Source: Opitutaceae bacterium TAV5 (lineage in GTDB: Bacteria; Verrucomicrobiota; Verrucomicrobiia; Opitutales; Opitutaceae). From it: DNA of 64,000 nt. This document shows, piece after piece, positions 1 to 64,000 of the stretch; within the stretch, counting starts at the first letter, position 1; each line of letters starts with the position of its first letter. The notes beneath the pieces are model-generated. The model was not told where the DNA came from and ran no database searches. It saw only the letters and a list, made by a program, of their open reading frames with translations. The position numbers and the translations under genes are program-made. The stretch lies in assembly GCA_000242935.3 (NCBI GenBank), contig CP007053.1, forward strand, positions 4,945,001-5,009,000, read 5' to 3'.

Positions 1-1565
1 GATGAAAAAGTGAGGTCCGTGCGGCGGAAATAGGGAAGAATGCGGTCCACAAGCGTGAGGGTGTTGTGACCGGCCTCGACGTTGACACCGGGCTCATAAA
101 CGACGCGGTCGCTGCGCGAGAGGCTGGCGGAGAATTCGCGCCGGGCGCGCCAGTAGGAGGGATAGTTCGTAACGTCACCGGCGAGCGTGAGGTTCACGCC
201 GGGGAGGAGCGAAGGGGCGCCGGGTGCGCCAAAACCGCTGCGGTGCGAGACGATGAGTTTGCCGCCGGCGCGGACATAAGCAGCGAGATTTTTCTGTAGT
301 TTTCCGGTTACGACAACACTGTCCGGAAGAATGACGAGGGAGAGGGCGGCCGGATCAACAGGGGAGGCATCATCGAGTATGACGGTGTCGTAGTGTGATT
401 CGTCGCACATCTGGATGGCGCCTTCAAGCGACAGGTCGGTGCAGGCGGAGTCGAGCGTCGGATCGCCGGGAGCAACGATCCCGATTTGCGGGAGGGGCGC
501 GCTGCCGGCGTAGAACGGCTCGGCGGCGGCGCATTGGGCAAAAACGGCGCCGATGAGATCGTATGCCCCGGCATCAGGCCGGCCGCGCGGAGGGAGCTGG
601 TCGCCGACGGAATTGGCTCCGCCGAGGGCCTGCGTGCGGAAACATTCGTATTCGAGGGCGGGTTGGGGTTTGATCCCCCCGAAATCCCCCCACATGCGCT
701 GGAAGCGGCCGGTCATGCCGAGCCAGGGTTTGCCCCAGTGGCCGAAGGCGCGGGCGAGGCGGGGGAAATGGTGATAACCCCAGAAGCCGGAAGGGAGGGA
801 TTCGAGTTCCCAGTGAGTTTGCAGGTCGTGCCGCGCGCGCACGCCGCAGCGGGAGTCGGCGTTGAGAACGTTGGTGGAATTGTAAAAAACGGTGGCGGCG
901 GGCAGACGGTTTTTGATGAGCGGCGTGAAGCGGCGGGCGAAGGCGACTTGCGCGGCGGTGTCGAAGCGGACGTGGGTGGCGGCGTCGCGGTCGAGCAGGT
1001 GGTGTTTTTCGCGGAAGCGGAGAGAGGCATCGCTCCAGCAGGCCCGGGGAGCCATGACGACGATGTCGAAAAAGAGGCCGTCGATGGCGTCGCCGTAGCG
1101 CTCGAAGAGTTCGCGGAGATGGGCTTCGATGTAATCCTGGTAATCGGGATGGAGAAAATTGTTGTACCACCAGCCGCCGGGCTGGGGCGGGAGCGAGGGA
1201 TCGGCATTGGCGACGCGGGCGAAGGTGCCGTCGTCGCGGAGCTGGAGCCATTCGGGATGCTTGCGGGCGACATCTTCCTCCCAGCCGACGGGCGTGTAGA
1301 CCGGGGCGCGGATGCCTTCGCGATGGAGGGCCTCGATCTGTTCGCCGAGGAGGTCGCGTCCGTCGAGCGCGGGGTGCTGCACGCCGGTTTTTGTCGGATA
1401 GTAGCACATGCCGTGGTGGCACTTGGCGAAGAGGGTCACACTGTTGACATGCGCGTCGCGAAAAGTGCGGGCGAAGGCGGCGGGATCGAATTCGGAAGCG
1501 ACGTCGGGAATGTACGGCGAGGTGTGAAAATCGAGGTGAACCTGACGTTGATGTGAATGAAACAT
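1..1565 (-). CDS. GHL6-like putative glycoside hydrolase (3' end beyond window)
   Basis: The frame stays open from an ATG at 1563-1565 to the left edge, so the C-terminus is missing; 521 codons are visible. The N-terminal ~330 residues resemble the 'hypothetical glycosyl hydrolase 6' (GHL6)/alpha-amylase-like TIM-barrel family: an opening QVHLDFHTSPYIPDV, then FAKCHHGMCYYPT, then LLGEQIEALHREGI. The later part (VILDDASPVDPAALSLVI, then VRAGGKLIVSHRSG) looks like the Rossmann-like beta-galactosidase trimerisation domain that follows such barrels. I see no signal peptide, so it probably works in the cytoplasm on imported oligosaccharides. It is the last visible gene of the minus-strand carbohydrate locus A and lies after a palindromic repeat. 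Family is fairly secure; substrate is unknown. Confidence 0.75.
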   Translation of the reverse strand, partial: MFHSHQRQVHLDFHTSPYIPDVASEFDPAAFARTFRDAHVNSVTLFAKCHHGMCYYPTKTGVQHPALDGRDLLGEQIEALHREGIRAPVYTPVGWEEDVARKHPEWLQLRDDGTFARVANADPSLPPQPGGWWYNNFLHPDYQDYIEAHLRELFERYGDAIDGLFFDIVVMAPRACWSDASLRFREKHHLLDRDAATHVRFDTAAQVAFARRFTPLIKNRLPAATVFYNSTNVLNADSRCGVRARHDLQTHWELESLPSGFWGYHHFPRLARAFGHWGKPWLGMTGRFQRMWGDFGGIKPQPALEYECFRTQALGGANSVGDQLPPRGRPDAGAYDLIGAVFAQCAAAEPFYAGSAPLPQIGIVAPGDPTLDSACTDLSLEGAIQMCDESHYDTVILDDASPVDPAALSLVILPDSVVVTGKLQKNLAAYVRAGGKLIVSHRSGFGAPGAPSLLPGVNLTLAGDVTNYPSYWRARREFSASLSRSDRVVYEPGVNVEAGHNTLTLVDRILPYFRRTDLTFS

Positions 1566-1610
1566 TGTTACAAAAATCCGGATGGGAGGGGATCCGGGAA
1601 ACACTGATTT

Positions 1611-1703
1611 TTTACACAAAGATCGCGAAGAACGCGAAGGTTTCGACGGTGTGGCGTTTCCGGTCAGGTCCGGACTTTGCGCACTTTGCGTTCTTTGTGT
1701 AAA
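1611..1703. repeat. imperfect inverted repeat, CGCGAAG family
   Basis: Arms 1611-1639 and 1675-1703 (29 nt each) are imperfect reverse complements; the outer 12 bases, TTTACACAAAGA, match exactly. The arms carry the direct submotif CGCGAAGAACGCGAAG. Related sequences lie at 19671-19752 and 21854-21983, so this is an interspersed intergenic repeat. It sits between two genes of the same strand and has no coding potential of its own. Confidence 0.6.
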
Positions 1704-1722
1704 CGTCCCGTGGATTTTTCCC

Positions 1723-4419
1723 TCATCTTAACCAGACCGGCCCGTATTTCTCCGGGTCCTTGCCTTCGTTGATGCCGCCAAAGAGCTGGAGTGCGCGACG
1801 GCCTTTCTTGCCTGAATCGGCATCCATGACCGAAAGGGCGATGCCGATGGGCGTTCCCGCCTCGGGTGCCTTGTCCAGCCCCAGGGTTTCCCAGGGGAAA
1901 CGGATCTCATAAGTCGTCACGTCACCGCTGCGCGTGATTGACTGGCTGATACGGTCATCCGAGGTGCCAACGGGCAATTCCGGCACATAGGAAATCCACC
2001 GCCAGTTGGCCGGAGTCTCGCCGGGCTTTCCGCTCCAGCCGACTCCGTATTCAAAAGCACGATGTCCCTTGAGGCCGAAGAGATCGTTGGCCTCCCAGGT
2101 TTTGGCATAATCGGGATCGAGCCCGATCTGGATGGAATCCTGCGACCAGAGGGCCTCGGGGTTGGTGGTGGCGTGGGTATTGAGGTGTTCGTCATCGCGC
2201 ACCACTACACGAAGGTAGAGGGCGTCAGGGCTCCAGGCGGATTGCAGGGAGGCAGAGCAATCTTCCGGCGCAATGGGGCCGCCAAATTGTCCCCATCTGG
2301 AAAAATCAATAGCCGGGATGTTTGCCCAATCAGGCCGGGCTCCGGCAGCGGGAAGCCGGCTGCTGGTGACCAGCGTGATATCAAGCGGGCGGACGATCTG
2401 GTCGCGCCGGTCCGCATGGCGGCTGTCGATGGCAAGGCGCCCCCGATATCGCTGGCCGGAAATCAGGCCACGCAACGGAATCGAAAGCTCACGTGTTTCC
2501 CCGGCCTGCATTGGTGGCGGATCGATGAACTGGTCGCGGGCTCCATCGAGAGCCACGGCCACACGGGTGGTGAGAGGCGTGGTCGTATGTGATATCAGAT
2601 TCGCAACGAGCCGGGGCGCCGCCTCTCCGGAGGGCCATTGCAACGAGGGAGCGTCAATGCCGAGGGGAGGAATCACACGCACGGGCTGGGCCAGCCAGCC
2701 GTCTCCATCCGGAGCCAGGACGAGGTAATCTCCGTTGGAGGCGGAGGATGGGACGACCACGTGTTGGTTGTCCTGCGTGGAAAGCGGAGAGGGAGCAATC
2801 CATGGGGCGGTTTTGGGAAGAGCAACGGGATCCCCGCCGCGCATGACGTTGAGTGTTGGCAGGGTATGGAGAGCGGGAGCTTGCCGGGTGGCAAACTCAA
2901 GGAAGACCGGACTGGGCGAAAGCGTCAGACGCGATGAATTTTCCGGAAAATCGCGGCCTGTCATGCTGGTGCGGCGAATGGTCGGGAGAGGGAAATCGAC
3001 GCTGCGATCCCCTTCCGTGTCCCAGGCGATAGCGATGGAATTGGCGTTGTCGCGCTCGAAAAGGACAAGATGCGTGGAGGGTGTAAGGCGAAGCCAATTG
3101 CCGGAACCGCGCACACCGGCGATCCAACGGGCAAGATTGGCATAGGCGGCAAAGGAGGGCTTGGGGGTTTCGTCGTCGTTGACGATGGAAAACCCGCGCT
3201 CGCCTGCATTGGGAGCCGCCTTGTACTGGAGGCAGAAGTACGTCGCGTTCTCGACCCCGCGCGCGGCCAGAAGGGTCAGGGAGCGGGTGAGGTAGCGGGC
3301 CTGGGCAAGTTCATCGACCGGTTTCTGCCAGGTCCCCTTGCCGGTGGTCCAGCCGAACTCGGTCAGGTGAAGGGGAAAGTCGGGACGGCCGACTTCGCGC
3401 AACCAATCCTGCAAGTCGATTACGCGCTGGATAAACTCACCTTCAGGCGCAGTGCCGTCCACGTAGGCGTGGATGACAAGGCCATCGAAATGATCAAGCA
3501 ATCCGAGCCGGTTGGCCGTATCGAGGTCGAGGCGGGCGGGGTCCTTGATGCGAATGGTGGAAAAACCGGGACCCATGACCCTGGTATCCGGGCTGGCCGC
3601 CTTGATGCCGTCGGCAATGGACGCGAGAGCATGGACGAGATCCTCGCTGGACCCCTTCCACTGCCATTCGGGTTCGTTGTAGATCTCGAAATAACGGGGA
3701 AAGTTGGGCCCTTGCTGTCCGGCCCAGGCCGCCACCAGCTCCGTGAGTTTTCCGTAGCTGGTGGGGCGGGCAAACGTGGAGCCGAACTTCTTCTTTTTTT
3801 CGGGCGGAGTTTCCAGTATCCACTCGGGAAGACCGAAAGAGATGACGCCCACCTGCTCGAAGGGGGTTTGCTGAAAGAGCTTCCGGACCGGGGTAACGGG
3901 GGACGGGTCGAGAATGTCGGATTTAAGGTCGAAAATGGATACCATGCGCCGGTTCCAGCGGGCGCCGGCGGCAAGCACGAGATCGGGATCGCCCTGCACC
4001 GTCCAGAGGCCAAGGCGCGACTGGTGGCGGACGGCATCGTCGAGCAGCGGACCGACGACGGCAGCGGTTGTTTTGTGCGTCTCCGTTTTGCCATCGGCGC
4101 GTGTGAATTTGGCCTCGATGGCATAATACCCGGGAGCCAGAGGGATTTCGATGGCGGAGTCTGCTCCTGCTGACGGCAGGGAAATCGTATCCAGTATTTT
4201 GTTATTCTCGTCGCGAAGGGTGATCGCGCCGTCCTTGACAGGATTGGCCGGGTCAGCAGGAGGAGTGAATGTCACCACGCCGGAGGACGCTGTCATGATG
4301 TTGCCCTTGGCTGCGGAAGTGAAGACGGGAGCGGCAGGACTTGTCGCATGCAAGGACGCGAAGGCGCAGAGGAAAGCCAGTGAGCGAATGGCAGCGGAAA
4401 CGGTGCGGTGGTGTGACAT
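1723..4419 (-). CDS. Secreted clan-A (GH39-like) glycoside hydrolase with C-terminal CBM9-like domain
   Basis: 898 residues with a signal peptide (hydrophobic stretch 11-25, cut probably before APVFTSA). After a small N-terminal beta domain, a TIM-barrel shows the clan-A catalytic pair: acid/base Glu249 in EIYNEPEW and nucleophile Glu354 in HLTEFGWTT. The last ~200 residues (AIDFSRWGQFGG, SPDALYLRVVVRDDEH, LWSQDSIQIGLDPDYA) look like the CBM9-like domain of periplasmic and extracellular carbohydrate enzymes. It should hydrolyse a plant or host polysaccharide outside the cytoplasm; the substrate cannot be read from sequence. It is fourth in a minus-strand series after the divergent LacI gene. 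A related shorter enzyme is encoded at 25127-26734. Confidence 0.75.
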   Translation of the reverse strand: MSHHRTVSAAIRSLAFLCAFASLHATSPAAPVFTSAAKGNIMTASSGVVTFTPPADPANPVKDGAITLRDENNKILDTISLPSAGADSAIEIPLAPGYYAIEAKFTRADGKTETHKTTAAVVGPLLDDAVRHQSRLGLWTVQGDPDLVLAAGARWNRRMVSIFDLKSDILDPSPVTPVRKLFQQTPFEQVGVISFGLPEWILETPPEKKKKFGSTFARPTSYGKLTELVAAWAGQQGPNFPRYFEIYNEPEWQWKGSSEDLVHALASIADGIKAASPDTRVMGPGFSTIRIKDPARLDLDTANRLGLLDHFDGLVIHAYVDGTAPEGEFIQRVIDLQDWLREVGRPDFPLHLTEFGWTTGKGTWQKPVDELAQARYLTRSLTLLAARGVENATYFCLQYKAAPNAGERGFSIVNDDETPKPSFAAYANLARWIAGVRGSGNWLRLTPSTHLVLFERDNANSIAIAWDTEGDRSVDFPLPTIRRTSMTGRDFPENSSRLTLSPSPVFLEFATRQAPALHTLPTLNVMRGGDPVALPKTAPWIAPSPLSTQDNQHVVVPSSASNGDYLVLAPDGDGWLAQPVRVIPPLGIDAPSLQWPSGEAAPRLVANLISHTTTPLTTRVAVALDGARDQFIDPPPMQAGETRELSIPLRGLISGQRYRGRLAIDSRHADRRDQIVRPLDITLVTSSRLPAAGARPDWANIPAIDFSRWGQFGGPIAPEDCSASLQSAWSPDALYLRVVVRDDEHLNTHATTNPEALWSQDSIQIGLDPDYAKTWEANDLFGLKGHRAFEYGVGWSGKPGETPANWRWISYVPELPVGTSDDRISQSITRSGDVTTYEIRFPWETLGLDKAPEAGTPIGIALSVMDADSGKKGRRALQLFGGINEGKDPEKYGPVWLR

Positions 4420-4454
4420 GAGGGATGAAAACAGGATGTTTGCCGTGGATACAC

Positions 4455-4490
4455 GGGAGCCGGGCGAAACACGCTTCGCCCCCGGCTCCC
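4455..4490. other. strong intergenic hairpin
   Basis: GGGAGCCGGG (4455-4464) faces CCCGGCTCCC (4481-4490), and CGAA/TTCG extend the stem around a short loop. The run of T lies on the plus-strand side only, whereas both flanking genes are on the minus strand. It is therefore not a canonical terminator for them; it could slow transcription or stabilise RNA between the two genes. Confidence 0.5.
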
Positions 4491-4522
4491 GGTTTTTCAG
4501 CTTTCAGCTTTTCAGCTTTTTT

Positions 4523-5161
4523 TTATTGGGCGGGCTGGAGTTCGATGGAAATGTCGTCGACCCAGACAGTGGCGGGCGTCTGCTCCCGGTCCAGCACGAT
4601 CATGAGGCTGAAATTGCGCGTGCGGGGATTCAGCGTGCCCTGGGCCGTGATCTCCTGCCAGGTGTCGCTCGACTTGATGGTGGCGAGCTTCTGTTTGTGG
4701 GCAAGGAAGCCGATGGGCTTGTTGCTGGCGTCACGCTCGAGAATGCGGACAGCGGCGCCTGATTCGAGCAGGCCTTTGGCGCGCGCATAGAGATGGACGA
4801 TGACCTTGCCCGGCGAGGCGGCGGCATCCGCCTCGGGAAGCGGGATAGAGGGCGTGTGAACGATCTTCTCGCCGTTCGTTGTCTCCAGAATCTGGATGCG
4901 CAGGGCATCGGTGCCCGAGTGCGGGTCGGTGGCGTCGAGTTTGACGGTAAAAGGCGTCTTCCAGCCAGTGGCCGGCTTGTAGGTGCTGCCGTGCCCGGCT
5001 CCCCAGCCGGGAATGTGGGCGGGGATGTTTTCAAAAGTGTATTTGACGAGAAGCTGGGGCTCGGGCGCGGCAGCGGCGGTGGCCGCAGCCTGGGCGGATG
5101 CCTGATGGCTCGCGCAGGCGAGGAGAAGGGAGAAGGCGAACGGGCGGAGGATGCGTGTCAT
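4523..5161 (-). CDS. Small secreted carbohydrate-binding-like protein
   Basis: 212 residues from the ATG at 5159-5161 (MTRILRPFAFSLLLACA), chosen because it begins a clean signal peptide ending near ASAQA; a longer start at 5221 would overlap the pseudopilin gene. The mature part is a single beta-rich domain with features of CBM4/9-like or galactose-binding folds: YTFENIPAHIPGW near the start, HSGTDALRIQ, DTWQEITAQG, and VWVDDISIEL at the end. It has no catalytic motif. Placed between the pseudopilin and the glycoside hydrolase of locus A, it is probably a secreted sugar-binding partner. Function is inferred from fold-like motifs only. Confidence 0.6.
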   Translation of the reverse strand: MTRILRPFAFSLLLACASHQASAQAAATAAAAPEPQLLVKYTFENIPAHIPGWGAGHGSTYKPATGWKTPFTVKLDATDPHSGTDALRIQILETTNGEKIVHTPSIPLPEADAAASPGKVIVHLYARAKGLLESGAAVRILERDASNKPIGFLAHKQKLATIKSSDTWQEITAQGTLNPRTRNFSLMIVLDREQTPATVWVDDISIELQPAQ

Positions 5162-5189
5162 GATAAAATAGATACCGAATAGCCAGGAC

Positions 5190-5894
5190 TTACTGGGTGA
5201 TGCCAGTTTTCCATGGATCATTGTTGGGATTGGTGGCGGTGAGGTCTTTCACCGTTCCAAGCGCCACATGGCCGTCGGCGTAGGCGACGTAGCCCTTGCC
5301 GCTGTGACGCGGATCGAAGGTGGTGGTGGCGCCAACGGCGGCAAGGTACGCGCCGGTCCTGCCGCCGCCTTCCGGCGCGGCATCGGTGACGTTGGAGGCG
5401 TTTTGCGACCATCCGCTCACCCATTTGGTTTCGGCGAAGAGGATGGTGCGCGACGAGAGGACACTGGAAAATTTATAATATCCATGTTCGTAATAGACCG
5501 TGTTATTTGCGGCCGAGGCGAGATGGCTGTTGAGGCCGTAATGGGGGGGGTAGGTGATGCCGTCGTTGACCGCCCCGCAGGTGCCCACCTTGTCATTGTA
5601 GCCGACGCTGCGCAGGTTGGTCGCCCCCGGCCATGTGTTGTGGATTTTTTTCCATGCCCACAATGCTTGCGGCACCCAGTCGCCGTTGTCCTGCGCCCAG
5701 ACGGCGGCGAGTGTCGCGAGTTGCCGGATGTTGGAGCCGCAGCGGGCCTGATGGGCCTGCGCGCGGACTTTGCTGACGGCGGCCAGCGTAATGGCAGCCA
5801 GAATACCGATAATGGCGATGACGGTCAGAAGTTCGACGAGGGTGAAGGCAGCGGGCGGGCGACGATGGGTCCGGGGGAGTGTGAAGGCAGGCAT
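5190..5894 (-). CDS. Pseudopilin, prepilin N-terminal methylation and H-X9-DG type
   Basis: 234 residues. A basic leader of ~16 residues is followed by FTLVELLTVIAIIGILAAI, the prepilin peptidase/methylation motif with Glu at +5 and its hydrophobic helix. The C-terminal part contains DPRHSGKGYVAYADGHVAL, the His-X9-Asp-Gly motif of the large DUF1559-like pseudopilin group of Planctomycetota and Verrucomicrobiota. Such proteins are thought to act at the cell surface with type II secretion-like machinery; the individual role is unknown. It sits in the middle of locus A, and locus B holds an equivalent gene (26769-27560), so the association with carbohydrate genes is repeated. Confidence 0.85.
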   Translation of the reverse strand: MPAFTLPRTHRRPPAAFTLVELLTVIAIIGILAAITLAAVSKVRAQAHQARCGSNIRQLATLAAVWAQDNGDWVPQALWAWKKIHNTWPGATNLRSVGYNDKVGTCGAVNDGITYPPHYGLNSHLASAANNTVYYEHGYYKFSSVLSSRTILFAETKWVSGWSQNASNVTDAAPEGGGRTGAYLAAVGATTTFDPRHSGKGYVAYADGHVALGTVKDLTATNPNNDPWKTGITQ

Positions 5895-6015
5895 GGCGAC
5901 GGGTGATGTTGGGGGAGGCGGGGGAAGGGGGGAGCGGCAGGAAGCGGAAAGGCGGCGACTGGCCTGGAGTCATATCGCCGCCGGGGAGGAAAGCCGGCGG
6001 GGGCGTCCGGGCGAG

Positions 6016-6849
6016 TTACATCCGGGAAGAATGCCGGCGGAGGAGGCAGGCGGAGACAAGGACAAACAACGCGGCCAGCATGGCCCAGGTGGAGGGCTCG
6101 GGGACGGCGGAGGCGAAGGTGGCGTTGATGTCGGAGAAGCTCGCTTGGGCGGCGTTGAGGCCGCCGCCACTCATGAGGCCCACGCGGTCGAAGGACCAGG
6201 TGAGCGGCGTGGCGTCATTATAGGTGCCACCGATGGAGTAGGTGGTCGAGCCGGTGCCGGTGATCGACCATGTTACGCGGAGCCCGGTGTCGGTTCGCTC
6301 GAGGGAGAGGGAAAAGGCGTAGGTGCCCGTGCCGAAGGTCGTTGCCGGGTTTCCTGCAAAAGCCTGGAGTTCGGAAGCCGAAACGTCCGCGTTGTTGAAG
6401 TAGGCGGTGGTGTTGCCGTCCTTGCGTTCCCAGAGGCGACCGTTGGGATTGCCGCCGGTGCCACTGTTGGTGGCGAAGTAGCCGAGCCAGCCGGTGTTGT
6501 TGTTGCTGCCGTGGGTGTCGAAGAGCCCGAAGCGGAATTGATCGGAGCCCGCGTTGCCATCGATCGTGAAGCTGACGGAGCCCGAAAAAGAGAGCGAGTC
6601 GCCGACCGCGGCGAGCGTCCAGGTTTCGGGCAGGGCCGCGTAGATTTGATAGCCGTTCCCGGAACTGGCGGTGCCGTCGCCGAAGACCGGACTGGCGGTG
6701 TCCAGACCGGTGATGGCCGAGCCGCCGGTGGTCTTCGTCCATGAGGAGACAGGCGCAGCGTGCGCGGCGGAGAAGTGGAGGAGGGTCAGGAAAGCGGCTC
6801 CGGTGAAGAAGCGCGCGCAGTTCATGCAGGATGTGATTCGGGTGTTCAT
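6016..6849 (-). CDS. PEP-CTERM sorting-domain surface protein
   Basis: 277 residues from ATG 6847-6849; an upstream start at 6906 would add residues before an otherwise ordinary signal peptide. An N-terminal signal ends near AAHAAPV. The body is a beta-sandwich with legume-lectin or glucanase-like flavour (GSVSFTIDGNAG, DQFRFGLFDTHG, WSFDRVGLMSGG). The C-terminus is a complete PEP-CTERM signal: VPEPSTWAM, a hydrophobic helix, then LRRHSSRM. PEP-CTERM proteins are processed by exosortase and usually released or anchored with exopolysaccharide. It is the first gene of locus A and is divergent from the LacI-type gene at 7024. Confidence 0.8.
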   Translation of the reverse strand: MNTRITSCMNCARFFTGAAFLTLLHFSAAHAAPVSSWTKTTGGSAITGLDTASPVFGDGTASSGNGYQIYAALPETWTLAAVGDSLSFSGSVSFTIDGNAGSDQFRFGLFDTHGSNNNTGWLGYFATNSGTGGNPNGRLWERKDGNTTAYFNNADVSASELQAFAGNPATTFGTGTYAFSLSLERTDTGLRVTWSITGTGSTTYSIGGTYNDATPLTWSFDRVGLMSGGGLNAAQASFSDINATFASAVPEPSTWAMLAALFVLVSACLLRRHSSRM

Positions 6850-7023
6850 AGGGTGGAACGGGTAAGGAAACTGAAACAAGGAAAGTATTTTCTCTCGATT
6901 AGACAAGTACTTTCTCTGTCGGAGCTATTATTTCATAATATCCTTTAAATAAACCTGTTGTTTTATGGATATGCAAAGAAAGGCTTTTCCTGATACCCTT
7001 TTTCACTTTGATGGAATCCCGCT
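6850..7023. promoter_or_regulatory. divergent promoter region of locus A with direct repeats
   Basis: This 174-bp AT-richer gap separates the LacI gene from the minus-strand locus. It contains two direct repeats, AGTATTTTCTCTC at 6884-6896 and AGTACTTTCTCTG at 6906-6918, spaced 22 bp (about two helical turns). Such spacing on one face of the helix would suit a dimeric regulator; the neighbouring LacI protein is the obvious candidate. No -35/-10 pair can be assigned securely. Confidence 0.4.
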
Positions 7024-8091
7024 ATGTCTTCTCTCGCTGAAATCTCCCGTATCTGTGGTGTCTCGCTCGGCGCCACGTCGAAGGCCCTGAGCGGCAAGCC
7101 GGGTGTTTCCGAGGCGACGCGGCAACGCATCCTGAGCGTGGCGACCCAGCGCAATTACCGACCGAACCGCCTGGTGCATGCGATCCAGAGCGGGCGCAGC
7201 ATGACGGTGGGGCTGACGTGCAACGACTTTCACAGCGATTTTTCCGGGCGGATCATCGAGGGGATGCTGGCGGTGCTGTATGGCGCGGAGTATGACGCCA
7301 TCGTCATCAACTGGGACCTGTGCGTCCACGAAGGCGAGCAGGTGCTGCGGACGTTTGCGGAGCGGCGGGTGGACGGCTTGCTGATGTTTCCTCCGGCAGA
7401 CCAGCCGTCGCAGGCGTATTTGCAGGAACTGAAAAATTTCGGACGCCCCATTGTGGTCGTGGATCAGACGTTTGCCGGATGTGAGGACTACGATTTTGTC
7501 GGAAGCCAGGATTTTGAGGGCGGGGTGCTGGCCACGGAGCATCTGCTGGCGCTCGGGCACCGGAAGATCGCCAATATCTGTCATCGCAAGACGAGTACGG
7601 GACGGGCGCGCCTGGAGGGATTTCGCAGTGCCATGGCCGGCAACCGCGTGTCTGTAAATGAAAACTGGATACGGGAAGTCGCTCGTTACGGCTCGGACGA
7701 GGCGTATCGGTATGCGCGCGAATTGCTGTCGGGTGACAGGGCGGAGCGTCCGACGGCGATCATGGGGTTTACGGACTGGGAGGCGCTGGACGCGATGGCG
7801 GCGGCGCATGACGCGGGTCTGCGCGTGCCGGAGGATGTCTCGGTCGTGGGATTTGCGGACCTGCGAGTGTCGGCGAGCGTGCGGCCGCGGCTGACAACGG
7901 TGGCGCAGGACCCCGTGGAAATCGGCCGGCGGGCGGCGGCGCGTCTGGTGGAGCGGTTGGGAGCGGCCAGGAGCGCGAAGGGAGCGGCGAAGGATAAACC
8001 GTCGGCGGGGCCCTTGCGTGTCGATCGGGTGCCGGTGCGGATGGAGGTCCGCGAATCGACGGAAGCGCCGGCGGAGGCCGGCGGCCGATAG
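7024..8091 (+). CDS. LacI-family transcriptional regulator (locus A)
   Basis: 355 residues. The N-terminus is a LacI helix-turn-helix (LAEISRICGVSLGATSKALSG) followed by the hinge region RNYRPNRLVHAIQSG. The remainder is a periplasmic-binding-protein-like sensor domain, with VGLTCNDFHSDFSGRIIEGM at its start and VPEDVSVVGFADLRVSASVRPRLTT (a typical late LacI signature, given here in two joined parts) near its end. The usual TVSRALN recognition helix reads ATSKALS here, still a common variant. It is divergent from locus A and probably controls it in response to a sugar; the ligand is unknown. Its stop lies only 5 bp from the convergent ABC ATPase gene. Confidence 0.85.
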   Translation: MSSLAEISRICGVSLGATSKALSGKPGVSEATRQRILSVATQRNYRPNRLVHAIQSGRSMTVGLTCNDFHSDFSGRIIEGMLAVLYGAEYDAIVINWDLCVHEGEQVLRTFAERRVDGLLMFPPADQPSQAYLQELKNFGRPIVVVDQTFAGCEDYDFVGSQDFEGGVLATEHLLALGHRKIANICHRKTSTGRARLEGFRSAMAGNRVSVNENWIREVARYGSDEAYRYARELLSGDRAERPTAIMGFTDWEALDAMAAAHDAGLRVPEDVSVVGFADLRVSASVRPRLTTVAQDPVEIGRRAAARLVERLGAARSAKGAAKDKPSAGPLRVDRVPVRMEVRESTEAPAEAGGR

Positions 8092-8096
8092 GGGCT

Positions 8097-8885
8097 TCAG
8101 GCCGGGCGGGTGGCTGGCGATCCGGACGGGTGCGGGAGGATGGGGCAGTTGGCGGCGCAGGTCGGGGAATCCGAGATGACCTTGCCGTGATGGAGGCGGA
8201 CGACCCGGTCGACGTGGCAGATGAGATCGGGATTGTGCGTCACCATGATGATCGTGCGGCCTTGTTGGTGCAGGTCGCGGAGGAGGCCGAGGACGATGCG
8301 CTCGTTTTCCTCGTCGAGGTTTCCGGTCGGCTCGTCGGCGAAGATGAAATGCGGTTCGTTGACGAGGGCGCGGGCGATGCAGACGCGTTGCTGCTCGCCA
8401 CCGGAAAGCTGGTGCGGCAGGTGCGTGACGCGGTGGCCGAGCCCGACCTTGTCGAGCACGGCGCGCGCGGCGGCTTCGTCCACCATGCTGTGATAGTGCT
8501 GCGCCAGCATCAGGTTCTCCAGCGCGCTGAGGTAGGGGATGAGGTGGAATTGCTGGAAAATGAGCCCGATCTTCTCGGCGCGGAACACGCGGCGGCCCTC
8601 GTCATCGAGCGCGGCGGCGTCGACGCCGTCGAGGAGGATTTTCCCCTCGGTGGCGGTGTCGAGGCAGGTGAGGATGTTCATCAGCGTCGTCTTGCCGGAG
8701 CCGGAGGCGCCCATGAAGGCGATGAACTCGCCTTGGCGGATGGTGAGGCTGACGTTGTCGAGCGCGGTGACGTGACCGAATCGTTTGGTGAGACCGCGGG
8801 TTTCGATGACAACGGGGCCGGCCTCCGCTCGGGACGGAGGGAGGGATTTCAGATCCGGGATTTCAGATTTCAAAATGGCGGTCAT
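8097..8885 (-). CDS. ABC transporter ATP-binding protein of the FTR1/P19 iron cluster
   Basis: 262 residues from ATG 8883-8885. Walker A GASGSGKTT at residues 59-67, Q-loop FQQFHL near 110, signature LSGGEQQR at about 160, Walker B FIFADEPTG near 180, and the His switch in IMVTHNPD. It belongs to the LolD/MacB-type group that pairs with FtsX-like permeases, here the two genes directly upstream. The same gene set (FTR1, P19, DUF2318 protein, two FtsX permeases, ATPase) forms the P19 iron-uptake locus of Campylobacter jejuni and the fetMP region of some Enterobacteriaceae. The C-terminal tail has two extra cysteines (TCAANCP). Last gene of the operon; the thioredoxin-like genes found next in Campylobacter are absent. 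Confidence 0.85.
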   Translation of the reverse strand: MTAILKSEIPDLKSLPPSRAEAGPVVIETRGLTKRFGHVTALDNVSLTIRQGEFIAFMGASGSGKTTLMNILTCLDTATEGKILLDGVDAAALDDEGRRVFRAEKIGLIFQQFHLIPYLSALENLMLAQHYHSMVDEAAARAVLDKVGLGHRVTHLPHQLSGGEQQRVCIARALVNEPHFIFADEPTGNLDEENERIVLGLLRDLHQQGRTIIMVTHNPDLICHVDRVVRLHHGKVISDSPTCAANCPILPHPSGSPATRPA

Positions 8886-8916
8886 GGATGCGGAAAGGAA
8901 TCTGGATGGGCTCTGT

Positions 8917-10041
8917 TTATTCCCCTTTGAGGATGGCGGCGGGTTCGATCTGCATGGCGCGGCGGGTGGGGACAATGGCGGCGACGAAGGCGACGAGCAG
9001 GGAAAGCGTCGCCGCGATCGGCAGGACGGGGGCGCGGAAGTCGATGCTGGAGGAGAACACCGCCTGGCCGAGGATCTGCGCGAGGAGGTAACCAAGGGCG
9101 CAGCCGGCGACGATGGCGACGGTGACGATGATGCCCGTCTCGGCGAGGATTTGCAGGACGATGGCCCGGTTGCGCGCGCCGAGGGCTTTTTGCAGGGCAA
9201 ATTCTTTGGCGCGTTCGCTGATGATGGCCGTGAGCGTGGTGTTCACGCAGAGCGTCGAAAGCACGAGAATGACGAGCGAGACCAGCCCCATCAGGCCCTT
9301 GATCTTTTCGAGCACCCCGCCTTCGGAGGCGGAGACCTTGCGGATGGGGCGGATGTCGAGGTCGGGATGGCGTTGGCGGAGGTCGGCGGCCCAGGCATCG
9401 ATGCGCGCGGGATCGTCGGTGTCGAGACGGAGGAGGGCATGGGTGATGCGGCCGGGCTGGCCGAGCCAGGCCTGGGCGGCGTCGAGATTGACGATGAGGA
9501 GGTTGTCGGTGGCGTCGCCGGTCTCGACGGCGCCCTTGATGTTGAAGGTCCTTTTTTCGGAGGCGCCGTCGCGGAGGAGGGTGACGGACTGGCCGGGGCG
9601 GAGTTCGAGGCGCGCGGCGAGTTTGTGGCCGATCATGGCGTTGCGGTCGTCGAAATCGACGCCGATCCAGGAACCGCTGTTGAGCTGCCACCAGGGAGAG
9701 AGCGGACGGAGGGATTCGAAGCTGGTGCCAGCGATGGCGATGCGGGAAAGCTCGGCGCGGGCGGTGCCGTAGAGCCAGGGGCAGGCATCGACGACGAGGC
9801 CGGCGGGGGCGGTGGCGATGATGTCGTCGTACGTGGTTTGCGCGAGGGTGTCGGCTTGTGCGGGGCCGATGTAGAAATTGGCGCCGAAGGTCCGGAGTTC
9901 GCGGCTCATCTTGGCGTTGATGTCGAAATAGACGGCGGACATCGCACAGACGATGGCCGCGCCGACGGTGAGCGCGACGAACACGACCGAGACGCGGCGG
10001 AACCGGTTCGTCAGCGCGCGCAGGACCATGCGGCGGAACAT
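8917..10041 (-). CDS. FtsX-like ABC permease of the iron cluster (second permease)
   Basis: 374 residues from the ATG at 10039-10041 (MFRRMVLRALTNRFRR), the usual start of the family; an upstream ATG at 10122 would overlap the preceding gene and add a proline-rich, unlikely N-terminus. Architecture is one N-terminal membrane helix (residues ~18-38), a MacB-like periplasmic domain, then three C-terminal helices forming the FtsX domain (VSLVILVLSTLCVNTTLTAI, AETGIIVTVAIVAGCALGY, LSLLVAFVAAIVPTRRAMQI). It presumably forms a heterodimer with the permease at 10109-11494, energised by the ATPase at 8097-8885. Its homologues in P19 loci are needed for iron use, but what the pair moves is not established. 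Confidence 0.8.
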   Translation of the reverse strand: MFRRMVLRALTNRFRRVSVVFVALTVGAAIVCAMSAVYFDINAKMSRELRTFGANFYIGPAQADTLAQTTYDDIIATAPAGLVVDACPWLYGTARAELSRIAIAGTSFESLRPLSPWWQLNSGSWIGVDFDDRNAMIGHKLAARLELRPGQSVTLLRDGASEKRTFNIKGAVETGDATDNLLIVNLDAAQAWLGQPGRITHALLRLDTDDPARIDAWAADLRQRHPDLDIRPIRKVSASEGGVLEKIKGLMGLVSLVILVLSTLCVNTTLTAIISERAKEFALQKALGARNRAIVLQILAETGIIVTVAIVAGCALGYLLAQILGQAVFSSSIDFRAPVLPIAATLSLLVAFVAAIVPTRRAMQIEPAAILKGE

Positions 10042-10108
10042 GGGAAATGCGGAAGGCGGAGTGCGAGGTGCGGGATGGGGCACCGTTGCCCCGTTTCGTG
10101 GAGGAGTA

Positions 10109-11494
10109 TCACTTCCGTCCATACAGCACCTCCGCCGGGTAGAGTTTTGTGATCTGGTGCGCGGGGAACCAGGTGCCGATCAGGCTGATGAGGAGCGAGA
10201 TGAGCAGGACGACGGGGACCACGATCCAGGCAAACTCGAGAGGCGCTCCGAAAAGCGTCCAGCCGATGAGGCGGGCGAGCCCCCAGCCGGCAAGGCAACC
10301 GGCGGCGCCGCCGAGCAGGCCGCTGAGCGCGGCTTCGGCGTAAAAAAGCGTCATGATCTGCCAGGGCCGCGCGGCGAGGGCCTTCATCAGGCCGATCTCG
10401 CGGGAGCGTTCCATGATGGTGGTGGTCATGAGGGAGGCGATGCCCATGGCGGCGGCGAGGAGCGCGGCGAGGGTGGCGATGATGAGAAGGAGCTGGATTT
10501 TGGTGATGATCTGTCCCTCGGACGCGGCGACTTGCCAGATGGGGCGGGCGACAACGCCGGAGAGGGTTTCCTCGAGCTGATGGGCGATGGAGGAGACGTA
10601 GGCAGTGCAGTACCAGCGGTCGTAGTCCTCGGCGGCGAGCGAATCGGGATCGACGCGGGCGCGGGTGGAAAGACGGTTTTCCGGTACGGTCATGGCGGAT
10701 ACACGCACGGACTGGACTTTGCCGGAGAGGCCGAGAAGTTGCTGGGCGCGGGCAAGCGGGAGCAGAAGCTGGTCCTCCTCGGGGCCGCCGCTTTCGAGAA
10801 TGCCCGTCACAATCACCGTCACCGGAGGTGCCGGTGCTTGTGAGGCGTTGGCCGTTTGAAGCGGGGCGTTGGTGGCTTCGGCAACGGAGGCGAGGGTGAC
10901 GCGGGTTCCCGGTGTCCAGCCGTGGGCGGCGGCGAGGCGGCTGCCGGCGAGGGCTTGCGGAGCATCGTCCTCGGGCCATTCGCCGCGGACGTTCCAGTAA
11001 AGGGCGATGTCGCTCTGGCCGGTGCGGAAGGCGGGTTCGTCGGGCAGGGGAAGGGCCTTGTCGAAGAAGGTGCCGAGAACCGGAACGACCTTGTCGCTGT
11101 GGTCTCCGGAGGCCGGAGGCGGGAGTCCGGAATCCGGAGAGGGCGGGGTGATGATACGGGCTTCGCCGGGAAGGAGGGGGGCGAAGCCGAGGATGTTGTT
11201 GCGCCAGAAGATCTCCTTGATGTTCAGCAGTTCGGATTCGTCGATGTAGTCGCTGGTGTTCCGGGGCGCGTGTGCGGCGTCGCCGAGGAGTTCGGGAAGG
11301 ACGGCCTGGGTGGCGGGTTCGACAAGGATATTGGCCCCGTAGGACTTCATCTCGCGCGACATCTTGTCGCCGCTGTTGATGGAAACGGCGAGGAGCGCGG
11401 AGATGAGCGCGGCAGCGAGAAAGACCGTTGCGATGGCGAGCGTCTTGCGGCGCAGGTTGTGCCGCCACGACTGGATTATGAGCCGGAACAGCAT
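10109..11494 (-). CDS. FtsX-like ABC permease of the iron cluster (first permease)
   Basis: 461 residues from ATG 11492-11494 (MLFRLIIQSWRHNLRRK), which overlaps the stop of the DUF2318 gene by 19 nt, a sign of translational coupling. One N-terminal membrane helix (LAIATVFLAAALISALLAVS) is followed by a large periplasmic domain and three C-terminal helices. The FtsX signature appears as TTTIMERSREIGLMKALAAR, and the end is FPAHQITKLYPAEVLYGRK. It corresponds to the first of the two permeases in the Campylobacter P19 locus. The periplasmic part includes a Pro/Ser-rich insert around residue 125 (TPPSPDSGLPPPASG) that looks like a flexible linker. Confidence 0.8.
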   Translation of the reverse strand: MLFRLIIQSWRHNLRRKTLAIATVFLAAALISALLAVSINSGDKMSREMKSYGANILVEPATQAVLPELLGDAAHAPRNTSDYIDESELLNIKEIFWRNNILGFAPLLPGEARIITPPSPDSGLPPPASGDHSDKVVPVLGTFFDKALPLPDEPAFRTGQSDIALYWNVRGEWPEDDAPQALAGSRLAAAHGWTPGTRVTLASVAEATNAPLQTANASQAPAPPVTVIVTGILESGGPEEDQLLLPLARAQQLLGLSGKVQSVRVSAMTVPENRLSTRARVDPDSLAAEDYDRWYCTAYVSSIAHQLEETLSGVVARPIWQVAASEGQIITKIQLLLIIATLAALLAAAMGIASLMTTTIMERSREIGLMKALAARPWQIMTLFYAEAALSGLLGGAAGCLAGWGLARLIGWTLFGAPLEFAWIVVPVVLLISLLISLIGTWFPAHQITKLYPAEVLYGRK

Positions 11495-12855
11495 GCGGGT
11501 TTGTTTCCGGTTTCGGCAGCGGCGGCCGGAGTTGCGGATACCGCCGTGGCGGCGGGAGCGGCGGCGTGGGCGCCGGGCAGGCCGCATTCGGCGACGGGCT
11601 GGTGGTGTGACGGGCGGTCGTCGTCACCGACAGAGGTGGTGAAGACCTGGGCGCCGGCGGCGAGCGAGGCGCGGGGAATGAGGATTTCGGTGTCAGTCTG
11701 GGTCCAGTTTTCGATGATGATCGGGTTGCAGCCGCCGGGCTTGCCGACCGAGGGCAGGACGAGGTTGACCCCGCAGGCGATGCAGATGACGCGGTCGCCG
11801 CGCAGGGCGTAGCCGCGGTCGCCGCAGAGCGAGCAGGCGTCGAAGACAACGGCCGGGCTGACGGCGCCGGGGTGGCGGTTGAGGGTGAAGAAGCGGACGA
11901 TCTTGCCGTCGTCGGCGATCCATTCGTAACGGTGCAACTGGTTGTCGGCGAGCGTGGCGAGAGCCAGATGGATGTTGCCGTCGGCGGCTTCGGTGATGCG
12001 CGCAGCGTCGCTGCGCTGGAGCGGGCGCGAGGCCACCTGGTCCCAGTAAAGCTGGCAGGCGGTGGCCGTGGCGGCGACGAGAAGCGCGCCCCAGGCGAGG
12101 CGGCGCGCGGAGTGGAGGGCGGCGAGGGTTTTGCGGCGGGCGGGATCGGCGGCGGAAGCGGAAGAGGGGGGGAGGGCGGGGGAGCGGAACGTACGCAGGA
12201 GCGTGGGCAGGGCGGCGACGGCTACGGCGCCGAGAGCGATGTAGGTGAAGAGCCAGGGGAAGTTGGTGGTGCGCGCTACATAGCTGAGCCAGTCGCGGGT
12301 GAGGGGGATTTTTTTCAGGCGGATGAGCGCGAGAACGATCTGGCCGGAGAGGGGGACGAGGAGCAGGGCGGTGTTGGCAATGAGCAGCGGCCAGCGCAGC
12401 GGAGGCGAGCGGCGGACGAGTCGGGCGAGAAGAGCGCCGAGGGTGACGGCGAGCGCGAAGCCGAAAAGCATCGCGGCGAGGTTGAGGAGGAGGTCGGTGT
12501 TGACGACGGCGGTGGCGGTGAGGACGCCGAGATTGGGGTCCTGGCCGAAACGGAAGCCGGCGGCCGCCGCGAGCAGGCCGGTGACGACAAGGCCGATGGC
12601 CGCGGATTTTTTGGCGAAGGGAAGCTGAGCGAAAAGGACGGCAAGGAAGAGCGCCGAGAGGAGGGCGCCAGTCCAGAGCTGGGTGGTGGTGACGGGATGG
12701 ACGAGGCGGCCGGTGGTGATGCCGACGGCCAGCGCGGCGAGGATCGTCCAAGCAAGCCAACGAAACGCGGGCACGGGCCGCGGAGCGTGGTTGAGCCCGG
12801 CGAGGAGCGCGGTGGCGAGGAAGACCTCGAGGGTGGTTGTCAGGTAATAAAACAT
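11476..12855 (-). CDS. DUF2318 (Fe-S-containing) membrane protein of the FTR1/P19 cluster
   Basis: 459 residues. The first ~270 residues contain about seven or eight membrane helices (from LTTTLEVFLATALLAGLNHA onward). The C-terminal ~180 residues form an exported DUF2318 domain with the family's cysteine pattern CSLCGDRGYALRGD and ICIACGVN, then KPGGCNPI; an extra CC lies at the extreme C-terminus. DUF2318 proteins accompany FTR1 and P19 in Campylobacter and Yersinia-type loci and are suspected to bind iron or handle its redox state; the reaction is not known. A 209-bp gap with a hairpin separates it from the P19 gene. Confidence 0.8.
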   Translation of the reverse strand: MFYYLTTTLEVFLATALLAGLNHAPRPVPAFRWLAWTILAALAVGITTGRLVHPVTTTQLWTGALLSALFLAVLFAQLPFAKKSAAIGLVVTGLLAAAAGFRFGQDPNLGVLTATAVVNTDLLLNLAAMLFGFALAVTLGALLARLVRRSPPLRWPLLIANTALLLVPLSGQIVLALIRLKKIPLTRDWLSYVARTTNFPWLFTYIALGAVAVAALPTLLRTFRSPALPPSSASAADPARRKTLAALHSARRLAWGALLVAATATACQLYWDQVASRPLQRSDAARITEAADGNIHLALATLADNQLHRYEWIADDGKIVRFFTLNRHPGAVSPAVVFDACSLCGDRGYALRGDRVICIACGVNLVLPSVGKPGGCNPIIIENWTQTDTEILIPRASLAAGAQVFTTSVGDDDRPSHHQPVAECGLPGAHAAAPAATAVSATPAAAAETGNKPACCSGS

Positions 12856-12962
12856 CCGTCGGAAGGGGAGAGTGTCGGCGCGGCTGGCGGAGGGCTCAAT
12901 ATTTTATCGGGGAAAGGGTGGCCGGGATGACTCAAAGTGATGCCAGCAGGATCCGGTTTGAT

Positions 12963-12990
12963 GGAGCGGCGGCGTCTCCGCCGCCGCTCC
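12963..12990. other. perfect 11-bp stem hairpin between P19 and DUF2318 genes
   Basis: GGAGCGGCGGC (12963-12973) and GCCGCCGCTCC (12980-12990) are exact reverse complements around a 6-nt loop. There is no T-run on the minus strand, so it is not a standard terminator. It stands in the longest gap of the iron operon and could set different transcript levels for the abundant P19 and the ABC part. Confidence 0.5.
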
Positions 12991-13064
12991 TTTCCATGAA
13001 AACAGCCGGGGCCGTTGTCGGCTCCGGCTGGAGGGAGAGCGGGGGATGACTGACGCGCAGGGCT

Positions 13065-13619
13065 TCAGTTGACCTTGGGGGCTTCGCTGCCACCGGCGGC
13101 ATCGTCGAGGCCGACGTATTTGAATTCGAAGCTTACCTCGAAGGGTTTGAACCAGGCGCCGACGCCGGTCTCCTTGTCGGTGTGGCGATGAAGGCCGGCT
13201 TTGGAAGGCGGATAGATCTTGTAGGTGACCTTGTAGTTGCCGACCCCCATCATCTTGATGTTGTTGCCGTAGTGGGGGCCGTCGCTGGCGACCATCGGCA
13301 TGAAGGAGCCGGTCTGGCTCTGCCTGGTGTCGAGGTTCACGAGCGTGTATTCGATCGTCAGATACGGAATCCATTCGCCGGCGCCGAAGCCGTTCTGGTT
13401 GCCCTCGGTGGCCTTGATGTCGGCTTCGAGGTGGATGTCGGCCTGGGCGGCGGGCAGGCCCATGCCGCGAGGCTCCATGTCGATCGGTTGCAGGTAGACT
13501 GCAGCGATTTCCATGTTGTTGACCGTCTGGGCTTCGCCGGCGGGCCATTCCTTGAAGGCGAAGGCGCTGCTGGCGGCGAGAATTCCGGCGAGGAGGCCGG
13601 CTGCGTATCTGGTTTTCAT
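13065..13619 (-). CDS. fetP: P19/Tp34-family periplasmic iron-binding protein
   Basis: 184 residues from ATG 13617-13619. A signal peptide (MKTRYAAGLLAGILAASSAFA) is followed by the P19 (Tp34/FetP, PF10634) domain: MEIAAVYLQPIDMEPRGMG, then ADIHLEADIKAT, DGPHYGNNIKMMG, and LHRHTDKETGVGAWF. The Met/Glu and His residues in these blocks match the regions that supply the copper and iron ligands in Campylobacter P19 and E. coli FetP, which bind Cu(II) and a second metal as periplasmic dimers. Length is typical. It follows the FTR1 gene by 44 bp, the same order as fetM-fetP. It should hand ferrous or ferric iron to the FTR1 permease. Confidence 0.9.
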   Translation of the reverse strand: MKTRYAAGLLAGILAASSAFAFKEWPAGEAQTVNNMEIAAVYLQPIDMEPRGMGLPAAQADIHLEADIKATEGNQNGFGAGEWIPYLTIEYTLVNLDTRQSQTGSFMPMVASDGPHYGNNIKMMGVGNYKVTYKIYPPSKAGLHRHTDKETGVGAWFKPFEVSFEFKYVGLDDAAGGSEAPKVN

Positions 13620-13663
13620 ATACACTCGGGATCGAGGGTTGATGTTGGTTTTGTGTGTTCGGA

Positions 13664-15742
13664 TCAGCGCCGGGCCGCGACGGGAGCCGCGGGGGCGTCG
13701 ACAGAGGGTTGGCGGCGCATCACCCACAGGGCGAACAGCGCGGCGACGATGAGCAGAGCCTGGGGGGCGAGCGTCTCGCGGTAGGGATAGATGCCGAGCC
13801 AGGAGATCGTGGGGACGCCGGAGACGAGCGTCGGGAGGAAGAGTTTGCCCTCGATGAGCTCGAGGACGGCCTTGCCGGCGAAGACGAACGCCATGAGGTA
13901 GAGGAAGCTGCCGGTGAAGAGGAAGAAGGGTTTGAGCGGCAGTTTCACCACGCTGAAACGCATGACGATGTACGCGACGACGAGAAGGAGGCTGCCGAGG
14001 ACAAAGCCCGAGAGGATGGCGAGATTGCCGGAGGCGGTGCCGCCGGCGTCGCTGTGGAGCGCGAAGTAGAAGAGGACCGTCTCGGCGCCTTCGCGGTACA
14101 CGGCGAGGAAGCTGGCGAACCAGAGGCCGAAGAGAGAGCCCTTGCCGAGCGAGGCGGAGAGTTTGCCTTCGAGGTAGATTTTCCAGTTTTTCGCCTCGGT
14201 TTTCGACAGGAGCCAGTAGCTCATGAAGAAGAGAACGACGACGGCCACGATCATCGTAAACCCTTCGAGGAGTTCGCGGCTGGCGCCGGAGTTGGCGAAA
14301 ATCCACTGGAAGAGAATCGCGGTGAGGACGCTGGCGCCGAGGGCGACAAAAACCGAATTGCGGATGAGGCCGAGTTTGTCGCGGTGGTTGTTCTTGATCA
14401 GATACGCGACAATGGCGGCGACGATGAGCAGGGCTTCGAGCCCCTCGCGGACGATGATGAGAAGGCTGAACAGGAACGTGTCCCACGAGGAGGAGCCTGC
14501 CTTGCCGAGCGCAGCGGCGGCGCGGTCGAGGTCGGCGGCGAGGAGCGCGGCCTGCTCGTGGAGCGAGGCGACGGGCTGTCCGGCCTTCATGAGGCTGACG
14601 ATGCGGGTGAAGTGACCTTCGATGATCGTCTTGAAGGAAGCGTCGCGCGCGCCGACCTTGTTTTCCATGCCGGTGGCCTCGAAGAGATCGAAGTAGGCGT
14701 CCTGCACGGCCATCATGGCGGCTTTGGTGTCGGCGGGATCGCCGGATGCATAGCGGGCGATGGCGGCGGTGACGGCGTCGTTGATCTGCACGCTGACGGC
14801 CTTCCAGTCGCGATCGGGCGCGGTGTCGGCGGCCATGGTGGCGGAGGAGGCTGCGGGCGTGCCGTCGGGATTGAGGTTGTGCTCCTCGCGGACGAGGGGG
14901 AGTTCGGGAAGCAGGTCGGCGATATCCTGCAGGAGGGTGGTGACTTCGTAGCCGAATTCGAAGATGGGCGGGGGGGCAGGGCGGGCGGCGAGGCCCATGA
15001 GGGCGGAGAATTGCAGGTTGATCGCGGAGGCCTGTTTCGTGGAGCGGTGGCGGCGGACGGCGATCTCGAGTTCGGAATTCTTGAAGCCGTCGAATTGCGC
15101 CCGGAGCGTCTTTTCGCGGGCGAGGGCGTAGTTGCCTTTTTCGTATGCGGAGACGGCCTCGGCGAGGCGATCGTCGATGACCCGGAGCTGGATTTTCCAG
15201 TAAGGCGCGATGGCGTCGTTTTCGTGGCCGCCGTGCTGGCCTTCGGCGACGAGCCGGTGGCCGCCGGCGAGGACGGGGAGCGCGGCGTCGAGTTCCTTGC
15301 GCAACCAGTCGATGCGGGCGTTGACGTCGGCGGCGGGGCGACCGTTGCCGATCATCTTGCGGATCTGGCCGAAGGTCGCCTCGAGCTCGGCGCTTTTTTT
15401 CGCCGAGATGTTGATGCGGATGGGGCCCTCGAGATTCTCGAACACCTCGAAGTAGGCCATCTGGACGGCCTCGCGGGCTTCGGGGATTTTGCCATCGGCG
15501 TAAAACGCGGCGGTTTTGTCGAGGCGGCCCTTGATGTCGTCGATGTGCCGCTTGTAGGCGGAGTCGGCTTCGTCGCCGGTGGCGGCGGCGAGGGGAACGG
15601 GGGAGAACAGGCCGGCGAGAAGGCCGCCAATCAGGGCAAGGAGACAGACACGGAGAGCATCGAGGCGACAACAGGCAGGTTGGGCGGTGGCGGTTTCTTC
15701 GGAAGAAGTGGCGGCAGTGATGGAATGGATGGTAGCGACCAT
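13664..15742 (-). CDS. fetM: FTR1-family iron permease with long periplasmic N-terminal domain (FetM-like)
   Basis: 692 residues from ATG 15740-15742, preferred over a TTG at 15787 because a Fur-like palindrome would otherwise lie inside the gene. After a signal-like helix ending near VPLAAAT, about 370 residues of helical periplasmic domain precede the seven-helix FTR1 permease. Both REXXE iron-binding motifs are intact: IIVREGLEALL (about residue 430) and AVYREGAETVLF (about residue 550). FTR1 permeases move iron across the inner membrane, in bacteria probably with P19 as partner. First gene of the cluster. The long N-terminal part is usual for FetM/CtpP-like members and absent from yeast Ftr1p. 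Confidence 0.9.
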   Translation of the reverse strand: MVATIHSITAATSSEETATAQPACCRLDALRVCLLALIGGLLAGLFSPVPLAAATGDEADSAYKRHIDDIKGRLDKTAAFYADGKIPEAREAVQMAYFEVFENLEGPIRINISAKKSAELEATFGQIRKMIGNGRPAADVNARIDWLRKELDAALPVLAGGHRLVAEGQHGGHENDAIAPYWKIQLRVIDDRLAEAVSAYEKGNYALAREKTLRAQFDGFKNSELEIAVRRHRSTKQASAINLQFSALMGLAARPAPPPIFEFGYEVTTLLQDIADLLPELPLVREEHNLNPDGTPAASSATMAADTAPDRDWKAVSVQINDAVTAAIARYASGDPADTKAAMMAVQDAYFDLFEATGMENKVGARDASFKTIIEGHFTRIVSLMKAGQPVASLHEQAALLAADLDRAAAALGKAGSSSWDTFLFSLLIIVREGLEALLIVAAIVAYLIKNNHRDKLGLIRNSVFVALGASVLTAILFQWIFANSGASRELLEGFTMIVAVVVLFFMSYWLLSKTEAKNWKIYLEGKLSASLGKGSLFGLWFASFLAVYREGAETVLFYFALHSDAGGTASGNLAILSGFVLGSLLLVVAYIVMRFSVVKLPLKPFFLFTGSFLYLMAFVFAGKAVLELIEGKLFLPTLVSGVPTISWLGIYPYRETLAPQALLIVAALFALWVMRRQPSVDAPAAPVAARR

Positions 15743-15758
15743 TGCAGACGAGAGGTGG

Positions 15759-15773
15759 GATTGAGAATCAATC
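15759..15773. promoter_or_regulatory. Fur-box-like palindrome upstream of the FTR1 gene
   Basis: The 15-bp sequence GATTGAGAATCAATC is a perfect inverted repeat (GATTGA-gaa-TCAATC) ending 17 bp upstream of the FTR1 start codon. Its core TTGAGAATCAA resembles half of a classical Fur box (for example TTGAGAATCATT). Position and the iron function of the gene support Fur-type repression; the identification is inference. Confidence 0.45.
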
Positions 15774-16014
15774 GCAACCTGGATCAATGGTGAAATGCGC
15801 CCGGCGAGTCCGCCGGGATGCTCCGGGAGAGGTATTACGGAGGATGCTGGCTGGTATTAATTGTTACCGCTATCGGGGCGGGAGGTGTCTCGCAGCTTCG
15901 CAAGACGGATGCTTGCAGGCTTGCCAGGAGGGCGCAGGTGGTGCAGGGTATGCGGTTCGTTCTTTGACCGCATCGGCTCTTGCGCCGTCGGACTGATTCA
16001 TTTTCCCGGTTTTC

Positions 16015-16370
16015 GGGGGTGTTCCGGATTCGACCCCTGGTTGGCGCGCACGGCTGCCCTTCGAGAGTGAGGGTCTCTCGTTAAATCACCTTCAAACAAA
16101 AATAAACGGCACTTACGAAGAAATGCCCCTGGCTGCCTAAGTAGCAGCCTCGTTCGCGCACTGACACCTGCTAGGTGATGCGGACGTCGACAGCAGGCAT
16201 GGTGGACCGGGCTATCTGCGGCCGGTTTGCCCTCTCTTCAATCCGTGGATTAGTCGACACTTAAGCGCGTGCAGTCGCGTAATGCCGGCGAGATAAATAC
16301 GGCACTATGAGGGTAGATGCTTTGCGCAAAGGTCAGGGGCACGCGGGTTCAATTCCCGCCACCTCCACCA
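16015..16370 (+). ncRNA. ssrA: transfer-messenger RNA (tmRNA)
   Basis: The 5' end GGGGGTGTTCCGGATTCGAC and the 3' end GGGTTCAATTCCCGCCACC followed by TCCACCA are the hallmark ends of bacterial tmRNA; GGGGGTG at the start pairs with CACCTCC just before the terminal ACCA to close the acceptor stem. Length is 356 nt, usual for a one-piece tmRNA. The tag reading frame ends at the TAA at 16138-16140 and its last residues read NGTYEEMPLAA, giving the expected C-terminal LAA degradation signal; the exact resume codon (near 16096-16105) is not certain. tmRNA with SmpB rescues stalled ribosomes. Confidence 0.95.
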
Positions 16371-16374
16371 TTTG

Positions 16375-16399
16375 GCCGGCTCGAAAGAGCCGGCTTTTT
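16375..16399 (+). terminator. rho-independent terminator of ssrA
   Basis: GCCGGCTC (16375-16382), a GAAA tetraloop and GAGCCGGC (16387-16394) form a perfect 8-bp stem followed by five T. It starts 5 nt after the tmRNA 3' end. Confidence 0.9.
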
Positions 16400-16507
16400 G
16401 CTGTCCGGCAACGGCATGAAAAACAGTGTGTCACACCGATTTTGCGGAATAAGTGGTAACCGGTCCGGCGGTTCTGCGCGTCTGATATCCACAACCAATC
16501 AATCACC

Positions 16508-17431
16508 ATGAGCATGCATCCTACCCTCGGCATTGGCATCGTGTGCATTGTTACCGCCTGTTCGGCCGTCGGGGCCGGGTCGGCCGCTTCAGCCCGGGCA
16601 GGGGATGCGTTCCCTGTCGCCCCTGCGGATATCCTGCTTTCCGACGGGCACGTGCTGAAATCCGCGAGAATCATCACCACCACGCCGGCGGCGGCTGCCG
16701 TTTTGCACGAGGGCGGCCTGGTCACGGTGGGGTGGTTGCGGATGCCGGAAGAAATCAGGCAGTATTACACCTATGACGAAGCCGCCGCCGCCGCCTTTGA
16801 GGCAACGGCGCCGTATGTGCTGCCGTTCCCCGCGGACCCTGCCGACATCACCCTTTCCGACGGGCGTATTCTGAAAGCCGCCAGAATCGTTGCGACCACG
16901 CCGGCGGCTGCGGCTGTCATTTACGACGGAAAGGCGATTACGGTGGAGTGGGAATTGATGCCCGTTGCGATCCAGAAGCAGTATGCTTACGACAGCGCCA
17001 CGGCTGATGCCTATGAAGCGGCCGAGGCCGCCCGCGCCCGCAAGTACAGCGAGGACGAGAAAGCCCGGCGGGAAAAAGCATCGACTCAACCCGCCGGTCA
17101 GGTGGCGGCCGCCGCCCCCGCTTCACCTCCGCCGGTGCAGACCTGGGGGACCCATTCACCGGCCTTGCCGCCGAGTCGTCTTGGCCCCGGCATTCCCGAT
17201 CCGCCCCGCCAGCGCCCGGAGCGCATCGTTGGCGTCGCCACGTTTTGGGGACAAGGGGACGGTTTCCGGCAACGCCTCAACTCGCAGAGGGATGATTTTA
17301 CCCGGCAACAGATGCTATGGCATATCCGGAGCCTCGAGGACGAGCTGGCCAGGACCAGGAACGAACTCGGCAACATCGGCCGCAAATTGGACGAGCAGGA
17401 ACGCAGGCGCCAGTTGAGACCTCTCCGGTGA
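16508..17431 (+). CDS. Secreted protein of unknown function with an internal duplication
   Basis: 307 residues, not recognised. A signal peptide (LGIGIVCIVTACSAVGAGSA) is followed by two tandem copies of a ~65-residue unit: copy 1 has ADILLSDGHVLKSARIITTT and IRQYYTYD, copy 2 has ADITLSDGRILKAARIVATT and IQKQYAYD. Each unit looks like a small beta domain of the kind that begins with 'L.DG..l..a.v' in verrucomicrobial exported proteins. After them come a charged helix (AARARKYSEDEKARREK), a Pro-rich linker, and a C-terminal predicted coiled coil (residues ~265-305). It follows the tmRNA terminator and is probably a single-gene unit. Confidence 0.65.
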   Translation: MSMHPTLGIGIVCIVTACSAVGAGSAASARAGDAFPVAPADILLSDGHVLKSARIITTTPAAAAVLHEGGLVTVGWLRMPEEIRQYYTYDEAAAAAFEATAPYVLPFPADPADITLSDGRILKAARIVATTPAAAAVIYDGKAITVEWELMPVAIQKQYAYDSATADAYEAAEAARARKYSEDEKARREKASTQPAGQVAAAAPASPPPVQTWGTHSPALPPSRLGPGIPDPPRQRPERIVGVATFWGQGDGFRQRLNSQRDDFTRQQMLWHIRSLEDELARTRNELGNIGRKLDEQERRRQLRPLR

Positions 17432-17595
17432 GCGCAGGAGCCCGCTCCTTTGGCAGAGACCGGGGTGAGACTCCGCCGCCCCTTCTTCGGCGTGCGGCGG
17501 TTCGCCTTTGACGGGCGCTTGCCTAAAAGGTTGAGCCCGCCGCGGCAGATGTTGCATGGTGGCGGTTTCTCCCTGTTTTTGCCGAAACCCTCATC

Positions 17596-19524
17596 ATGAT
17601 TTCCGACCATTTCTGGACCAGCCTCGACGGACAAGTTCTCTCCATCGTCTCCGGTGACGAGACCCGCGTCTCGCTCCTCCTGCGTTTTTTCCCCCGGCAT
17701 CCCGCAGAGGGGGAGTTCATGAAAAAATATATCGGGGAACTCCAGTTCACCGAGCGCAGCACGCTGGCCCGCATCGGCATCGAGATGATGCCCCGCGGCA
17801 AACCCCGCTTCGCCGACGGTCACGTTCTCCTCGAGGCCGATGCGTTCCTCTTCGATGCCAGTTTCCCCAACGCCCCCTGGTGGCGCGAACTCCTCCGGCC
17901 CGGCATTCCGGTCGGCCGGATGTTCCGCGCGCCGCGCGAGGCCAAGCTGACCGCTTCCGAGGTGTGGGAGGCCGTCCGCACCAACCGGATAAAACTTCCC
18001 CAGTCGATCAGCATCGACCGCCAGGGCCGCGTCTTCCTCACGCCGCACGCCGTCCGCTACACGCTCAAGCCCGATCTCCCGCGCGACAGTTTCCAGCGGC
18101 TCGTGACCGGCGAGGCCGGCCGCTCCTATCTCGACAAGGTGCAGATCCGGCACACGGCCACGCCCATCGAGGTGGCTCCCCGCACCGGCCTGCTCACCAG
18201 CTGTTCCATGTACCTGAAAGAGCACTACGTGGTGCTCAATCAGGGCGAGGGCGACTTCGGCATCCACACGAGCGCCATCCTCCTCGATCCGATAAAAACT
18301 TTCGGCACCAACGTGATGCTGGAAATCTACAACAACGGCGACCAGCCCGTCGTGAATCCGGTCGTGTCCGTCGATATTTTCCGCGCCCCGCCGGCCGACG
18401 CCGATCCGCGGTTCGAGACGCGCGTGCGCCGGCGCACCCGGCTCATCAAGACCGCGAGCGCGCTCTACGCGTGCCTCGACAACCAGACCGGTGTCCTCCC
18501 GTCGGACGCCACCCGGCCGCCGCGGCCGAGCGCCCGCATCACGGTCAAGGGCGAGGACGCCTCGATGCCCAACGCCTGCATCCTGCTCAACGAGGCCGAG
18601 TTTGCCCAGCTCCGTGGCGGCACCCGCGCCCCGACGGGACGCTGCGGCCACGCCACCATCGTGCAGGCGCTCGACGCGGCCCCCGCCGACGCCGACACCC
18701 TGGTCGTCGACTATTTCCCCAACCTCCCGGAGCACATCGAGCTCCTCACCCGCATCCACAAGCTGAAGCTGCGCCGGATCATCTTCCGCCAGCCCTCGCG
18801 CACGCACGGCTTCTTCCTGTCGAGCAACGCCCACAGCCGGCTCGATGCGTGGATTTCGCTCGGCTTGCAGGTGTACTGGTTCACCCCGCAACTGGGCGAC
18901 CTCTACCTGCTCGTCTACAAGAAAGGCCATCCGTTCTTCATCCGCGAGGAGCTGGTTCGCCGTTTCCAGGAAGCCACGATTTTCGCCTTCTACGGCAGCA
19001 ACAACGGGCTCGATCCGCGCCAGACGAAACGCATCTCCACGCTCTTCGAGAAAATCTCTTCCTTCATCGGCACCAATGTCGGTGTGCTCACCGGCGGCGG
19101 CGGCGGCGTCATGCGCCTGGCGACCGAGCAGGCCCGCGAGCACGGCGCGCTCACCGGCGCCTGTTTTCTGGAACTGGAGGCTCAGCCGCCCGAGATCGGC
19201 GTGGATTTTTTCAACACCTTCCAGGAGACGTCGCGCCACTTCCGGCAAAAATGGTTCGAGGCGGCGGATTTTTGCATCTTCAACGTCGGCGGCGTCGGCA
19301 CGCTGGAGGAGATCGGCATCGAGATGTGCAACCTGAAGCTCGGCATCCGTCCGCGCGTGCCGTATGTGTTTTTCGATACGAACTATTTCCGCGACCTGCG
19401 CCGGCAGGTCAAGACGATGATCGCCACCGGCCGCGCTCCGTCATGGATGTCGGACTACCTGATCTTCACCGACGATCCCGACGAGGTCGTGGCGTTTTAC
19501 CGGAAGACGCTGCAAGTGCTCTGA
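17596..19524 (+). CDS. LOG-family (Rossmann) protein with a ~400-residue N-terminal extension
   Basis: 642 residues. The C-terminal ~200 residues carry the LOG/lysine-decarboxylase-like signatures: LTGGGGGVMRLATEQAREHG near residue 498 and VGGVGTLEEIGIEMCNL near 564. In LOG enzymes (cytokinin-activating phosphoribohydrolases) the second motif is PGGxGTxxE; here the Pro is Val. The first ~400 residues are not recognised; they include a region with SKNxxL-free, beta-rich sequence (LLTSCSMYLKEHYVVLNQGE, TFGTNVMLEIYNNGDQP) and an ACILLNEAEF segment. Normal LOG proteins are ~190-250 residues, such as the one at 21236-21811. Probably a nucleotide-binding or hydrolase enzyme with an extra sensory or substrate domain. 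Confidence 0.7.
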   Translation: MISDHFWTSLDGQVLSIVSGDETRVSLLLRFFPRHPAEGEFMKKYIGELQFTERSTLARIGIEMMPRGKPRFADGHVLLEADAFLFDASFPNAPWWRELLRPGIPVGRMFRAPREAKLTASEVWEAVRTNRIKLPQSISIDRQGRVFLTPHAVRYTLKPDLPRDSFQRLVTGEAGRSYLDKVQIRHTATPIEVAPRTGLLTSCSMYLKEHYVVLNQGEGDFGIHTSAILLDPIKTFGTNVMLEIYNNGDQPVVNPVVSVDIFRAPPADADPRFETRVRRRTRLIKTASALYACLDNQTGVLPSDATRPPRPSARITVKGEDASMPNACILLNEAEFAQLRGGTRAPTGRCGHATIVQALDAAPADADTLVVDYFPNLPEHIELLTRIHKLKLRRIIFRQPSRTHGFFLSSNAHSRLDAWISLGLQVYWFTPQLGDLYLLVYKKGHPFFIREELVRRFQEATIFAFYGSNNGLDPRQTKRISTLFEKISSFIGTNVGVLTGGGGGVMRLATEQAREHGALTGACFLELEAQPPEIGVDFFNTFQETSRHFRQKWFEAADFCIFNVGGVGTLEEIGIEMCNLKLGIRPRVPYVFFDTNYFRDLRRQVKTMIATGRAPSWMSDYLIFTDDPDEVVAFYRKTLQVL

Positions 19525-19535
19525 TCCCGAACCAT

Positions 19536-19886
19536 GAGGGAACCGCTGAAGAACGCTGAAGAACGCTAAAACCGAACCCGTGGCTGCGAACATTGTAATC
19601 GTTTGGCGTCGAGGAAAGACAATGCTTGTAGCTGAATACCAAACAGTCAGGAAACCGGGACGGATGGTGATTTTACACATGGACCGCGAAGGACGCGAAG
19701 GAAACAGTAAGCATAAGAAGCGTAATGATAATTCCTTGTAGTCTTTGTGAGGAATTCCGGGAATCCCGGAAATTTACCCCTCTCCACCTCGTGGCTAAAC
19801 GAATACGCGAACATATGTTCGCAGCCGCAGGTTTGATTGCATGGGTCTGGTTTTAGCGTTCTTCAGCGTTTTTTAGCGGTTCCCTC
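19536..19886. repeat. 351-bp nested inverted-repeat element (MITE-like)
   Basis: The outer arms 19536-19573 and 19849-19886 (38 nt) match at 36 positions as reverse complements; they contain the repeated words GAACGCTGAA and GAACGCTAAA. Inside them a second imperfect pair, 19581-19614 and 19787-19826, shares GGCTGCGAACAT and TCGTTT. The centre (19671-19752) holds a CGCGAAGGACGCGAAG sequence of the family seen at 1611 and 21854. No reading frame of substance lies in the element. It fills the 425-bp gap between the LOG-domain gene and the M48 protease gene and looks like a non-coding mobile or hairpin element, possibly several repeats nested in one another. Confidence 0.6.
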
Positions 19887-19949
19887 TTCTGTTTCCGGAT
19901 TTTTGGCGGCTTGCGCGCCGGCGGGAGGCTGCGCAGCGTGCAGTCGTCT

Positions 19950-20747
19950 ATGAAACGCCACACGCTTACATCTTTGGTCGGAGCGGCTGTTTTTGCGGCC
20001 GTTCTTGTCGGTTGTTCAACAGTGCATGACACCGGACGCAAACAGCTTCTCCTGACGTCACCGGAACAGGAGGCGCAGATGGGGATCCAGTCGTTCGACC
20101 AGATCAAGAAGGAGGAAAAGATATCGACCGACCCGGCGGTCAATGCCCGCATCCAGCGGATCGGGAAACGCATCGCCGACGCCGTGGGCCGCGAAATGCC
20201 GGATGCGCAATGGGAGTATGTCGTGTTCGATTCGCCGACGGTCAACGCGTTCGCCCTGCCCGGGGGCAAGGTCGGGGTTTACACCGGGTTGATCAACCTG
20301 GCTTCGAGCGATGACGAGATTGCGATCGTCATGGGGCACGAGGTGGCGCACGTCACCTGCCGCCACGGCGGCGAGCGGATGTCGCAAAACGCGCTCGTCC
20401 AGCTTGGCGCGGTGGCGTTGAGTCTCGGGACCCAGAGCAGCGAATACCAGGCCTTGTATGCGCAGGCCTATGACACGGGCTCGCAGCTTGGCGTGCTGCT
20501 GCCGTATTCGCGCAAGCACGAGACGGAAGCGGACACGGTGGGCATCCGGTATGCGGCCAACGCCGGCTATGATCCCCGCGCGGCGGTGACATTCTGGCAA
20601 AAGATGGCGGCGCAGAGCCAGGGCGCCGAGCCTTCAAAACTGTTCTCGACGCATCCCCCGACGGCGGAACGTATCGCCAACCTGCAAACTCTCGCCGGCC
20701 CGCTCGTGCCGACCTACGAAGCGGCGAAGACGAAGTACGCGCAGTGA
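19950..20747 (+). CDS. M48-family metalloprotease, lipoprotein
   Basis: 265 residues from ATG 19950 (MKRHTLTSLVGAAVFAAVLV), chosen because it begins a signal with lipobox LVGC, cysteine at about residue 22. The peptidase domain shows the zinc motif HEVAH (His130, Glu131, His134), preceded by NAFALPGGKVGVYTGLI, and the downstream acidic ligand region HETEAD. FSTHPPTAERI near the end is the M48 substrate-side motif. It resembles the LoiP/YcaL/BepA group of periplasmic proteases that act in envelope quality control. Anchored to a membrane by the lipid. Single gene; its 3' end faces the thioesterase gene 19 bp away. Confidence 0.88.
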   Translation: MKRHTLTSLVGAAVFAAVLVGCSTVHDTGRKQLLLTSPEQEAQMGIQSFDQIKKEEKISTDPAVNARIQRIGKRIADAVGREMPDAQWEYVVFDSPTVNAFALPGGKVGVYTGLINLASSDDEIAIVMGHEVAHVTCRHGGERMSQNALVQLGAVALSLGTQSSEYQALYAQAYDTGSQLGVLLPYSRKHETEADTVGIRYAANAGYDPRAAVTFWQKMAAQSQGAEPSKLFSTHPPTAERIANLQTLAGPLVPTYEAAKTKYAQ

Positions 20748-20766
20748 GACTTTCCGGGCCGTCCCT

Positions 20767-21213
20767 CTACCCGGATGTCACCTTGACGAATGTGCCGTCG
20801 AGGCCGGCGGGCAGACGGCGGGGGCGGCCGGTCGCGGGATTGACCGCACACCAGACGGTGCGAACCTGCGCGAGGAGTTGCCCGTCGCTCTCGCGAAAGA
20901 TCGCGCAATGGCGTTCGCTGGTGACGGCGCTCATCGCCTCGACCCAGGTGCGCACGACAAGCACGTCGCCGGCGAAGGCCGGTTTTTTGTAGTCGATTTC
21001 GTGGCGGGCGACCACCCACGCGATGGCATCGGCAGTCGCACGGTCGACGGCGGCCCGCCAGTGGGAGATCGCCGCGTCCTGCACCCAGCGGAGGTAAACG
21101 ATGTTGTTGGCGTGGCGGTTGACGTCGATGTCGGCCTCGCTGACGGCGACGCGGTAGTCGTGATGCGGCGTGAGTTCGCCGCGTGGCGGGAGCGGGAGGG
21201 AAAGGGAGGGCAT
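20767..21213 (-). CDS. YbgC/4HBT-type acyl-CoA thioesterase
   Basis: 148 residues, the normal size of a hotdog thioesterase. The motif VSEADIDVNRHANNIVYLRWVQ matches the 4HBT pattern in which an Asp (here DVNRHANN) acts in catalysis, followed by ARHEIDYKKPAFAGDVLVV. It likely hydrolyses short or medium acyl-CoA or acyl-ACP esters in the cytoplasm. It lies 22 bp downstream of the LOG gene on the same strand, so the two may be co-transcribed. Confidence 0.85.
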   Translation of the reverse strand: MPSLSLPLPPRGELTPHHDYRVAVSEADIDVNRHANNIVYLRWVQDAAISHWRAAVDRATADAIAWVVARHEIDYKKPAFAGDVLVVRTWVEAMSAVTSERHCAIFRESDGQLLAQVRTVWCAVNPATGRPRRLPAGLDGTFVKVTSG

Positions 21214-21235
21214 GGCGGATGCGAAAAAGCGCGGG

Positions 21236-21811
21236 TCAGCGACGCCAGAGCTCGTCGACGTGAAGGGGGCGCGGATTGTCGAGATGCTGCCAGACGTCGT
21301 CCACGTGCGCGGCGACAGAAAACAGGTCGTGCAGGGAAGGGGACTTGAAGTGCTCGCGGGTCATCTTTTCGAAAAAACGCAGCAGGTCGTCGTAAAAGCC
21401 GTCCTGGTTGACGAGGACGAGCGGCTTGTCGATCCGGTTGAGGGCGCGGGCGACCATGATCTCGATGAGTTCCTCGAGTGTGCCGATGCCGCCGGGCAGG
21501 GCGATGAAGGCGGAGGCGCGCTCCTCCATGAGGCGGCGGCGTTCGCGCATGGTGGCGACGACGACCAGTTCGTCGGCTTCGCGCCAGGCCAGTTCGCGTT
21601 CGACCATGAAGTCGGGGATCACGCCGACAACCCGGCCGCCGCCGGCTTTCACCGCGAGGGCCACCGCGCCCATGACGCCGGCCTTGCCGCCGCCATACAC
21701 CAGACCCCAGCCGCGTCGCACCATGTTTTCTCCGAGCCGGGCGCCGGCTTCGTAATATTTGGAGGCGAGCACGGTGCTCGACGCGCAATAGACGCATAAC
21801 AGACGGGACAT
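21236..21811 (-). CDS. LOG-family TIGR00730 Rossmann-fold protein
   Basis: 191 residues from ATG 21809-21811 (MSRLLCVYCASS), the usual family start. Both signatures are canonical: YGGGKAGVMGAVA and the catalytic PGGIGTLEELIEI. Members hydrolyse cytokinin riboside 5'-monophosphates or other nucleoside monophosphates to the free base and ribose 5-phosphate; many bacterial ones have no known physiological role. The 5' neighbour region holds a CGCGAAG palindromic repeat. This is the standard-length counterpart of the extended LOG protein at 17596-19524. Confidence 0.9.
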   Translation of the reverse strand: MSRLLCVYCASSTVLASKYYEAGARLGENMVRRGWGLVYGGGKAGVMGAVALAVKAGGGRVVGVIPDFMVERELAWREADELVVVATMRERRRLMEERASAFIALPGGIGTLEELIEIMVARALNRIDKPLVLVNQDGFYDDLLRFFEKMTREHFKSPSLHDLFSVAAHVDDVWQHLDNPRPLHVDELWRR

Positions 21812-21853
21812 GGCTCTTTTTTTGCACGGCGGCGGCGCGTGGCGCCATGATAA

Positions 21854-21983
21854 TAACCGCGAAGGATGCGAAGAACGCGAAGATGAAAAGACTCTCACCC
21901 TGATTCCCGATTAATTCACGGTTAATGGATTGATTGATTTCCCGGGGTTTTTCTTTTTCCGATCTTCGTATCCTTCGCGGTTA
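21854..21983. repeat. imperfect inverted repeat, CGCGAAG family
   Basis: TAACCGCGAAGGATGCGAAG (21854-21873) matches the reverse complement of 21964-21983 at 19 of 20 positions. The left arm continues with AACGCGAAGA. The element occupies most of the divergent gap between the LOG gene and gluQ and must overlap their promoters. Confidence 0.65.
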
Positions 21984-22004
21984 ATTTTCTGATCCTCCCC
22001 GCTT

Positions 22005-22910
22005 ATGCCTTCTCTTCTTTCATCCAGCTATGTCGGCCGGCTCGCGCCTTCGCCTACCGGGTTGCTGCATCTGGGGCATGCGCGGACATTTCTGGTCGCC
22101 GCGCAGCGGGCGCGGGAGGCGGGCGGGCGGTTGTTGCTGCGCAACGACGATCTGGACCGCGCGCGGTGCCGGGCGGAGTTCGTGGAAGCGATGATCGGGG
22201 ACTTGCGCTGGTTGCTCGGCGAGGGCGCGTGGGAGGAGCCGATGGTTTCGCAGAGCGAGCGGCTGCCGCTCTACCGCGAAGCGCTGGTGCGGCTGCATGC
22301 GGCGGGGCTGGTTTTCCCGTGTCATCGTTCGCGCCGCGACGTGGCGGAGGCGGCGAGCGCACCGCACGAGGGAGCGGTGGGAGGCGCGACGGGGGAGGGG
22401 GACGAGCCGGTTTATCCGCGCGAATGGCGACCGCCGGCGGGCATGCCGCTGCCTCCGCTCGACGAACGCGGGTGGGTGACGAACTGGCGTTTTCGCGTGC
22501 CGGACGACGAGGCGGCGGTGACATTCCGGGACGGAGTCCTCGGCCTGCAATCGGCGGTGCCGGGAAAGGATTTCGGGGATTTTCTGGTGTGGCGAAAGGA
22601 CGGCCTGCCGAGCTACCAGCTTGCCTGCGTGGTGGACGATCTGGCGCTCGGGATCACCGAAGTGGTGCGCGGGGCGGATCTGGTGCGCTCGACGTTCCGG
22701 CAGCTTTTGTTGATCCGGGCACTGGCTCCGGAGCGGGCGACGAGCGGAGCGGACGGCAGGGGAGGGCTTGCCTTTTGTCATTGCCCGCTGGTGACGGATG
22801 AAAACGGCCAGCGCCTGGCGAAGCGGCACGACGCCCTGGCCTTGCGCACGCTGCGTGCCGCGGGTGCGACGGCGGAGGAGGTGCGGACGCGGCTGGAAGG
22901 GATGTCGTAG
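22005..22910 (+). CDS. gluQ: Glutamyl-Q tRNA(Asp) synthetase
   Basis: 301 residues, the length of GluQ/YadB rather than of full GluRS (~470). The class I aminoacyl-tRNA synthetase nucleotide motif is YVGRLAPSPTGLLHLGHA with HLGH at residues 22-25; the KMSKS-equivalent is LAKRHDAL near 270; LPSYQLACVVDD and GITEVVRGADL are conserved family segments. The enzyme attaches glutamate to queuosine in the anticodon of tRNA(Asp); it lacks the anticodon-binding domain. The zinc-site region retains FPCHRSR. A loop of low-complexity Ala/Gly residues (~115-130) is an unremarkable insertion. Stand-alone gene. Confidence 0.92.
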   Translation: MPSLLSSSYVGRLAPSPTGLLHLGHARTFLVAAQRAREAGGRLLLRNDDLDRARCRAEFVEAMIGDLRWLLGEGAWEEPMVSQSERLPLYREALVRLHAAGLVFPCHRSRRDVAEAASAPHEGAVGGATGEGDEPVYPREWRPPAGMPLPPLDERGWVTNWRFRVPDDEAAVTFRDGVLGLQSAVPGKDFGDFLVWRKDGLPSYQLACVVDDLALGITEVVRGADLVRSTFRQLLLIRALAPERATSGADGRGGLAFCHCPLVTDENGQRLAKRHDALALRTLRAAGATAEEVRTRLEGMS

Positions 22911-23079
22911 GGCGGGTTTCCTCCACGCAGGTTGGCGGGAAGCTGGTTGAGATCGGAGCTGCTCTTTTGCAGCATGATAACACCCCCTGCCGGCCATCAA
23001 AAAATTCATCCGGTCATCGTGTCGCCAGTCGAATAAGTCTTTGCTATTAAAAGCAATGAAGAATTAAGAAACAGGGTGT

Positions 23080-24174
23080 TCATGGCGTTTCGGGAGAATC
23101 GGCGTCGGGGGTAATGAGTCCGGGAATGCCGGGATTTCGGGATTTGGTGGTGTCGAGGGTGAGGGGGCGGAGGCGTTGCGCGCTTTCCTTGTAACTGAGC
23201 CATTGGCGGGTGGTGCGGGGGTTGCGGTAAACGGTGATGCCCAGGCCGGAGAGGCGGGCGGAGCCTTCGAGTTTGAGTTGCACCATGCCGCTGCCCCAGA
23301 CGCGCAGGCGGCTGGCTTCGACGGTGCCGTCGGCTAGACCGAAGCCGATGCCGAGATTTTGGCTTATATCCACGTTATGAATACGGGTATGGGAACGACC
23401 AATATTGTAGATGCCGTTGTCGTTCTCGAAAAAATACCCGCCGGCAATGGAACTGTGAATGTCGTCGTGCGCAGAAAAGCCTTCGTCGAGATTATAGCTG
23501 CCGGTGATATTTTCGAAGTGCAGATCCTTCCCTGTGCCATGAAGATTAAAACCATCGTTGCGAGAACCTGTGGCAACAATGTTGCGGTAGCGGTGATGAG
23601 AAACGTCCTGAATGCGCACGACATGGTTGCGAGCGGAGACCTCCCAGTCATCGGAAGAGACATCAGGGGGCAGGATGAGAATGCGCGTTGCAGAGTCGTA
23701 TTGGATACCTCCTGAAAACTGCCGGGTGGCAGCGTCCTCGCGAATGCGTTTTTTCCCGGCATGTCGCAAGACAAAGGGGTAAGGGACTGGAACGACGGAC
23801 TGATGACGTCCGTCGGGAAGTTGAGTGAAAGAGAGAAGATCAAAACCGGTGATTTCGTTGCCGTTCCCCTCAATGGTAATGGGAGCGGCAGCGGTGCCTG
23901 ATCGATTGATGTAAAGCGATTCGCGATAGGGACCGCTACCAGACGCAAGCACGAGAGTATCCCCGGGCTGGACGAGCGCCGCGGCTTGCTTGAGGGTGGG
24001 GATCGCGGCGGGGTCGCGGGGATCGACGGTGAGAATGCGGGAGGCGGGAGGAGACGTTTCGGAGAGGGTTGCGGTGATGGCGCACGCTCTGGGCGGGAGA
24101 AAGAGGCAGAGCACCAGCGCGGCGAGGACGGGGAGCGCGGAGACCGGAGAATATGACCGGGAGCGGGGCATCAT
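23080..24174 (-). CDS. Secreted right-handed parallel beta-helix protein
   Basis: 364 residues from ATG 24172-24174; the start is placed after the end of the upstream PEP-CTERM gene, giving signal peptide SALPVLAALVLCLFLPPRACA. TLKQAAALVQPGDTLVLASG and SGTAAAPITIEGNG are the standard beginning of a pectate-lyase-like beta-helix, followed by short turns rich in N, D and G (NIVATGSRNDGFNLHG, NITGSYNLDEGFSAHDD, FENDNGIYNIGRSH). Such proteins are often polysaccharide lyases or epimerases, but no lyase active-site pattern could be assigned. Last gene of carbohydrate locus B. Confidence 0.75.
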   Translation of the reverse strand: MMPRSRSYSPVSALPVLAALVLCLFLPPRACAITATLSETSPPASRILTVDPRDPAAIPTLKQAAALVQPGDTLVLASGSGPYRESLYINRSGTAAAPITIEGNGNEITGFDLLSFTQLPDGRHQSVVPVPYPFVLRHAGKKRIREDAATRQFSGGIQYDSATRILILPPDVSSDDWEVSARNHVVRIQDVSHHRYRNIVATGSRNDGFNLHGTGKDLHFENITGSYNLDEGFSAHDDIHSSIAGGYFFENDNGIYNIGRSHTRIHNVDISQNLGIGFGLADGTVEASRLRVWGSGMVQLKLEGSARLSGLGITVYRNPRTTRQWLSYKESAQRLRPLTLDTTKSRNPGIPGLITPDADSPETP

Positions 24175-24259
24175 GGCTTGTGTAGTTGTGTCGGGGATAT
24201 TCTCGCAGTCGCTACCCTCTTCGCCCTGCGAGGCGTGGACGTAATCGCCTTCCGGGTGT

Positions 24260-25108
24260 TCAACGGCGGCATTTCCGCAGGACAACCGTTGTCATGACAA
24301 ACGCGCCAAAGATAACTGCATAAGTCGATGGCTCCGGGATCGGGCCCGTCACTGACGACCAGTCGGAACCGATCCTGATGTTGTCAAACGACTCGGTGGC
24401 GTTCGCAGTGCCACCCGCCCAACGCACCAGTTTTATGTGGGTGATTTCGGTTTCGGTCACCGCCCACGAATACACGAGCGCGGCTGCCGTGGCGTCCTCT
24501 GTCCCGGTCGGATTCACCCACACGGAAAGCACTGAATTTCCCGTTCCATCATTGAACGTGAACTTGCCCACGATGGAAAACGTGCTGCCCTCCGGATTGG
24601 CGATGTTGTTGCTGATAAGGCGCTGGGCTCCTGTAACCCCCTTCAGCTCGGTTTGCAGGCGATAATCGAAACTTGCAGGTTTGGACCCGCCAACGCTGAA
24701 GACGGCGCTATCCGAGGCATTCACAAAAGCAAGGTAGTCGTTGAAGTAACCTGTCCCCGCACCGTAGGCATCCACAGAAAGCGTAAAGGAAAAATAGAAG
24801 GTTGGAGTGGTCGTCGCGGTCAGGGATGTGCTCAGTTTTCGGGAACTCCCGGAAGTGCCAGCGGAAGAAATGGAGGCCGATCCGTCCACGACCTTCCAGT
24901 CGGTGCTTGTACCACTCCAGGCAGAAGCGAAGCCGGTGCCGCCGGAAAGATTGTAGAGGGAACCGTTGGCATAGGAAAAATCCTCTGTCGCAAGGGTGGC
25001 AGCCGGGAGGAGCGCTGTGGTGAGAAGAGCACCGGAAATAACGAGTGTTCGCGTCAGGAGTGACATGACTGTCATGGCGGTTTGGCGAGTTTTTTTGCAG
25101 GCTTTCAT
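24260..25108 (-). CDS. PEP-CTERM sorting-domain surface protein (locus B)
   Basis: 282 residues. Signal peptide in LVISGALLTTALLPAATLA; mature part begins EDFSYANGSLYNLSGGTGFA, common in verrucomicrobial PEP-CTERM beta-sandwich proteins. The C-terminal sorting signal is IPEPSTYAVIFGAF, a short hydrophobic helix and RKCRR. Exosortase substrates of this type are exported and processed at the cell surface. It lies 18 bp downstream of the glycoside hydrolase gene and upstream of the beta-helix gene on the same strand, so co-expression is likely. It corresponds in role, not in close sequence, to the locus A protein at 6016-6849. Confidence 0.8.
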   Translation of the reverse strand: MKACKKTRQTAMTVMSLLTRTLVISGALLTTALLPAATLATEDFSYANGSLYNLSGGTGFASAWSGTSTDWKVVDGSASISSAGTSGSSRKLSTSLTATTTPTFYFSFTLSVDAYGAGTGYFNDYLAFVNASDSAVFSVGGSKPASFDYRLQTELKGVTGAQRLISNNIANPEGSTFSIVGKFTFNDGTGNSVLSVWVNPTGTEDATAAALVYSWAVTETEITHIKLVRWAGGTANATESFDNIRIGSDWSSVTGPIPEPSTYAVIFGAFVMTTVVLRKCRR

Positions 25109-25126
25109 GATGTGGTTGATGGATGT

Positions 25127-26734
25127 TTACGGTTTGGTTTCGGGTATCTGGACGTGCCGGGAATTGATCGTGATGAGGAGGGGATGCGGAGGGACTGCAA
25201 ACTGGCTGAGCAGGAGTCTTCCGGAGGCAGCGGTGCCAGCGAGTGGCGCGGTTTCGCCGGTAAGAAGGTCCTGGACCGACAACGTATAATCAGCGGGATC
25301 GACGTGAATTTCGATGTCGGCAGACCGGGTATTCAGATCACCGATACGCTCGGCGGACCAAAGGGCAATGACCGTTCGTCCTTGGGAATCCGTGAACTGA
25401 TAATGCCGGATGTCACGAAGAGCCGGCAACGGAGTACCCTCCCACGTGGACGGACGATCTTCCGTACGGTCCGAAAACGGCTTGATCGTAACGCGGAGAT
25501 TATCGGAGGGAACAAGGCCTGCCGTGGCCCGGGCAAGATTCCGGACGGCGTGATACGATGGTTTCAGGGAATCGTCACTACGGATGAGCCCAAATCCGTT
25601 TTCCGCCTCGAACGGATTGCCGCCGTCGCGTTGATCGTCGCGAAAGGCATATTGAACGCTCACTTCGACTCCGAGTCCGAGACTTTCCATGAAACGGCGC
25701 AGGAGATATCTCGCCTGGGCGTCCTCGTTGTAGGCCGAATAGAGAAATTTTTTGTTTTTCGCGCCCTCGCGGTAAGTCGTGTAGCCGAATTCCGTGAACC
25801 AGAGCTGGGCGGGGCCGTTGTGTTTTTTCAAATGCTCACGGTACATGCGAACCAGCGAGGAGAAGGAGCCTTCGGCATCAGCCACGGCAAAGCCGGCATT
25901 CTTGCGATATTGGGGGGTGTCGCGGTGACCGGTAACTTCCGGCGGAGAGCGGAAACTGTAGGGATGATCTGTAATTCCATCCACACTACGAGAGATGCCC
26001 ATTTCGATTTGCAGCCAGTTTTGAGGCGTGACGTTGCCGAGCCCGATCACGGGCATGCGCGGATTGGCGGCCTTGATCGCGTCTGCGGCGGTGTTGAGCA
26101 ATTTCACATAGCGGGCGATCCAGGAAGGCATCGTGCCGTCCTTGTTGCGCCCGTACCAGGTGCCTCCCTTGAGGCTGCCTTCGCCATAACAGGCGGCATA
26201 CCAGGAAAAGGGTTCGTTGAGAATTTCGATAACGTGGATTTTCCCGTCCAGTTCCCGCGCCAGCCAGGCGGCGGCGCGGGCATACGCGTCCGGATCATAT
26301 TGATCTTCATACAGGCGATTCCCTCCGGCAAAGGTCACAATGATCTTGAGGTTGTGGGCGTTGGCGAGAGCCACCCATTTGCGGGTGTTTTCCGGGATGC
26401 AATACTCGTCCCGAACAGGCTCAACCTCCGCCCAGGTGATCTCGTCGCGTATCCAGCCGACCCCGAGCGCAGCAATCATGGGCATGTGACGTTCGGCATT
26501 CCACGGACGCATCCACGAAGTCTTGTGGGAGAAATGTGTGGCGACGCCGATCTTGTCATTTCGCGTGTCCACGGTCGCCGCAGGCGCAGGTACGGAGGAA
26601 TGAGAAGTGCCTGTATCCGATGATGCGGCGGCAGCGCGAACGTCGGCGATCATCAATGCGGCAACCAGCAAAACCGATGCGCCGACAGACAACCGGGAAA
26701 CAGGATGAGGGACAAACGGGCGTGAGGTTTGCAT
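25127..26734 (-). CDS. Secreted clan-A (GH39-like) glycoside hydrolase (locus B)
   Basis: 535 residues from ATG 26732-26734; a start further upstream would overlap the pseudopilin gene. Signal peptide around SVGASVLLVAALMIADVRAAA. The TIM barrel has LGVGWIRDEITWAEVEP, acid/base Glu174 in IEILNEPFSW, HPYSFRSPPE, and nucleophile Glu315 in LWFTEFGYTTY, the NEP/TEFG pattern of clan A. A C-terminal beta domain follows (VIALWSAERIGD onward). Xylosidase- or glucuronidase-like activity outside the cytoplasm is plausible; the substrate is not determinable. It lacks the CBM9-like tail of the locus A enzyme. Confidence 0.75.
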   Translation of the reverse strand: MQTSRPFVPHPVSRLSVGASVLLVAALMIADVRAAAASSDTGTSHSSVPAPAATVDTRNDKIGVATHFSHKTSWMRPWNAERHMPMIAALGVGWIRDEITWAEVEPVRDEYCIPENTRKWVALANAHNLKIIVTFAGGNRLYEDQYDPDAYARAAAWLARELDGKIHVIEILNEPFSWYAACYGEGSLKGGTWYGRNKDGTMPSWIARYVKLLNTAADAIKAANPRMPVIGLGNVTPQNWLQIEMGISRSVDGITDHPYSFRSPPEVTGHRDTPQYRKNAGFAVADAEGSFSSLVRMYREHLKKHNGPAQLWFTEFGYTTYREGAKNKKFLYSAYNEDAQARYLLRRFMESLGLGVEVSVQYAFRDDQRDGGNPFEAENGFGLIRSDDSLKPSYHAVRNLARATAGLVPSDNLRVTIKPFSDRTEDRPSTWEGTPLPALRDIRHYQFTDSQGRTVIALWSAERIGDLNTRSADIEIHVDPADYTLSVQDLLTGETAPLAGTAASGRLLLSQFAVPPHPLLITINSRHVQIPETKP

Positions 26735-26768
26735 TGAAAACAAGACGGAGAGGAGAGGGGGGAGCGGG

Positions 26769-27560
26769 TCAGTTTGGGGCTTTGGTACCGACAAAGATGC
26801 GTCCGGCATCACGGTCGGCGATCAGGTCCGCCTCCGTTGTCAGAGCAATGTGCCCGTCAAGAAAAACCATGTTGGCCTTTTGCCGGTCGTTGTGCGGAAA
26901 GGTCATTTCGCTAACCCACCGGGGTTTTCCGCTGTTCCAGGTTTCGGAAAGCCGTGTTGCGGAACCCGCCGGATCGGAATCCTGATAGTCAACGTAGAGG
27001 ACAGTTCGTGACGGAGTCTGAAAAAGGCTGACCGGTTTGCCGAGTGGCTTGTAGTCAACTCCCTCGCCAACGATACCGGAGCCACTCTGATGCCCGATCG
27101 CTCCGTAGGAAACCTTGCTATTGGGGAGTTGCTGGCCGGTATACGGATGAGTCCAGGTTGCACGAAACGGAGGGTTGGCTGCCTTGATCGTAGTCTGATC
27201 GGCAGGACACAGAAAAATCTCGTGACTGCCGCAATAGGCGGGATAAATCTCCTGCCACCATGCCTTGTCCATGATGCCCGTTGCCGTTGAGCGTGTCACA
27301 GGATAGATACCTCGATTGTCGTTGGCGAAAAGCGTGGTTGCCTGCGCCAGTTGGCGCAGATTCGAGGCGCAACGGGTGGTTCGCGCAGAATCACGCACCC
27401 GTCCGGTGACCGGAATGATGATCGCGGCAAGGATGCCGATAATCGCAATGACCGTGAGAAGTTCGATCAGCGTGAAGCCATGTGTCGTCGTTTCGCTGCC
27501 TGGGCACAAACAGGAGGCAGATTTTTCCAAATCAATAGGGCGAGGATTTGTGGATTTCAT
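26769..27560 (-). CDS. Pseudopilin, prepilin N-terminal methylation type (locus B)
   Basis: 263 residues from ATG 27558-27560 (MKSTNPRPIDLEK), chosen because upstream sequence is regulatory and reads into the divergent gene. The prepilin motif is HGFTLIELLTVIAIIGILAA; the leader before the cleavage glycine is ~28 residues, longer than usual. The body has RCASNLRQLAQATTLFANDN and a C-terminal VFLDGHIAL, the degenerate remainder of the H-X9-DG motif (PHNDRQKANMVFLDGH). First gene of the minus-strand locus B, facing the LacI gene across a 141-bp gap. Confidence 0.82.
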   Translation of the reverse strand: MKSTNPRPIDLEKSASCLCPGSETTTHGFTLIELLTVIAIIGILAAIIIPVTGRVRDSARTTRCASNLRQLAQATTLFANDNRGIYPVTRSTATGIMDKAWWQEIYPAYCGSHEIFLCPADQTTIKAANPPFRATWTHPYTGQQLPNSKVSYGAIGHQSGSGIVGEGVDYKPLGKPVSLFQTPSRTVLYVDYQDSDPAGSATRLSETWNSGKPRWVSEMTFPHNDRQKANMVFLDGHIALTTEADLIADRDAGRIFVGTKAPN

Positions 27561-27644
27561 GGGATGCGCGGGTATGGGTCTAACCGGAGTAGATGTTTCG
27601 ACGCACAGTGAGCTTGGGGGATGGATAAACTCAAAACGGATTTT

Positions 27645-27660
27645 ATGCATACTTATGCAT
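27645..27660. promoter_or_regulatory. candidate operator, 16-bp palindrome in divergent gap
   Basis: ATGCATA-CT-TATGCAT is a perfect inverted repeat with a 2-bp centre, 42 bp upstream of the LacI start codon and 85 bp upstream of the pseudopilin start. Even-spaced palindromes of this size are typical LacI-family operators, although the usual central CG is absent. It would let the regulator control both itself and locus B. Confidence 0.5.
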
Positions 27661-27701
27661 TGAATGGTTGCACGACGGCATGGAGGTGGCAGCTTCATGT
27701 C

Positions 27702-28727
27702 ATGTCCTCCGCCCGCCTCACCCAAACTGACCTTGCCCGTGAGCTGGGGCTCAACCAGGCGACGGTTTCGCGGGCGTTGCAGGGGAGTCTGCTGTTGCCG
27801 AAGGAAACCATCGAACGAGTGAGGGCAGCGGCGAAGGCGGGCGGCTACCGGCCGGATCCGGGGCTGGCGAGTCTGGTGGCGTACCGGCGCACAAAACATC
27901 CGCCGGGCAAGGGGCAATGCCTCGCATGGCTGGATTCACAGCACCAGCCGGATTTGCCGACGCGTCGCACCTATCCGGAAAAAATCTTCGCGAGTTCGAG
28001 AAAGCGAGCGCACGAAATGGGGTACCGGCTGGAGGTTTTTCGCACGGATACGCCGGAGGTTACCCCGCAACGGCTCTCGCGGATGCTCGCCTACCGGCGG
28101 GTGGAGGGAATCATTTTTGCGCCGCACTCCTCGCCTCATACGGAGCTTCCGCTCGCTCTGGACAATTTTCCCGCTGTGGCCGTCGGACATACGGTGCATA
28201 TCCCGCGAATCGATCGCGTGGCGCACAACCATTTCGAATCGATGCTCGTTGTGTGCGCGAGGCTGCGCGAACGCGGACGGCGAAGGATTGGCCTCGGGTT
28301 GCCTTCGCGTTCGGACATGCGTTCGCATGGATTGTGGAAGGCAGCATTCCTGCTCGATCAGGCCGCAGTGCCGAAGGCCCGCCACATCCCGGTGTTGCAA
28401 TCGGAAGAAACCGATGCGCCGTCATTCCGTGAATGGTTTACCCGCTGGAAACCCGATGCCATCATCCTGCACCTTGATCACAGTGGCGCGCGCCTGGAAC
28501 AGATGAAGGCACTCGGGCTGAGCTATCCGGATGACGTGAGCGTGGCGTTGCTGTCGTTGCCGGACGGGTACGAGGCGTTTTCCGGGATCGACGAGCGGAC
28601 GGAGGAACTGGGGGCGTTTGCCGTGGAAGCGCTGGTGTCGCGGATTCACAACAACCAGCGCGGCGTGCCCGAACTGCCGCGCATGCACATGATCGAGGGC
28701 AACTGGCGCGAAGGCACGACGGCGTAG
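27702..28727 (+). CDS. LacI-family transcriptional regulator (locus B)
   Basis: 341 residues from ATG 27702 (MSSARLTQTDLARELGLNQA), preferred over a start at 27621 because the intervening DNA holds the candidate operator. A canonical recognition helix NQATVSRALQG is followed by GGYRPDPGLASLVAYRR. The sensor domain is of the shorter, Opitutaceae-common type (MGYRLEVFRTDTPE, RVEGIIFAPHSSP, DDVSVALLSLPDGYEAFSGI). The ligand is unknown. Divergent from pseudopilin-hydrolase-PEP-CTERM-beta-helix, which it probably regulates. Confidence 0.85.
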   Translation: MSSARLTQTDLARELGLNQATVSRALQGSLLLPKETIERVRAAAKAGGYRPDPGLASLVAYRRTKHPPGKGQCLAWLDSQHQPDLPTRRTYPEKIFASSRKRAHEMGYRLEVFRTDTPEVTPQRLSRMLAYRRVEGIIFAPHSSPHTELPLALDNFPAVAVGHTVHIPRIDRVAHNHFESMLVVCARLRERGRRRIGLGLPSRSDMRSHGLWKAAFLLDQAAVPKARHIPVLQSEETDAPSFREWFTRWKPDAIILHLDHSGARLEQMKALGLSYPDDVSVALLSLPDGYEAFSGIDERTEELGAFAVEALVSRIHNNQRGVPELPRMHMIEGNWREGTTA

Positions 28728-29106
28728 AAACCACGCTTCCGGCACCCCCCTCCGGGGAGGGATGCGGGCAGATGAGAAGAGGGCAGGGAGAGGGAGGCCG
28801 GCTACGCCGTGTGCTTATCAAACCAATTAAATTCCATTCTTCATTCAGCGGAGCCGGGATTATGGTTTGTATCTTGATCAGAATAGTGGGATATAAATCC
28901 GTGTGAAGGGGATTATCCCCTGCGCAAACGCGCACGACCAGGCATCTGGAGGAACGTTGTCAGTCCATAAATCTACGCCTGCATCTATTGTTTTTTCCCT
29001 CTGCCCGGTGTCTCACGGAACACGGTAAACCGGGAGAAGACAGGAAGCGCATCGGCGCCCTTTCATCCAGATCAGCACAGCACCTGTCAGCCGTCTTTAT
29101 TTATTT
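28728..29106. other. 379-bp gap upstream of the TonB cluster, no gene seen
   Basis: I see no gene. Short palindromes are present (GGGGATTATCCCC at 28909-28921) and AT-rich stretches near 28861-28898 that could hold a promoter (TTGTAT and TATAAA, with a long 19-bp spacer). The 3' end, TTTATTTATTT directly before the exbB ATG, has no Shine-Dalgarno. Confidence 0.4.
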
Positions 29107-29796
29107 ATGAATCCCAGTATCAATATACCGGTCGCCTTCCTCATGGGTCAGCCCCCGCTCGAGCTTTTCAAGCACGGCGGTCCGATCATGTGGCCGATCC
29201 TCGTCGTCTCGTTTCTTGCCATTACCGTAGTGGTCGAGCGCACGCTCTTCCTTGTCCGCGAGAACGCCGCCCGTGATCCCGGCATTGCCGGTAAGATTTA
29301 CGAACGCGTGGAAAATCACGATGTCGAGGGCGCTGTCCGTATCGGTCAAAAGAGCCGCGATTTCATCGCCCGCATTCTCGTCTACGCGCTTACCCACAAG
29401 GAGCATTCGCTCGACGACGCCTTCGCCCAGGCTTCCAGCCGCGAACTGAGTCGTTACCAGCAAGGTCTCGCCATCCTCGATACCTGCATCACCGCCGCGC
29501 CGCTGCTCGGCCTGCTCGGCACGGTCACCGGCATGATGAACACCTTCGGCGCGCTCGGCAGCGGCGATATCGCCGCCAGCGCCGGCCAGATCACCGGCGG
29601 CGTCGGCGAGGCCCTCATCGCCACCGCCTCCGGTCTCGTCATCGCCATCGTTGTCCTGTTTCCGTTCAACGTCCTCAACACCCGCATCGAGCAGGCCCGT
29701 CGCGACATCGCCGACGCCGCCAACGCGCTCGAACTGGTCAGCCAGAAATCCGGCGTTCCCAGTCTCACGCTCACCGAAGCCGGCGCCGGCGTCTGA
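29107..29796 (+). CDS. exbB: ExbB/TolQ/MotA-family proton channel subunit
   Basis: 229 residues with three membrane helices: MWPILVVSFLAITVVVE (~28-45), LAILDTCITAAPLLGLLGTV (~120-140) and ATASGLVIAIVVLFPFNVLN (~178-198). GLLGTVTGMMNTFGALG and the preceding ITAAPLLG are the family signature. ExbB pentamers with ExbD use the proton gradient to energise TonB. First gene of an eight-gene plus-strand cluster; an exbD gene follows after 63 bp. Confidence 0.9.
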   Translation: MNPSINIPVAFLMGQPPLELFKHGGPIMWPILVVSFLAITVVVERTLFLVRENAARDPGIAGKIYERVENHDVEGAVRIGQKSRDFIARILVYALTHKEHSLDDAFAQASSRELSRYQQGLAILDTCITAAPLLGLLGTVTGMMNTFGALGSGDIAASAGQITGGVGEALIATASGLVIAIVVLFPFNVLNTRIEQARRDIADAANALELVSQKSGVPSLTLTEAGAGV

Positions 29797-29859
29797 CCTC
29801 CTCTCAAAGCGAGCTTGTTTTCAGCTTTCAGTTTTCAGCCTTTCAGTTTTTTCCGAAAA

Positions 29860-30294
29860 ATGTCCGTCTCCTCCCGCGCCCTTGCCGACGAACCCGTCAG
29901 GAAACGGGCCCGCATCGAGATCATCCCGTTGATCGATGTGATCTTTTTCCTGCTCGCCACCTTCGTCCTCTTCACGCTCTCGCTCAACCAGTCGGGCGGA
30001 CTCGCCGTGCTCCTGCCCGCGACTGCGACCAGCCAGCCGCGCGACGCCTCCGGCGCCGTCACGCTCTCCATCACCGCCGAGGGCACGCTCGCCTGGGACA
30101 AGGACCCCGTCACCCTCGACGAGTTCATCGCCCGCCTCCAGGCCTGGAAACAGGTCGAGCCCGATCCGCGCGTGCTCATCAACGGCGACGAAAACGCCCT
30201 GTTCTCGCAAGTCCGCTACGTCGTCGACGAGGTCCGCAAGGCCGGCATCGGTAAGATCAACATCGAAACCCGTATCCGCCCCGCCGGCAACTGA
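29860..30294 (+). CDS. exbD: ExbD/TolR-family biopolymer transport protein (copy 1)
   Basis: 144 residues from ATG 29860; a start 45 bp upstream would add a low-complexity F-rich stretch encoded by repeated TTTCAGC sequence. One membrane helix carries the functional Asp: IEIIPLIDVIFFLLATFVLF. The periplasmic domain ends VVDEVRKAGIGKINIETRI, normal for ExbD. The DNA over the membrane helix is nearly identical to that of the next gene, marking a tandem duplication. Confidence 0.9.
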   Translation: MSVSSRALADEPVRKRARIEIIPLIDVIFFLLATFVLFTLSLNQSGGLAVLLPATATSQPRDASGAVTLSITAEGTLAWDKDPVTLDEFIARLQAWKQVEPDPRVLINGDENALFSQVRYVVDEVRKAGIGKINIETRIRPAGN

Positions 30295-30319
30295 CCTCCC
30301 GCCCGCCCTCCGCCGCCCT

Positions 30320-30751
30320 ATGTCCGCCTTCACCAGTCCCGCCGCCAGCCCGCGCAAAGCCCGCATCGAGATCATCCCGCTGATCGACGTGATCTTTTTC
30401 CTGCTCGCCACCTTCGTCCTGTTCACCCTTTCGCTGAACAAGATCCAGTCGCTCGCCGTCGATCTCCCGCAGGCCGCGCCGAACACGCCGGCCACGAAAA
30501 ACGACGACGACCTCGTTGTCCTGCAACTTTCCGACGCCGACACCGCTTACTGGAACAAGGAACTTATCTCAGTCAGCGAAATCGCGCCGCGCCTTTTCGA
30601 CTACAAGGCCTCCCGCGCCACGCCGCGCGTCCTCGTCAGCGGTGACGACAGGGCGAGCTACGGCGCCGCCATCCGCGCCCTCGACGAGGTGCGCAAGGCC
30701 GGCATCACCGAAGTCTCCATCGAAACCGCCTGGCGCGCCTCCGGCCGGTGA
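30320..30751 (+). CDS. exbD: ExbD/TolR-family biopolymer transport protein (copy 2)
   Basis: 143 residues, 25 bp after copy 1. The membrane segment ARIEIIPLIDVIFFLLATF is shared word for word with copy 1, including the essential Asp, while the periplasmic domains differ clearly (LQLSDADTAYWNKELISVSE here). Both end with a LDEVRKAGI/VDEVRKAGI helix. ExbD dimerises inside ExbB, so two paralogues could form a heterodimer. Confidence 0.9.
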   Translation: MSAFTSPAASPRKARIEIIPLIDVIFFLLATFVLFTLSLNKIQSLAVDLPQAAPNTPATKNDDDLVVLQLSDADTAYWNKELISVSEIAPRLFDYKASRATPRVLVSGDDRASYGAAIRALDEVRKAGITEVSIETAWRASGR

Positions 30752-30829
30752 AAAACCCGCTCCGGAATCCGCATCACCCGGTAATATCATGACAACTACG
30801 AACCGCCCGCTGACCGTCACCTCGTTCCC

Positions 30830-31525
30830 ATGAAACGCGACCTCCTCGCCGGCGTCCTTGTCGCCACGCTTTCGATCACCGGTCTCGCCTTCAGCGACCG
30901 TCTCCTGCCCTCGGGACCGGAGACGGCCGCACCGGCCGAGGACGACATGCCCACCATCGCCCTCGTCCCTCTCCCGCAACTGGAACCCGAGCCGCCCTCC
31001 CCGGAGGAGTTCGCCTCTCTCTCCGACAACGCCCCCGCGCCCGACATCTCCGACCTCGCCCCGCCGATGCAGGCCGACACGCCCGCCGCCGCGGTCAGCA
31101 CCACCGCCTTCGTCCAGAAACTGCAGCCGCCCCCGCCTCCCGGCCTCGGAAAGCCCGCCGGCGTCATCAGCATACCCAAGGGCAACTTCAGTCGCGGCAG
31201 CGGCGTCGGCAGCGGATTGCAGGGCCTGTTCGACCTCGCCGCTCTCGACCAGAAACCCGTCCCCCGGTTTCTCGCCAAGCCCGCCTATCCCTTCGAAATG
31301 CGCCGCTCCGGCGTCAACGGCGAAGTCCTCGTCGGCTTCATTGTCGATGCCGACGGCAACGTCCGCGATCCCTTTGTCGTCCGCTCCACCAACCCCGCCT
31401 TCGAATCCGAGGCCCTCCGCGCCGCCGCCCGGTGCAAATTCCGCCCCGGTCGCAAGGGCGGCGTCAACGTCAGCACCCGCAACGTGATCCTCCCCTACAG
31501 CTTCACTCTTACCGACAACGCATGA
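30830..31525 (+). CDS. tonB: TonB-family energy transducer
   Basis: 231 residues: an N-terminal membrane helix (LLAGVLVATLSITGLAF), a Pro/Glu-rich periplasm-spanning linker (PLPQLEPEPPSPEEF, QPPPPPGLGKPAG), and a C-terminal TonB domain with YPFEMRRSGVNGEVLVGFIV and FESEALRAAARCKFRPGRK. It transmits ExbBD energy to outer-membrane receptors such as that at 51027-53513. Its TGA overlaps the ATG of the TPR gene (ATGA), indicating coupling. Confidence 0.88.
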   Translation: MKRDLLAGVLVATLSITGLAFSDRLLPSGPETAAPAEDDMPTIALVPLPQLEPEPPSPEEFASLSDNAPAPDISDLAPPMQADTPAAAVSTTAFVQKLQPPPPPGLGKPAGVISIPKGNFSRGSGVGSGLQGLFDLAALDQKPVPRFLAKPAYPFEMRRSGVNGEVLVGFIVDADGNVRDPFVVRSTNPAFESEALRAAARCKFRPGRKGGVNVSTRNVILPYSFTLTDNA

Positions 31526-32904
31526 AAACCTCGACGATCTCCGCCGCCCTCGCCGCGCTGGCCCTCGCGTCCGGTCTCGTCCTGTCTCCGCCGCTCCGGG
31601 CTGCCGCTGCTGCCCCCGCCCCGCCCGCGCCCGAGCTTGCTGAACGCGTCTCCGCCAAACTCGGCGAGTTGCGCACCCTCGCCGACGGGGGCGACTACTC
31701 CGGCGCCCTCGTCCTGGTCGACGGACTCCTTTCCACCGCCGCGCCCGAGAGCTTCGACCTGGCCTTTCTCTCCCAACTCAAGGGCCAGCTCCTGCTCAAC
31801 CTCAATCGCTACGCCTCCGCCATCGCCCCGCTGGAAACTTCGCTGCAACTCGGGGAACGTCATTCATTTTTCGATACTGCCGGCACGCTCAACACGCTCC
31901 TCACCCTCAGCCAGCTCTATTTCCAGGAAGCAGTCGAGACCGCCGACCCTGACATCCGCCATCGTTATTACGGCCTCGCCCACGAGCGCATCCGCCGCTG
32001 GCTCGCGCTCTCTCCCCGGCCCACCGCCGAGGCGCAACTCTACGCCGCCTCCATCCTCTACAGCGACGCCACGCGCGACCCCGCCCGGGCCGACCTCGAA
32101 AAGATCCGCCTCGCCCTCGCCGATGCCGAGGCCAGCCTCCAGTTGCGCGCCCGTCCCGACGAACAGGCCTGGGTGCTCATCGTCGCCGCCCTGCAGCAAC
32201 TCGGAAAAGTTCGCGAATCGGTCGACTTCCTCGAACTGCTCGTGGACCGCAAACCCGACTCCGCCCTTTACTGGCAGCAACTCTTCGCCTCCTGTTCCAG
32301 CCTCGCCTCGGAATCCGCCAACCCCAGGGAAGCCGACCGCTGGCACCTCCGCGCCCTCCTGACCGTCGAACGCGCCCAGCAGCACAGACACCTCTCCGGC
32401 GCGCAGGATCATTTCAACGTCATCTCCCTCCTCACCTCGCTCCGGCAGTACGACCAGGCCGCCGCTCTCCTCGAAAAGGGGCTCGCCGGCGGCACCATCG
32501 AAAACACCCGTCGCAACTGGGAACTCCTCTCCTTTTCCTGGCAGCAGCAGCACGACAACGACCGCGCCATCGACGTGCTGCGCCGCGCCATCCGGGCTCT
32601 GCCCGAGGACAGCGAACTCGAGGTCGCGCTCGCCCGCCTTTACTACGCCCGCGATCAGCCCGCCGAAGCCTGCGAACACCTCCGCAACGCCGTAACCCGC
32701 GGCAAGCTCGAACGCCCCGGCCAGGCCTGGTTCTTCCTTGCCTACGTCGCGTACGAACTCCGCCGCTTCGACGACGCCGCCCGGTGGGCCGAAACCGCCG
32801 CCGCGCAACCCGATGTGCAGAAGGACGACATCACCCGTCTCACCCAGGCCATCCGCGAAGCCCTTCAGGAAGCCGCCGCCGCTCCCGGAAAATCCGCAAC
32901 CTGA
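31522..32904 (+). CDS. Exported TPR-like repeat protein of the TonB cluster
   Basis: 460 residues from ATG 31522, which overlaps the tonB stop by 4 nt. Signal peptide in ALAALALASGLVLSPPLRAAAA. The rest is helical with TPR-like units: LNRYASAIAPLETSLQLGE, LRQYDQAAALLEKGLAGG, NDRAIDVLRRAIRALPEDSE, YARDQPAEACEHLRNAVT. Periplasmic TPR proteins often bridge protein partners; sitting in the TonB operon it probably contacts TonB/ExbD or an outer-membrane receptor. No enzymatic motif. Similar exbB-exbD-exbD-tonB-TPR orders occur in other Verrucomicrobiota and Planctomycetota as far as I recall. Confidence 0.7.
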   Translation: MKTSTISAALAALALASGLVLSPPLRAAAAAPAPPAPELAERVSAKLGELRTLADGGDYSGALVLVDGLLSTAAPESFDLAFLSQLKGQLLLNLNRYASAIAPLETSLQLGERHSFFDTAGTLNTLLTLSQLYFQEAVETADPDIRHRYYGLAHERIRRWLALSPRPTAEAQLYAASILYSDATRDPARADLEKIRLALADAEASLQLRARPDEQAWVLIVAALQQLGKVRESVDFLELLVDRKPDSALYWQQLFASCSSLASESANPREADRWHLRALLTVERAQQHRHLSGAQDHFNVISLLTSLRQYDQAAALLEKGLAGGTIENTRRNWELLSFSWQQQHDNDRAIDVLRRAIRALPEDSELEVALARLYYARDQPAEACEHLRNAVTRGKLERPGQAWFFLAYVAYELRRFDDAARWAETAAAQPDVQKDDITRLTQAIREALQEAAAAPGKSAT

Positions 32905-32935
32905 TCCGTATTCACTCTCCCGCTTCCACATCCCG

Positions 32936-33451
32936 ATGAAAAAAGTCTACCTGATTTTCCCTCTCGCCGCCCTGTTCGCCTTCGGGGCTCTCTACTGGAA
33001 CTTCGACCGCGGCTACGCCGAGCGCGCGCAGGCCGCCCGTCAACAGGCCCGCCTGGAAAAAGAAATCAAACTCAAAGCCGAGGTCGAGGCTCGCGCCAAA
33101 AGCATCGAAGACGCCCTGCGCCTCCAGGCCGAGCGCAGGAAGGCCCGCGAGGAGCGCGAAGCCCGCGAGGCCGCCGAAAAGGAAGCCCGCCAGCTCGCGC
33201 TCGACGCCCGCGAAAAAGCCTTTCGCAACCAGGAACAGCTCGCCCGCCAGATCGAGCGCCTGAAGAAGGACGTCGCCGCCGAACAGGCCGCCGTCGCCGA
33301 AATCGCCGCCGCCCACAAACTCTCCCTCGACGAACAGGCCTTCCTCAAGGAGTACATCGCCAGGGCGGAAGAAAACATCCGCACCCTCGAAACCCTGCTC
33401 AGCGCCATCGCCGCCGCCGAATCGATCGGCGCCCTTCCCGGCGGCGCCTGA
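32936..33451 (+). CDS. Single-span membrane coiled-coil protein, TonB cluster (A)
   Basis: 171 residues from ATG 32936 (MKKVYLIFPLAALFAFGALY). One N-terminal hydrophobic helix is followed by ~120 residues of uninterrupted charged heptad-like helix (ARLEKEIKLKAEVEARAKS, EAREAAEKEARQLALDARE) and a short C-terminal helix (FLKEYIARAEENIRTLETLL). No known domain. The topology, an inner-membrane anchor with a long rod into the periplasm, resembles TolA or a TonB linker. A paralogue follows directly. Confidence 0.6.
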   Translation: MKKVYLIFPLAALFAFGALYWNFDRGYAERAQAARQQARLEKEIKLKAEVEARAKSIEDALRLQAERRKAREEREAREAAEKEARQLALDAREKAFRNQEQLARQIERLKKDVAAEQAAVAEIAAAHKLSLDEQAFLKEYIARAEENIRTLETLLSAIAAAESIGALPGGA

Positions 33452-33549
33452 AAGCGCCACCCCCCTGCCGCGCCGCCAACCGTCCCGCCTTCTGTCACCA
33501 ATTTCAAACTACAAACTACAAACTTCCAATTTCAAAACTTCCATTTCAC

Positions 33550-34104
33550 ATGAACCGTTTCTACCTGATCGCCCCGCTCGTCCTGCTGCTCCTCTTCGGA
33601 GGCGTCTTCTGGCAGCACAACAAGACCGCCGCCATCGAGGCCGCGCAAAAAGCCGCCGAGGTTGCCCGGGCCGACGAAGCCGCACGCGTGCAGAAAGCCG
33701 AGGCGGAGCGCAAGGCCCGCGAAGACGCCGAACAACGCGCCGCCGCCCGCGAGGCCGAAGAGCGCGGGAAAGAGGAAGAGCGCCGCGCCCGGTGGGAGGC
33801 CGACTCCGCCCGCATCGCCGAAGAAACCGCCCGCCATGCCGCGCAGGCTGCGGACTACACCCGCCAGGTTGCAGCCCTCGAAAAACAGCTCGCCGGGCTC
33901 CGCTCCGAAAAGGAAAAGCGCAACCGCGAAGCCTTCGCCGCCGCCCGCGAGGTCGAGTTGCTGGCGATCAGGAAACGCAACACCGAGCTGGAGGTCCAGC
34001 GCGTCACCGGGATCATCGCCCGTCGGGCCACCGGAAGCCGCGCCGTCATCGCCGGTCGCCCGCCTTCACCCTCCCGCGTGGCGTCAGCATCGGACGGCAA
34101 ATGA
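33550..34104 (+). CDS. Single-span membrane coiled-coil protein, TonB cluster (B)
   Basis: 184 residues. The start MNRFYLIAPLVLLLLFGGVFW mirrors protein A (MKKVYLIFPLAALFAFGALYW), as does the following Ala/Glu/Arg/Lys coiled coil (VQKAEAERKAREDAEQRAAA, REAEERGKEEERRAR). The C-terminal ~35 residues (RVTGIIARRATGSRAVIAG) are not coiled coil. Clearly paralogous to the previous gene. The 98-bp gap before it contains short CAAACTACAAACT repeats. Function unknown; a periplasmic rod or scaffold acting with TonB is inference. Confidence 0.6.
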   Translation: MNRFYLIAPLVLLLLFGGVFWQHNKTAAIEAAQKAAEVARADEAARVQKAEAERKAREDAEQRAAAREAEERGKEEERRARWEADSARIAEETARHAAQAADYTRQVAALEKQLAGLRSEKEKRNREAFAAAREVELLAIRKRNTELEVQRVTGIIARRATGSRAVIAGRPPSPSRVASASDGK

Positions 34105-34192
34105 TGTCGCCCGCAATGCCCGCGCCAGCCGGAGACCGGAACGCCGCCCTTCGCAAGATATTTCCCCGGCCCGCGCCCCAACCCGGTTCTCC

Positions 34193-35071
34193 ATGAAACC
34201 AGCACCACTCGGAAAACTCCTCGCTCTCCTGTCCGGAGCCCTGCTCGTCGCCGGTCTCGGCCTTCTCGCCACGACCTCCGGCGGCTGCTCGCGCAGCGCC
34301 CCCGCCGACTCCCTCGCCACCATCAAAAAGCGCGACCGGATCATCGTCGGCGTCTTCGGCGACAAGCCGCCCTTCGGCTACATCGACCAGCAGGGGCGCA
34401 ACGCCGGTTACGACGTCGCCCTCGCCCGTCGTCTCGCGCAAGACCTGCTCGGCGACGCCGGCAAGATCGAGTTCGTCACCCTCGAAGCCGCCAACCGCGT
34501 CGCCTTTCTCCTGTCCAACAAAGTGGACCTCATTCTCGCCAACTTCACGCGGACGCCGGAGCGGGCCGAAAGGGTCGATTTTGCGAATCCCTACATGAAA
34601 GTTGCGCTCGGTATCGTTGCTCCTGCCTCCAGCCCGGTCGATTCGCTCGACGCGCTCAAAAGCGCGTCCGGCAAAACGCTCATCGTCAACAAGGGCACCA
34701 CGGCCGAGGCGTTTTTTACAAAAAACCATCCCGGCATCAGACTTCTCAAGTTCGACCAGAACACCGAGGCTTTTCAGGCGCTCAAGGACGGCCGCGGCGA
34801 CGCGCTTGCACACGACAATACCCTGCTCTTCGCATGGGCGCACGAGAACAAGGGCTTCAGGATCATCGAATCCAACCTCGGAAACCAGGACGTGATCGCC
34901 CCCGCCGTGAAGAAAGGAAACCAGGCGCTCCTCGACCGGGTCAACACCGGGATCGACCAGCTCGCCCGCGAACACTTCTTCCTCCGGGCTTTCGACGATG
35001 AGCTGCGTCCTTATTTTGGCGATACGATCAAAAACCCGAACGACGTGATCATCGAAGGAGACGCCCGGTGA
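34193..35071 (+). CDS. Polar amino acid (cystine-type) ABC transporter solute-binding protein
   Basis: 292 residues from ATG 34193. N-terminal signal LLALLSGALLVAGLGLLATT, possibly lipid-modified at the Cys in SGGCSRS although the lipobox is poor. The domain is SBP_bac_3: IIVGVFGDKPPFGYIDQQGR, GYDVALARRLAQDLLG, DLILANFTRTPERAERVDFA, NPYMKVALGIV and IVNKGTTAEAFF, a sequence run most like FliY/TcyA-type cystine binders. Permeases and ATPase of a matching transporter are encoded at 43572-46106, about 8.5 kb downstream. It is placed at the end of the TonB cluster and before the OsmC gene. Confidence 0.8.
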   Translation: MKPAPLGKLLALLSGALLVAGLGLLATTSGGCSRSAPADSLATIKKRDRIIVGVFGDKPPFGYIDQQGRNAGYDVALARRLAQDLLGDAGKIEFVTLEAANRVAFLLSNKVDLILANFTRTPERAERVDFANPYMKVALGIVAPASSPVDSLDALKSASGKTLIVNKGTTAEAFFTKNHPGIRLLKFDQNTEAFQALKDGRGDALAHDNTLLFAWAHENKGFRIIESNLGNQDVIAPAVKKGNQALLDRVNTGIDQLAREHFFLRAFDDELRPYFGDTIKNPNDVIIEGDAR

Positions 35072-35156
35072 CCCGGGGACGCCCTCCCCCCCCGCGCCCG
35101 CTTGCCGGAATAAAACCTGTTTTGTCGTTATTAGTTGAATACTTGACTGGAAACCT

Positions 35157-36410
35157 ATGAAAAACAAAAGCATACGACTCATTATTGCAGCCGGCTTGTC
35201 CGTGGCCGGCTTGCAGGCGTTGATCCTCCCGTCGCTCCACGCGCAGGCGACGCATACCTCCCAGGACTGGGCCCAATCGCCCGCTGCCTACGACGACGGC
35301 CGCTCCCTGAGGGATTATCAGGCGAGTCTGCGCTCGGCGCTTTTCCTGCTCAAGGGGAGCCCCGAACTGGAGCAGCCCCTCAAGCTTTCCGCCCGGGTCA
35401 CGGCGGTCGGTCGCACGGGCATCCGCCGCCTGCGCATCCGCAATTTCCAGATCCTCAGCGACGGCGGCAGGGACGTCGCCGAATTCAACCTCGGAGCCGG
35501 CTCCTGGCCCAGCGTGGTCGGCGCGCTCGGCAGCGCGGTGGCCGGGGACTACCTGACCCAGGCCGCGATCAAGGGCATCCCCATCGATGCGCTGGAAGTG
35601 GTCTTTACCAGCCGTCCCGGCACCGCGCCCTCGCAGAGCACCGGCACCCAGGTGACCTATCCCCGCAATCTGGCCTACACGGCCTTTATCGTCTCGCCTG
35701 CCTCGGACGCCGAACTCGAGGACTTGCGGCAGACAGTCGAGCGCGTTTCCCCGGTCCTCCGCCTGGTCAGCGAGTCCCAAAATATCGACCACGGCAAATT
35801 GATCCATACCCCGACGCCCGACAAGCCCGAGGCCAGGACACTCGACGGCCTGCGTGAATTCCTGGCCGACAAGTACGCCGCCACGCAAGGCGCGGTTCCC
35901 TTCGAAGGGCGGAGACCGGCCCGTGACTCCGAGGACTGGAGACCGCCCCTGCGTGCCCATGTCAAGGTCGAAGGTGACACCGGCATCCGGCACATTCGCA
36001 CGGACATCAGCAATTTCCAGGTCATCCACGATTATCCGCGCTATCTGGCGGGGCACAACCTCGGCCCGGTGCCCGAGGAGCATATCCTCGGGACGATGAT
36101 CACCTGCCTCACCCATATCTATGAAATCGTGGCCGCGCAGAAGCAGGTGCGCCTGGACTCCCTGGAACTGGAAGTCGAAGGCACGCTGACCACCCGCCTC
36201 GGCAATACCGAAAATCCTCCCGCCTACAAGGACATCGCCTACCGCGCACACATCGGCTCGCCCGAGTCGAAGGAGGTCATCGAGCAGCTTCAGCGCGACG
36301 TCGAGGCGATCTGCCCCATCTACAATATGCTGAAAGACTCCCAGCCGGTGAAAGGCAGCATCGTCCGCGGCCCCTACACCGAGGAAAAAGAAAAAGCCGC
36401 GTACGAATAA
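35157..36410 (+). CDS. Exported protein with two tandem OsmC-like domains
   Basis: 417 residues. The N-terminus LIIAAGLSVAGLQALILPSL then HAQATHTS reads as a cleavable signal peptide. Two OsmC-like domains follow (about 60-205 and 230-400). The second has the two redox cysteines of OsmC/Ohr peroxidases: Cys317 in ILGTMITCLTHIYEI and Cys386 in VEAICPIYNMLKDSQPV. In the first copy the aligned positions are Ala (VVGALGSAVAGDYL) and Ser (VERVSPVLRLV), so it cannot use the same chemistry. OsmC proteins reduce organic hydroperoxides in the cytoplasm; an exported double OsmC is unusual. Neighbours are sulfur or amino acid uptake genes. Confidence 0.8.
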   Translation: MKNKSIRLIIAAGLSVAGLQALILPSLHAQATHTSQDWAQSPAAYDDGRSLRDYQASLRSALFLLKGSPELEQPLKLSARVTAVGRTGIRRLRIRNFQILSDGGRDVAEFNLGAGSWPSVVGALGSAVAGDYLTQAAIKGIPIDALEVVFTSRPGTAPSQSTGTQVTYPRNLAYTAFIVSPASDAELEDLRQTVERVSPVLRLVSESQNIDHGKLIHTPTPDKPEARTLDGLREFLADKYAATQGAVPFEGRRPARDSEDWRPPLRAHVKVEGDTGIRHIRTDISNFQVIHDYPRYLAGHNLGPVPEEHILGTMITCLTHIYEIVAAQKQVRLDSLELEVEGTLTTRLGNTENPPAYKDIAYRAHIGSPESKEVIEQLQRDVEAICPIYNMLKDSQPVKGSIVRGPYTEEKEKAAYE

Positions 36411-36456
36411 GGGCGCGTCCTTTTTCCCGCCTCGCGCCCCGGCATGATCGAAAAAT

Positions 36457-36505
36457 GTCCCCATCGTCAAAGTGACGACACCGGCATCGGCCACCGGATG
36501 GGGAC
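36457..36505 (+). other. candidate structured RNA (three-way junction) upstream of NitT/TauT operon
   Basis: GTCCCCAT (36457-36464) pairs with ATGGGGAC (36498-36505). Inside, CGTCA/TGACG (36465-36469/36473-36477) and CCGG/CCGG (36481-36484/36494-36497) form two further stems, giving a compact three-way junction. The rest of the 338-bp gap holds a tiny 17-codon frame (36610-36663) and a CCCGC/GCGGG hairpin near 36700. Whether it is transcribed is unknown; it could also be the end structure of the OsmC transcript. Confidence 0.35.
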
Positions 36506-36748
36506 CGATACAGCCTGCATGTATTCCATTTTCTAACACGGACTATCAGGCGGGATTCAAAGGAGACCGGCACGGAGGCCCTATCTTGATTTTATAGACC
36601 AACATTCTCATGAATCCGGCCGAACCAAGGCCGCGTACCAGCAAGCGCCAAAGGTTTTTCTGACCAGGCAACTGGAAGCTCCACCGCTCCCGAACCGTCT
36701 GACCCGCCGCCACTGCGGGAGGATCGTTTCATCCAGGAAAATTCACCG

Positions 36749-37696
36749 ATGAAAAGAATCATGCCACCCTCCCGCCTGTTCGCCACAGCCATTCTGGCCA
36801 GTCTCTCCCTTGCGACAGCGCTCTGCGCCACTGCCCGGACCAAAATCGTCGTCGCCGACGCCAAGACCACTCATCATCTCAATCTCTACATTGCCAAGGA
36901 ACTCGGCTATTTCGAAAAGCGAGGCCTCGATGTGAGCATCATCGACACCAAGGATCTCACGGCCGCGCGGGATCTGCTTGTATCCGGAAAGGCAGACTTC
37001 TTCTGGGCCTGCCCCACCGCCGCCATTGCCGCCATCGCCAATGGCGCGCCGATCAAGATCGTCTCCCAGGTCAAGAAGCCCTGCACCTCCGTTCTCGTCG
37101 CCTCGCCCGATTCTCCAATCACCAGGCTGGAAGACCTGAAAGGCAAACGCATCGCCGGCATCTCCCCCACCTGCGAAGCCGTGATCTCGATCACCGTTGC
37201 GGCCAAAAAAGCCGGCGGGGAATTCACGCTCGAAAAACTCGCCGGCGGTCCCGCCATCGCCGCCCTCGATGCCAAAGCCGTGGATGCCGCCATCCTCGAA
37301 GAACCGCAGGTCAGCATCGCCGAGCTCAAAGGCTACAAGGTGCTCTTCCCGGCCATCTCCGAAAACATTCCCTGCCGCACCATCAATGTCCGCAACGCCT
37401 TCCTGAAAAACAACACCGAAGCCTCGAAGCAGTTCATCGAAGCCGTCGAAGAAGCAAATACCTTCATCCTCAAGGATCCGGCTTCCGGCCAGGTCGTCGC
37501 CATCGCCGAAAAATACACCGGGGCTCCGGCCAGCGCGATCAGGCACGGCAACCATCGTCTCAAGTTTCAGACTACGGTGGACGAAGCCGGCCTGAGCGCC
37601 CTTGCCGACGAACTGATCGCCCTCGGCGACATCCGCGAAAATCCCGGCAGCCGTCTCTACGCCGAGGAGTTCCGCGGCATCACCTGGGGAAAGTAA
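36749..37696 (+). CDS. NitT/TauT-family ABC transporter substrate-binding protein (1)
   Basis: 315 residues. Signal peptide LFATAILASLSLATALCATA. NMT1/SsuA-type domain: HHLNLYIAKELGYFEKRGLD, VSGKADFFWACPTAAIAAIA, LEDLKGKRIAGISP, DAAILEEPQVSIAEL. Family ligands include taurine, alkanesulfonates, nitrate and thiamine precursors. A second binding protein, a permease and an ATPase follow with short gaps. Presence of cysteine synthase 3 kb downstream favours a sulfur compound, by inference. Confidence 0.82.
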   Translation: MKRIMPPSRLFATAILASLSLATALCATARTKIVVADAKTTHHLNLYIAKELGYFEKRGLDVSIIDTKDLTAARDLLVSGKADFFWACPTAAIAAIANGAPIKIVSQVKKPCTSVLVASPDSPITRLEDLKGKRIAGISPTCEAVISITVAAKKAGGEFTLEKLAGGPAIAALDAKAVDAAILEEPQVSIAELKGYKVLFPAISENIPCRTINVRNAFLKNNTEASKQFIEAVEEANTFILKDPASGQVVAIAEKYTGAPASAIRHGNHRLKFQTTVDEAGLSALADELIALGDIRENPGSRLYAEEFRGITWGK

Positions 37697-37706
37697 ACCC
37701 GACACC

Positions 37707-38591
37707 ATGCGGATTCCCGACATCTTCCGTCTTCTCCTCGTCCCGGCGCTTTCCGTCCTTCCGGACTTGTCGGGTGCCGTCGCGACCCCGGCGCTCGCGG
37801 TCGGGCACACCGGGAATCCGCTGCTCGCCCCGCTCTACGCCACCGCCGACCGGGCGGAGGAAAACGGACTCGCCCTCGCCCTGCGCCGTTTCGGCACGGG
37901 AGGCGATGTCGGGTACGCCCTGCTCGCCGGCGAAATCGACGCCGGTTTCGTTGAACCGGACAGGGCGCTCGCCCTGCTGCGCCTGCCCGAAGCCGCTCGC
38001 CTGCAGCCGGCCGGCGTCATGAATTTTCCCTACGGAGCCACGCTCGTCCTGCGCAAGAATCTCGACAAACGCCTCGACGAGCTCGGCGACGCCCGGATCG
38101 CGGCGGCCGGCCCGCATTGCGCGCTGCTCCACCGCTTCCGGACCGACGCCGGCCGGCTCGGGGCCGATCTCTCGAACCACCGGCTCCGTTTCATGCCCTT
38201 CGATGCCATGCTCCCGGCGCTCGAATCGCGCACCGTCGACGCCATCCTCGTCAAGGGCGCGTATGCGGGGCTCGCCGTCCGGCAGGGGCACACGATCCTT
38301 TACCAGAACTGGGACGTGCAGGCCGGCGATGCCTGCTGCCCGGCCATCGTTTCGCAGGCGGAATACATCCTCGTCGTGCGCGCCGACGCCGAAAAACGGA
38401 CCGCTGCGCTGGTGAACGCGCTTGCGGCGGCCGACCGGCTGCCTCCTGCCGACCTGCGCCGCGCGACGGCCCGCCACCTCGCCTGGGACGGGGCGGCGCT
38501 GGACGAGCTGCCGCTCGCCTCCTTCGTCCCGCTGACCGCCGACCTGCGCAAGGAGCTTGGCCTGCCCGGCGGGGAGGACACCGCGCCTTGA
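37707..38591 (+). CDS. NitT/TauT-type substrate-binding protein (2), divergent
   Basis: 294 residues, 10 bp after the first binding protein gene. N-terminal signal LLLVPALSVLPDLSGAVATP. The fold can be traced by GHTGNPLLAPLYATADRAEE, LLAGEIDAGFVEPDRALALL and VDAILVKGAYAGLAVRQGH, but the sequence is far from protein 1. Two cysteines in AGDACCPAIVSQ are notable. Two different binding proteins for one permease suggest two related substrates. Its stop (TGA 38589-38591) overlaps the TTG start of the permease gene. Confidence 0.7.
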   Translation: MRIPDIFRLLLVPALSVLPDLSGAVATPALAVGHTGNPLLAPLYATADRAEENGLALALRRFGTGGDVGYALLAGEIDAGFVEPDRALALLRLPEAARLQPAGVMNFPYGATLVLRKNLDKRLDELGDARIAAAGPHCALLHRFRTDAGRLGADLSNHRLRFMPFDAMLPALESRTVDAILVKGAYAGLAVRQGHTILYQNWDVQAGDACCPAIVSQAEYILVVRADAEKRTAALVNALAAADRLPPADLRRATARHLAWDGAALDELPLASFVPLTADLRKELGLPGGEDTAP

Positions 38592-39430
38592 GCCGTTCCA
38601 CCTCTCCCCTCGATGCCGGCACCCGCGGCTGGCGACGCGCGGCGCAGGACACCGGCTCGTTCCTGAAAACCGCCTTCGGCAGCCTCGTCACCATCGAGTT
38701 TCTGACCCTCTTCATTCCCATCCTCGTGCTCTGGGAAGTGTTGCCGCGCACGGGCGTGCTGCCCGCCACCCTCGTGCCGCCGCCCAGCCGGGTGGCCGGG
38801 GCGTTCCACGACCTGTTTGTGCACAAGAATCTGGCCGGCCACATCGGCATCAGCCTGCTGCGCTTCGGCCTCGGGCTGGGGCTGGCGCTCGTCACCGCCT
38901 TCCCCATCGGCGTGCTCATGGGGTGGAACATCTTCGTCCGCAAGCACGCGCTGCCCCTGTTCCAGATTCTCGCTCCCGTGCCGCCGCCCGCCTGGGTGCC
39001 GCTCACCATCGTCGCGCTCGGCGTCGGCCTGCCGATGCAGACGTTCCTGATCTTTCTCGGCGCGTTTTACCCGATCCTGTTCAACACGTATCAGGGAGTC
39101 AAGGACACCGATCCCCGCTACCTCGCCTCGGCCCGGGTCTTCGGCGCGAGCGAGTTCACCCTCATCCGCAAGGTCTATATCTGGCATGCGCTCGGCTCCG
39201 TCATCATGGGCATCAAGATCGGCATCTCCCTCGGCCTGGTCATGCTCGTCATCGCCGAGATGCACGGCGGCAACTCGGGCATCGGCTACCTGCTGGTCGA
39301 GTCCAAGGAGTATTTCCGGATCGACCGCATGGTCGTGGCCATGGTTCTCCTCGGGGCCATCGGCTGGTTCCTCATCGAGGTGATGAAATTCATCGAGGCG
39401 AAACTCGCGCTCTGGCGCGCCGGCCGCTGA
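38588..39430 (+). CDS. NitT/TauT-family ABC transporter permease
   Basis: 280 residues from the TTG at 38588, which overlaps the previous stop (TTGA) and has GGGGAGGA about 10 nt upstream; no ATG fits as well. Six membrane helices, with the BPD_transp_1 EAA-type loop around ARVFGASEFTLIRKVYIWHA followed by LGSVIMGIKIGISLGLVMLV. Start region LVTIEFLTLFIPILVLWEVL is the first helix. It forms the channel for binding proteins 1 and 2, energised by the ATPase 14 bp downstream. Confidence 0.83.
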   Translation: MSRSTSPLDAGTRGWRRAAQDTGSFLKTAFGSLVTIEFLTLFIPILVLWEVLPRTGVLPATLVPPPSRVAGAFHDLFVHKNLAGHIGISLLRFGLGLGLALVTAFPIGVLMGWNIFVRKHALPLFQILAPVPPPAWVPLTIVALGVGLPMQTFLIFLGAFYPILFNTYQGVKDTDPRYLASARVFGASEFTLIRKVYIWHALGSVIMGIKIGISLGLVMLVIAEMHGGNSGIGYLLVESKEYFRIDRMVVAMVLLGAIGWFLIEVMKFIEAKLALWRAGR

Positions 39431-39444
39431 CCCCCCCTCCGCCC

Positions 39445-40317
39445 ATGATCGAAGCCCGCCGCATCACCCGATTTTTCTCCGTCGTGAAGGACGATGGCAC
39501 CGCCGAGGGCGCCACGGCCGTGCTCTCCGTGTCATTAAAAATAAACGACGGCGCCTTCGTGGCCCTCGTCGGCCCGACGGGCTGCGGCAAGTCCACCTTT
39601 CTCGAAATCCTCGCCGGCCTCCAGGCTCCGACCGAGGGCGAGGTTCTGATCGACGGCCGCCTCGTGCTCGAACCGCTGCCCGCCACCCGCCGCGAGATGG
39701 ACGCCTACCGGAAAAAATACCGCTTCGTCTCGCCGCTGGCCAACGGCCTCTTCCGCGACAGGCCCAAGCACGACATCGCCATGATCTTCCAGGACTACGC
39801 GGTGTTTCCCTGGATGACGGCCCGGGAAAACGTGCTCTTCACGCTCAAACTTCGTGGCACGCCTCGCGCCGACCGCGAGGGACTCGCCCGCAAATATCTC
39901 GATCAGGTCGGCCTGCGCGGCTCCGGACACAAATACCCCGCGCAACTCTCCGGCGGCATGCGCCAGCGCCTCGCCATCGCCCGCGCCCTCTCCGTCGAGC
40001 CGAAGATCATCCTCATGGACGAGCCCTTCGCCGCCGTCGATGCGCTCACCCGCGAACGCCTGCAGGAGATGCTGCTCGAAATCTGGCGCACCACCGGCAC
40101 CACGATGGTGCTCGTCACCCACGATTTCGACGAGGCCGTTTATCTGGCCGACGAAGTCATCGTCTTTTCGCCCCTGCCGGGCACGATCCGCAACCGCGTG
40201 CCCGTCGACCTCCCGCGCCCGCGCCACCGCGACGACCCCGCGCTGCGCGTCTACAAGGAACGCATCGTGCGCATGTACCACTACGACACCGTCCACGCCG
40301 CCGATTACTCGATCTGA
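39445..40317 (+). CDS. NitT/TauT-family ABC transporter ATP-binding protein
   Basis: 290 residues from ATG 39445. Walker [11 protein letters not shown]-loop FQDYAVFPW, signature LSGGMRQR, Walker B ILMDEPFA followed by AVDALTR, His switch LVTHDFDEA; all as in SsuB/TauB. A ~25-residue insertion ([19 protein letters not shown]) lies between Walker A and the Q-loop, longer than usual. Last component of the transporter, followed by cysteine synthase after 79 bp. Confidence 0.87.
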
Positions 40318-40396
40318 ACCGGAGGCGGAAAACCGGATATCCGTCACCTGTCACCTGCCCGAACGCATCATTTGCCGAAAATTCCACCTCCCGCTC

Positions 40397-41380
40397 ATGC
40401 CCGTGCCAGCCACCGACTCTCTCGTCATCCCTCCCGTCTTTTCCCGCGGGCGCATCCATGAAGACATTACGGAAGCCATCGGGGGCACGCCGCTCGTGCG
40501 CCTGCGACGCCTCCCCCCGGCCGGCGGCGCGGAGATCGTCGCCAAGGTCGAGGGGATCAATCCGCTCGGCAGCGTGAAGGACCGCATCGGCGCCGCCATG
40601 ATCACCGCCGCCGAGCGCGACGGCCAACTGCAACCCGGCGGCACCGTGATCGAACCCACCTCGGGCAACACCGGCATCGGCTTGGCCTTTGCCTGCGCCG
40701 CGCGCGGCTACCGGCTCATCCTCACCATGCCCGAGAGCATGTCGATCGAACGACGCAAACTCGTGCAGATGCTCGGCGCCGAACTCGTCCTCACGCCCGC
40801 CGACAAGGGCATGGCCGGCTCCGTGGACAAGGCGCGCGAACTGCACCGCCGCATCAAGGGCAGCTTTCTGCCCATGCAATTCGAAAACCCGGCCAACCCC
40901 CAGGCTCACCGCGAGACGACCGCCGGGGAAATCTGGGCCGACACGGCCGGCCGCGTGGACCTCTTCGTGGCGGGCGTGGGCACGGGCGGCACGATCACCG
41001 GCGTCGCCGAGGTGCTCAAGGCCCGCAAACCCTCCGTGCGCGCTATCGCCGTCGAGCCCGAGGCCTCGCCCGTGCTCTCCGGTGGGCGGGCCGGGCCGCA
41101 CCGCATTCAGGGCATCGGCGCGGGCTTCGTGCCCCCGGTGCTCAACCGCAAAATCGTCGATGAAGTCATCGCCGTGCGCAACGAGGACGCCTTCGCCACC
41201 GCGCAGCGCGTGGGGCTGGAGGAAGGCATCCTGTGCGGCATCTCCGGCGGCGCAGCCGTGTGGGCGGCGCTGCAACTCGCCGGGCGTCCGGAAAACGCGG
41301 GCAAACTCATTGTCGTCATCCTGCCCGATTCCGGTGAACGCTATCTCACGACCCAGCTCGCCGACGTGTCGCGCGAATGA
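40397..41380 (+). CDS. cysK: Cysteine synthase A (O-acetylserine sulfhydrylase)
   Basis: 327 residues from ATG 40397. PLP lysine Lys61 in [11 protein letters not shown]; substrate loop [11 protein letters not shown] at residues 87-97; PLP-phosphate loop [12 protein letters not shown]-terminal [12 protein letters not shown] and [12 protein letters not shown]. These are the complete CysK signatures. It makes cysteine from O-acetylserine and sulfide. Placement after a TauT-type transporter fits sulfur assimilation. A second, altered homologue is at 61245-62372. Confidence 0.92.
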
Positions 41381-41392
41381 CGCCTTCCCGCC

Positions 41393-41857
41393 ATGCCGCT
41401 GATCACTGAACGAGTCGCCGCCGCCCGCGCGGGCGCAAACCCGAACGTGCTCGGCCGGATGCGTTCCGGCTGGGCCGTCATCGGAGACGTGCAGTTTCTC
41501 CCCGGCTATTGCCTGCTCCTGCCCGACCCCGTCGTGCCCGGCCTCAACGACCTGACGGAGGAGGGCCGGGTTCAGTTCCTTTCCGACATGGCGCGGATCG
41601 GCGACGCCTTGCTGGAGGTGACGAACGCCTGGCGGATCAACTACGAGATCCTCGGCAACTCGGAACCCGAACTGCACGCGCACATTTTCCCGCGCTACGC
41701 GGACGAGCCGGAAGAAAAGCGCCGCATGCCCGTCTGGTTTTACGACTGGAAAAACGCTCCCCGGTTTTCTCCGGAACAGCACGCCGATCTGTATTCCCGG
41801 CTGCGCGACGCCTTGAAAAGGGATGCGGCCGCCTCCGCTGCTGACTCGCAAAAATGA
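41393..41857 (+). CDS. HIT-like domain protein
   Basis: 154 residues. SGWAVIGDVQFLPGYCLLLP and LHAHIFPRY place it in the HIT superfamily of nucleotide hydrolases and transferases. The histidine triad HxHxH is incomplete here: H-A-H-I-F, with Phe at the third position, while the catalytic middle His is kept. Activity on dinucleoside polyphosphates is possible. It begins 12 bp after cysK, and its stop overlaps the next start by 4 nt (ATGA), so the three genes are probably coupled. Confidence 0.75.
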   Translation: MPLITERVAAARAGANPNVLGRMRSGWAVIGDVQFLPGYCLLLPDPVVPGLNDLTEEGRVQFLSDMARIGDALLEVTNAWRINYEILGNSEPELHAHIFPRYADEPEEKRRMPVWFYDWKNAPRFSPEQHADLYSRLRDALKRDAAASAADSQK

Positions 41858-42300
41858 AAATCCGCCGCGCCACCTATGAAGACCTTCCGGACCTCCTCCG
41901 GCTTTACGGTTTCCTGCAATCGGACGATCCGGTCCCGGATTTTCGGGATGCCGCCGTTCACCGCCACTGGGAGGCGATTCTGCGCGACCCGCGTCTTTTG
42001 TATTTCGTAGCGGAAGCGGAAGGGAAAGTCGCGTCCACCTGCACGCTCACGCTGATCCCCAACCTCAACCGGGCGATGCGTCCCTACGGGCTCATCGAGA
42101 ACGTCGTGACCGATCCGGATTTTCGCCAGCAGGGGCTTGCGACGGGCGTTCTCCATGCCGCGCTTGCGCAGGCATGGCGGGAAGGGTGTTACAAGGTGAT
42201 GCTCCTGACCGGCAGCAAAAAGGCGGAAACCCTGCGATTCTATGAAAAGGCCGGCTTCCTGCGCGGCATCAAGACGGGGTTCATTGCCTATCCCGAATGA
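41854..42300 (+). CDS. GNAT-family N-acetyltransferase
   Basis: 148 residues. MKIRRATYEDLPDLLRLY is a standard GNAT start; IENVVTDPDFRQQGLATGVL carries the acetyl-CoA motif A (here R-Q-Q-G-L-A), and LRFYEKAGFLRG is motif B. Substrate unknown. It overlaps the HIT gene and ends the cysK unit; a 74-bp gap follows. Confidence 0.85.
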   Translation: MKIRRATYEDLPDLLRLYGFLQSDDPVPDFRDAAVHRHWEAILRDPRLLYFVAEAEGKVASTCTLTLIPNLNRAMRPYGLIENVVTDPDFRQQGLATGVLHAALAQAWREGCYKVMLLTGSKKAETLRFYEKAGFLRGIKTGFIAYPE

Positions 42301-42374
42301 TCCGTCGAACTTTTCCATGCTCGATTTGCCGTCTGTCTGCTCCTAATAACCTCCTTTTCATTTAACAGCGCGCC

Positions 42375-42947
42375 ATGCCCAGACCCGCCGCCAACCCACC
42401 CGCCGCCACCGTTTTCCCGCGCGCTTCCCGTTCTCCGGCCCCGCCCCGTCGGGCCAGCCTTGCCGCCGACATCCGCCAGCTCATCGACGCCGCACGCGGC
42501 CAGGTCGCCGCAGCCGTCAATGCCAGCCTCACCACACTCTACTGGCAAATCGGCGCGCGCATCCAGGTTGACGTTCTCAAGAAAAAACGCGCCGGCTACG
42601 GCGAGGAGGTCATCACCACCCTCTCCAGGGAACTTGAGCAGGACTACGGACGCGGCTTCGGCGAAAAAAACCTCCGCCACATGCTGCGTTTCGCGGAGGC
42701 ATTCCCCGACGAGCGAATTGTCTCCGCACTGCGGAGACAATTGACCTGGTCCCCCATCAAGTCGGTCATCTATATCGACGATTCGCTCAAACGCGATTTC
42801 TATGCCGAGATGTGCCGCATCGAGCGCTGGAGCACGCGGATGCTTCGCCCGCCGGGCGAAACGTCCGCGGAAGCAGGCATGATCCGGTTCGTGAAGCCCG
42901 GTCCAACCCGAACTCCGGCCGCGGACACCGAAAAAGTGTCCGGTTGA
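42375..42947 (+). pseudogene. Truncated DUF1016 (YhcG-type) gene, N-terminal half only
   Basis: 190 codons. After a Pro-rich start, residues ~28-140 match the DUF1016 N-terminal domain: LIDAARGQVAAAVNASLTTL, YWQIGARIQ, YGEEVITTLSRELEQDYGRG and FGEKNLRHMLRFAEAFPDE. The next expected block is also recognisable (LTWSPIKSVIYIDDSLKRDF, then CRIERWSTRML). There the homology stops, and ~35 unrelated residues end the frame. Complete YhcG-like proteins are ~340 residues and have a C-terminal PD-(D/E)XK nuclease domain, which is absent. Probably a broken remnant of an accessory or defence gene, though the shortened protein might still be made. Confidence 0.7.
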
Positions 42948-42962
42948 GTCCGGCCGGTCTCC

Positions 42963-43544
42963 ATGTCAAACATCGCCAGAGCACACACTACCACCATGAA
43001 AGATTACCCGTTATCGAAGGTGTTTCAGTTGATCGAGCCGGGGCCGGTCGTGCTGGTGACGACCTCACACAAGGGACGCGCCAATGTCATGACGATGAGC
43101 TGGCACATGGCGATGGAGTTCACGCCGCCGCAGATCGCTTGCGTCATCAGCCCCGGCAACCACAGCTTCGAGGCGGTGCGCAAGACCCGGGAATGCGTGA
43201 TTGCCATCCCCGGAGCCGATCTGGTGCCGCGCGTCGTCGATATCGGCAACTGCTCGGGGCAGGACGTGGACAAGTTCGCCGCCTTCGGCCTCACGCCGAT
43301 GCCCGCCGCAAAAGTGACCGCGCCGCTGGTGGCTGAATGCCTCGCCAACATCGAATGCCGCGTGGTGGATACCCGCCTGGTCAACAAATACGCCCTCTTC
43401 ATCCTCGAGGCGGTCAAGGCATGGACCAATCCGCAACGCAAGGACCGCCGGCGGTTTCACGCCAACGGCGACGGCACCTTCGCCGTCGATGGCCGCACCC
43501 TCGATCTCCGGAAAAAAATGGTGAAATGGCAGGACACCCTGTGA
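42963..43544 (+). CDS. Flavin reductase-like FMN-binding split-barrel protein
   Basis: 193 residues from ATG 42963; an ATG at 42996 (MKDYPLSKVFQL) is an equally good start and would remove 11 residues. Motifs are LIEPGPVVLVTTSHKGRANV, MTMSWHMAMEFTPPQIACVI and NKYALFILEAVKAW, as in the flavin reductase-like domain family. These proteins supply reduced FMN or act as FMN oxidoreductases; in sulfur loci a reductase of this type can serve a sulfonate monooxygenase, but no monooxygenase gene is seen here. Confidence 0.8.
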   Translation: MSNIARAHTTTMKDYPLSKVFQLIEPGPVVLVTTSHKGRANVMTMSWHMAMEFTPPQIACVISPGNHSFEAVRKTRECVIAIPGADLVPRVVDIGNCSGQDVDKFAAFGLTPMPAAKVTAPLVAECLANIECRVVDTRLVNKYALFILEAVKAWTNPQRKDRRRFHANGDGTFAVDGRTLDLRKKMVKWQDTL

Positions 43545-43571
43545 CCCGTTCCGGGGCTCTTTTCCCTGTCG

Positions 43572-44240
43572 ATGTCCTCCCTCGATCGCGATTTCATTGT
43601 CCGCCATCTTCCGCTCTACGGGCAGGCGCTGTGGCTCACGCTCCAGCTCGGCGTCGGCGCGATCGCCGGTTCACTGCTGGTCGGCCTGCCCGGCAGCCTC
43701 ATCCTGCATTTCCACACGCCTGTTCTCCGCCGCATCGTCACGGCCTACGTCGAGTTCTCGCGCAACACCCCGCTTCTCGCGCAGCTCTTCTTTCTTTATT
43801 TCGGGCTGCCTGCCGTCGGCATCAAGTGGAGCGGCTTCACCTGCGCGCTTCTCGGGCTCACCTTTCTCGGCGGCGGCTACATGATCGAAGCCCTGCGCGC
43901 CGGCATCGAGGCGGTGGGCCGCACGCAGATCGAATCCGGCCTCAGTCTCGGCCTCTCGCGCGCGCAGATCGCCCGCCGCGTCGTCCTCCCCCAGGCGCTC
44001 GCCTCGGCGGTGCCCGCACTCGCCGCCAACTGCATTTTCCTGCTCAAGGAAACTTCCGTTGTCGGCATCATCGCCGTGGCCGATCTCATGCACCTCACTC
44101 AGGATCTTATCGGCCTCTACTACAAAACCACGGAGTCGCTCCTGCTCCTTGTCGTGGCCTACGTGATCCTGATCGTCCCCGTCTCGCTCCTCTTTACGCG
44201 GCTGGAAAAGACCGTGCGCCATGCCGGTTTATGTCATTGA
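43572..44240 (+). CDS. Polar amino acid ABC transporter permease (1)
   Basis: 222 residues, five membrane helices. HisM/GlnP family signatures: YVEFSRNTPLLAQLFFLYFG near residue 60 and the EAA loop IESGLSLGLSRAQIARRVVL with PQALASAVPAL after it. KETSVVGIIAVADLM is the usual late segment. Forms a heterodimer with the permease at 44667-45326; the likely binding protein is encoded at 34193-35071. The two permease genes are split by a 426-bp repeat-rich insert. Confidence 0.87.
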   Translation: MSSLDRDFIVRHLPLYGQALWLTLQLGVGAIAGSLLVGLPGSLILHFHTPVLRRIVTAYVEFSRNTPLLAQLFFLYFGLPAVGIKWSGFTCALLGLTFLGGGYMIEALRAGIEAVGRTQIESGLSLGLSRAQIARRVVLPQALASAVPALAANCIFLLKETSVVGIIAVADLMHLTQDLIGLYYKTTESLLLLVVAYVILIVPVSLLFTRLEKTVRHAGLCH

Positions 44241-44350
44241 TTTTACACTACGAAAACCCGGCGCGGCGCAGCCAGAACCCAACCATTGAACAGAAGCGCG
44301 GGAATCCGGAATGGCCGGGGAATGAGGGGAAGAAAATTATGATTAATCAT

Positions 44351-44511
44351 TTTGAACAGAAGATAAGAAGGTCACGAAGGCGCTCCAGCACCCGCAACCC
44401 GTCCGGCATCCGAAACCCGTTTCTTCCCCATCCAGAACAAAAACGTCTCTTTCGTCCAATCACCTTCCGTCTGCCTGCGGGCCTTCGTTATTTTATTAAC
44501 TTCTGTTCAAA
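44351..44511. repeat. imperfect inverted repeat between the two permease genes
   Basis: TTTGAACAGAAG (44351-44362) matches the complement of CTTCTGTTCAAA (44500-44511), and ACGAAGG (44374-44380) matches CCTTCGT (44482-44488). The left arm carries AAGATAAGAAGGTCACGAAGG, similar in style to the CGCGAAG repeats. Non-coding; probably inserted between formerly adjacent genes. Confidence 0.5.
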
Positions 44512-44571
44512 CTTCTGAATCCGAAAATGAGAGAAATCATACATCAACAGGGCATCGCCCCACCTTCGGAA

Positions 44572-44642
44572 TCTCTGCGCCCACTCCCCTTCTCTGTGGT
44601 GCAAAGAAAAAACACCGCAGAGAAGGGGAGTGGGCGCAGAGA
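44572..44642. repeat. 71-bp palindromic repeat, copy 1
   Basis: Arms of 30 nt, 44572-44601 and 44613-44642, are reverse complements with one mismatch around an A-rich 11-nt loop. The outer word is TCTCTGCGCCCACTCCCC. Three further full copies occur at 58281, 59231 and 59412 and a half copy at 58191, always 71 bp. It ends 24 bp before the start of a permease gene. Confidence 0.85.
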
Positions 44643-44666
44643 ACGGAAGCATAAGCCTCGATTCGC

Positions 44667-45326
44667 ATGACCGGTTCACCCCTTGAAATCCTTTGGCGCA
44701 ACTTCCCGCTGCTGCTCGACGGCCTGCGCGCCACGCTCGGCATCGCGGTCGCGTCCTCGCTCCTGTCGATCATCGGCGGCGTGCTGCTCGGCCTGCTCCG
44801 GGCCTCCCGCGCCGGCGCTTTTGTGCAAACGGCCGCCCGGCTCTATCTCGAACTCTTCCGCGTCATCCCGATCCTCGTCTGGCTCTTCCTCGCCTTCTTC
44901 GCGGTGCCGGCCGCCTTTAACCTCAACCTCTCCGGCACGCTGGCCGCGATCGTCGTGTTTTCGCTCTGGGGCGCCGCCGAGATGAGCGACATCGTGCGCG
45001 GCGCGCTGAAGACCATCCCCCGTCCGCAATACGACGCCGGTCTCGCGATCGGCCTTTCCTCCTGGCAGCTTCACTGGCGGGTCATCCTCCCGCAGGCCGT
45101 CCGCCGGATGCTGCCCGGGGCGATCAACCTCGTGACGCGTATCATAAAAACCACTTCGCTCGTCGTCGTTGTTGGCGTCGTGGACGTGGTCAAGCGCAGC
45201 CAGCAGATCATCGAGCGCACCAAGGAACCGTTTGTCCTGTATGCCTTCCTGCTCCTCCTCTTTTTCGCGCTCTGTTATCCGCTGTCGCGCCTTTCGCGCC
45301 GGCTCGAACGCCGCTGGAGCGACTGA
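44667..45326 (+). CDS. Polar amino acid ABC transporter permease (2)
   Basis: 219 residues. LYLELFRVIPILVWLFLAFF (the R-x-x-P family block), EAA-loop YDAGLAIGLSSWQLHWRVIL followed by PQAVRRMLPG, then IKTTSLVVVVGVVDVV. Five membrane helices, as in permease 1, to which it is paralogous. The ATPase gene follows after 21 bp. In this family two permeases and two ATPase subunits act with one periplasmic binder. Confidence 0.87.
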   Translation: MTGSPLEILWRNFPLLLDGLRATLGIAVASSLLSIIGGVLLGLLRASRAGAFVQTAARLYLELFRVIPILVWLFLAFFAVPAAFNLNLSGTLAAIVVFSLWGAAEMSDIVRGALKTIPRPQYDAGLAIGLSSWQLHWRVILPQAVRRMLPGAINLVTRIIKTTSLVVVVGVVDVVKRSQQIIERTKEPFVLYAFLLLLFFALCYPLSRLSRRLERRWSD

Positions 45327-45347
45327 CCAAACCCGCGCTCGCCACGC

Positions 45348-46106
45348 ATGACCACCACCGCCACCGCTCCCGCGCTGATCGACGTCGCCGGCGTCACCAA
45401 GTTTTACGATACCCGCAAGGCGCTCGACGACGTTTCCCTTTCCGTCCGCACGCAGGAGGTAGTCGTCATCCTCGGTCCCTCCGGTTGCGGCAAGAGCACG
45501 CTCCTGCGCTGCCTCAACGGACTCGAAACCGTGCAGGCCGGCTCGATCCGCTTCCACGGCAGCGACCTCGCCGCGCCCGGCACCGACTGGCGCCCCGTCC
45601 GCCAGAAAGTCGGCATGGTGTTCCAGAGCTACGAACTTTTCCCGCACCTCACCGTGCGCGACAACCTGCTGCTCGGCCCCGTCCACGTGCAGAAACGCCC
45701 GCGCGCCGACGCGCTCCGGCAGGCGGAGGAACTGCTCGCGCGCGTCGGCCTTGCCGACCGCATCGATTCACTGCCCCGCCAGCTTTCCGGCGGACAAAAA
45801 CAGCGCATTGCCATCGTGCGCGCGCTCTGCATGAATCCCGAAGTGATGCTTTTCGACGAAGTCACCGCCGCACTCGATCCGGAAATGGTGCGCGAGGTGC
45901 TCGACGTGATCCTCGGCCTGGCGAAAGGCGGCATGACGATGATGATCGTGACGCACGAGATGGGTTTCGCCCGTGCCGTGGCCGACCGGATCGTCTTTAT
46001 GGATGAAGGACGTATCTGTGAAATAAATACTCCCTCCGTGTTTTTTACCCAACCCGCGACCGACCGTGCCCGCCGGTTTTTGTCCCGGTTTCTTTATCAC
46101 TCCTGA
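45348..46106 (+). CDS. Polar amino acid ABC transporter ATP-binding protein
   Basis: 252 residues. Walker [11 protein letters not shown]-loop [11 protein letters not shown], signature LSGGQKQR, Walker [15 protein letters not shown] (Glu followed by Val in place of the usual Pro, a common feature of the GlnQ/HisP group), His switch [20 protein letters not shown]. Belongs with the two permeases upstream. Its TGA shares an A with the start ATG of the response regulator (TGATG), so the regulator is translated with the transporter. Confidence 0.9.
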
Positions 46107-46750
46107 TGAATATCGTCGTCATCGAAGATCATGCCATGGTGCGCGGTTTTGTCGCCCGCGTCTGCGAGGATGCTTTCGCGAAGCCGGTCGTGCATCAGGC
46201 CACCACTGCCGCCGAGGGGCTGGCGCTGGCAAAGTCCGTGCAACCCGAACTGGTGTTGCTCGATCTGGAACTGCCCGACCGCGACGGGCTCGATCTGGTT
46301 GCCGATTTGCGATCCGTGGCGGGCGGCGCTCGCATCCTGGTGCTGTCGGCTCACATCGACCATTATTCCGTCCACCGCATTCACGGCGCCGGTGTGGACG
46401 GCTTCATCGACAAGAACGAACAATCTCCCGAGGTGTTGTGCAACGCGATGCGGGAGGTCGTGGCCGGGCGGCGTTTTTTCAGCGCTGCAGTCAGCCGGGC
46501 ACAGGCGGCGCTGCGGGCCGATCCGCACGCTTTCACCAAACTGCTTACGGATCGCGAGATCGAGGCGTTGCGGCTGTTTGGCCTCGGCCTGAGCAACGAG
46601 GACGTGGCCGGACGGTTCGGCGTCAATCCGCTCACCGTGCGCAACCACCGGCGCGCGATCATGACCAAGCTCGGCATCCACAGCACGCCGGAGCTGGTGC
46701 GCTACGCCATCGAAAACGGTTTCACCCGCATCCGTCCGCGGACGTCCTGA
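46106..46750 (+). CDS. NarL/LuxR-family response regulator
   Basis: 214 residues. Receiver domain with phospho-acceptor Asp53 in LVLLDLELPDRDGLDL, upstream IEDHAMVR acidic pair, and Lys in GFIDKNEQS. C-terminal LuxR helix-turn-helix: LTDREIEALRLFGLGLSNED and NPLTVRNHRRAIMTKLGI. It starts within the stop codon of the transporter ATPase and its last 29 bp overlap the end of the convergent hybrid kinase gene. The natural partner is that kinase, and the transporter operon may be its target, or it may sense the transported solute. Confidence 0.88.
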   Translation: MNIVVIEDHAMVRGFVARVCEDAFAKPVVHQATTAAEGLALAKSVQPELVLLDLELPDRDGLDLVADLRSVAGGARILVLSAHIDHYSVHRIHGAGVDGFIDKNEQSPEVLCNAMREVVAGRRFFSAAVSRAQAALRADPHAFTKLLTDREIEALRLFGLGLSNEDVAGRFGVNPLTVRNHRRAIMTKLGIHSTPELVRYAIENGFTRIRPRTS

Positions 46751-49700
46751 AGCGGCGGATTTCCTCCCGCAGCGTGGCCGCCCGGCCGAGCAGGATGCCG
46801 TGGAGCGCTCCGAGTTGTCCGGAGTCCGCCTGCGCCGATGCCGCGCGCTCCAGAGCCTCGGCAGCGTCGTTGAGCGCGCGTGCGCGGAGCAGGCCGGCAT
46901 GCGAACGCAGCCGGTGCGCATGCCGGGCCACGGCACTGTTGTCGCGCGCGGCCAGCGCACGGGCGATGCCCGCCAGTTCGTGATCGAGCAGGCGCAGGTA
47001 TTCATCCACGGCCTCGGAGGTGAGGCGCGGATCGTCGCGCCCGACATAGCCGAAAAGGCCGAAGTTGAGTCCGTTGTTCCTTCCTGTTTCTGCCGGCGTT
47101 TTTCCGTCCGTCACGAGAGCCGCGCCGGCCCGCCGCTTTCGCGCATCGGCGAGTGTCGCGTTCACCAGTTCCTCGTCGAAGGGTTTCAGCAGAAAGCCGT
47201 CCATGCCGGCTGCAAGGCAGCGCTGGCGGATGTCCTCGCTGTCGTGCGCGGTGACGGCGAGGATGACGGGTTCGTCGCCACGTGGACGCGCCCTCAGGGT
47301 GCGCGCGAGGTCGCTGCCCTTCATGCCGGGCAGATCCCAGTCGATAAAAATCACCGTGAACCCGCCCTCGGCGAAGCGGGCGAGCGCCGCCGGAGCATCG
47401 GCTGCGGTTGCGGAGGTGAAACCGATCCGCTCCGCGATGCGTTGCATGACGATCCGGTTGTACTCCTGGTCTTCGACGATGAGCGCGCGTCCGGCTCCGC
47501 TTTGCGATGACGGGGCGCGCAGGCCCGGTGTTGCCGGGCTTGCCAGAGACGCCAACGGTGCCGGTGCGGCGTCGATCCCTTCCGCTTCCGCCACGGGTAC
47601 CTGGAGATAAAACGTGGCGCCTTTTCCCTGCTCGCTTTCGATTCCCACGCCTCCGCCCATCAGCCCGGCCAGCGCCTTGCAGGTGGCCAGCCCGAGCCCC
47701 GCGCCGGCCTCATGGCGTTCCCGGGCCGAACTGCCCCGCACGAATTTCCGGAAAATCAGTTCCTGTTCTTCGGGAGCCACGCCTCCCCCGTGATCCGTGA
47801 CCTCGATCTGCAGCATGCGCAATCCGGCCTCCGGTGGCCCGAGCGATGCCTCTATCTCGATGGCGGTGCCGGGCGCATACTTGAGCGCGTTGGCGACAAA
47901 GTTGTTTACGATCGTCTTGATTTTCCCGTCGTCGGCGTGCAGGCGCAGGTGAGCCTCGCCGGGCAGAATCGGCCTGAGCGTGTTGCCGCGCTGTCCGGCT
48001 GTGACTGAAAACACCCGCACCACCTCGTCCAGCAGGGCCGCGAGCGTGAAATCGTTTTCCTGCACGCCGACCTGTCCGTGCTCGAGTCGTGAAAAACCCA
48101 ATACCTCCTCAAACACCCGCGTGAGTGAACGCACGCAGGAACCGAGGGAGCGTGCCAGTTCGTGCTCGCGTCCCGAGGGCACCGTTTCCTGCAACAGGGA
48201 GACAAGGCCCACGATGCCGTTGAGCGGATTGCGAATCTCGTGGCTGATGGTGGTGAGAAATTCCGTTTTCGCGGTGTTGGCCATGGCCAGTTCCCGGGTG
48301 CGTTCTTCCACGATCCGGTTGAGCTGTTCATTGGCGTGCCGGAGCCGGCGCAGCCGGAGTCGCACCAGGACATACACGAGCCCGGCGGCGGCGCATGCCC
48401 AGGTCGCCAGCGCGGACGCCCCGAGATACCACGGCGCGAGCCGGACAAAGGTGTAGTCCACCGGATCGCTGGTGCGGCCCAGGCTGTCCATCGCCCGCAC
48501 GCTCAGGGTCCAGGTTCCGGGGGCCAGGCCGCTCAGTTCGCGGCGCGGGTTGCGGACGGGCGGCGTCCAGCCGGTTTCCGCTCCGGACAGCCGCGTCTGG
48601 AAAAACACCTCCGCGTTACCGGCGTCCGCGGCGAAATCGAAACCGAGCGTGCCGACGCGGGCGGGAAACGCCGGTCGCGCCGCTCCGGAGCCGGTTGCGA
48701 GGAGTTGCCGGATGGCCGCGCCGGAGCCGTCGTGATCGGATGAATACACATCCACGCCGCGCAACCAGACGCGAGGGGAGGGGGCTGGGGGCCGGTCCAG
48801 AGTCGCGGGATCGACCCGGAGCAGTCCCTGCGTGCCGCCGATCCAGAGCGCGCCGCCGGCAAAACCGACGGTGGTCGGACGGCCTGCGGCGGACAATTCC
48901 GCCAGCGCGAGGGGAGTGACGCGAAACGCGTCGTTTGTCGTACCGGTCTCGATACGCAGCAGCGCGGGTGGCGCATTCGCGATGTCGCGCCGGGCCGCGA
49001 GCCAGTAAACGGGTTCTCCGTCCGCGCCGGAGGGAACGCCGATGCCCTGCCAGTTTTCCAGTTCCGGCACCGGCTCGAAGCGGCCAGGAAGCTGGCGCAC
49101 GCCGAGGATGCCCCGGGCGGTGAAGGCGAAAACGCGGCCGTGGGCCACTGTCAGGAGCGGCCTCCCCGCGTCCGAGGGCAGGCCCGCTCCGGGCCGGTAA
49201 CGGGCGACGGGATGGAGGACCGGCGGCCGCAAGGCCGGAGCGGGCGCTTCCTGCAGGCGGAAACGGAAAACGCCCCGCGCCACGGTCGCCACCCACAGGT
49301 CGCCCTCCGCATCCTCGACCATCGAGGTCGGGGTGTCGTCGACGGTGTGCCCGAGATCGCGGGTCGCCCAGCCGCGGGACGAATGTTCGAGCGCCCTGAT
49401 CGCAAGGCCCTCGGCGAAAAAAAGCCACCCGGCCCGGCGGCGCGAGGGCGCGAGGCAAAACACATCGGTCGACACGAAACGTTCGCGGTGCCACGTCGCT
49501 TCGCCGTCGGCCAGTCGCCAGATGCCGCCGAATCCCCCGGCAAACGTCTGCCCGGGCAGGCGCGCGGTGTCGCGGATCATGCTGGCGATGGCCGGCAGCG
49601 GGACGAGAGCCGCGGGCTGTGGATTTTCCGGACTGGCGATCCGGAACACACGCCGCGGCGTCACGGCGAGGATACCGTCGCCTTGCGGCAGGAGGGCGGA

Positions 49701-50876
49701 GAGCGGGGTGTCGTCGAGTCCGTTGCGCCGGTCGAAAAACGAGATCGCCGCCGGCGGGGCGATGCGCGCGAAGCCGTTGGCCAGCCCCGCAAGAAGCGAG
49801 CCGTTTTCGTCGAGCCGGAGCGTATGCACGTTCTCGTCGCCGAGTCCGGCGTCCCGGTCGATGACCGGCCGCACCTCGTCGGTCCGGGGAGAAAACAGGA
49901 CGATACCGTGCGCATAGTCGCCTACCGCGACGAGACCGTTGTCCAGGGCGACGGCGCTCACCGGCAGCCGGTCGCGCAGCGCAGCGGAGACGGCGGGCAG
50001 GTTTTGCCAGGAGCCTCCGGCCTTGCGGCGCCACACGCCGTTGCCCGTGCCGAGAAGAAACCCCGCGCCCGCTTCCCGCTGATACGGCGTCGCCGGCGCG
50101 TCGCTTTCGGGTTCTCCCGCCGCCGGGGCGAGCAACCACAGCACCGGGGTACCCGGCAATGCGTCTTCCCGCCAGACCGGCTCGGGGCCATGCCGGCCCA
50201 GCCGGAAAACACCGACGCCGCTCTGGTAAAACCAGAGATCGTCGCCCACGCCAAAGGAAAGCAGCCGGGGGCGCGCCGGCAACTCCCACACGGCGAACCG
50301 TTGCCCGTCCCAGCGGAAGACCGCCTGCGCGCCGGCAAAGACGATGCCGGAGGGCGTGGCCTGCACTTTCCAGATCTCTCCCGGTCCCGCCGGTCTGGCG
50401 GCCCGGAGCGCGGCCTTCAGCGAAGTGAAACGCAGCGCGCCCGTGGCGTCGGGTTCGACGTAGCCGAGTTCATCGACCGCGCCGACATACATGCGGCCGG
50501 GCGCTCCGCCCGGCGGTACCGCTCCGCTTGCGAGAACGCCCGGCGCCAGTCCGCGAAAACCGTAGGCGCCGGGCACGTCGATCTTTTGCCACCGGCCATT
50601 TTCGCCGAAGAGCAACTGGCTCGCACCGACAAAAAATCTCCCGTCGCCGGCGCGGGCCAGCGCCCACACCGGCCCCTCGGCCGGCAATTCCGCGGCCTCG
50701 GTGTAGGCGATCACCGGAAGTCCTGCCGCCGCCATCGCCGCTGATCCCGGAGCGGGCCCCGACAGAACCAGCGACAGCGCAGCGATCGCCGGCAGCCGCC
50801 GGCAGGGCCGGGGAGAGGGAACAGCACGCCTCCGTCGCAGCAGTGAAACCATGGCCACACTCAAACCTGGCAGCAT
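46722..50876 (-). CDS. Hybrid sensor histidine kinase: beta-propeller sensor, HisKA, HATPase, REC, Hpt
   Basis: 1384 residues. Signal/anchor near residues 25-50; then ~700 residues of two-component-regulator propeller repeats (GDGRFFVGASQLLF, NGSLLAGLANGFARI, EGDLWVATVARGVFRFRL) and a Y_Y_Y-like domain (FFQTRLSGAETGWTPP, APGTWTLSVRAMDSLGR). A membrane helix near 830 is followed by HisKA with His in TISHEIRNPLNGI (about residue 877), HATPase (NFVANALKYAP, GAGLGLATCKALA), a receiver domain with Asp in FIDWDLPGMKG (about 1177), and an Hpt domain with HAHRLRSHAGLL (about 1320). All parts of a phosphorelay that could end on the adjacent response regulator. Signal unknown; similar kinases in Bacteroidota sense oligosaccharides. 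Confidence 0.9.
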   Translation of the reverse strand: MLPGLSVAMVSLLRRRRAVPSPRPCRRLPAIAALSLVLSGPAPGSAAMAAAGLPVIAYTEAAELPAEGPVWALARAGDGRFFVGASQLLFGENGRWQKIDVPGAYGFRGLAPGVLASGAVPPGGAPGRMYVGAVDELGYVEPDATGALRFTSLKAALRAARPAGPGEIWKVQATPSGIVFAGAQAVFRWDGQRFAVWELPARPRLLSFGVGDDLWFYQSGVGVFRLGRHGPEPVWREDALPGTPVLWLLAPAAGEPESDAPATPYQREAGAGFLLGTGNGVWRRKAGGSWQNLPAVSAALRDRLPVSAVALDNGLVAVGDYAHGIVLFSPRTDEVRPVIDRDAGLGDENVHTLRLDENGSLLAGLANGFARIAPPAAISFFDRRNGLDDTPLSALLPQGDGILAVTPRRVFRIASPENPQPAALVPLPAIASMIRDTARLPGQTFAGGFGGIWRLADGEATWHRERFVSTDVFCLAPSRRRAGWLFFAEGLAIRALEHSSRGWATRDLGHTVDDTPTSMVEDAEGDLWVATVARGVFRFRLQEAPAPALRPPVLHPVARYRPGAGLPSDAGRPLLTVAHGRVFAFTARGILGVRQLPGRFEPVPELENWQGIGVPSGADGEPVYWLAARRDIANAPPALLRIETGTTNDAFRVTPLALAELSAAGRPTTVGFAGGALWIGGTQGLLRVDPATLDRPPAPSPRVWLRGVDVYSSDHDGSGAAIRQLLATGSGAARPAFPARVGTLGFDFAADAGNAEVFFQTRLSGAETGWTPPVRNPRRELSGLAPGTWTLSVRAMDSLGRTSDPVDYTFVRLAPWYLGASALATWACAAAGLVYVLVRLRLRRLRHANEQLNRIVEERTRELAMANTAKTEFLTTISHEIRNPLNGIVGLVSLLQETVPSGREHELARSLGSCVRSLTRVFEEVLGFSRLEHGQVGVQENDFTLAALLDEVVRVFSVTAGQRGNTLRPILPGEAHLRLHADDGKIKTIVNNFVANALKYAPGTAIEIEASLGPPEAGLRMLQIEVTDHGGGVAPEEQELIFRKFVRGSSARERHEAGAGLGLATCKALAGLMGGGVGIESEQGKGATFYLQVPVAEAEGIDAAPAPLASLASPATPGLRAPSSQSGAGRALIVEDQEYNRIVMQRIAERIGFTSATAADAPAALARFAEGGFTVIFIDWDLPGMKGSDLARTLRARPRGDEPVILAVTAHDSEDIRQRCLAAGMDGFLLKPFDEELVNATLADARKRRAGAALVTDGKTPAETGRNNGLNFGLFGYVGRDDPRLTSEAVDEYLRLLDHELAGIARALAARDNSAVARHAHRLRSHAGLLRARALNDAAEALERAASAQADSGQLGALHGILLGRAATLREEIRRFRTSADGCG

Positions 50877-51026
50877 TCCGGACTCCAGCTTTGGTTAATT
50901 GCCCAGGATAGTTAAAATTAAACATTCGGCGCGCTTGTCGGGAGCGCCGCATCCGGAGTTGGCTGGGAGGGTCTCCTGCTACGGGTGCGTGCTCGCGCGG
51001 AAGCTTTTCCAACTCAACTCATCCGC

Positions 51027-53513
51027 ATGACATCCATGACTCAGTCCATTATCACGCGGCGTCGACAGGGATTTCCGTCGCGCGCCGTTTTTGCCCTCTT
51101 CCTGCTGCTGACTCCGGCTCTCGCGCCGTCAGTGGCGCAGGCCCAGTCTTCGCCCGCGGTCGATCCCCGGGCGTCCGAAACCGGTTCGGTTGACGGCTCG
51201 CTGCTGATTGCCGGAGGCCCCGCGCACCCGGCGGACAGCGTCCGGGTGACCGTGCTCGAAACCGGCGCGGCTGCCCGCGTGGACGCGCAGGGGCGATATG
51301 CCTTTCCCGATCTTCCTCCTGGCACCTACACGCTGATCGCCAGCGGCGAGGGCTACGGACGTCTGCGTATCACCGATGTGGTGGTGCGCCCCGGCCAGCG
51401 CCTGACCCTGGGCCAGGAAATCCTGCCCGTGCTTCCGGACGGCGACAATATCGTCAGGCTGGAGGATGTCGTGGTGCGGGCGCGACGCGACGATGTCGTG
51501 GAGCTGGATCCCTACAACGTGACCGCGTCGAGGGATTCTTATGTGAGCCCTGTCACCGTGGCGGGCAAGCTGGCGGTACCCGTCAGGCAGATACCCCAGT
51601 CGGTATCCGTGATCACGCAACAGCGGATCGAGGATCAGCACCTCCTTACCGTGGCCGATGCCCTGAACCAGACCACGGGCATTACCGTCATTTCCAACGA
51701 CAGCACCCAAAGTCAGTATTACTCGAGAGGATACGCCCTGAACGTGCAGAACGACGGCCTGGCGTCCACCAACTCCCTGTCCGGTTACCAGCAGCTCGAC
51801 CTCGCTTTCTATGAGCGGGTGGAGGTGCTGCGCGGACCGGCCGGCGTGCTCCAGGGCACGGGCAATCTCGGCGGTGTCGTCAACCTCGTCAAGAAACGCA
51901 CGACGGACAAGTTCGAGGCGTCCGCGTCCGCTTCCGTCGGGAGTTGGGACAACTACCTGGGCCAGTTTGACGTGAACGTGCCGCTGAACACCACGAAGAC
52001 GGTACGCGGCCGGATCGTGGGTTTCGCGCAGGACCGGGACTTTTTCTATGACCGTTCCCACAGCGAAAAACTGGGCGGTTACGGCATTGTTGAATGGGAT
52101 CTGGCTCCGCGTACGACGGCCAGTGTGTCCTTCTCGATCCAGGAGGAGGATGCCGATGTCTCGTTCATGGGCCTGCCCGCGTGGACCAGCGGGGGACTGC
52201 TCGATGTTTCCCGCTCGACCAATCCGTATCCGGACTGGAACCGGATGGAATGGACTACCCGCGATTACGGTTTCGACCTCGAACATCGTTTCCAAAGCGA
52301 ATGGGTTGCCAAGGTTCGGCTCAACCACCGTGATCAGGGTCTCTTTTTCAAGGACGGTTATCCCTCCTCGGGCGTCGATCCTGCGACCGGCGCCCTGAAC
52401 TATGCGCGGCGCGAGTATGATTACAATTACAAGCGCGACGCCATCGATCTCTATCTCTCCGGCCCGATCGAGCTGTTCGGCCGCGAGCATACCCTGCTCC
52501 TCGGTTACAATTACGACAAATTCGACTACGACTACGTCGGCGTCGTCGCCCCCTCCCTCACGGACATTCCTTTCGGTCGCCCCGATCTCGTTTCCGATTT
52601 CGATCTGGCTTACGACCGCGACGGCGCGTCCAAAACGACCCAGAGCGGTTTTTACGGGCAGGCCCGGATCAGCGTCGTCGATCCGCTCACAATCGTCCTC
52701 GGCGGACGGGTCAGCGACTACCGGACCAAATCCCGCAGCCGGACCCCCTCTCTGGTCCGGGACTGGACTCCGGGAGCACGGGAGAGCGGCGAATTCACAC
52801 CCTATGCCGGTGCGGTCTATGATCTGACCAGGCAGATTTCGCTCTACGGCAGCTACTCGGATATTTTCGTCCCGCAAACCCAGGAAAAATCCGATGGCAG
52901 CACCATCGATCCCCGCGTCGGCGAGCAATACGAGGTCGGCGTGAAAGGAGAGTTTTTCGACAAGAAACTGAACGTTTCTTTCGCGCTCTTCAACATGAAG
53001 GACACCGGTCGCGCCTACGAATCCCCGGCGGGCTCGGGTTACTACGTGAATGCCGGCGAGGTCGAGAGCAAGGGCCTCGAGTTCGAGGTCTCCGGCAGCC
53101 CGTTCCCGGGCTATGAGCTGACAGCCGGCTACACCTGGCTGAAAACGGAAATCACCAAGGCCCGCAGTGGCGAGGGTGACAACTGGGACACTTGGGAACC
53201 CGAGCATACCTTCAAGTTCTGGGGTACGCGCCGGTTCACCGACGGCCCGTTTGACGGACTCACGCTTGGTCTCGGTTTCATCTGGGTCAGTGCCAGTTCG
53301 GCAGGTACGGACGACTGGGCCGTGCGTTCGCAAAGCAGCTACTCCTTGGCGAGCGCGCTCGTCAGCTACCGGTTCAACAGGCACCTCTCGGCCAGTCTCA
53401 ATGCGAACAATCTCTTCGACACCACGTACTACACCCGTCTGGGCGGACTCAATACCTACAACACCTACGGCGAACCGAGGAATTTCACGCTGACCGTTCG
53501 CTATGTCTTCTGA
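51027..53513 (+). CDS. TonB-dependent siderophore-type outer-membrane receptor
   Basis: 828 residues from ATG 51027 (MTSMTQSIITRRRQG). After a signal peptide ending near PSVAQAQSS comes a CarboxypepD_reg-like domain (VDARGRY-like VDAQGRYAFPDLPPGTYTL), a TonB-box candidate (LDPYNVTASR), the plug (QIPQSVSVITQQRIEDQHLL, RVEVLRGPAGVLQGTGNLGG), and a 22-strand barrel ending GEPRNFTLTVRYVF with terminal Phe. QIPQSVSV is the siderophore-receptor subfamily mark (FhuE/FpvA-like). It should import a chelated metal using the TonB system at 29-34 kb. An SbmA-like ABC gene, copA and a copper chaperone gene follow in the same direction. Confidence 0.88.
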   Translation: MTSMTQSIITRRRQGFPSRAVFALFLLLTPALAPSVAQAQSSPAVDPRASETGSVDGSLLIAGGPAHPADSVRVTVLETGAAARVDAQGRYAFPDLPPGTYTLIASGEGYGRLRITDVVVRPGQRLTLGQEILPVLPDGDNIVRLEDVVVRARRDDVVELDPYNVTASRDSYVSPVTVAGKLAVPVRQIPQSVSVITQQRIEDQHLLTVADALNQTTGITVISNDSTQSQYYSRGYALNVQNDGLASTNSLSGYQQLDLAFYERVEVLRGPAGVLQGTGNLGGVVNLVKKRTTDKFEASASASVGSWDNYLGQFDVNVPLNTTKTVRGRIVGFAQDRDFFYDRSHSEKLGGYGIVEWDLAPRTTASVSFSIQEEDADVSFMGLPAWTSGGLLDVSRSTNPYPDWNRMEWTTRDYGFDLEHRFQSEWVAKVRLNHRDQGLFFKDGYPSSGVDPATGALNYARREYDYNYKRDAIDLYLSGPIELFGREHTLLLGYNYDKFDYDYVGVVAPSLTDIPFGRPDLVSDFDLAYDRDGASKTTQSGFYGQARISVVDPLTIVLGGRVSDYRTKSRSRTPSLVRDWTPGARESGEFTPYAGAVYDLTRQISLYGSYSDIFVPQTQEKSDGSTIDPRVGEQYEVGVKGEFFDKKLNVSFALFNMKDTGRAYESPAGSGYYVNAGEVESKGLEFEVSGSPFPGYELTAGYTWLKTEITKARSGEGDNWDTWEPEHTFKFWGTRRFTDGPFDGLTLGLGFIWVSASSAGTDDWAVRSQSSYSLASALVSYRFNRHLSASLNANNLFDTTYYTRLGGLNTYNTYGEPRNFTLTVRYVF

Positions 53514-53558
53514 TCTTGCGGACGGTATTCGCTTCGCTCCCCGGCCCGTTATCCGGTC

Positions 53559-55295
53559 ATGAAAGCCAGCCTTCACATGACCTGGAAGCTCATCCGCCCC
53601 TGGTGGGTGTCGGATGAGCGCTGGGCCGCGCGCGGGCTTTTCACGCTCGTTCTCGGCCTCGACCTCAGCCGGGTCTACACGGCGGCGCGCATCAGTTACT
53701 GGCAGAAAAATTTTTACGATGCGCTCACGAACTACGACATGTCCGTTGTCCGGAATCTGCTGCTGGAGTTGGGCATCATCGCCAGCGCCGGCGTCCTCAT
53801 CGACACGTCGCGGATCTGGTTTTACCAGTCGCTTGAAATCCGCTGGCGAGGCTGGATGACGGATGTCTTCCTGCACCGCTGGCTCTCCGGCTCGATGTTT
53901 CATCGTGTGGAAACCGGACACCGGGCCGACAACCCCGACCAGCGCATTGCCGAAGACCTGCGGGAGATGGTGCGCCAGACGCTGGAGCTCACTCTCGGGT
54001 TCATCCGCAACTGCGTAAACCTGGTTTCCTTCTGCGTCATCATCTGGGGCATCTCCGGCACGCTTACCTTCGCGCTTTTCGGCGTCGCGGTGAACATCCC
54101 CGGCTACATGCTGTGGGCCGCGGTCATCTACGCGCTGGTCGTCTCCATCGTCATGGAAAAACTGGGCAGCCACATGGTCGCCGTCGAATACCAGCACCAG
54201 CAATGCGAGGCCGATTTTCGTTTTCTGATGGTGCGCGTGCGCGAGAACAGCGCCCAGATCGCGCTGAGCGAAGGCGGCCCGGCGGAGCGAATCCGCCTCG
54301 CCGGCCTCTTCGGCGCCGTCCGCGAGAACTGGAGCCGCGTGATGGTGTTTACCCGCCGCGTCACGGCCATCGAGCGTTTCTACATCGAGCTGGGCGCGTT
54401 CATCCCCTACCTCCTCATCATTCCGCGGTATTTCGCGAGGGAGATCACTCTCGGCGCGCTGATGCAGCTGACGATCGGTTTTTCACGCGTGCGAGGCGGA
54501 TTCTCGTGGTTTATTTTCCAATACAAGCAGCTCGCCACGCTCCGTTCCGTCTACCGTCGCCTGATCGAGTTTGACGCCATCCTGTCCACGCCGGAAACGG
54601 CGGTGGGAATCACCGTCACGCGCTCCGGCCGGCCCGCCCTGAGCACGCACGACCTCGCGCTCGCGTTGCCCGACGGCAAACTCCTCACCCGCATCGGCGC
54701 GGTGACGTTCGCCCCCGGCTCCCGCTGGCTGATCCGGGGCGTTTCGGGTGTGGGCAAGAGCACCTTCCTGCGTGCCATCGCCGGCCTCTGGCCGCACGGT
54801 TCGGGAAACGTGGATTTGCCGGAAGGACGCCTCATGTTTCTGCCCCAGGAATCCTACCTGCCGCTCGGCACCCTGAAGGCCGCCCTCTGCTATCCCAAAC
54901 TCGCCGAAGCCTTCTCCGACACCGCCTGCATCCGGGTGCTGGAACTGTGCGAACTCGGCGTCCGCGCCGGCGATCTCGACGTGGACACGCAATGGGCCAG
55001 GCGCCTTTCGCCCGGCGAAAAACAACGGCTCGCCTTCGCCCGCGCGCTCCTGCACCGCCCCGATTTCCTCTTCATGGACGAGGCCACCTCCGCGCTCGAT
55101 CCGGAGCTGGAACACCGGCTGATGACCCTCCTCCTGCGGGAGTTGTCCTCCACCGCCGTCGTCAGCGTGGCCCACCGCGAAACGATGTCGTCGTTTCACC
55201 AATACACCCTGAAAATCGTTCCCGCCGACCTCGCCGCGCAGCCGGAGTCCTCCGGCCTGCCCCTCGCAGCGCTTCCCGTCTCCCGGACACCATGA
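53559..55295 (+). CDS. SbmA/YddA-family ABC transporter (fused membrane and ATPase domains)
   Basis: 578 residues. N-terminal ~330 residues form the ABC_membrane_2/SbmA-BacA-like domain ([60 protein letters not shown]). The ATPase has Walker [11 protein letters not shown], signature LSPGEKQR (Pro in place of Gly as in this family), Walker [13 protein letters not shown] and His switch VVSVAHRET. YddA-type exporters/importers handle peptides or peptide-like metallophores. 45 bp after the receptor gene and overlapping the copA start (ATGA). Confidence 0.85.
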
Positions 55296-57679
55296 GCCAA
55301 CCGACCACCACCACACTCTCGACGCTTCACCTTCCCGTCACCGGGATGTCCTGCACGGCCTGCGCCCTGCAACTGGAACGCAGCCTGCGACGGCTGCCCG
55401 GAGTGGAGGCGCGGGTCGATTTCGCGAGCGAGCGCGCCCGCATCGAATACGATCCCGCCACCGTCCCGCCCGGCAAGCTGCTGGAGGCGATCGAAAAAAC
55501 CGGTTTCGGCGTGGCCCGTAAAACCGTCACGCTCGCCCTCGAAGGTATGTCGTGCGTGGCCTGCGCGAAGCAGATCGAGACGGCGCTCAGCCGCGCTCCC
55601 GGCGTGCAGGCCACGGTCAACTTCGCCGCCGCAAGGGCGCGCGTCGATTACGTGCCCGGCCTCGTCACCGAAGACGATCTGGTGGCCCGCGTGAAAAAAG
55701 CCGGCTTCGGCGCGCGGGCCGCCGCCGGCCTCGACGACGACGGGGAGGCGCGCCGCCAGGCCCGCGAGCAGAAACGCGAACTGGCCCTGTTTGCTTTCGC
55801 CATCGTCTTCACGCTGCCCCTTGCCGCGCAGATGATCTTCATGTTCATCGCGCCCGCCGACCACTTCATGCTGCCCGGCTGGCTCCAGTGGCTGCTCGCC
55901 ACGCCCGTGCAGTTTGTCGCCGGAGCGCGATTTTACCGCGCCGCGTGGAAGTCGCTTCGCGGCGGTTCCGCCAACATGGACGTGCTCGTCTCGCTCGGCA
56001 CCAGCGCCGCCTACTTCTACAGCGTCGTCGCCACCTTGCAGGGCGTCGCGCATGTGTACTTCGAGGCCAGCGCCACCCTCATCACACTCGTGTTGCTGGG
56101 CAAGCTGCTCGAAGTCCGCGCCAAGCGGAAAACCTCGTCGGCCATCCGTTCGCTGGTGCAGCTCCAGCCCGCCGTCGCCCATGTGGAACGCGACGGCCTC
56201 CTGGTGGAGATCCCCGCCCGCGACCTGAAGGTGGGCGATGTCTTCGTCGTGCATGCCGGCGACAGCATCCCGGTGGACGGCGCCGTGCTGACCGGGGAGT
56301 CGAGCGTGGATGAATCCATGCTCACCGGCGAAAGTCTCCCGGTGGCCAAGACCGTGGGCAGCCGCGTCTATGCCGCGACCCTCAACCAGCAGGGCACGTT
56401 CAAGGCCCGCGCCACCGGCGTCGGGGCCGACACTGCGCTGGCGAAAGTCATCCGTCTCGTGGAGGAGGCGCAGGGCTCGCGAGCGCCGATCCAGCGGCTG
56501 GCCGACAGGATCGCCGGCGTCTTCGTGCCCGCTGTCGTGGTTATTTCACTACTGACGTTTGCCGTCACCTGGTTTGTCACCGGGCACTTCACGGTCGCCC
56601 TGATCAACGCCGTGGCCACGCTCGTGATCGCGTGTCCCTGCTCGCTCGGGCTCGCCACGCCGACCGCCATCATGGTCGGCACGGGTCTGGGGGCGCGCGC
56701 CGGCATCCTCATCCGCAACGCCGAGGTGCTGGAACGTTCGCGGCAGATCGGCGTGCTCGTGCTCGACAAGACCGGCACGCTCACCGAAGGCCGGCCGGTG
56801 GTCACCGATGTGCTGCCCGTCGATGAAGCCGACGAAGTCCGCGTGCTGCGCCTCGCGGCCAGTCTGGAACAAGGCTCGAAGCACCCGCTCGCCCAGGCCA
56901 TCGCCCGGCGCGCCCGGGAGAGCGGTGTCTCCCTCGATGCCACGGTGTTGGGCTTTCTGTCCGTCCCCGGCCAGGGCGTGCAGGCCGTGCATGACGGCCA
57001 TCCCGTGCTGCTCGGCTCTCCGGCTTTTCTCGCTGCCAACGGTATCGCGTGCGATCCACGGGTCCTCTCCAGGTTCCAGGAGCAGGGCAAGACCGTGGTC
57101 GGGCTCGCCTCGGGCGGACGCCTCCTCGGCTGGCTCGCCGCGGCCGACCGGTTGCGCGACACGTCGAAGGCGGCGATTGCCCGCCTCCGCGGCATGGGTA
57201 TCCGCGTTGTCATGCTGACCGGAGACAACGAAGGTACGGCCCGCGCCATCGCCGCGCAGGCCGGCATCGACGAGTTTACCGCCGGCTGTCTCCCGCAGGA
57301 CAAGGCGGAGCAGGTCGCCCGGCTCAAGGCCGGCGGCGCGGTTGTCGGCATGGTGGGCGACGGTATCAACGACGCCCCGGCGCTGGCGGCAGCTGACGTG
57401 AGCTTCGCCATCGGCGCCGGGTCCGATATCGCCATCGAGGCCGCCGATATCGTGCTCATGCGCAGCGACCTTTCCGCGGTGCCTTCGGCCATCGACCTCT
57501 CGCGGGCCACCCTGGCAAAGATCCGGCAAAATCTTTTCTTCGCGTTTTTCTACAACGTGCTCGGCATCCCGCTGGCGGCGCTCGGGTTTCTCAACCCGGT
57601 GATCGCGGGCGCGGCGATGGCGCTGAGCTCGGTGTCGGTGGTGAGCAACTCGCTCCTGCTGCGCCGCTGGAAACCCTGA
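55292..57679 (+). CDS. copA: Copper-translocating P1B-type ATPase
   Basis: 795 residues from ATG 55292, overlapping the previous stop by 4 nt. Two N-terminal heavy-metal domains, GMSCTAC (residues ~18-24) and GMSCVAC (~84-90), then eight membrane helices with CPC in IACPCSLGL (~447), actuator TGES motifs ([18 protein letters not shown]), phosphorylation DKTGTLTEG (~492), ATP-binding HP (KHPLAQ), and hinge [20 protein letters not shown] and [17 protein letters not shown] are the Cu(I)-specific helix 7/8 motifs. Cu(I) exporter of the inner membrane. Confidence 0.95.
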
Positions 57680-57690
57680 ATTTTTCTCCC

Positions 57691-57906
57691 ATGGCACACA
57701 TCACACTGAAAGTAACAGGAATGAAATGCGGCGGCTGCTCGGGCCGCGTGAAACGCGCGCTCACCGCGCTGGAGGGCGTCACCACCGCCGAAGTGACGCT
57801 CGAAACCGGAGCGGTCGCCGTCGATTTCGACGCCGCCAGAACCGGAGAGGCGGCGATCAGGGACACAATCCTCGATCTCGGTTTCGAGGTGGCGGCCACA
57901 TCCTGA
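57691..57906 (+). CDS. copZ: CopZ-like heavy-metal-associated copper chaperone
   Basis: 71 residues, a single HMA domain with the metal-binding motif GMKCGGCSGRVKRAL and the usual end GFEVAATS. 11 bp after copA, so co-transcribed. It delivers Cu(I) to the ATPase or buffers it in the cytoplasm. The CGGC form of the motif is common in proteobacterial and verrucomicrobial CopZ. Confidence 0.9.
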   Translation: MAHITLKVTGMKCGGCSGRVKRALTALEGVTTAEVTLETGAVAVDFDAARTGEAAIRDTILDLGFEVAATS

Positions 57907-57923
57907 AGCTGGCCGCCTCCCGC

Positions 57924-58149
57924 TCACCGCACGCCGAGGAACCGGGCCCGATCCCGCACCGCGCCGGCGGTGAGAGGGTTGCGGCGGACGGAGCCGCACG
58001 GAATGACAAGCCGGCCGACCGCGCGGTCGGCCTTCGGGTTGACGTGGCCGACGAACGCGCCGCCGGACAAGACCGGCCGCGCGTAGTAGCCGTGCACCCG
58101 CTTGCGTGTCGGCGTTGTTACAAGGTGCGGAGAACAGGAAGACTCTCAA
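57924..58149 (-). pseudogene. Remnant of winged-helix DNA-binding (YcaQ/HTH_42) gene, C-terminal end
   Basis: On the minus strand an open frame of ~75 codons ending at TGA 57924-57926 reads TPTRKRVHGYYARPVLSGGA, then VGHVNPKADRAVGRLVIP, and ends ARFLGVR. The KR-x-x-GYY and NPKADR-type blocks match the C-terminal region of the YcaQ-like (HTH_42, PF06224) family of ~380 residues. A stop codon closes the frame just upstream and no start or N-terminal part exists before the repeat cluster. Interpretation as a deletion remnant is inference from these motifs. Confidence 0.55.
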
Positions 58150-58190
58150 CGTTTTCTCAAGCCTTGCGGGCAGTTTTGAAAATGCAATTT

Positions 58191-58351
58191 GCACCACAGA
58201 GGAGGGGAGTGGGCGCAGAGGGGGGGAACACCGGGGGATCGATCGTAGTGAAGGTGCCGGAAGGGGAGCCAATGGATTGGTCTCTGCGCCCGCTCCCAAT
58301 CTCTGCGGTGTGATTTTTTGACACCACAGAGGAGGGGAGTGGGCGCAGAGA
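58191..58351. repeat. 71-bp palindromic repeat: half copy plus full copy 2
   Basis: A single arm, GCACCACAGAGGAGGGGAGT with its GGGCGCAGAG end, lies at 58191-58220. A full 71-bp palindrome follows at 58281-58351 (TCTCTGCGCCCGCTCCCAAT at its left end, GAGGGGAGTGGGCGCAGAGA at its right). The two lie between the winged-helix remnant and the GxxExxY gene, 60 bp before the latter. Confidence 0.8.
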
Positions 58352-58411
58352 GGGGCGGCAGAGAAATAGAGACGGATTGATAATCTGTATTTCGCGGGAA
58401 AGAATACCCTC

Positions 58412-59203
58412 GTGAATATCAACCATGACAACCAATTGACGGGTGTCGTCATCGGGGCGGCCATCGCCGTGCATCGGGAGTTGGGACCCGGCGTTGATGA
58501 GGCAGCCTGCGAGCAGGCACTGAGCCTGAAACTGACCGCTCTCGGTATTCCTCACCAATGCCAAAAACCTCTGCCGTTGCTTTACAAGGGAGCGTCGCTG
58601 GACTGCGGATACAGGCTTGATCTGCTGATCGATGGCCGGCTCCCCGTCGAACTGAAGTGCGTCGACAAAATCCTGCCCATTCATGTGGCCCAGACCCTGA
58701 CTTACCTGCGGTTGGGAGGCTTCCCTCTGGGGCTGCTCATCAATTTTGAAGTGTGCGCGTTGAAACAGGGGATACGGCGACTGGCGATCACACCTCCAGC
58801 GCCTGGCAATTCCTCGCTCGCGACGAACCAGGGAGAATTCGATGCCTTGTCCGCACTGTTGCTGAACGCGGCAATGGATGTTCATCACACCCTTGGGCCG
58901 GGTCTGCTTCGCAGTGCCTACGAAGAGTGTTTTTGCCACGAACTGACGCTTCGAAAAGTCGGGTTTGTTCGGGAGGCCAGGGTTCCGCTGGAATTCGAAG
59001 GCAGTGTGCTGGCGCATGGGGCCAGCATCCCGCTGCTCGTGGACGGGCGAATCCCTGTTTACTGCCTGAGCGTTGCCGAATTGACGCCGCTGCATGAGAG
59101 CCGTCTGCGCTTCCGCCTTCGCCAGAGTCGATCGCCTCATGGGTTCATCCTGAATTTCAATGCCTCTCGTTTGAATGAGGGCATACGACGACTTGCCCTC
59201 TGA
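58412..59203 (+). CDS. Tandem GxxExxY (PD-(D/E)XK_3-like) protein
   Basis: 263 residues from a GTG start at 58412. Two homologous halves, each like a single GxxExxY protein (~125 residues): half 1 has IAVHRELGPGVDEAACEQAL, YRLDLLIDGRLPVELKCVDK and LGLLINFEV; half 2 has MDVHHTLGPGLLRSAYEECF and HGFILNFNASRLNEGIRRLA. The nuclease-like D...ExK signature is present in half 1 (RLDLLID, VELK) but lost in half 2 (PLLVDGRIPVYCLS). GxxExxY proteins are of unknown function, usually single, and common in Verrucomicrobiota, Planctomycetota and Bacteroidota near repeats. Flanked on both sides by the 71-bp repeats. Confidence 0.75.
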   Translation: MNINHDNQLTGVVIGAAIAVHRELGPGVDEAACEQALSLKLTALGIPHQCQKPLPLLYKGASLDCGYRLDLLIDGRLPVELKCVDKILPIHVAQTLTYLRLGGFPLGLLINFEVCALKQGIRRLAITPPAPGNSSLATNQGEFDALSALLLNAAMDVHHTLGPGLLRSAYEECFCHELTLRKVGFVREARVPLEFEGSVLAHGASIPLLVDGRIPVYCLSVAELTPLHESRLRFRLRQSRSPHGFILNFNASRLNEGIRRLAL

Positions 59204-59211
59204 ATATGCGG

Positions 59212-59571
59212 GGATGCGTCTTTTGGTCTTTCTCTGCGCCCGCTCCCAATCTCTGCGGTGTGATTTTTTTGCACCACAGAGGAGGGGAGTGGGCGCAGAG
59301 ACGGCTGCGCCGCGGGCGGAGGCCGGAAATCCCTGCGGTGCGGTTTGAGAGGGTTGATGCGAATCATGGAGCGGATGGGACCGGTGGTGGATGGATGCGT
59401 CTTTTGGTCTTTCTCTGCGCCCGCTCCCAATCTCTGCGGTGTGATTTTTTTGCACCACAGAGGGGGGGAGTAGGCGCAGAGACGGCTGCGTCGCGGGCGG
59501 AGGCTGGAAATCCCTGCGGTGCAGTTTGAGAGGGTTGATGCGAATCATGGAGCGGATGGGACCGGTGGTGG
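59212..59571. repeat. 181-bp tandem duplication carrying palindromic repeat copies 3 and 4
   Basis: Unit 1 (59212-59392) and unit 2 (59393-59571) begin GGATGCGTCTTTTGGTCTTT and end GGACCGGTGGTGG, with only a few base changes over ~180 bp. Each unit holds one 71-bp palindrome (59231-59301 and 59412-59482). The second unit reaches into the 3' end of the minus-strand GNAT gene and supplies its stop codon at 59545-59547. Confidence 0.85.
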
Positions 59572-60099
59572 AAGTGTGATCCAGAAGCGCAGCTTGCGGC
59601 CGGCCTGCGGGTCTGCGACCTCACTCTCGAAGACGCCGCCGTGGCGGGTGATGATGCGCCGGGAGGCCGTGTTTTCCGGCGAGCAGGTGATGAGCACACG
59701 CTTGATGCCGAGCGTCCGCGCCCTGGCAAGTCCGTGTGTCAGGCAGAGATGCCCGTAGCCCTTTCCCCGGAAGGCGTGCGGCACGAAATAGCCGATATGC
59801 CCGCCGACCCGTTCGTTACCCGGACCCAGGCGGTGGCGAACGTTGACGATGCCGACGACGTCGCGCTCGGGCGTGACCAGCCAGAGATGCGAGGCCGGCA
59901 CAAAACCGTCGGGCAGATCGACGCCCTCCTCGTCACGTTGCAGGCGGCGCAGGAACGCCAGAAAATCGGTTTCGGCGAGGCCGGAATGCCAGAGTGTGAA
60001 GCCTTCGTAGCCCGCCGCGCACGAGGCGGCCAGGGCGGCGAGGTAAGACGTGCGGTAAATCGTGTCCGGCGCGGCGGCTTCGATGGCGGGCGTGGTCAT
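59545..60099 (-). CDS. GNAT-family acetyltransferase (COG3981-like)
   Basis: 184 residues. HIGYFVPHAFRGKGYGHLCL carries the acetyl-CoA motif (R-G-K-G-Y-G), with VLITCSPENTASRRIITRHG as the following conserved block (ENxAS), typical of the predicted acetyltransferases of COG3981. Substrate unknown. Its start ATG overlaps the stop of the alcohol dehydrogenase gene by 4 nt. The last residues, PPPVPSAP, and the stop are encoded by the 181-bp repeat unit, so the original C-terminus may have been replaced. Confidence 0.82.
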   Translation of the reverse strand: MTTPAIEAAAPDTIYRTSYLAALAASCAAGYEGFTLWHSGLAETDFLAFLRRLQRDEEGVDLPDGFVPASHLWLVTPERDVVGIVNVRHRLGPGNERVGGHIGYFVPHAFRGKGYGHLCLTHGLARARTLGIKRVLITCSPENTASRRIITRHGGVFESEVADPQAGRKLRFWITLPPPVPSAP

Positions 60100-61154
60100 G
60101 GTTGCGAAGAGTCCAGCGATTTCATGTCGATGACGAAACGGTATTTCACATCGCCCGCCAGCAGGCGGTCGAAGGCTTCGTTGATCCGCCAGATCGGAAT
60201 CAGCTCGATGTCGGCGGCGATGCCATGCGCAGCGCAGAAATCGAGCAGTTCCTGCGTCTCGCGGATACTGCCGATCAGGGAGCCGGCGACCTGGCGGCGG
60301 CGGGTGAGCAGGCTGAAGGCAGCCAGCGGATGCGGCCCGGGCGGAGCGCCCACGAGCGCGAGCGTGCCGTCGCGGCGGAGCAGATCGAGCCAGATGTTCA
60401 CGTCGTGCGGCGCGGAAACGGTGTCGAGGACGAAGTCGAGGCGACCGCGGTGAATGACCAGCGCGTCAGGATCTTTGGATACAACGACATCGTGCGCGCC
60501 CAGCCGGCGGGCGTCCGCCGCCTTGCCCGGCGAGGTGGTGAAAAGCGTGACCCGCGCGCCGAGAGCTCGGGCGAGCTTGACGGCCATGTGGCCGAGCCCG
60601 CCCAGCCCGACCACACCGACCTGGTGGCTGGAGCCGATTTTCCAGTGGCGCAATGGCGACCAGGTGGTGACGCCGGCGCAGAGCAGCGGCGCGGCGGCGG
60701 CGAGGTCGAGCCCGGACGGCATGCGCAGCACGAAGGCTTCGTCCACCACGATGCTTTCCGAATAGCCGCCATACGTGACGCCGCCGGCGTGCGGGTCGGG
60801 ATCGTTGTAGGTGCCGGTGGAGCCGGCTTCGCAGTAGTTTTCCAGACCTTCGCGGCAGCTCGGACAGACGCGGCAGGAATCGACCATGCAGCCGACGGCG
60901 ACGGGATCGCCGGGCGTAAACTTTGTCACCTTGTCTCCGATACGGGTGACGCGCCCGGTAATCTCGTGGCCGGGCACGCAGGGATAGACGGTGTCGCGCC
61001 ATTCGTTCCGGGCCTGGTGGAGATCGGAGTGGCAGACGCCGCAGTAGAGGATGGCAATCTCCACGTCGTGCGGGAGCGGTTCGCGGCGAAGGAAGGAAAA
61101 CGGTGCGAGGGCGGCGTCGTGACGGGAGGCGGAGTAAGCGCGGGCGATGGGCAT
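60096..61154 (-). CDS. Zinc-dependent NADP alcohol dehydrogenase (YahK/cinnamyl-ADH type)
   Basis: 352 residues. Catalytic zinc region ILYCGVCHSDLHQARNEW with Cys41, HEITGRVTRIG, and a structural zinc loop with four cysteines in CRVCPSCREGLENYC. Nucleotide fold VGVVGLGGLGHMAVKLARAL (GxGGxG). Length matches the CAD/YahK subgroup that reduces many aldehydes with NADPH. Overlaps the GNAT gene downstream, so they form a two-gene unit; metabolic role not evident from context. Confidence 0.9.
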   Translation of the reverse strand: MPIARAYSASRHDAALAPFSFLRREPLPHDVEIAILYCGVCHSDLHQARNEWRDTVYPCVPGHEITGRVTRIGDKVTKFTPGDPVAVGCMVDSCRVCPSCREGLENYCEAGSTGTYNDPDPHAGGVTYGGYSESIVVDEAFVLRMPSGLDLAAAAPLLCAGVTTWSPLRHWKIGSSHQVGVVGLGGLGHMAVKLARALGARVTLFTTSPGKAADARRLGAHDVVVSKDPDALVIHRGRLDFVLDTVSAPHDVNIWLDLLRRDGTLALVGAPPGPHPLAAFSLLTRRRQVAGSLIGSIRETQELLDFCAAHGIAADIELIPIWRINEAFDRLLAGDVKYRFVIDMKSLDSSQP

Positions 61155-61244
61155 GGAGAGGAGAGAGATATTTCTGGCGGAGGAATGGATGCATTCCTGG
61201 TCGTGTCCGGAGATGGCAGAATTTTCGCATTCCGCAGGGCGGGA

Positions 61245-62372
61245 TTATGCTTCGGAGGAGGATCGGGAAGATGAGTTGACCACGGATTCCGGCGACATGC
61301 GCGGAGGCGAAAACCTGAAATCTTCCGGGGGGACGGGCGAACCCGTGGTCAAGGTGACAGATTCCAGCGCCGGGGTGGAGATCGCGGGCGGGCGGGCGAT
61401 GGAGTCGAGCAGGTCGGCGATGGAGTCGGATCCGGCGTCGATGCCGTCGAACAGCCAGGTGAACAGATATCGCTCCGCCGCGGAAGGAACGATAACGACG
61501 ATCTGGCGGCCGGCGTTTTCCGGACGGCGGGCCACCTGCAACGCCGCCTGGATGGCAGCGCCCGAGGAGATGCCGACCGGGATGCCGTCGAGCCGGGCGA
61601 CCTGCTGCGCCACACGCGCCGCATCGGTGTCACGGACGAGAATGATTTCGTCGCAGATCTTCGGGTTGAACACGCCGGGGATGAAGCCGGGTCCGAGGCC
61701 CTGCAACCGGTGCGCGCCCGGCCGCCCGCCCGAGAGGACCGGCGATGTGGCGGGTTCCACCGCGACCACCCGCACGCCCGGCTTGCGCACCTTCAACGCC
61801 TCGCCGACTCCGGTGAGGGTGCCGCCGGTGCCGACGCCCGCGACCAGAATGTCGACGGCGCCGTCGGTGTCGTCCCATATCTCTGCGGCGGTCGTGCGGC
61901 GGTGGATACCGGGGTTGTCCGGGTGGTTGAACTGGTCGAGGATAAGACTGTCGGGAATGCGGCGATGCAGTTCGTCCGCCTTGTCCATGGCGCCCGACAT
62001 GCCGCGCGAGGCGCGGGTGAGCACGGTCTTCGCCCCGAGAATTTTCAGGAGCTTGCGCTGCTCGAAGGGGGCGTTTTCCGGCATGACGAGGATGAGACGA
62101 AGCCCGCGGGCGGCGGCGGCAAAGGCGAGCGAAAGGCCGGCGCAGCCGCTGGTGGGTTCGATGAGGACGGTGTTCCGGTTGATGAGCCCCGAACGGAGGG
62201 CGCCCTCGATCAGCGCCACGCCGATGCGGTCTTTCACACTCGAGAGCGGGTTGAAAAATTCGAGCTTGAGCAGGATGTCGGCCCGGGCCTGGTGCCGGGC
62301 CGCAGTCCGGTTGAGGCGCACCAGCGGAGTGTGTCCGACGGTTTCGGTAATGTCATTGCAGATACGTGGCAT
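61245..62372 (-). CDS. Cysteine synthase-like PLP enzyme with altered substrate loop
   Basis: 375 residues from ATG 62370-62372 (MPRICNDITETVGHTPLVRL). PLP lysine Lys47 in NPLSSVKDRIG, GVGTGGTLTGV phosphate loop and GISSGAAIQAAL are kept. The substrate-binding loop, PTSGNTG in normal O-acetylserine sulfhydrylases and in the cysK at 40397, reads PTSGCAG here (Cys77, Ala78). The C-terminus is extended by ~60 residues (from FDGIDAGSDSIADLL) with a Ser/Pro-rich end. The family is clear, but the substrate may not be O-acetylserine. 24 bp upstream of it in transcription ends the methyltransferase gene. Confidence 0.82.
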   Translation of the reverse strand: MPRICNDITETVGHTPLVRLNRTAARHQARADILLKLEFFNPLSSVKDRIGVALIEGALRSGLINRNTVLIEPTSGCAGLSLAFAAAARGLRLILVMPENAPFEQRKLLKILGAKTVLTRASRGMSGAMDKADELHRRIPDSLILDQFNHPDNPGIHRRTTAAEIWDDTDGAVDILVAGVGTGGTLTGVGEALKVRKPGVRVVAVEPATSPVLSGGRPGAHRLQGLGPGFIPGVFNPKICDEIILVRDTDAARVAQQVARLDGIPVGISSGAAIQAALQVARRPENAGRQIVVIVPSAAERYLFTWLFDGIDAGSDSIADLLDSIARPPAISTPALESVTLTTGSPVPPEDFRFSPPRMSPESVVNSSSRSSSEA

Positions 62373-62396
62373 GGCGGGGCGCAACGGGCGCAACGA

Positions 62397-63089
62397 TCAG
62401 GAGGTTGTTTCCTCGGGTTTGAGAACGATCACTTCGTAGAGCGATTTTTCGGAGCCGTGGCGAATGATGGCCAGCTTGCGGAGAGAGATGATGCTGTAAC
62501 GGCCGGCGAGCGCGGTGAGGATTTTGTCCTCGGTGAAATATTGCCGGGGCACGCCGTCCTCGACGCTGGTGACGGGCGCCCAGGAGGTCGGGTCGGGGGG
62601 CGCGCCGCGTTCGTCGAAGGCGTTGACGCGAAAGGCGAAGAGGCCGCCGGGACGCAGCCGGGCGTGGATCGCGGCGAAGATCGCCAGGGTTTCTTCCCGG
62701 GTGAAATAGTGGAGCGACAGGCTGGCGACGACGAGGTGCCAGTCATCATTGTCCGGCGCGCCGGCCGGGAGGTGGCGGTCGAGGTCGCGCAGGTCGGCGA
62801 GCAGGTGGCGGGCGGCGGGGTTGCGTCGGGAGGAGAGGGCGATGGCGCCGGCGGAGAAATCGAGCGCGGTGACGGCGTAGCCGCGGGCAAGCAGGTACGC
62901 GGTGTCGCGGCCGGCGCCGCAGCCGAGATCGAGCGCGCGCAGGGGCGGAGCCCCGGCGCCCGGGAACGCCCCGGAGGCGTCTTCGAGCCAGCGGGCCAGC
63001 CACGGATCGGCTTCCTTGGCGCGCGCATTGCCGGGTGAGAGGATGGCGGCGTTGTAGCGACGGTTCCAGATTTCGACGGGAGGGTTCAT
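62397..63089 (-). CDS. Class I SAM-dependent methyltransferase (TehB-like)
   Basis: 230 residues from ATG 63087-63089 (MNPPVEIWNRRYNAAILSPG). Motif I ALDLGCGAGRDTAYLLARG, acidic end of strand 2 in VTALDFSAGA, and VVASLSLHYFTREETLAIFA fit the TehB/methyltransf_25 type. Small-molecule substrate; the phrase ADPWLARWLED near the start is seen in tellurite/thiol methyltransferases. It lies directly before the cysteine-synthase-like gene, so sulfur or selenium chemistry is possible but unproven. Confidence 0.85.
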   Translation of the reverse strand: MNPPVEIWNRRYNAAILSPGNARAKEADPWLARWLEDASGAFPGAGAPPLRALDLGCGAGRDTAYLLARGYAVTALDFSAGAIALSSRRNPAARHLLADLRDLDRHLPAGAPDNDDWHLVVASLSLHYFTREETLAIFAAIHARLRPGGLFAFRVNAFDERGAPPDPTSWAPVTSVEDGVPRQYFTEDKILTALAGRYSIISLRKLAIIRHGSEKSLYEVIVLKPEETTS

Positions 63090-63163
63090 GCGAGGGAGAG
63101 CGGGTTGCGGGTGAGGAAGGGAGAGGGATCGCGGCCGGATCGGACCGACCGGACAGAGGGGGC

Positions 63164-64000
63164 CTATCTGGCGATGTGCCTGGGATCGATGCCTTGGCCG
63201 AGGGTAAACCCGGCGCCGACCGCGCCGACGACAGCGTGCTTCCGGTCGAGGCCGAGGTTGGCGCGAAAACGGTAAACGGACTCGATGCCGGTGCAGTGGG
63301 CGCCGATGTAGTGGTCCACGCCATACCCGGCCAGTTTTCCGGCGGTCCACTCCCAGGTCTTGTCGGAGGCGGCGAAGACGTGGATGCCGCCGATCAGCGC
63401 GTGGATGCGCGCGGGGCGGATGAGGGTGCGCGCATAGTCGAGTGTGTTGACGACGCCGGCGTGTCCGCAGCCGAAGAGCGCGACCAGACCCTGGTCGGTG
63501 TCGAAAACCAGTGCCTGGTCTTCGGGGATGTTGTCCTCGACCACCCCGGCCGGGGTGACGACCTTGCCGGTCGTCCCCCAGTTGCGCTCCGGGTATTTTC
63601 GCGGCACCGGCCCGGTGAGCCAGATGCCAGGATGGAGCTGCACGGGTTTGTCGTGGACGACAAAGACACCGCCGGTCTTTTCGTAGGCCGGCTTGATGGC
63701 GATGAGCAGGTTTTCCTCCTCGCCGCCATCATCGGAGGGGCGCGCATAAAAGACGCCTTCGCCGACATGGACACGGGAAAGGGCACCGGGGGCGTTTTTG
63801 TCCAGCACGGCCTTGCGCAGGGTGAGGAGGCCGCCGATGTGGTCCCAGTGATTGTGGGTGATGATGATTTCGGGGATCGTGGTCAGGTCGATGCCCAGGG
63901 TGCGCGCGTTTTCGAGCACGAGGTCGGGATGTGCGCCGGTGTCGAAAAGGATGCGGCGGCCGTCGGCCTCGACGAGGGCGGCGAAGCCCCATTCGCCGAG
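63164..64000 (-). CDS. Metallo-beta-lactamase-fold hydrolase (5' end beyond window)
   Basis: At least 278 codons; the frame is open through the right edge (EWGFAALVEADGRRILFDTG), so the N-terminus is missing. Zinc motif THNHWDHIGG, second metal ligands in GCGHAGVVNTL and a late histidine in GGIHVFAAS place it near COG1237 (dihydropterin-ribofuranosyl aminobenzene phosphate synthase-like). These enzymes act on small phosphate or lactone substrates in the cytoplasm or, with signal peptides, outside. Starts 74 bp before the methyltransferase gene. Confidence 0.85.
   Translation of the reverse strand, partial: LGEWGFAALVEADGRRILFDTGAHPDLVLENARTLGIDLTTIPEIIITHNHWDHIGGLLTLRKAVLDKNAPGALSRVHVGEGVFYARPSDDGGEEENLLIAIKPAYEKTGGVFVVHDKPVQLHPGIWLTGPVPRKYPERNWGTTGKVVTPAGVVEDNIPEDQALVFDTDQGLVALFGCGHAGVVNTLDYARTLIRPARIHALIGGIHVFAASDKTWEWTAGKLAGYGVDHYIGAHCTGIESVYRFRANLGLDRKHAVVGAVGAGFTLGQGIDPRHIAR

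Follow-up and report, generated by a model that had tools for sequence, protein, structure and literature searches.

Extended TonB systems and the TAV5 locus

TonB motors are textbook three-part machines, and some bacteria possess larger versions, in which extra parts (TtpB, TtpD) are essential but unexplained. TtpC, a further part of the TonB2 systems, is presumably ExbB-like. TolA of the Tol-Pal system combines a membrane anchor with a long charged helix. According to PMC6957404, the TonB2 system of Vibrio consists of TtpB2, TtpC2, ExbB2, ExbD2, TonB2 and TtpD2, all six of which are reported to be essential for siderophore uptake; TtpB2, a DUF3450 protein that is first in the operon, carries a leucine-zipper motif, and the TPR protein TtpD2 (425 aa) comes last, after tonB. 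The gene order is also named in PMC10734418.

The window analysed here, a stretch of 64,000 nucleotides from Opitutaceae bacterium TAV5, holds the series exbB-exbD1-exbD2-tonB-TPR-rod1-rod2 at 29107-34104, all on the + strand and where the first-pass annotation had placed it, with the ATGA overlap of tonB and the TPR gene present at 31522-31525 as described (Table 1). The start of exbD1 was set at the ATG at 29860, with an alternative TTG at 29815.

Table 1. Genes of the seven-gene module and neighbouring genes in the window (positions within the window)
Feature	Position	Strand	Product	Support
exbB	29107-29796	+	229 aa, proton-channel subunit	MotA_ExbB PF01618 E 4.6e-28 (Pfam); orthologues in relatives' loci
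exbD1	29860-30294	+	144 aa	ExbD PF02472 E 2.4e-26 (Pfam)
exbD2	30320-30751	+	143 aa	ExbD PF02472 E 3.3e-24 (Pfam)
tonB	30830-31525	+	231 aa	TonB_C PF03544 E 2.2e-13 (Pfam)
TPR protein	31522-32904	+	460 aa	several TPR models (Pfam)
rod1 (CC1)	32936-33451	+	171 aa	N-terminal membrane helix running on into one long helix
rod2 (CC2)	33550-34104	+	184 aa	paralogue of rod1
cystine-type binding protein	34193-35071	+		
OsmC-like	35157-36410	+		
sulfonate-type binding protein	36749-37696	+		
ABC ATPase	~39535-40317	+		
PLP enzyme like CysK	~40403-41380	+		
flavin reductase	42963-43544	+		
two permeases	43572-44240 and 44667-45326	+		
ATPase	45348-46106	+		
TonB-dependent receptor	50985-53513	+		PF00593 E 3.1e-51, PF07715

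As in the Vibrio TonB2 system, so far as the sources describe it, a TPR gene follows tonB here; homology of this TPR protein rests on the DUF3450 operons of the phylum, and its likeness to Vibrio TtpD is one of description. TtpB2 opens the described Vibrio operon, whereas the rods stand at the 3' end and are unrelated to DUF3450; and where that system has TtpC2 as an additional protein, the present module has one ExbB, two ExbD and two membrane-anchored rods. The PVC vWA clusters, as presented in PMC12204202, share with it a TPR gene, one TolQ-like protein, two differing TolR-like proteins and a membrane-tethered periplasmic protein, but employ a vWA-domain transducer in place of TonB_C and domain-free rods. 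None of the seven proteins gave a vWA match at E 0.1. The DUF3450/TonB operons of the phylum itself have a homologous TPR gene in the same place and, unlike the module, contain DUF3450 and a long ExbB and lack rods. The second, long ExbB-like protein is absent from the window module, the 229-aa ExbB being the only one.

Conservation of the module and its relation to DUF3450

The gene order recurs in relatives and is far beyond chance. All seven genes stand in order at 70 of the 80 loci picked by exbD1, and both rods are present in 66 of the 67 such loci with enough sequence behind the TPR gene; nine of the ten loci short of the full module are cut by a contig end. The exception, L127, is genuinely devoid of rods and speaks against our main reading, given that the motor, tonB and the TPR gene are retained and ribosomal protein genes occupy the place of the rods. 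Loci picked by the TPR gene, with 80 regions fetched from a longer list of TPR matches, hold all seven genes in order in 72 of 81 cases, and eight of the other nine are cut by a contig end. The TonB-linked TPR matches score at least 77 bits; the two other TPR matches in the fetched loci reach at most 22 bits. Scattered coiled-coil genes were not found: all 72 rod-profile matches, which occur in 34 of the 387 genomes of the phylum, adjoin this TPR gene.

The TAV5 genome carries four such modules at different sites with the order kept in all, and the seven genes are thus duplicated together. Four of its five TonB_C matches are located inside these modules, and a TBDT Plug match lies no more than 18 kb from each module (7e-5 under random placement, with the distance chosen post hoc). 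The genes for ribosomal protein L20 and phenylalanyl-tRNA synthetase are divergent neighbours of the module at about 23 of the 81 loci.

DUF3450 (PF11932) gave no match in TAV5 at E 1e-5. Among 21 rod genomes, 5 had it above the cut-off and three further ones below, versus 12 of 12 (above the cut-off) among genomes without rods, a split with a Fisher value of 2e-5, a statistic that ignores ancestry. These 12 were chosen by hand; a later search with the rod1 profile (E 0.01) to check their lack of rods returned one partial match of 23.6 bits (a 643-aa frame in G185) and none in the other 11. Operons of the type DUF3450-long ExbB-ExbB-ExbD(-ExbD)-TonB-TPR were found at five loci (L202-L205 and L121), four of them in the window's own family. 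Rods and DUF3450 are mostly not together in the examined genomes, which points to a shared mechanical need, although the distribution may be plain ancestry. The small size of the rods makes the idea of a shared need testable.

Architecture of the rods, the motor and the TPR protein

That the rods are paralogues, as first proposed, is borne out by profile-profile comparison (probability 99.5%, E 1.5e-22 over 151 columns), and the absence of a recognised domain likewise stands, all Pfam and NCBIfam matches being sub-cut-off. Their description as one helix plus a coiled coil of about 120 residues holds in part. The AF2 model of rod1 is indeed one helix of 162 residues (4-165 of 171, mean pLDDT 91.4), but the heptads are clear only in the outer part. 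In the family profiles the period of 3.5 is clear at residues 91-160 of both rods (0.001 of shuffles for rod1, 0.011 for rod2) and at residues 61-130 of rod2 (0.002), where the rod1 peak falls at 3.64 (0.002 at 3.67). No 3.5 period is seen in rod1 (0.725) or rod2 (0.309) over residues 26-95, a stretch with much Glu, Lys, Arg and Ala. Compared with the flank past the membrane helix, the N-tail is the more positive side in 81% of rod1 sequences, 94% of rod2 sequences (n=78 each) and 68% of TonB sequences. A relationship of the rods with DUF3450 was rejected (profile comparison probability 0.4%).

Covariation between rod1 and rod2 is highest at zero offset and is, as a sequence signal, no more than suggestive of pairing. 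Tighter clusters weaken the signal (5/500, or 33/500 with gaps left out), and the near-diagonal share of the top 200 pairs is not unusual over whole rods (122/500). Control pairs also lean to zero offset (rod2-ExbD1 54/500, rod1-ExbD2 17/500), rod1-TPR attains a z of 3.5 at an arbitrary offset, and ExbD1-ExbD2 was unusable as a positive control with an effective number of 1.1. Gene conversion was discarded as the source, since identity covariation is not peaked at zero; in-register rod1/rod2 identity is 0.120 within a locus versus 0.110 between loci of a cluster.

Homologues of the canonical Ton parts ExbB, ExbD and TonB_C are all in one cluster. ExbD1 and ExbD2 are distinct orthologous groups, separable by score, and the membrane Asp is kept in 73 of 73 aligned ExbD1 (rows with a letter there) and 76 of 76 ExbD2. 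The TPR protein has a signal-peptide-like hydrophobic N-terminus, judged by eye, followed by 21 helices (AF2 mean pLDDT 93.6, pTM 0.83), and is homologous over nearly its full length to the TPR protein of the phylum's DUF3450/ExbB/TonB operons (100%, E 7.9e-46, 371 columns). A special recognisable fold was not retained for it: PDB sequence search and Foldseek returned TPR superhelices of many kinds, with TM by query of 0.24-0.43 among the 50 Foldseek matches listed.

A putative extended Ton machine

We consider that the seven genes probably encode one extended Ton machine, with the rod pair in place of TtpB/TtpC; how its parts touch and what it does is inferred. The first-pass annotation had suggested a TonB complex with extra rods, and its genomic side is supported by the tight synteny, the co-duplication and the lack of solitary rods, while the topology that it compared with TolA or with the linker of TonB amounts to a likeness. 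ExbB and the ExbD1/ExbD2 pair would form the proton-driven motor, and TonB would pass force on to outer-membrane receptors. The rods may be anchored in the membrane through the N-terminal helix, leaving the long helix in the periplasm with a reach of 140 residues x 0.15 nm, about 21 nm; they could pair in parallel via their outer parts. The TPR protein, presumably exported, might sit on the rod pair and guide or dock the linker of TonB near the wall and receptor, so that rods plus TPR protein would do the job of TtpB (DUF3450), TtpC and the TPR protein TtpD in TonB2 systems. In one bacterial family, then, a TPR protein homologous to that of the DUF3450/TonB operons is joined with unrelated membrane-anchored rods, and the module hints at a second way of building TonB motors. 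Only tentatively can this be extended to a two-fold asymmetric motor with a mixed ExbD1/ExbD2 axle, a parallel mixed coiled coil of rod1 and rod2 as a fixed, periplasm-crossing mast beside the moving TonB, and a TPR head; if true, the motor would have arrived independently at what DUF3450/TtpC provide, a rigid stator for outer-membrane pulling.

It is rather unlikely that the rods and TPR protein instead aid assembly or stability of the motor, as an inner-membrane chaperone or spacer whose membrane helices bind ExbB/TonB and whose tails are mere length. Such a role would agree with conservation in the membrane helix (P9 and F16 invariant across 60 rows of rod1; Y5, P9 and F16 kept in 90% or more of the 60 rod2 rows), with the inner rod half devoid of heptads and with L127, which keeps the TPR gene and lost the rods. 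It is at odds with near-invariant residues far out on both rods (E133, F136 and N147 in rod1; R143, E146, Q150 and R151 in rod2) and with the maintained length (medians 178 and 177 aa).

Less probable still is that the rods give this motor a second force-transducer pair, with the wall or a non-receptor outer-membrane partner as target, as TolA does in Tol-Pal. The shared anchor and charged, Ala-rich helix, a sub-cut-off TolA match of rod1 (E 0.046, 12.7 bits versus a cut-off of 213) and the housekeeping site beside the L20 and phenylalanyl-tRNA synthetase genes would fit. However, both rods lack the C-terminal TolA/TonB-fold domain for binding, rod1 being helical to residue 165, and were rejected as TolA; a TonB-like His inside the membrane helix occurs only as scattered cases (2/60 rod1, 1/60 rod2), and the TAV5 modules lie near TonB receptors. 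It should be added that rod2 has a His at the outer end of this helix, position 23, in 30 of 60 rows. Mere co-transcription of rods that belong to another envelope process would suit the rod-less L127, but is very improbable considering that two sets of loci chosen in different ways, and likewise four paralogous modules of one genome, keep the same order, and that solitary copies are absent among the 72 rod matches.

Returning to the extended machine, the window copy has a peculiarity. The TonB membrane-helix histidine is held essential for contact with the motor; the window TonB has Ile16 within this helix. His stands there in 70 of 76 aligned relatives, and in the Geminisphaera colitermitum TAV2 locus L122 as well; the window copy may therefore be weakly coupled or uncoupled. 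The receptor at 50985-53513 is likely its outer-membrane client, as we infer, and a 77% relative lies ~5 kb behind rod2 in G178. This copy, a paralogue, might serve the uptake of sulfur compounds: the sulfur-related stretch at 34193-46106 (+), counted outside the core module, follows it directly, and many of these genes are also found near the module in relatives.

A rod-bearing Ton module and its gene order

The module belongs to Opitutaceae bacterium TAV5 (Verrucomicrobiota, Opitutales, Opitutaceae; genome of 7,417,673 bases in 2 contigs, with the window at C1:4945001-5009000). It is best classed as an extended form of the Ton system that shares kinship with TonB2 through its TPR protein and is provided with rods of its own. 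The seven genes of this Ton cluster, with the TPR gene and the two rod genes among them, lie on a single strand and are spaced by 25-98 bases, except that tonB is coupled to the TPR gene by an ATGA overlap, as described in the first-pass annotation. Domain profile searches assigned the families MotA_ExbB, ExbD (twice), TonB_C and TPR within the module, and gave no family match above cut-off for rod1 and rod2. No description of such rods in a Ton cluster was found in the open-licence papers searched, and the word “coiled” is absent from PMC12204202.

Coordinates of the module and of other features discussed in the text
Feature	Sequence	Position
Seven-gene module, exbB to rod2	window (+)	29107-34104
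tonB	window (+)	30830-31525
TPR protein gene	window (+)	31522-32904
rod1 (171 aa)	window (+)	32936-33451
rod2 (184 aa)	window (+)	33550-34104
rod2 start, with position 23	window (+)	33550-33620
LuxR-type response regulator	window	46106-46750
Hybrid sensor (1384 aa)	window (-)	46722-50876
TonB-dependent receptor	window	50985-53513
Receptor and SbmA/BacA-like ABC transporter	window	50985-55295
Fifth TonB_C match	G000 (TAV5), C1	4401543-4403448
Extra rod2-like piece	L033 (TAV5 module)	11186-11509
Ribosomal genes in place of rods	L127	7224-9143
Three rods	L050	8550-10229
Three rods	L119	7467-9145
exbD2/tonB split over frames	L082	4786-5440
In-frame stop inside tonB	L067	4861-5592

A rod1 match was present in 115/150 Opitutaceae genomes (E 1e-3) and a match to the TPR protein in 119/150 (E 1e-10). 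Gene order was read from two sets of loci. In the first, comprising 80 regions fetched around TPR matches and the window, all seven genes were found in 72 of the 81 loci, with the order kept in 72/72; eight of the nine incomplete loci break off where their contig stops, whereas one (L121) is truly without rods. The second set, independent of TPR and rods, was picked by an ExbD1 alignment against named genomes, with 80 loci kept from at least 538 relatives. The conserved synteny that the annotation had asked for recurred here: among the matches listed, all seven genes stood in order at 70/80 loci, the TPR gene was present in 75/80, nine of the ten incomplete loci ended with a contig, and both rods were found in 66 of the 67 loci with at least 1.4 kb behind the TPR gene. 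The exception is a termite-type Puniceicoccales MAG (L127), in which exbB-exbD1-exbD2-tonB-TPR is kept and genes for ribosomal S10, L3 and L4 replace the rods. Hosts of the complete module include Ereboglobus, Rariglobus, Cephaloticoccus, Lacunisphaera and Opitutus; both Geminisphaera loci are cut behind tonB.

Across the phylum, the rod1 profile matched 34/387 genomes (E 1e-6), 33 of Opitutaceae and one (G020) of another family; more distant rods occur in G105 (different family, same order) and G226. The annotation had counted scattered coiled-coil genes against a joint function. No solitary rods were found in the 387 genomes, each of the 72 rod1-profile matches having a TonB-linked TPR gene no more than 2.6 kb away, with at most nine candidates scored for most genomes, so that weak solitary rods could escape. 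It should be added that two loci (L050 and L119, in G091 and G215) carry three rods per module, namely two rod1-like genes and rod2, and that the broken genes of L067 and L082, both from draft genomes, reflect either decay or faulty assembly.

Relation to TonB2 operons

DUF3450 (PF11932) is the family of TtpB in the Vibrio TonB2 system, in which TtpC is ExbB-like. Of 29 chosen genomes searched with the TPR profile (E 1e-10), seven gave a match, once each and in 7/7 cases inside exbB/exbD/tonB operons. Two of these loci (L206, L207) bear rods; the remaining five (L202-L205 and L121, 4/5 from Opitutaceae) follow the order DUF3450, long ExbB, short ExbB, ExbD (one or two), TonB, TPR. This is the order published for Vibrio TonB2, in which TtpB2 is a DUF3450 protein, TtpD2 belongs to the TPR proteins and none of the six components is dispensable (PMC6957404; gene order also in PMC10734418).

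Profile-profile comparison revealed the TPR proteins of rod modules and DUF3450 operons as homologous over 371 columns (100%, E 7.9e-46), and two other TPR matches in the fetched loci reached at most 22 bits vs at least 77 for the TonB-linked ones. DUF3450 was above cut-off in 12/12 genomes chosen as rod-free (3-8 matches each) vs 5/21 rod genomes (Fisher 2e-5, ancestry ignored), with three more rod genomes below cut-off and no match in TAV5 (E 1e-5). The rod-free status of the twelve was borne out by a later check, save for a 23.6-bit partial match in G185. Identity of the rods themselves with DUF3450 was ruled out (probability 0.4%).

Rod architecture and a proposed mechanism

Rod1 and rod2 are paralogues of each other, separated by their profiles at nearly every locus; both start with a membrane helix in which Y5, P9 and F16 are conserved (60-row alignment each). 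AlphaFold2 predicted rod1 as a single unbroken helix over residues 4-165 (mean pLDDT 91.4), and at a helix rise of 0.15 nm per residue the ~140 residues past the membrane would extend ~21 nm. The periodicity peaked at 3.48-3.50 in residues 91-160 (0.001 and 0.011 of shuffles for rod1 and rod2, respectively); in residues 61-130 the peak was at 3.50 for rod2 (0.002 of shuffles) and at 3.64 for rod1, and the test gave no 3.5 signal in residues 26-95. As this period is clear outward and missing inward, the outer part resembles a coiled coil, and the inner part is a charged helix. In 81% of rod1, 94% of rod2 and 68% of TonB proteins (78 each) the N-tail carries more positive charge than does the flank past the membrane, which fits a periplasmic placement of the rods. 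Histidine occupies rod2 position 23, at the outer end of the membrane helix, in 30/60 rod2 proteins.

We propose that a motor with a mixed ExbD1/ExbD2 pair would act together with periplasmic rods, that rod1 would pair with rod2 under the TPR protein as head of the pair, and that TonB would thereby be guided to its receptor. Residue covariation hints at the rod1-rod2 pairing: it peaks at zero offset (rank 2/121, best eight offsets within 4), at a level reached in 0/500 within-cluster permutations and in 5/500 with tighter clusters, the gap-free values being 1/500 (coarse clusters) and 33/500 (tight clusters). The near-diagonal share of the top 200 pairs was unremarkable (122/500), rod2-ExbD1 and rod1-ExbD2 also tended to zero offset (54/500 and 17/500), and rod1-TPR covariation reached z 3.5 at an arbitrary offset.

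Paralogues in TAV5 and the window copy

The TAV5 genome holds 16 ExbB-type and five TonB_C matches, and the module genes were duplicated together, 4/5 TonB_C matches lying inside rod modules; the fifth is outside them, 1.4 kb from an ExbB. There are 18 Plug matches, 17 above cut-off, and each of the four modules has one of its own within 18 kb (0.6, 2.6, 13 and 17 kb). When matches were placed at random, 7/100,000 trials reproduced this for the distance, which was chosen post hoc. One TAV5 module (L033) contains an extra rod2-like piece (120 bits), perhaps a remnant, ~1.2 kb past its rod2. In ~23/81 loci the module stands divergent beside the ribosomal L20 and phenylalanyl-tRNA synthetase genes, a site that suggests an old, general copy with other paralogues as later specialists. 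The window module would be one of these specialists.

The window TonB has Ile at the position of the membrane histidine (His in 70/76 relatives, Ile in 4, Glu in 2), its helix reading LSITG vs LxHxG in relatives, including Geminisphaera colitermitum TAV2 (L122), where TonB keeps the histidine and ExbD1 is 95% identical to that of the window. This histidine is described as essential to motor interactions in PMC12204202. Judging from its absence, the window copy may have weak coupling or be in the course of being lost, irrespective of the situation in the family.

Behind the window module lie genes for a cystine-type binding protein, an OsmC-like protein, a sulfonate-type binding protein, a CysK-like enzyme, a flavin reductase and ABC parts, followed past these sulfur genes by the receptor and the SbmA-like transporter. 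In G178, of the same genus, relatives of the latter pair start ~5 kb behind rod2, with sulfonate and CysK genes thereafter; in G241 and G211 cystine-type and OsmC genes are directly behind rod2. Because of these neighbours, the window module would be linked to sulfur, and the receptor and SbmA/BacA-like protein could possibly provide a route by which a sulfur-bearing peptide is taken up. A hybrid sensor (HisKA, HATPase, receiver, Hpt and one propeller repeat match) with an adjoining LuxR-type response regulator separates the sulfur genes from the receptor.
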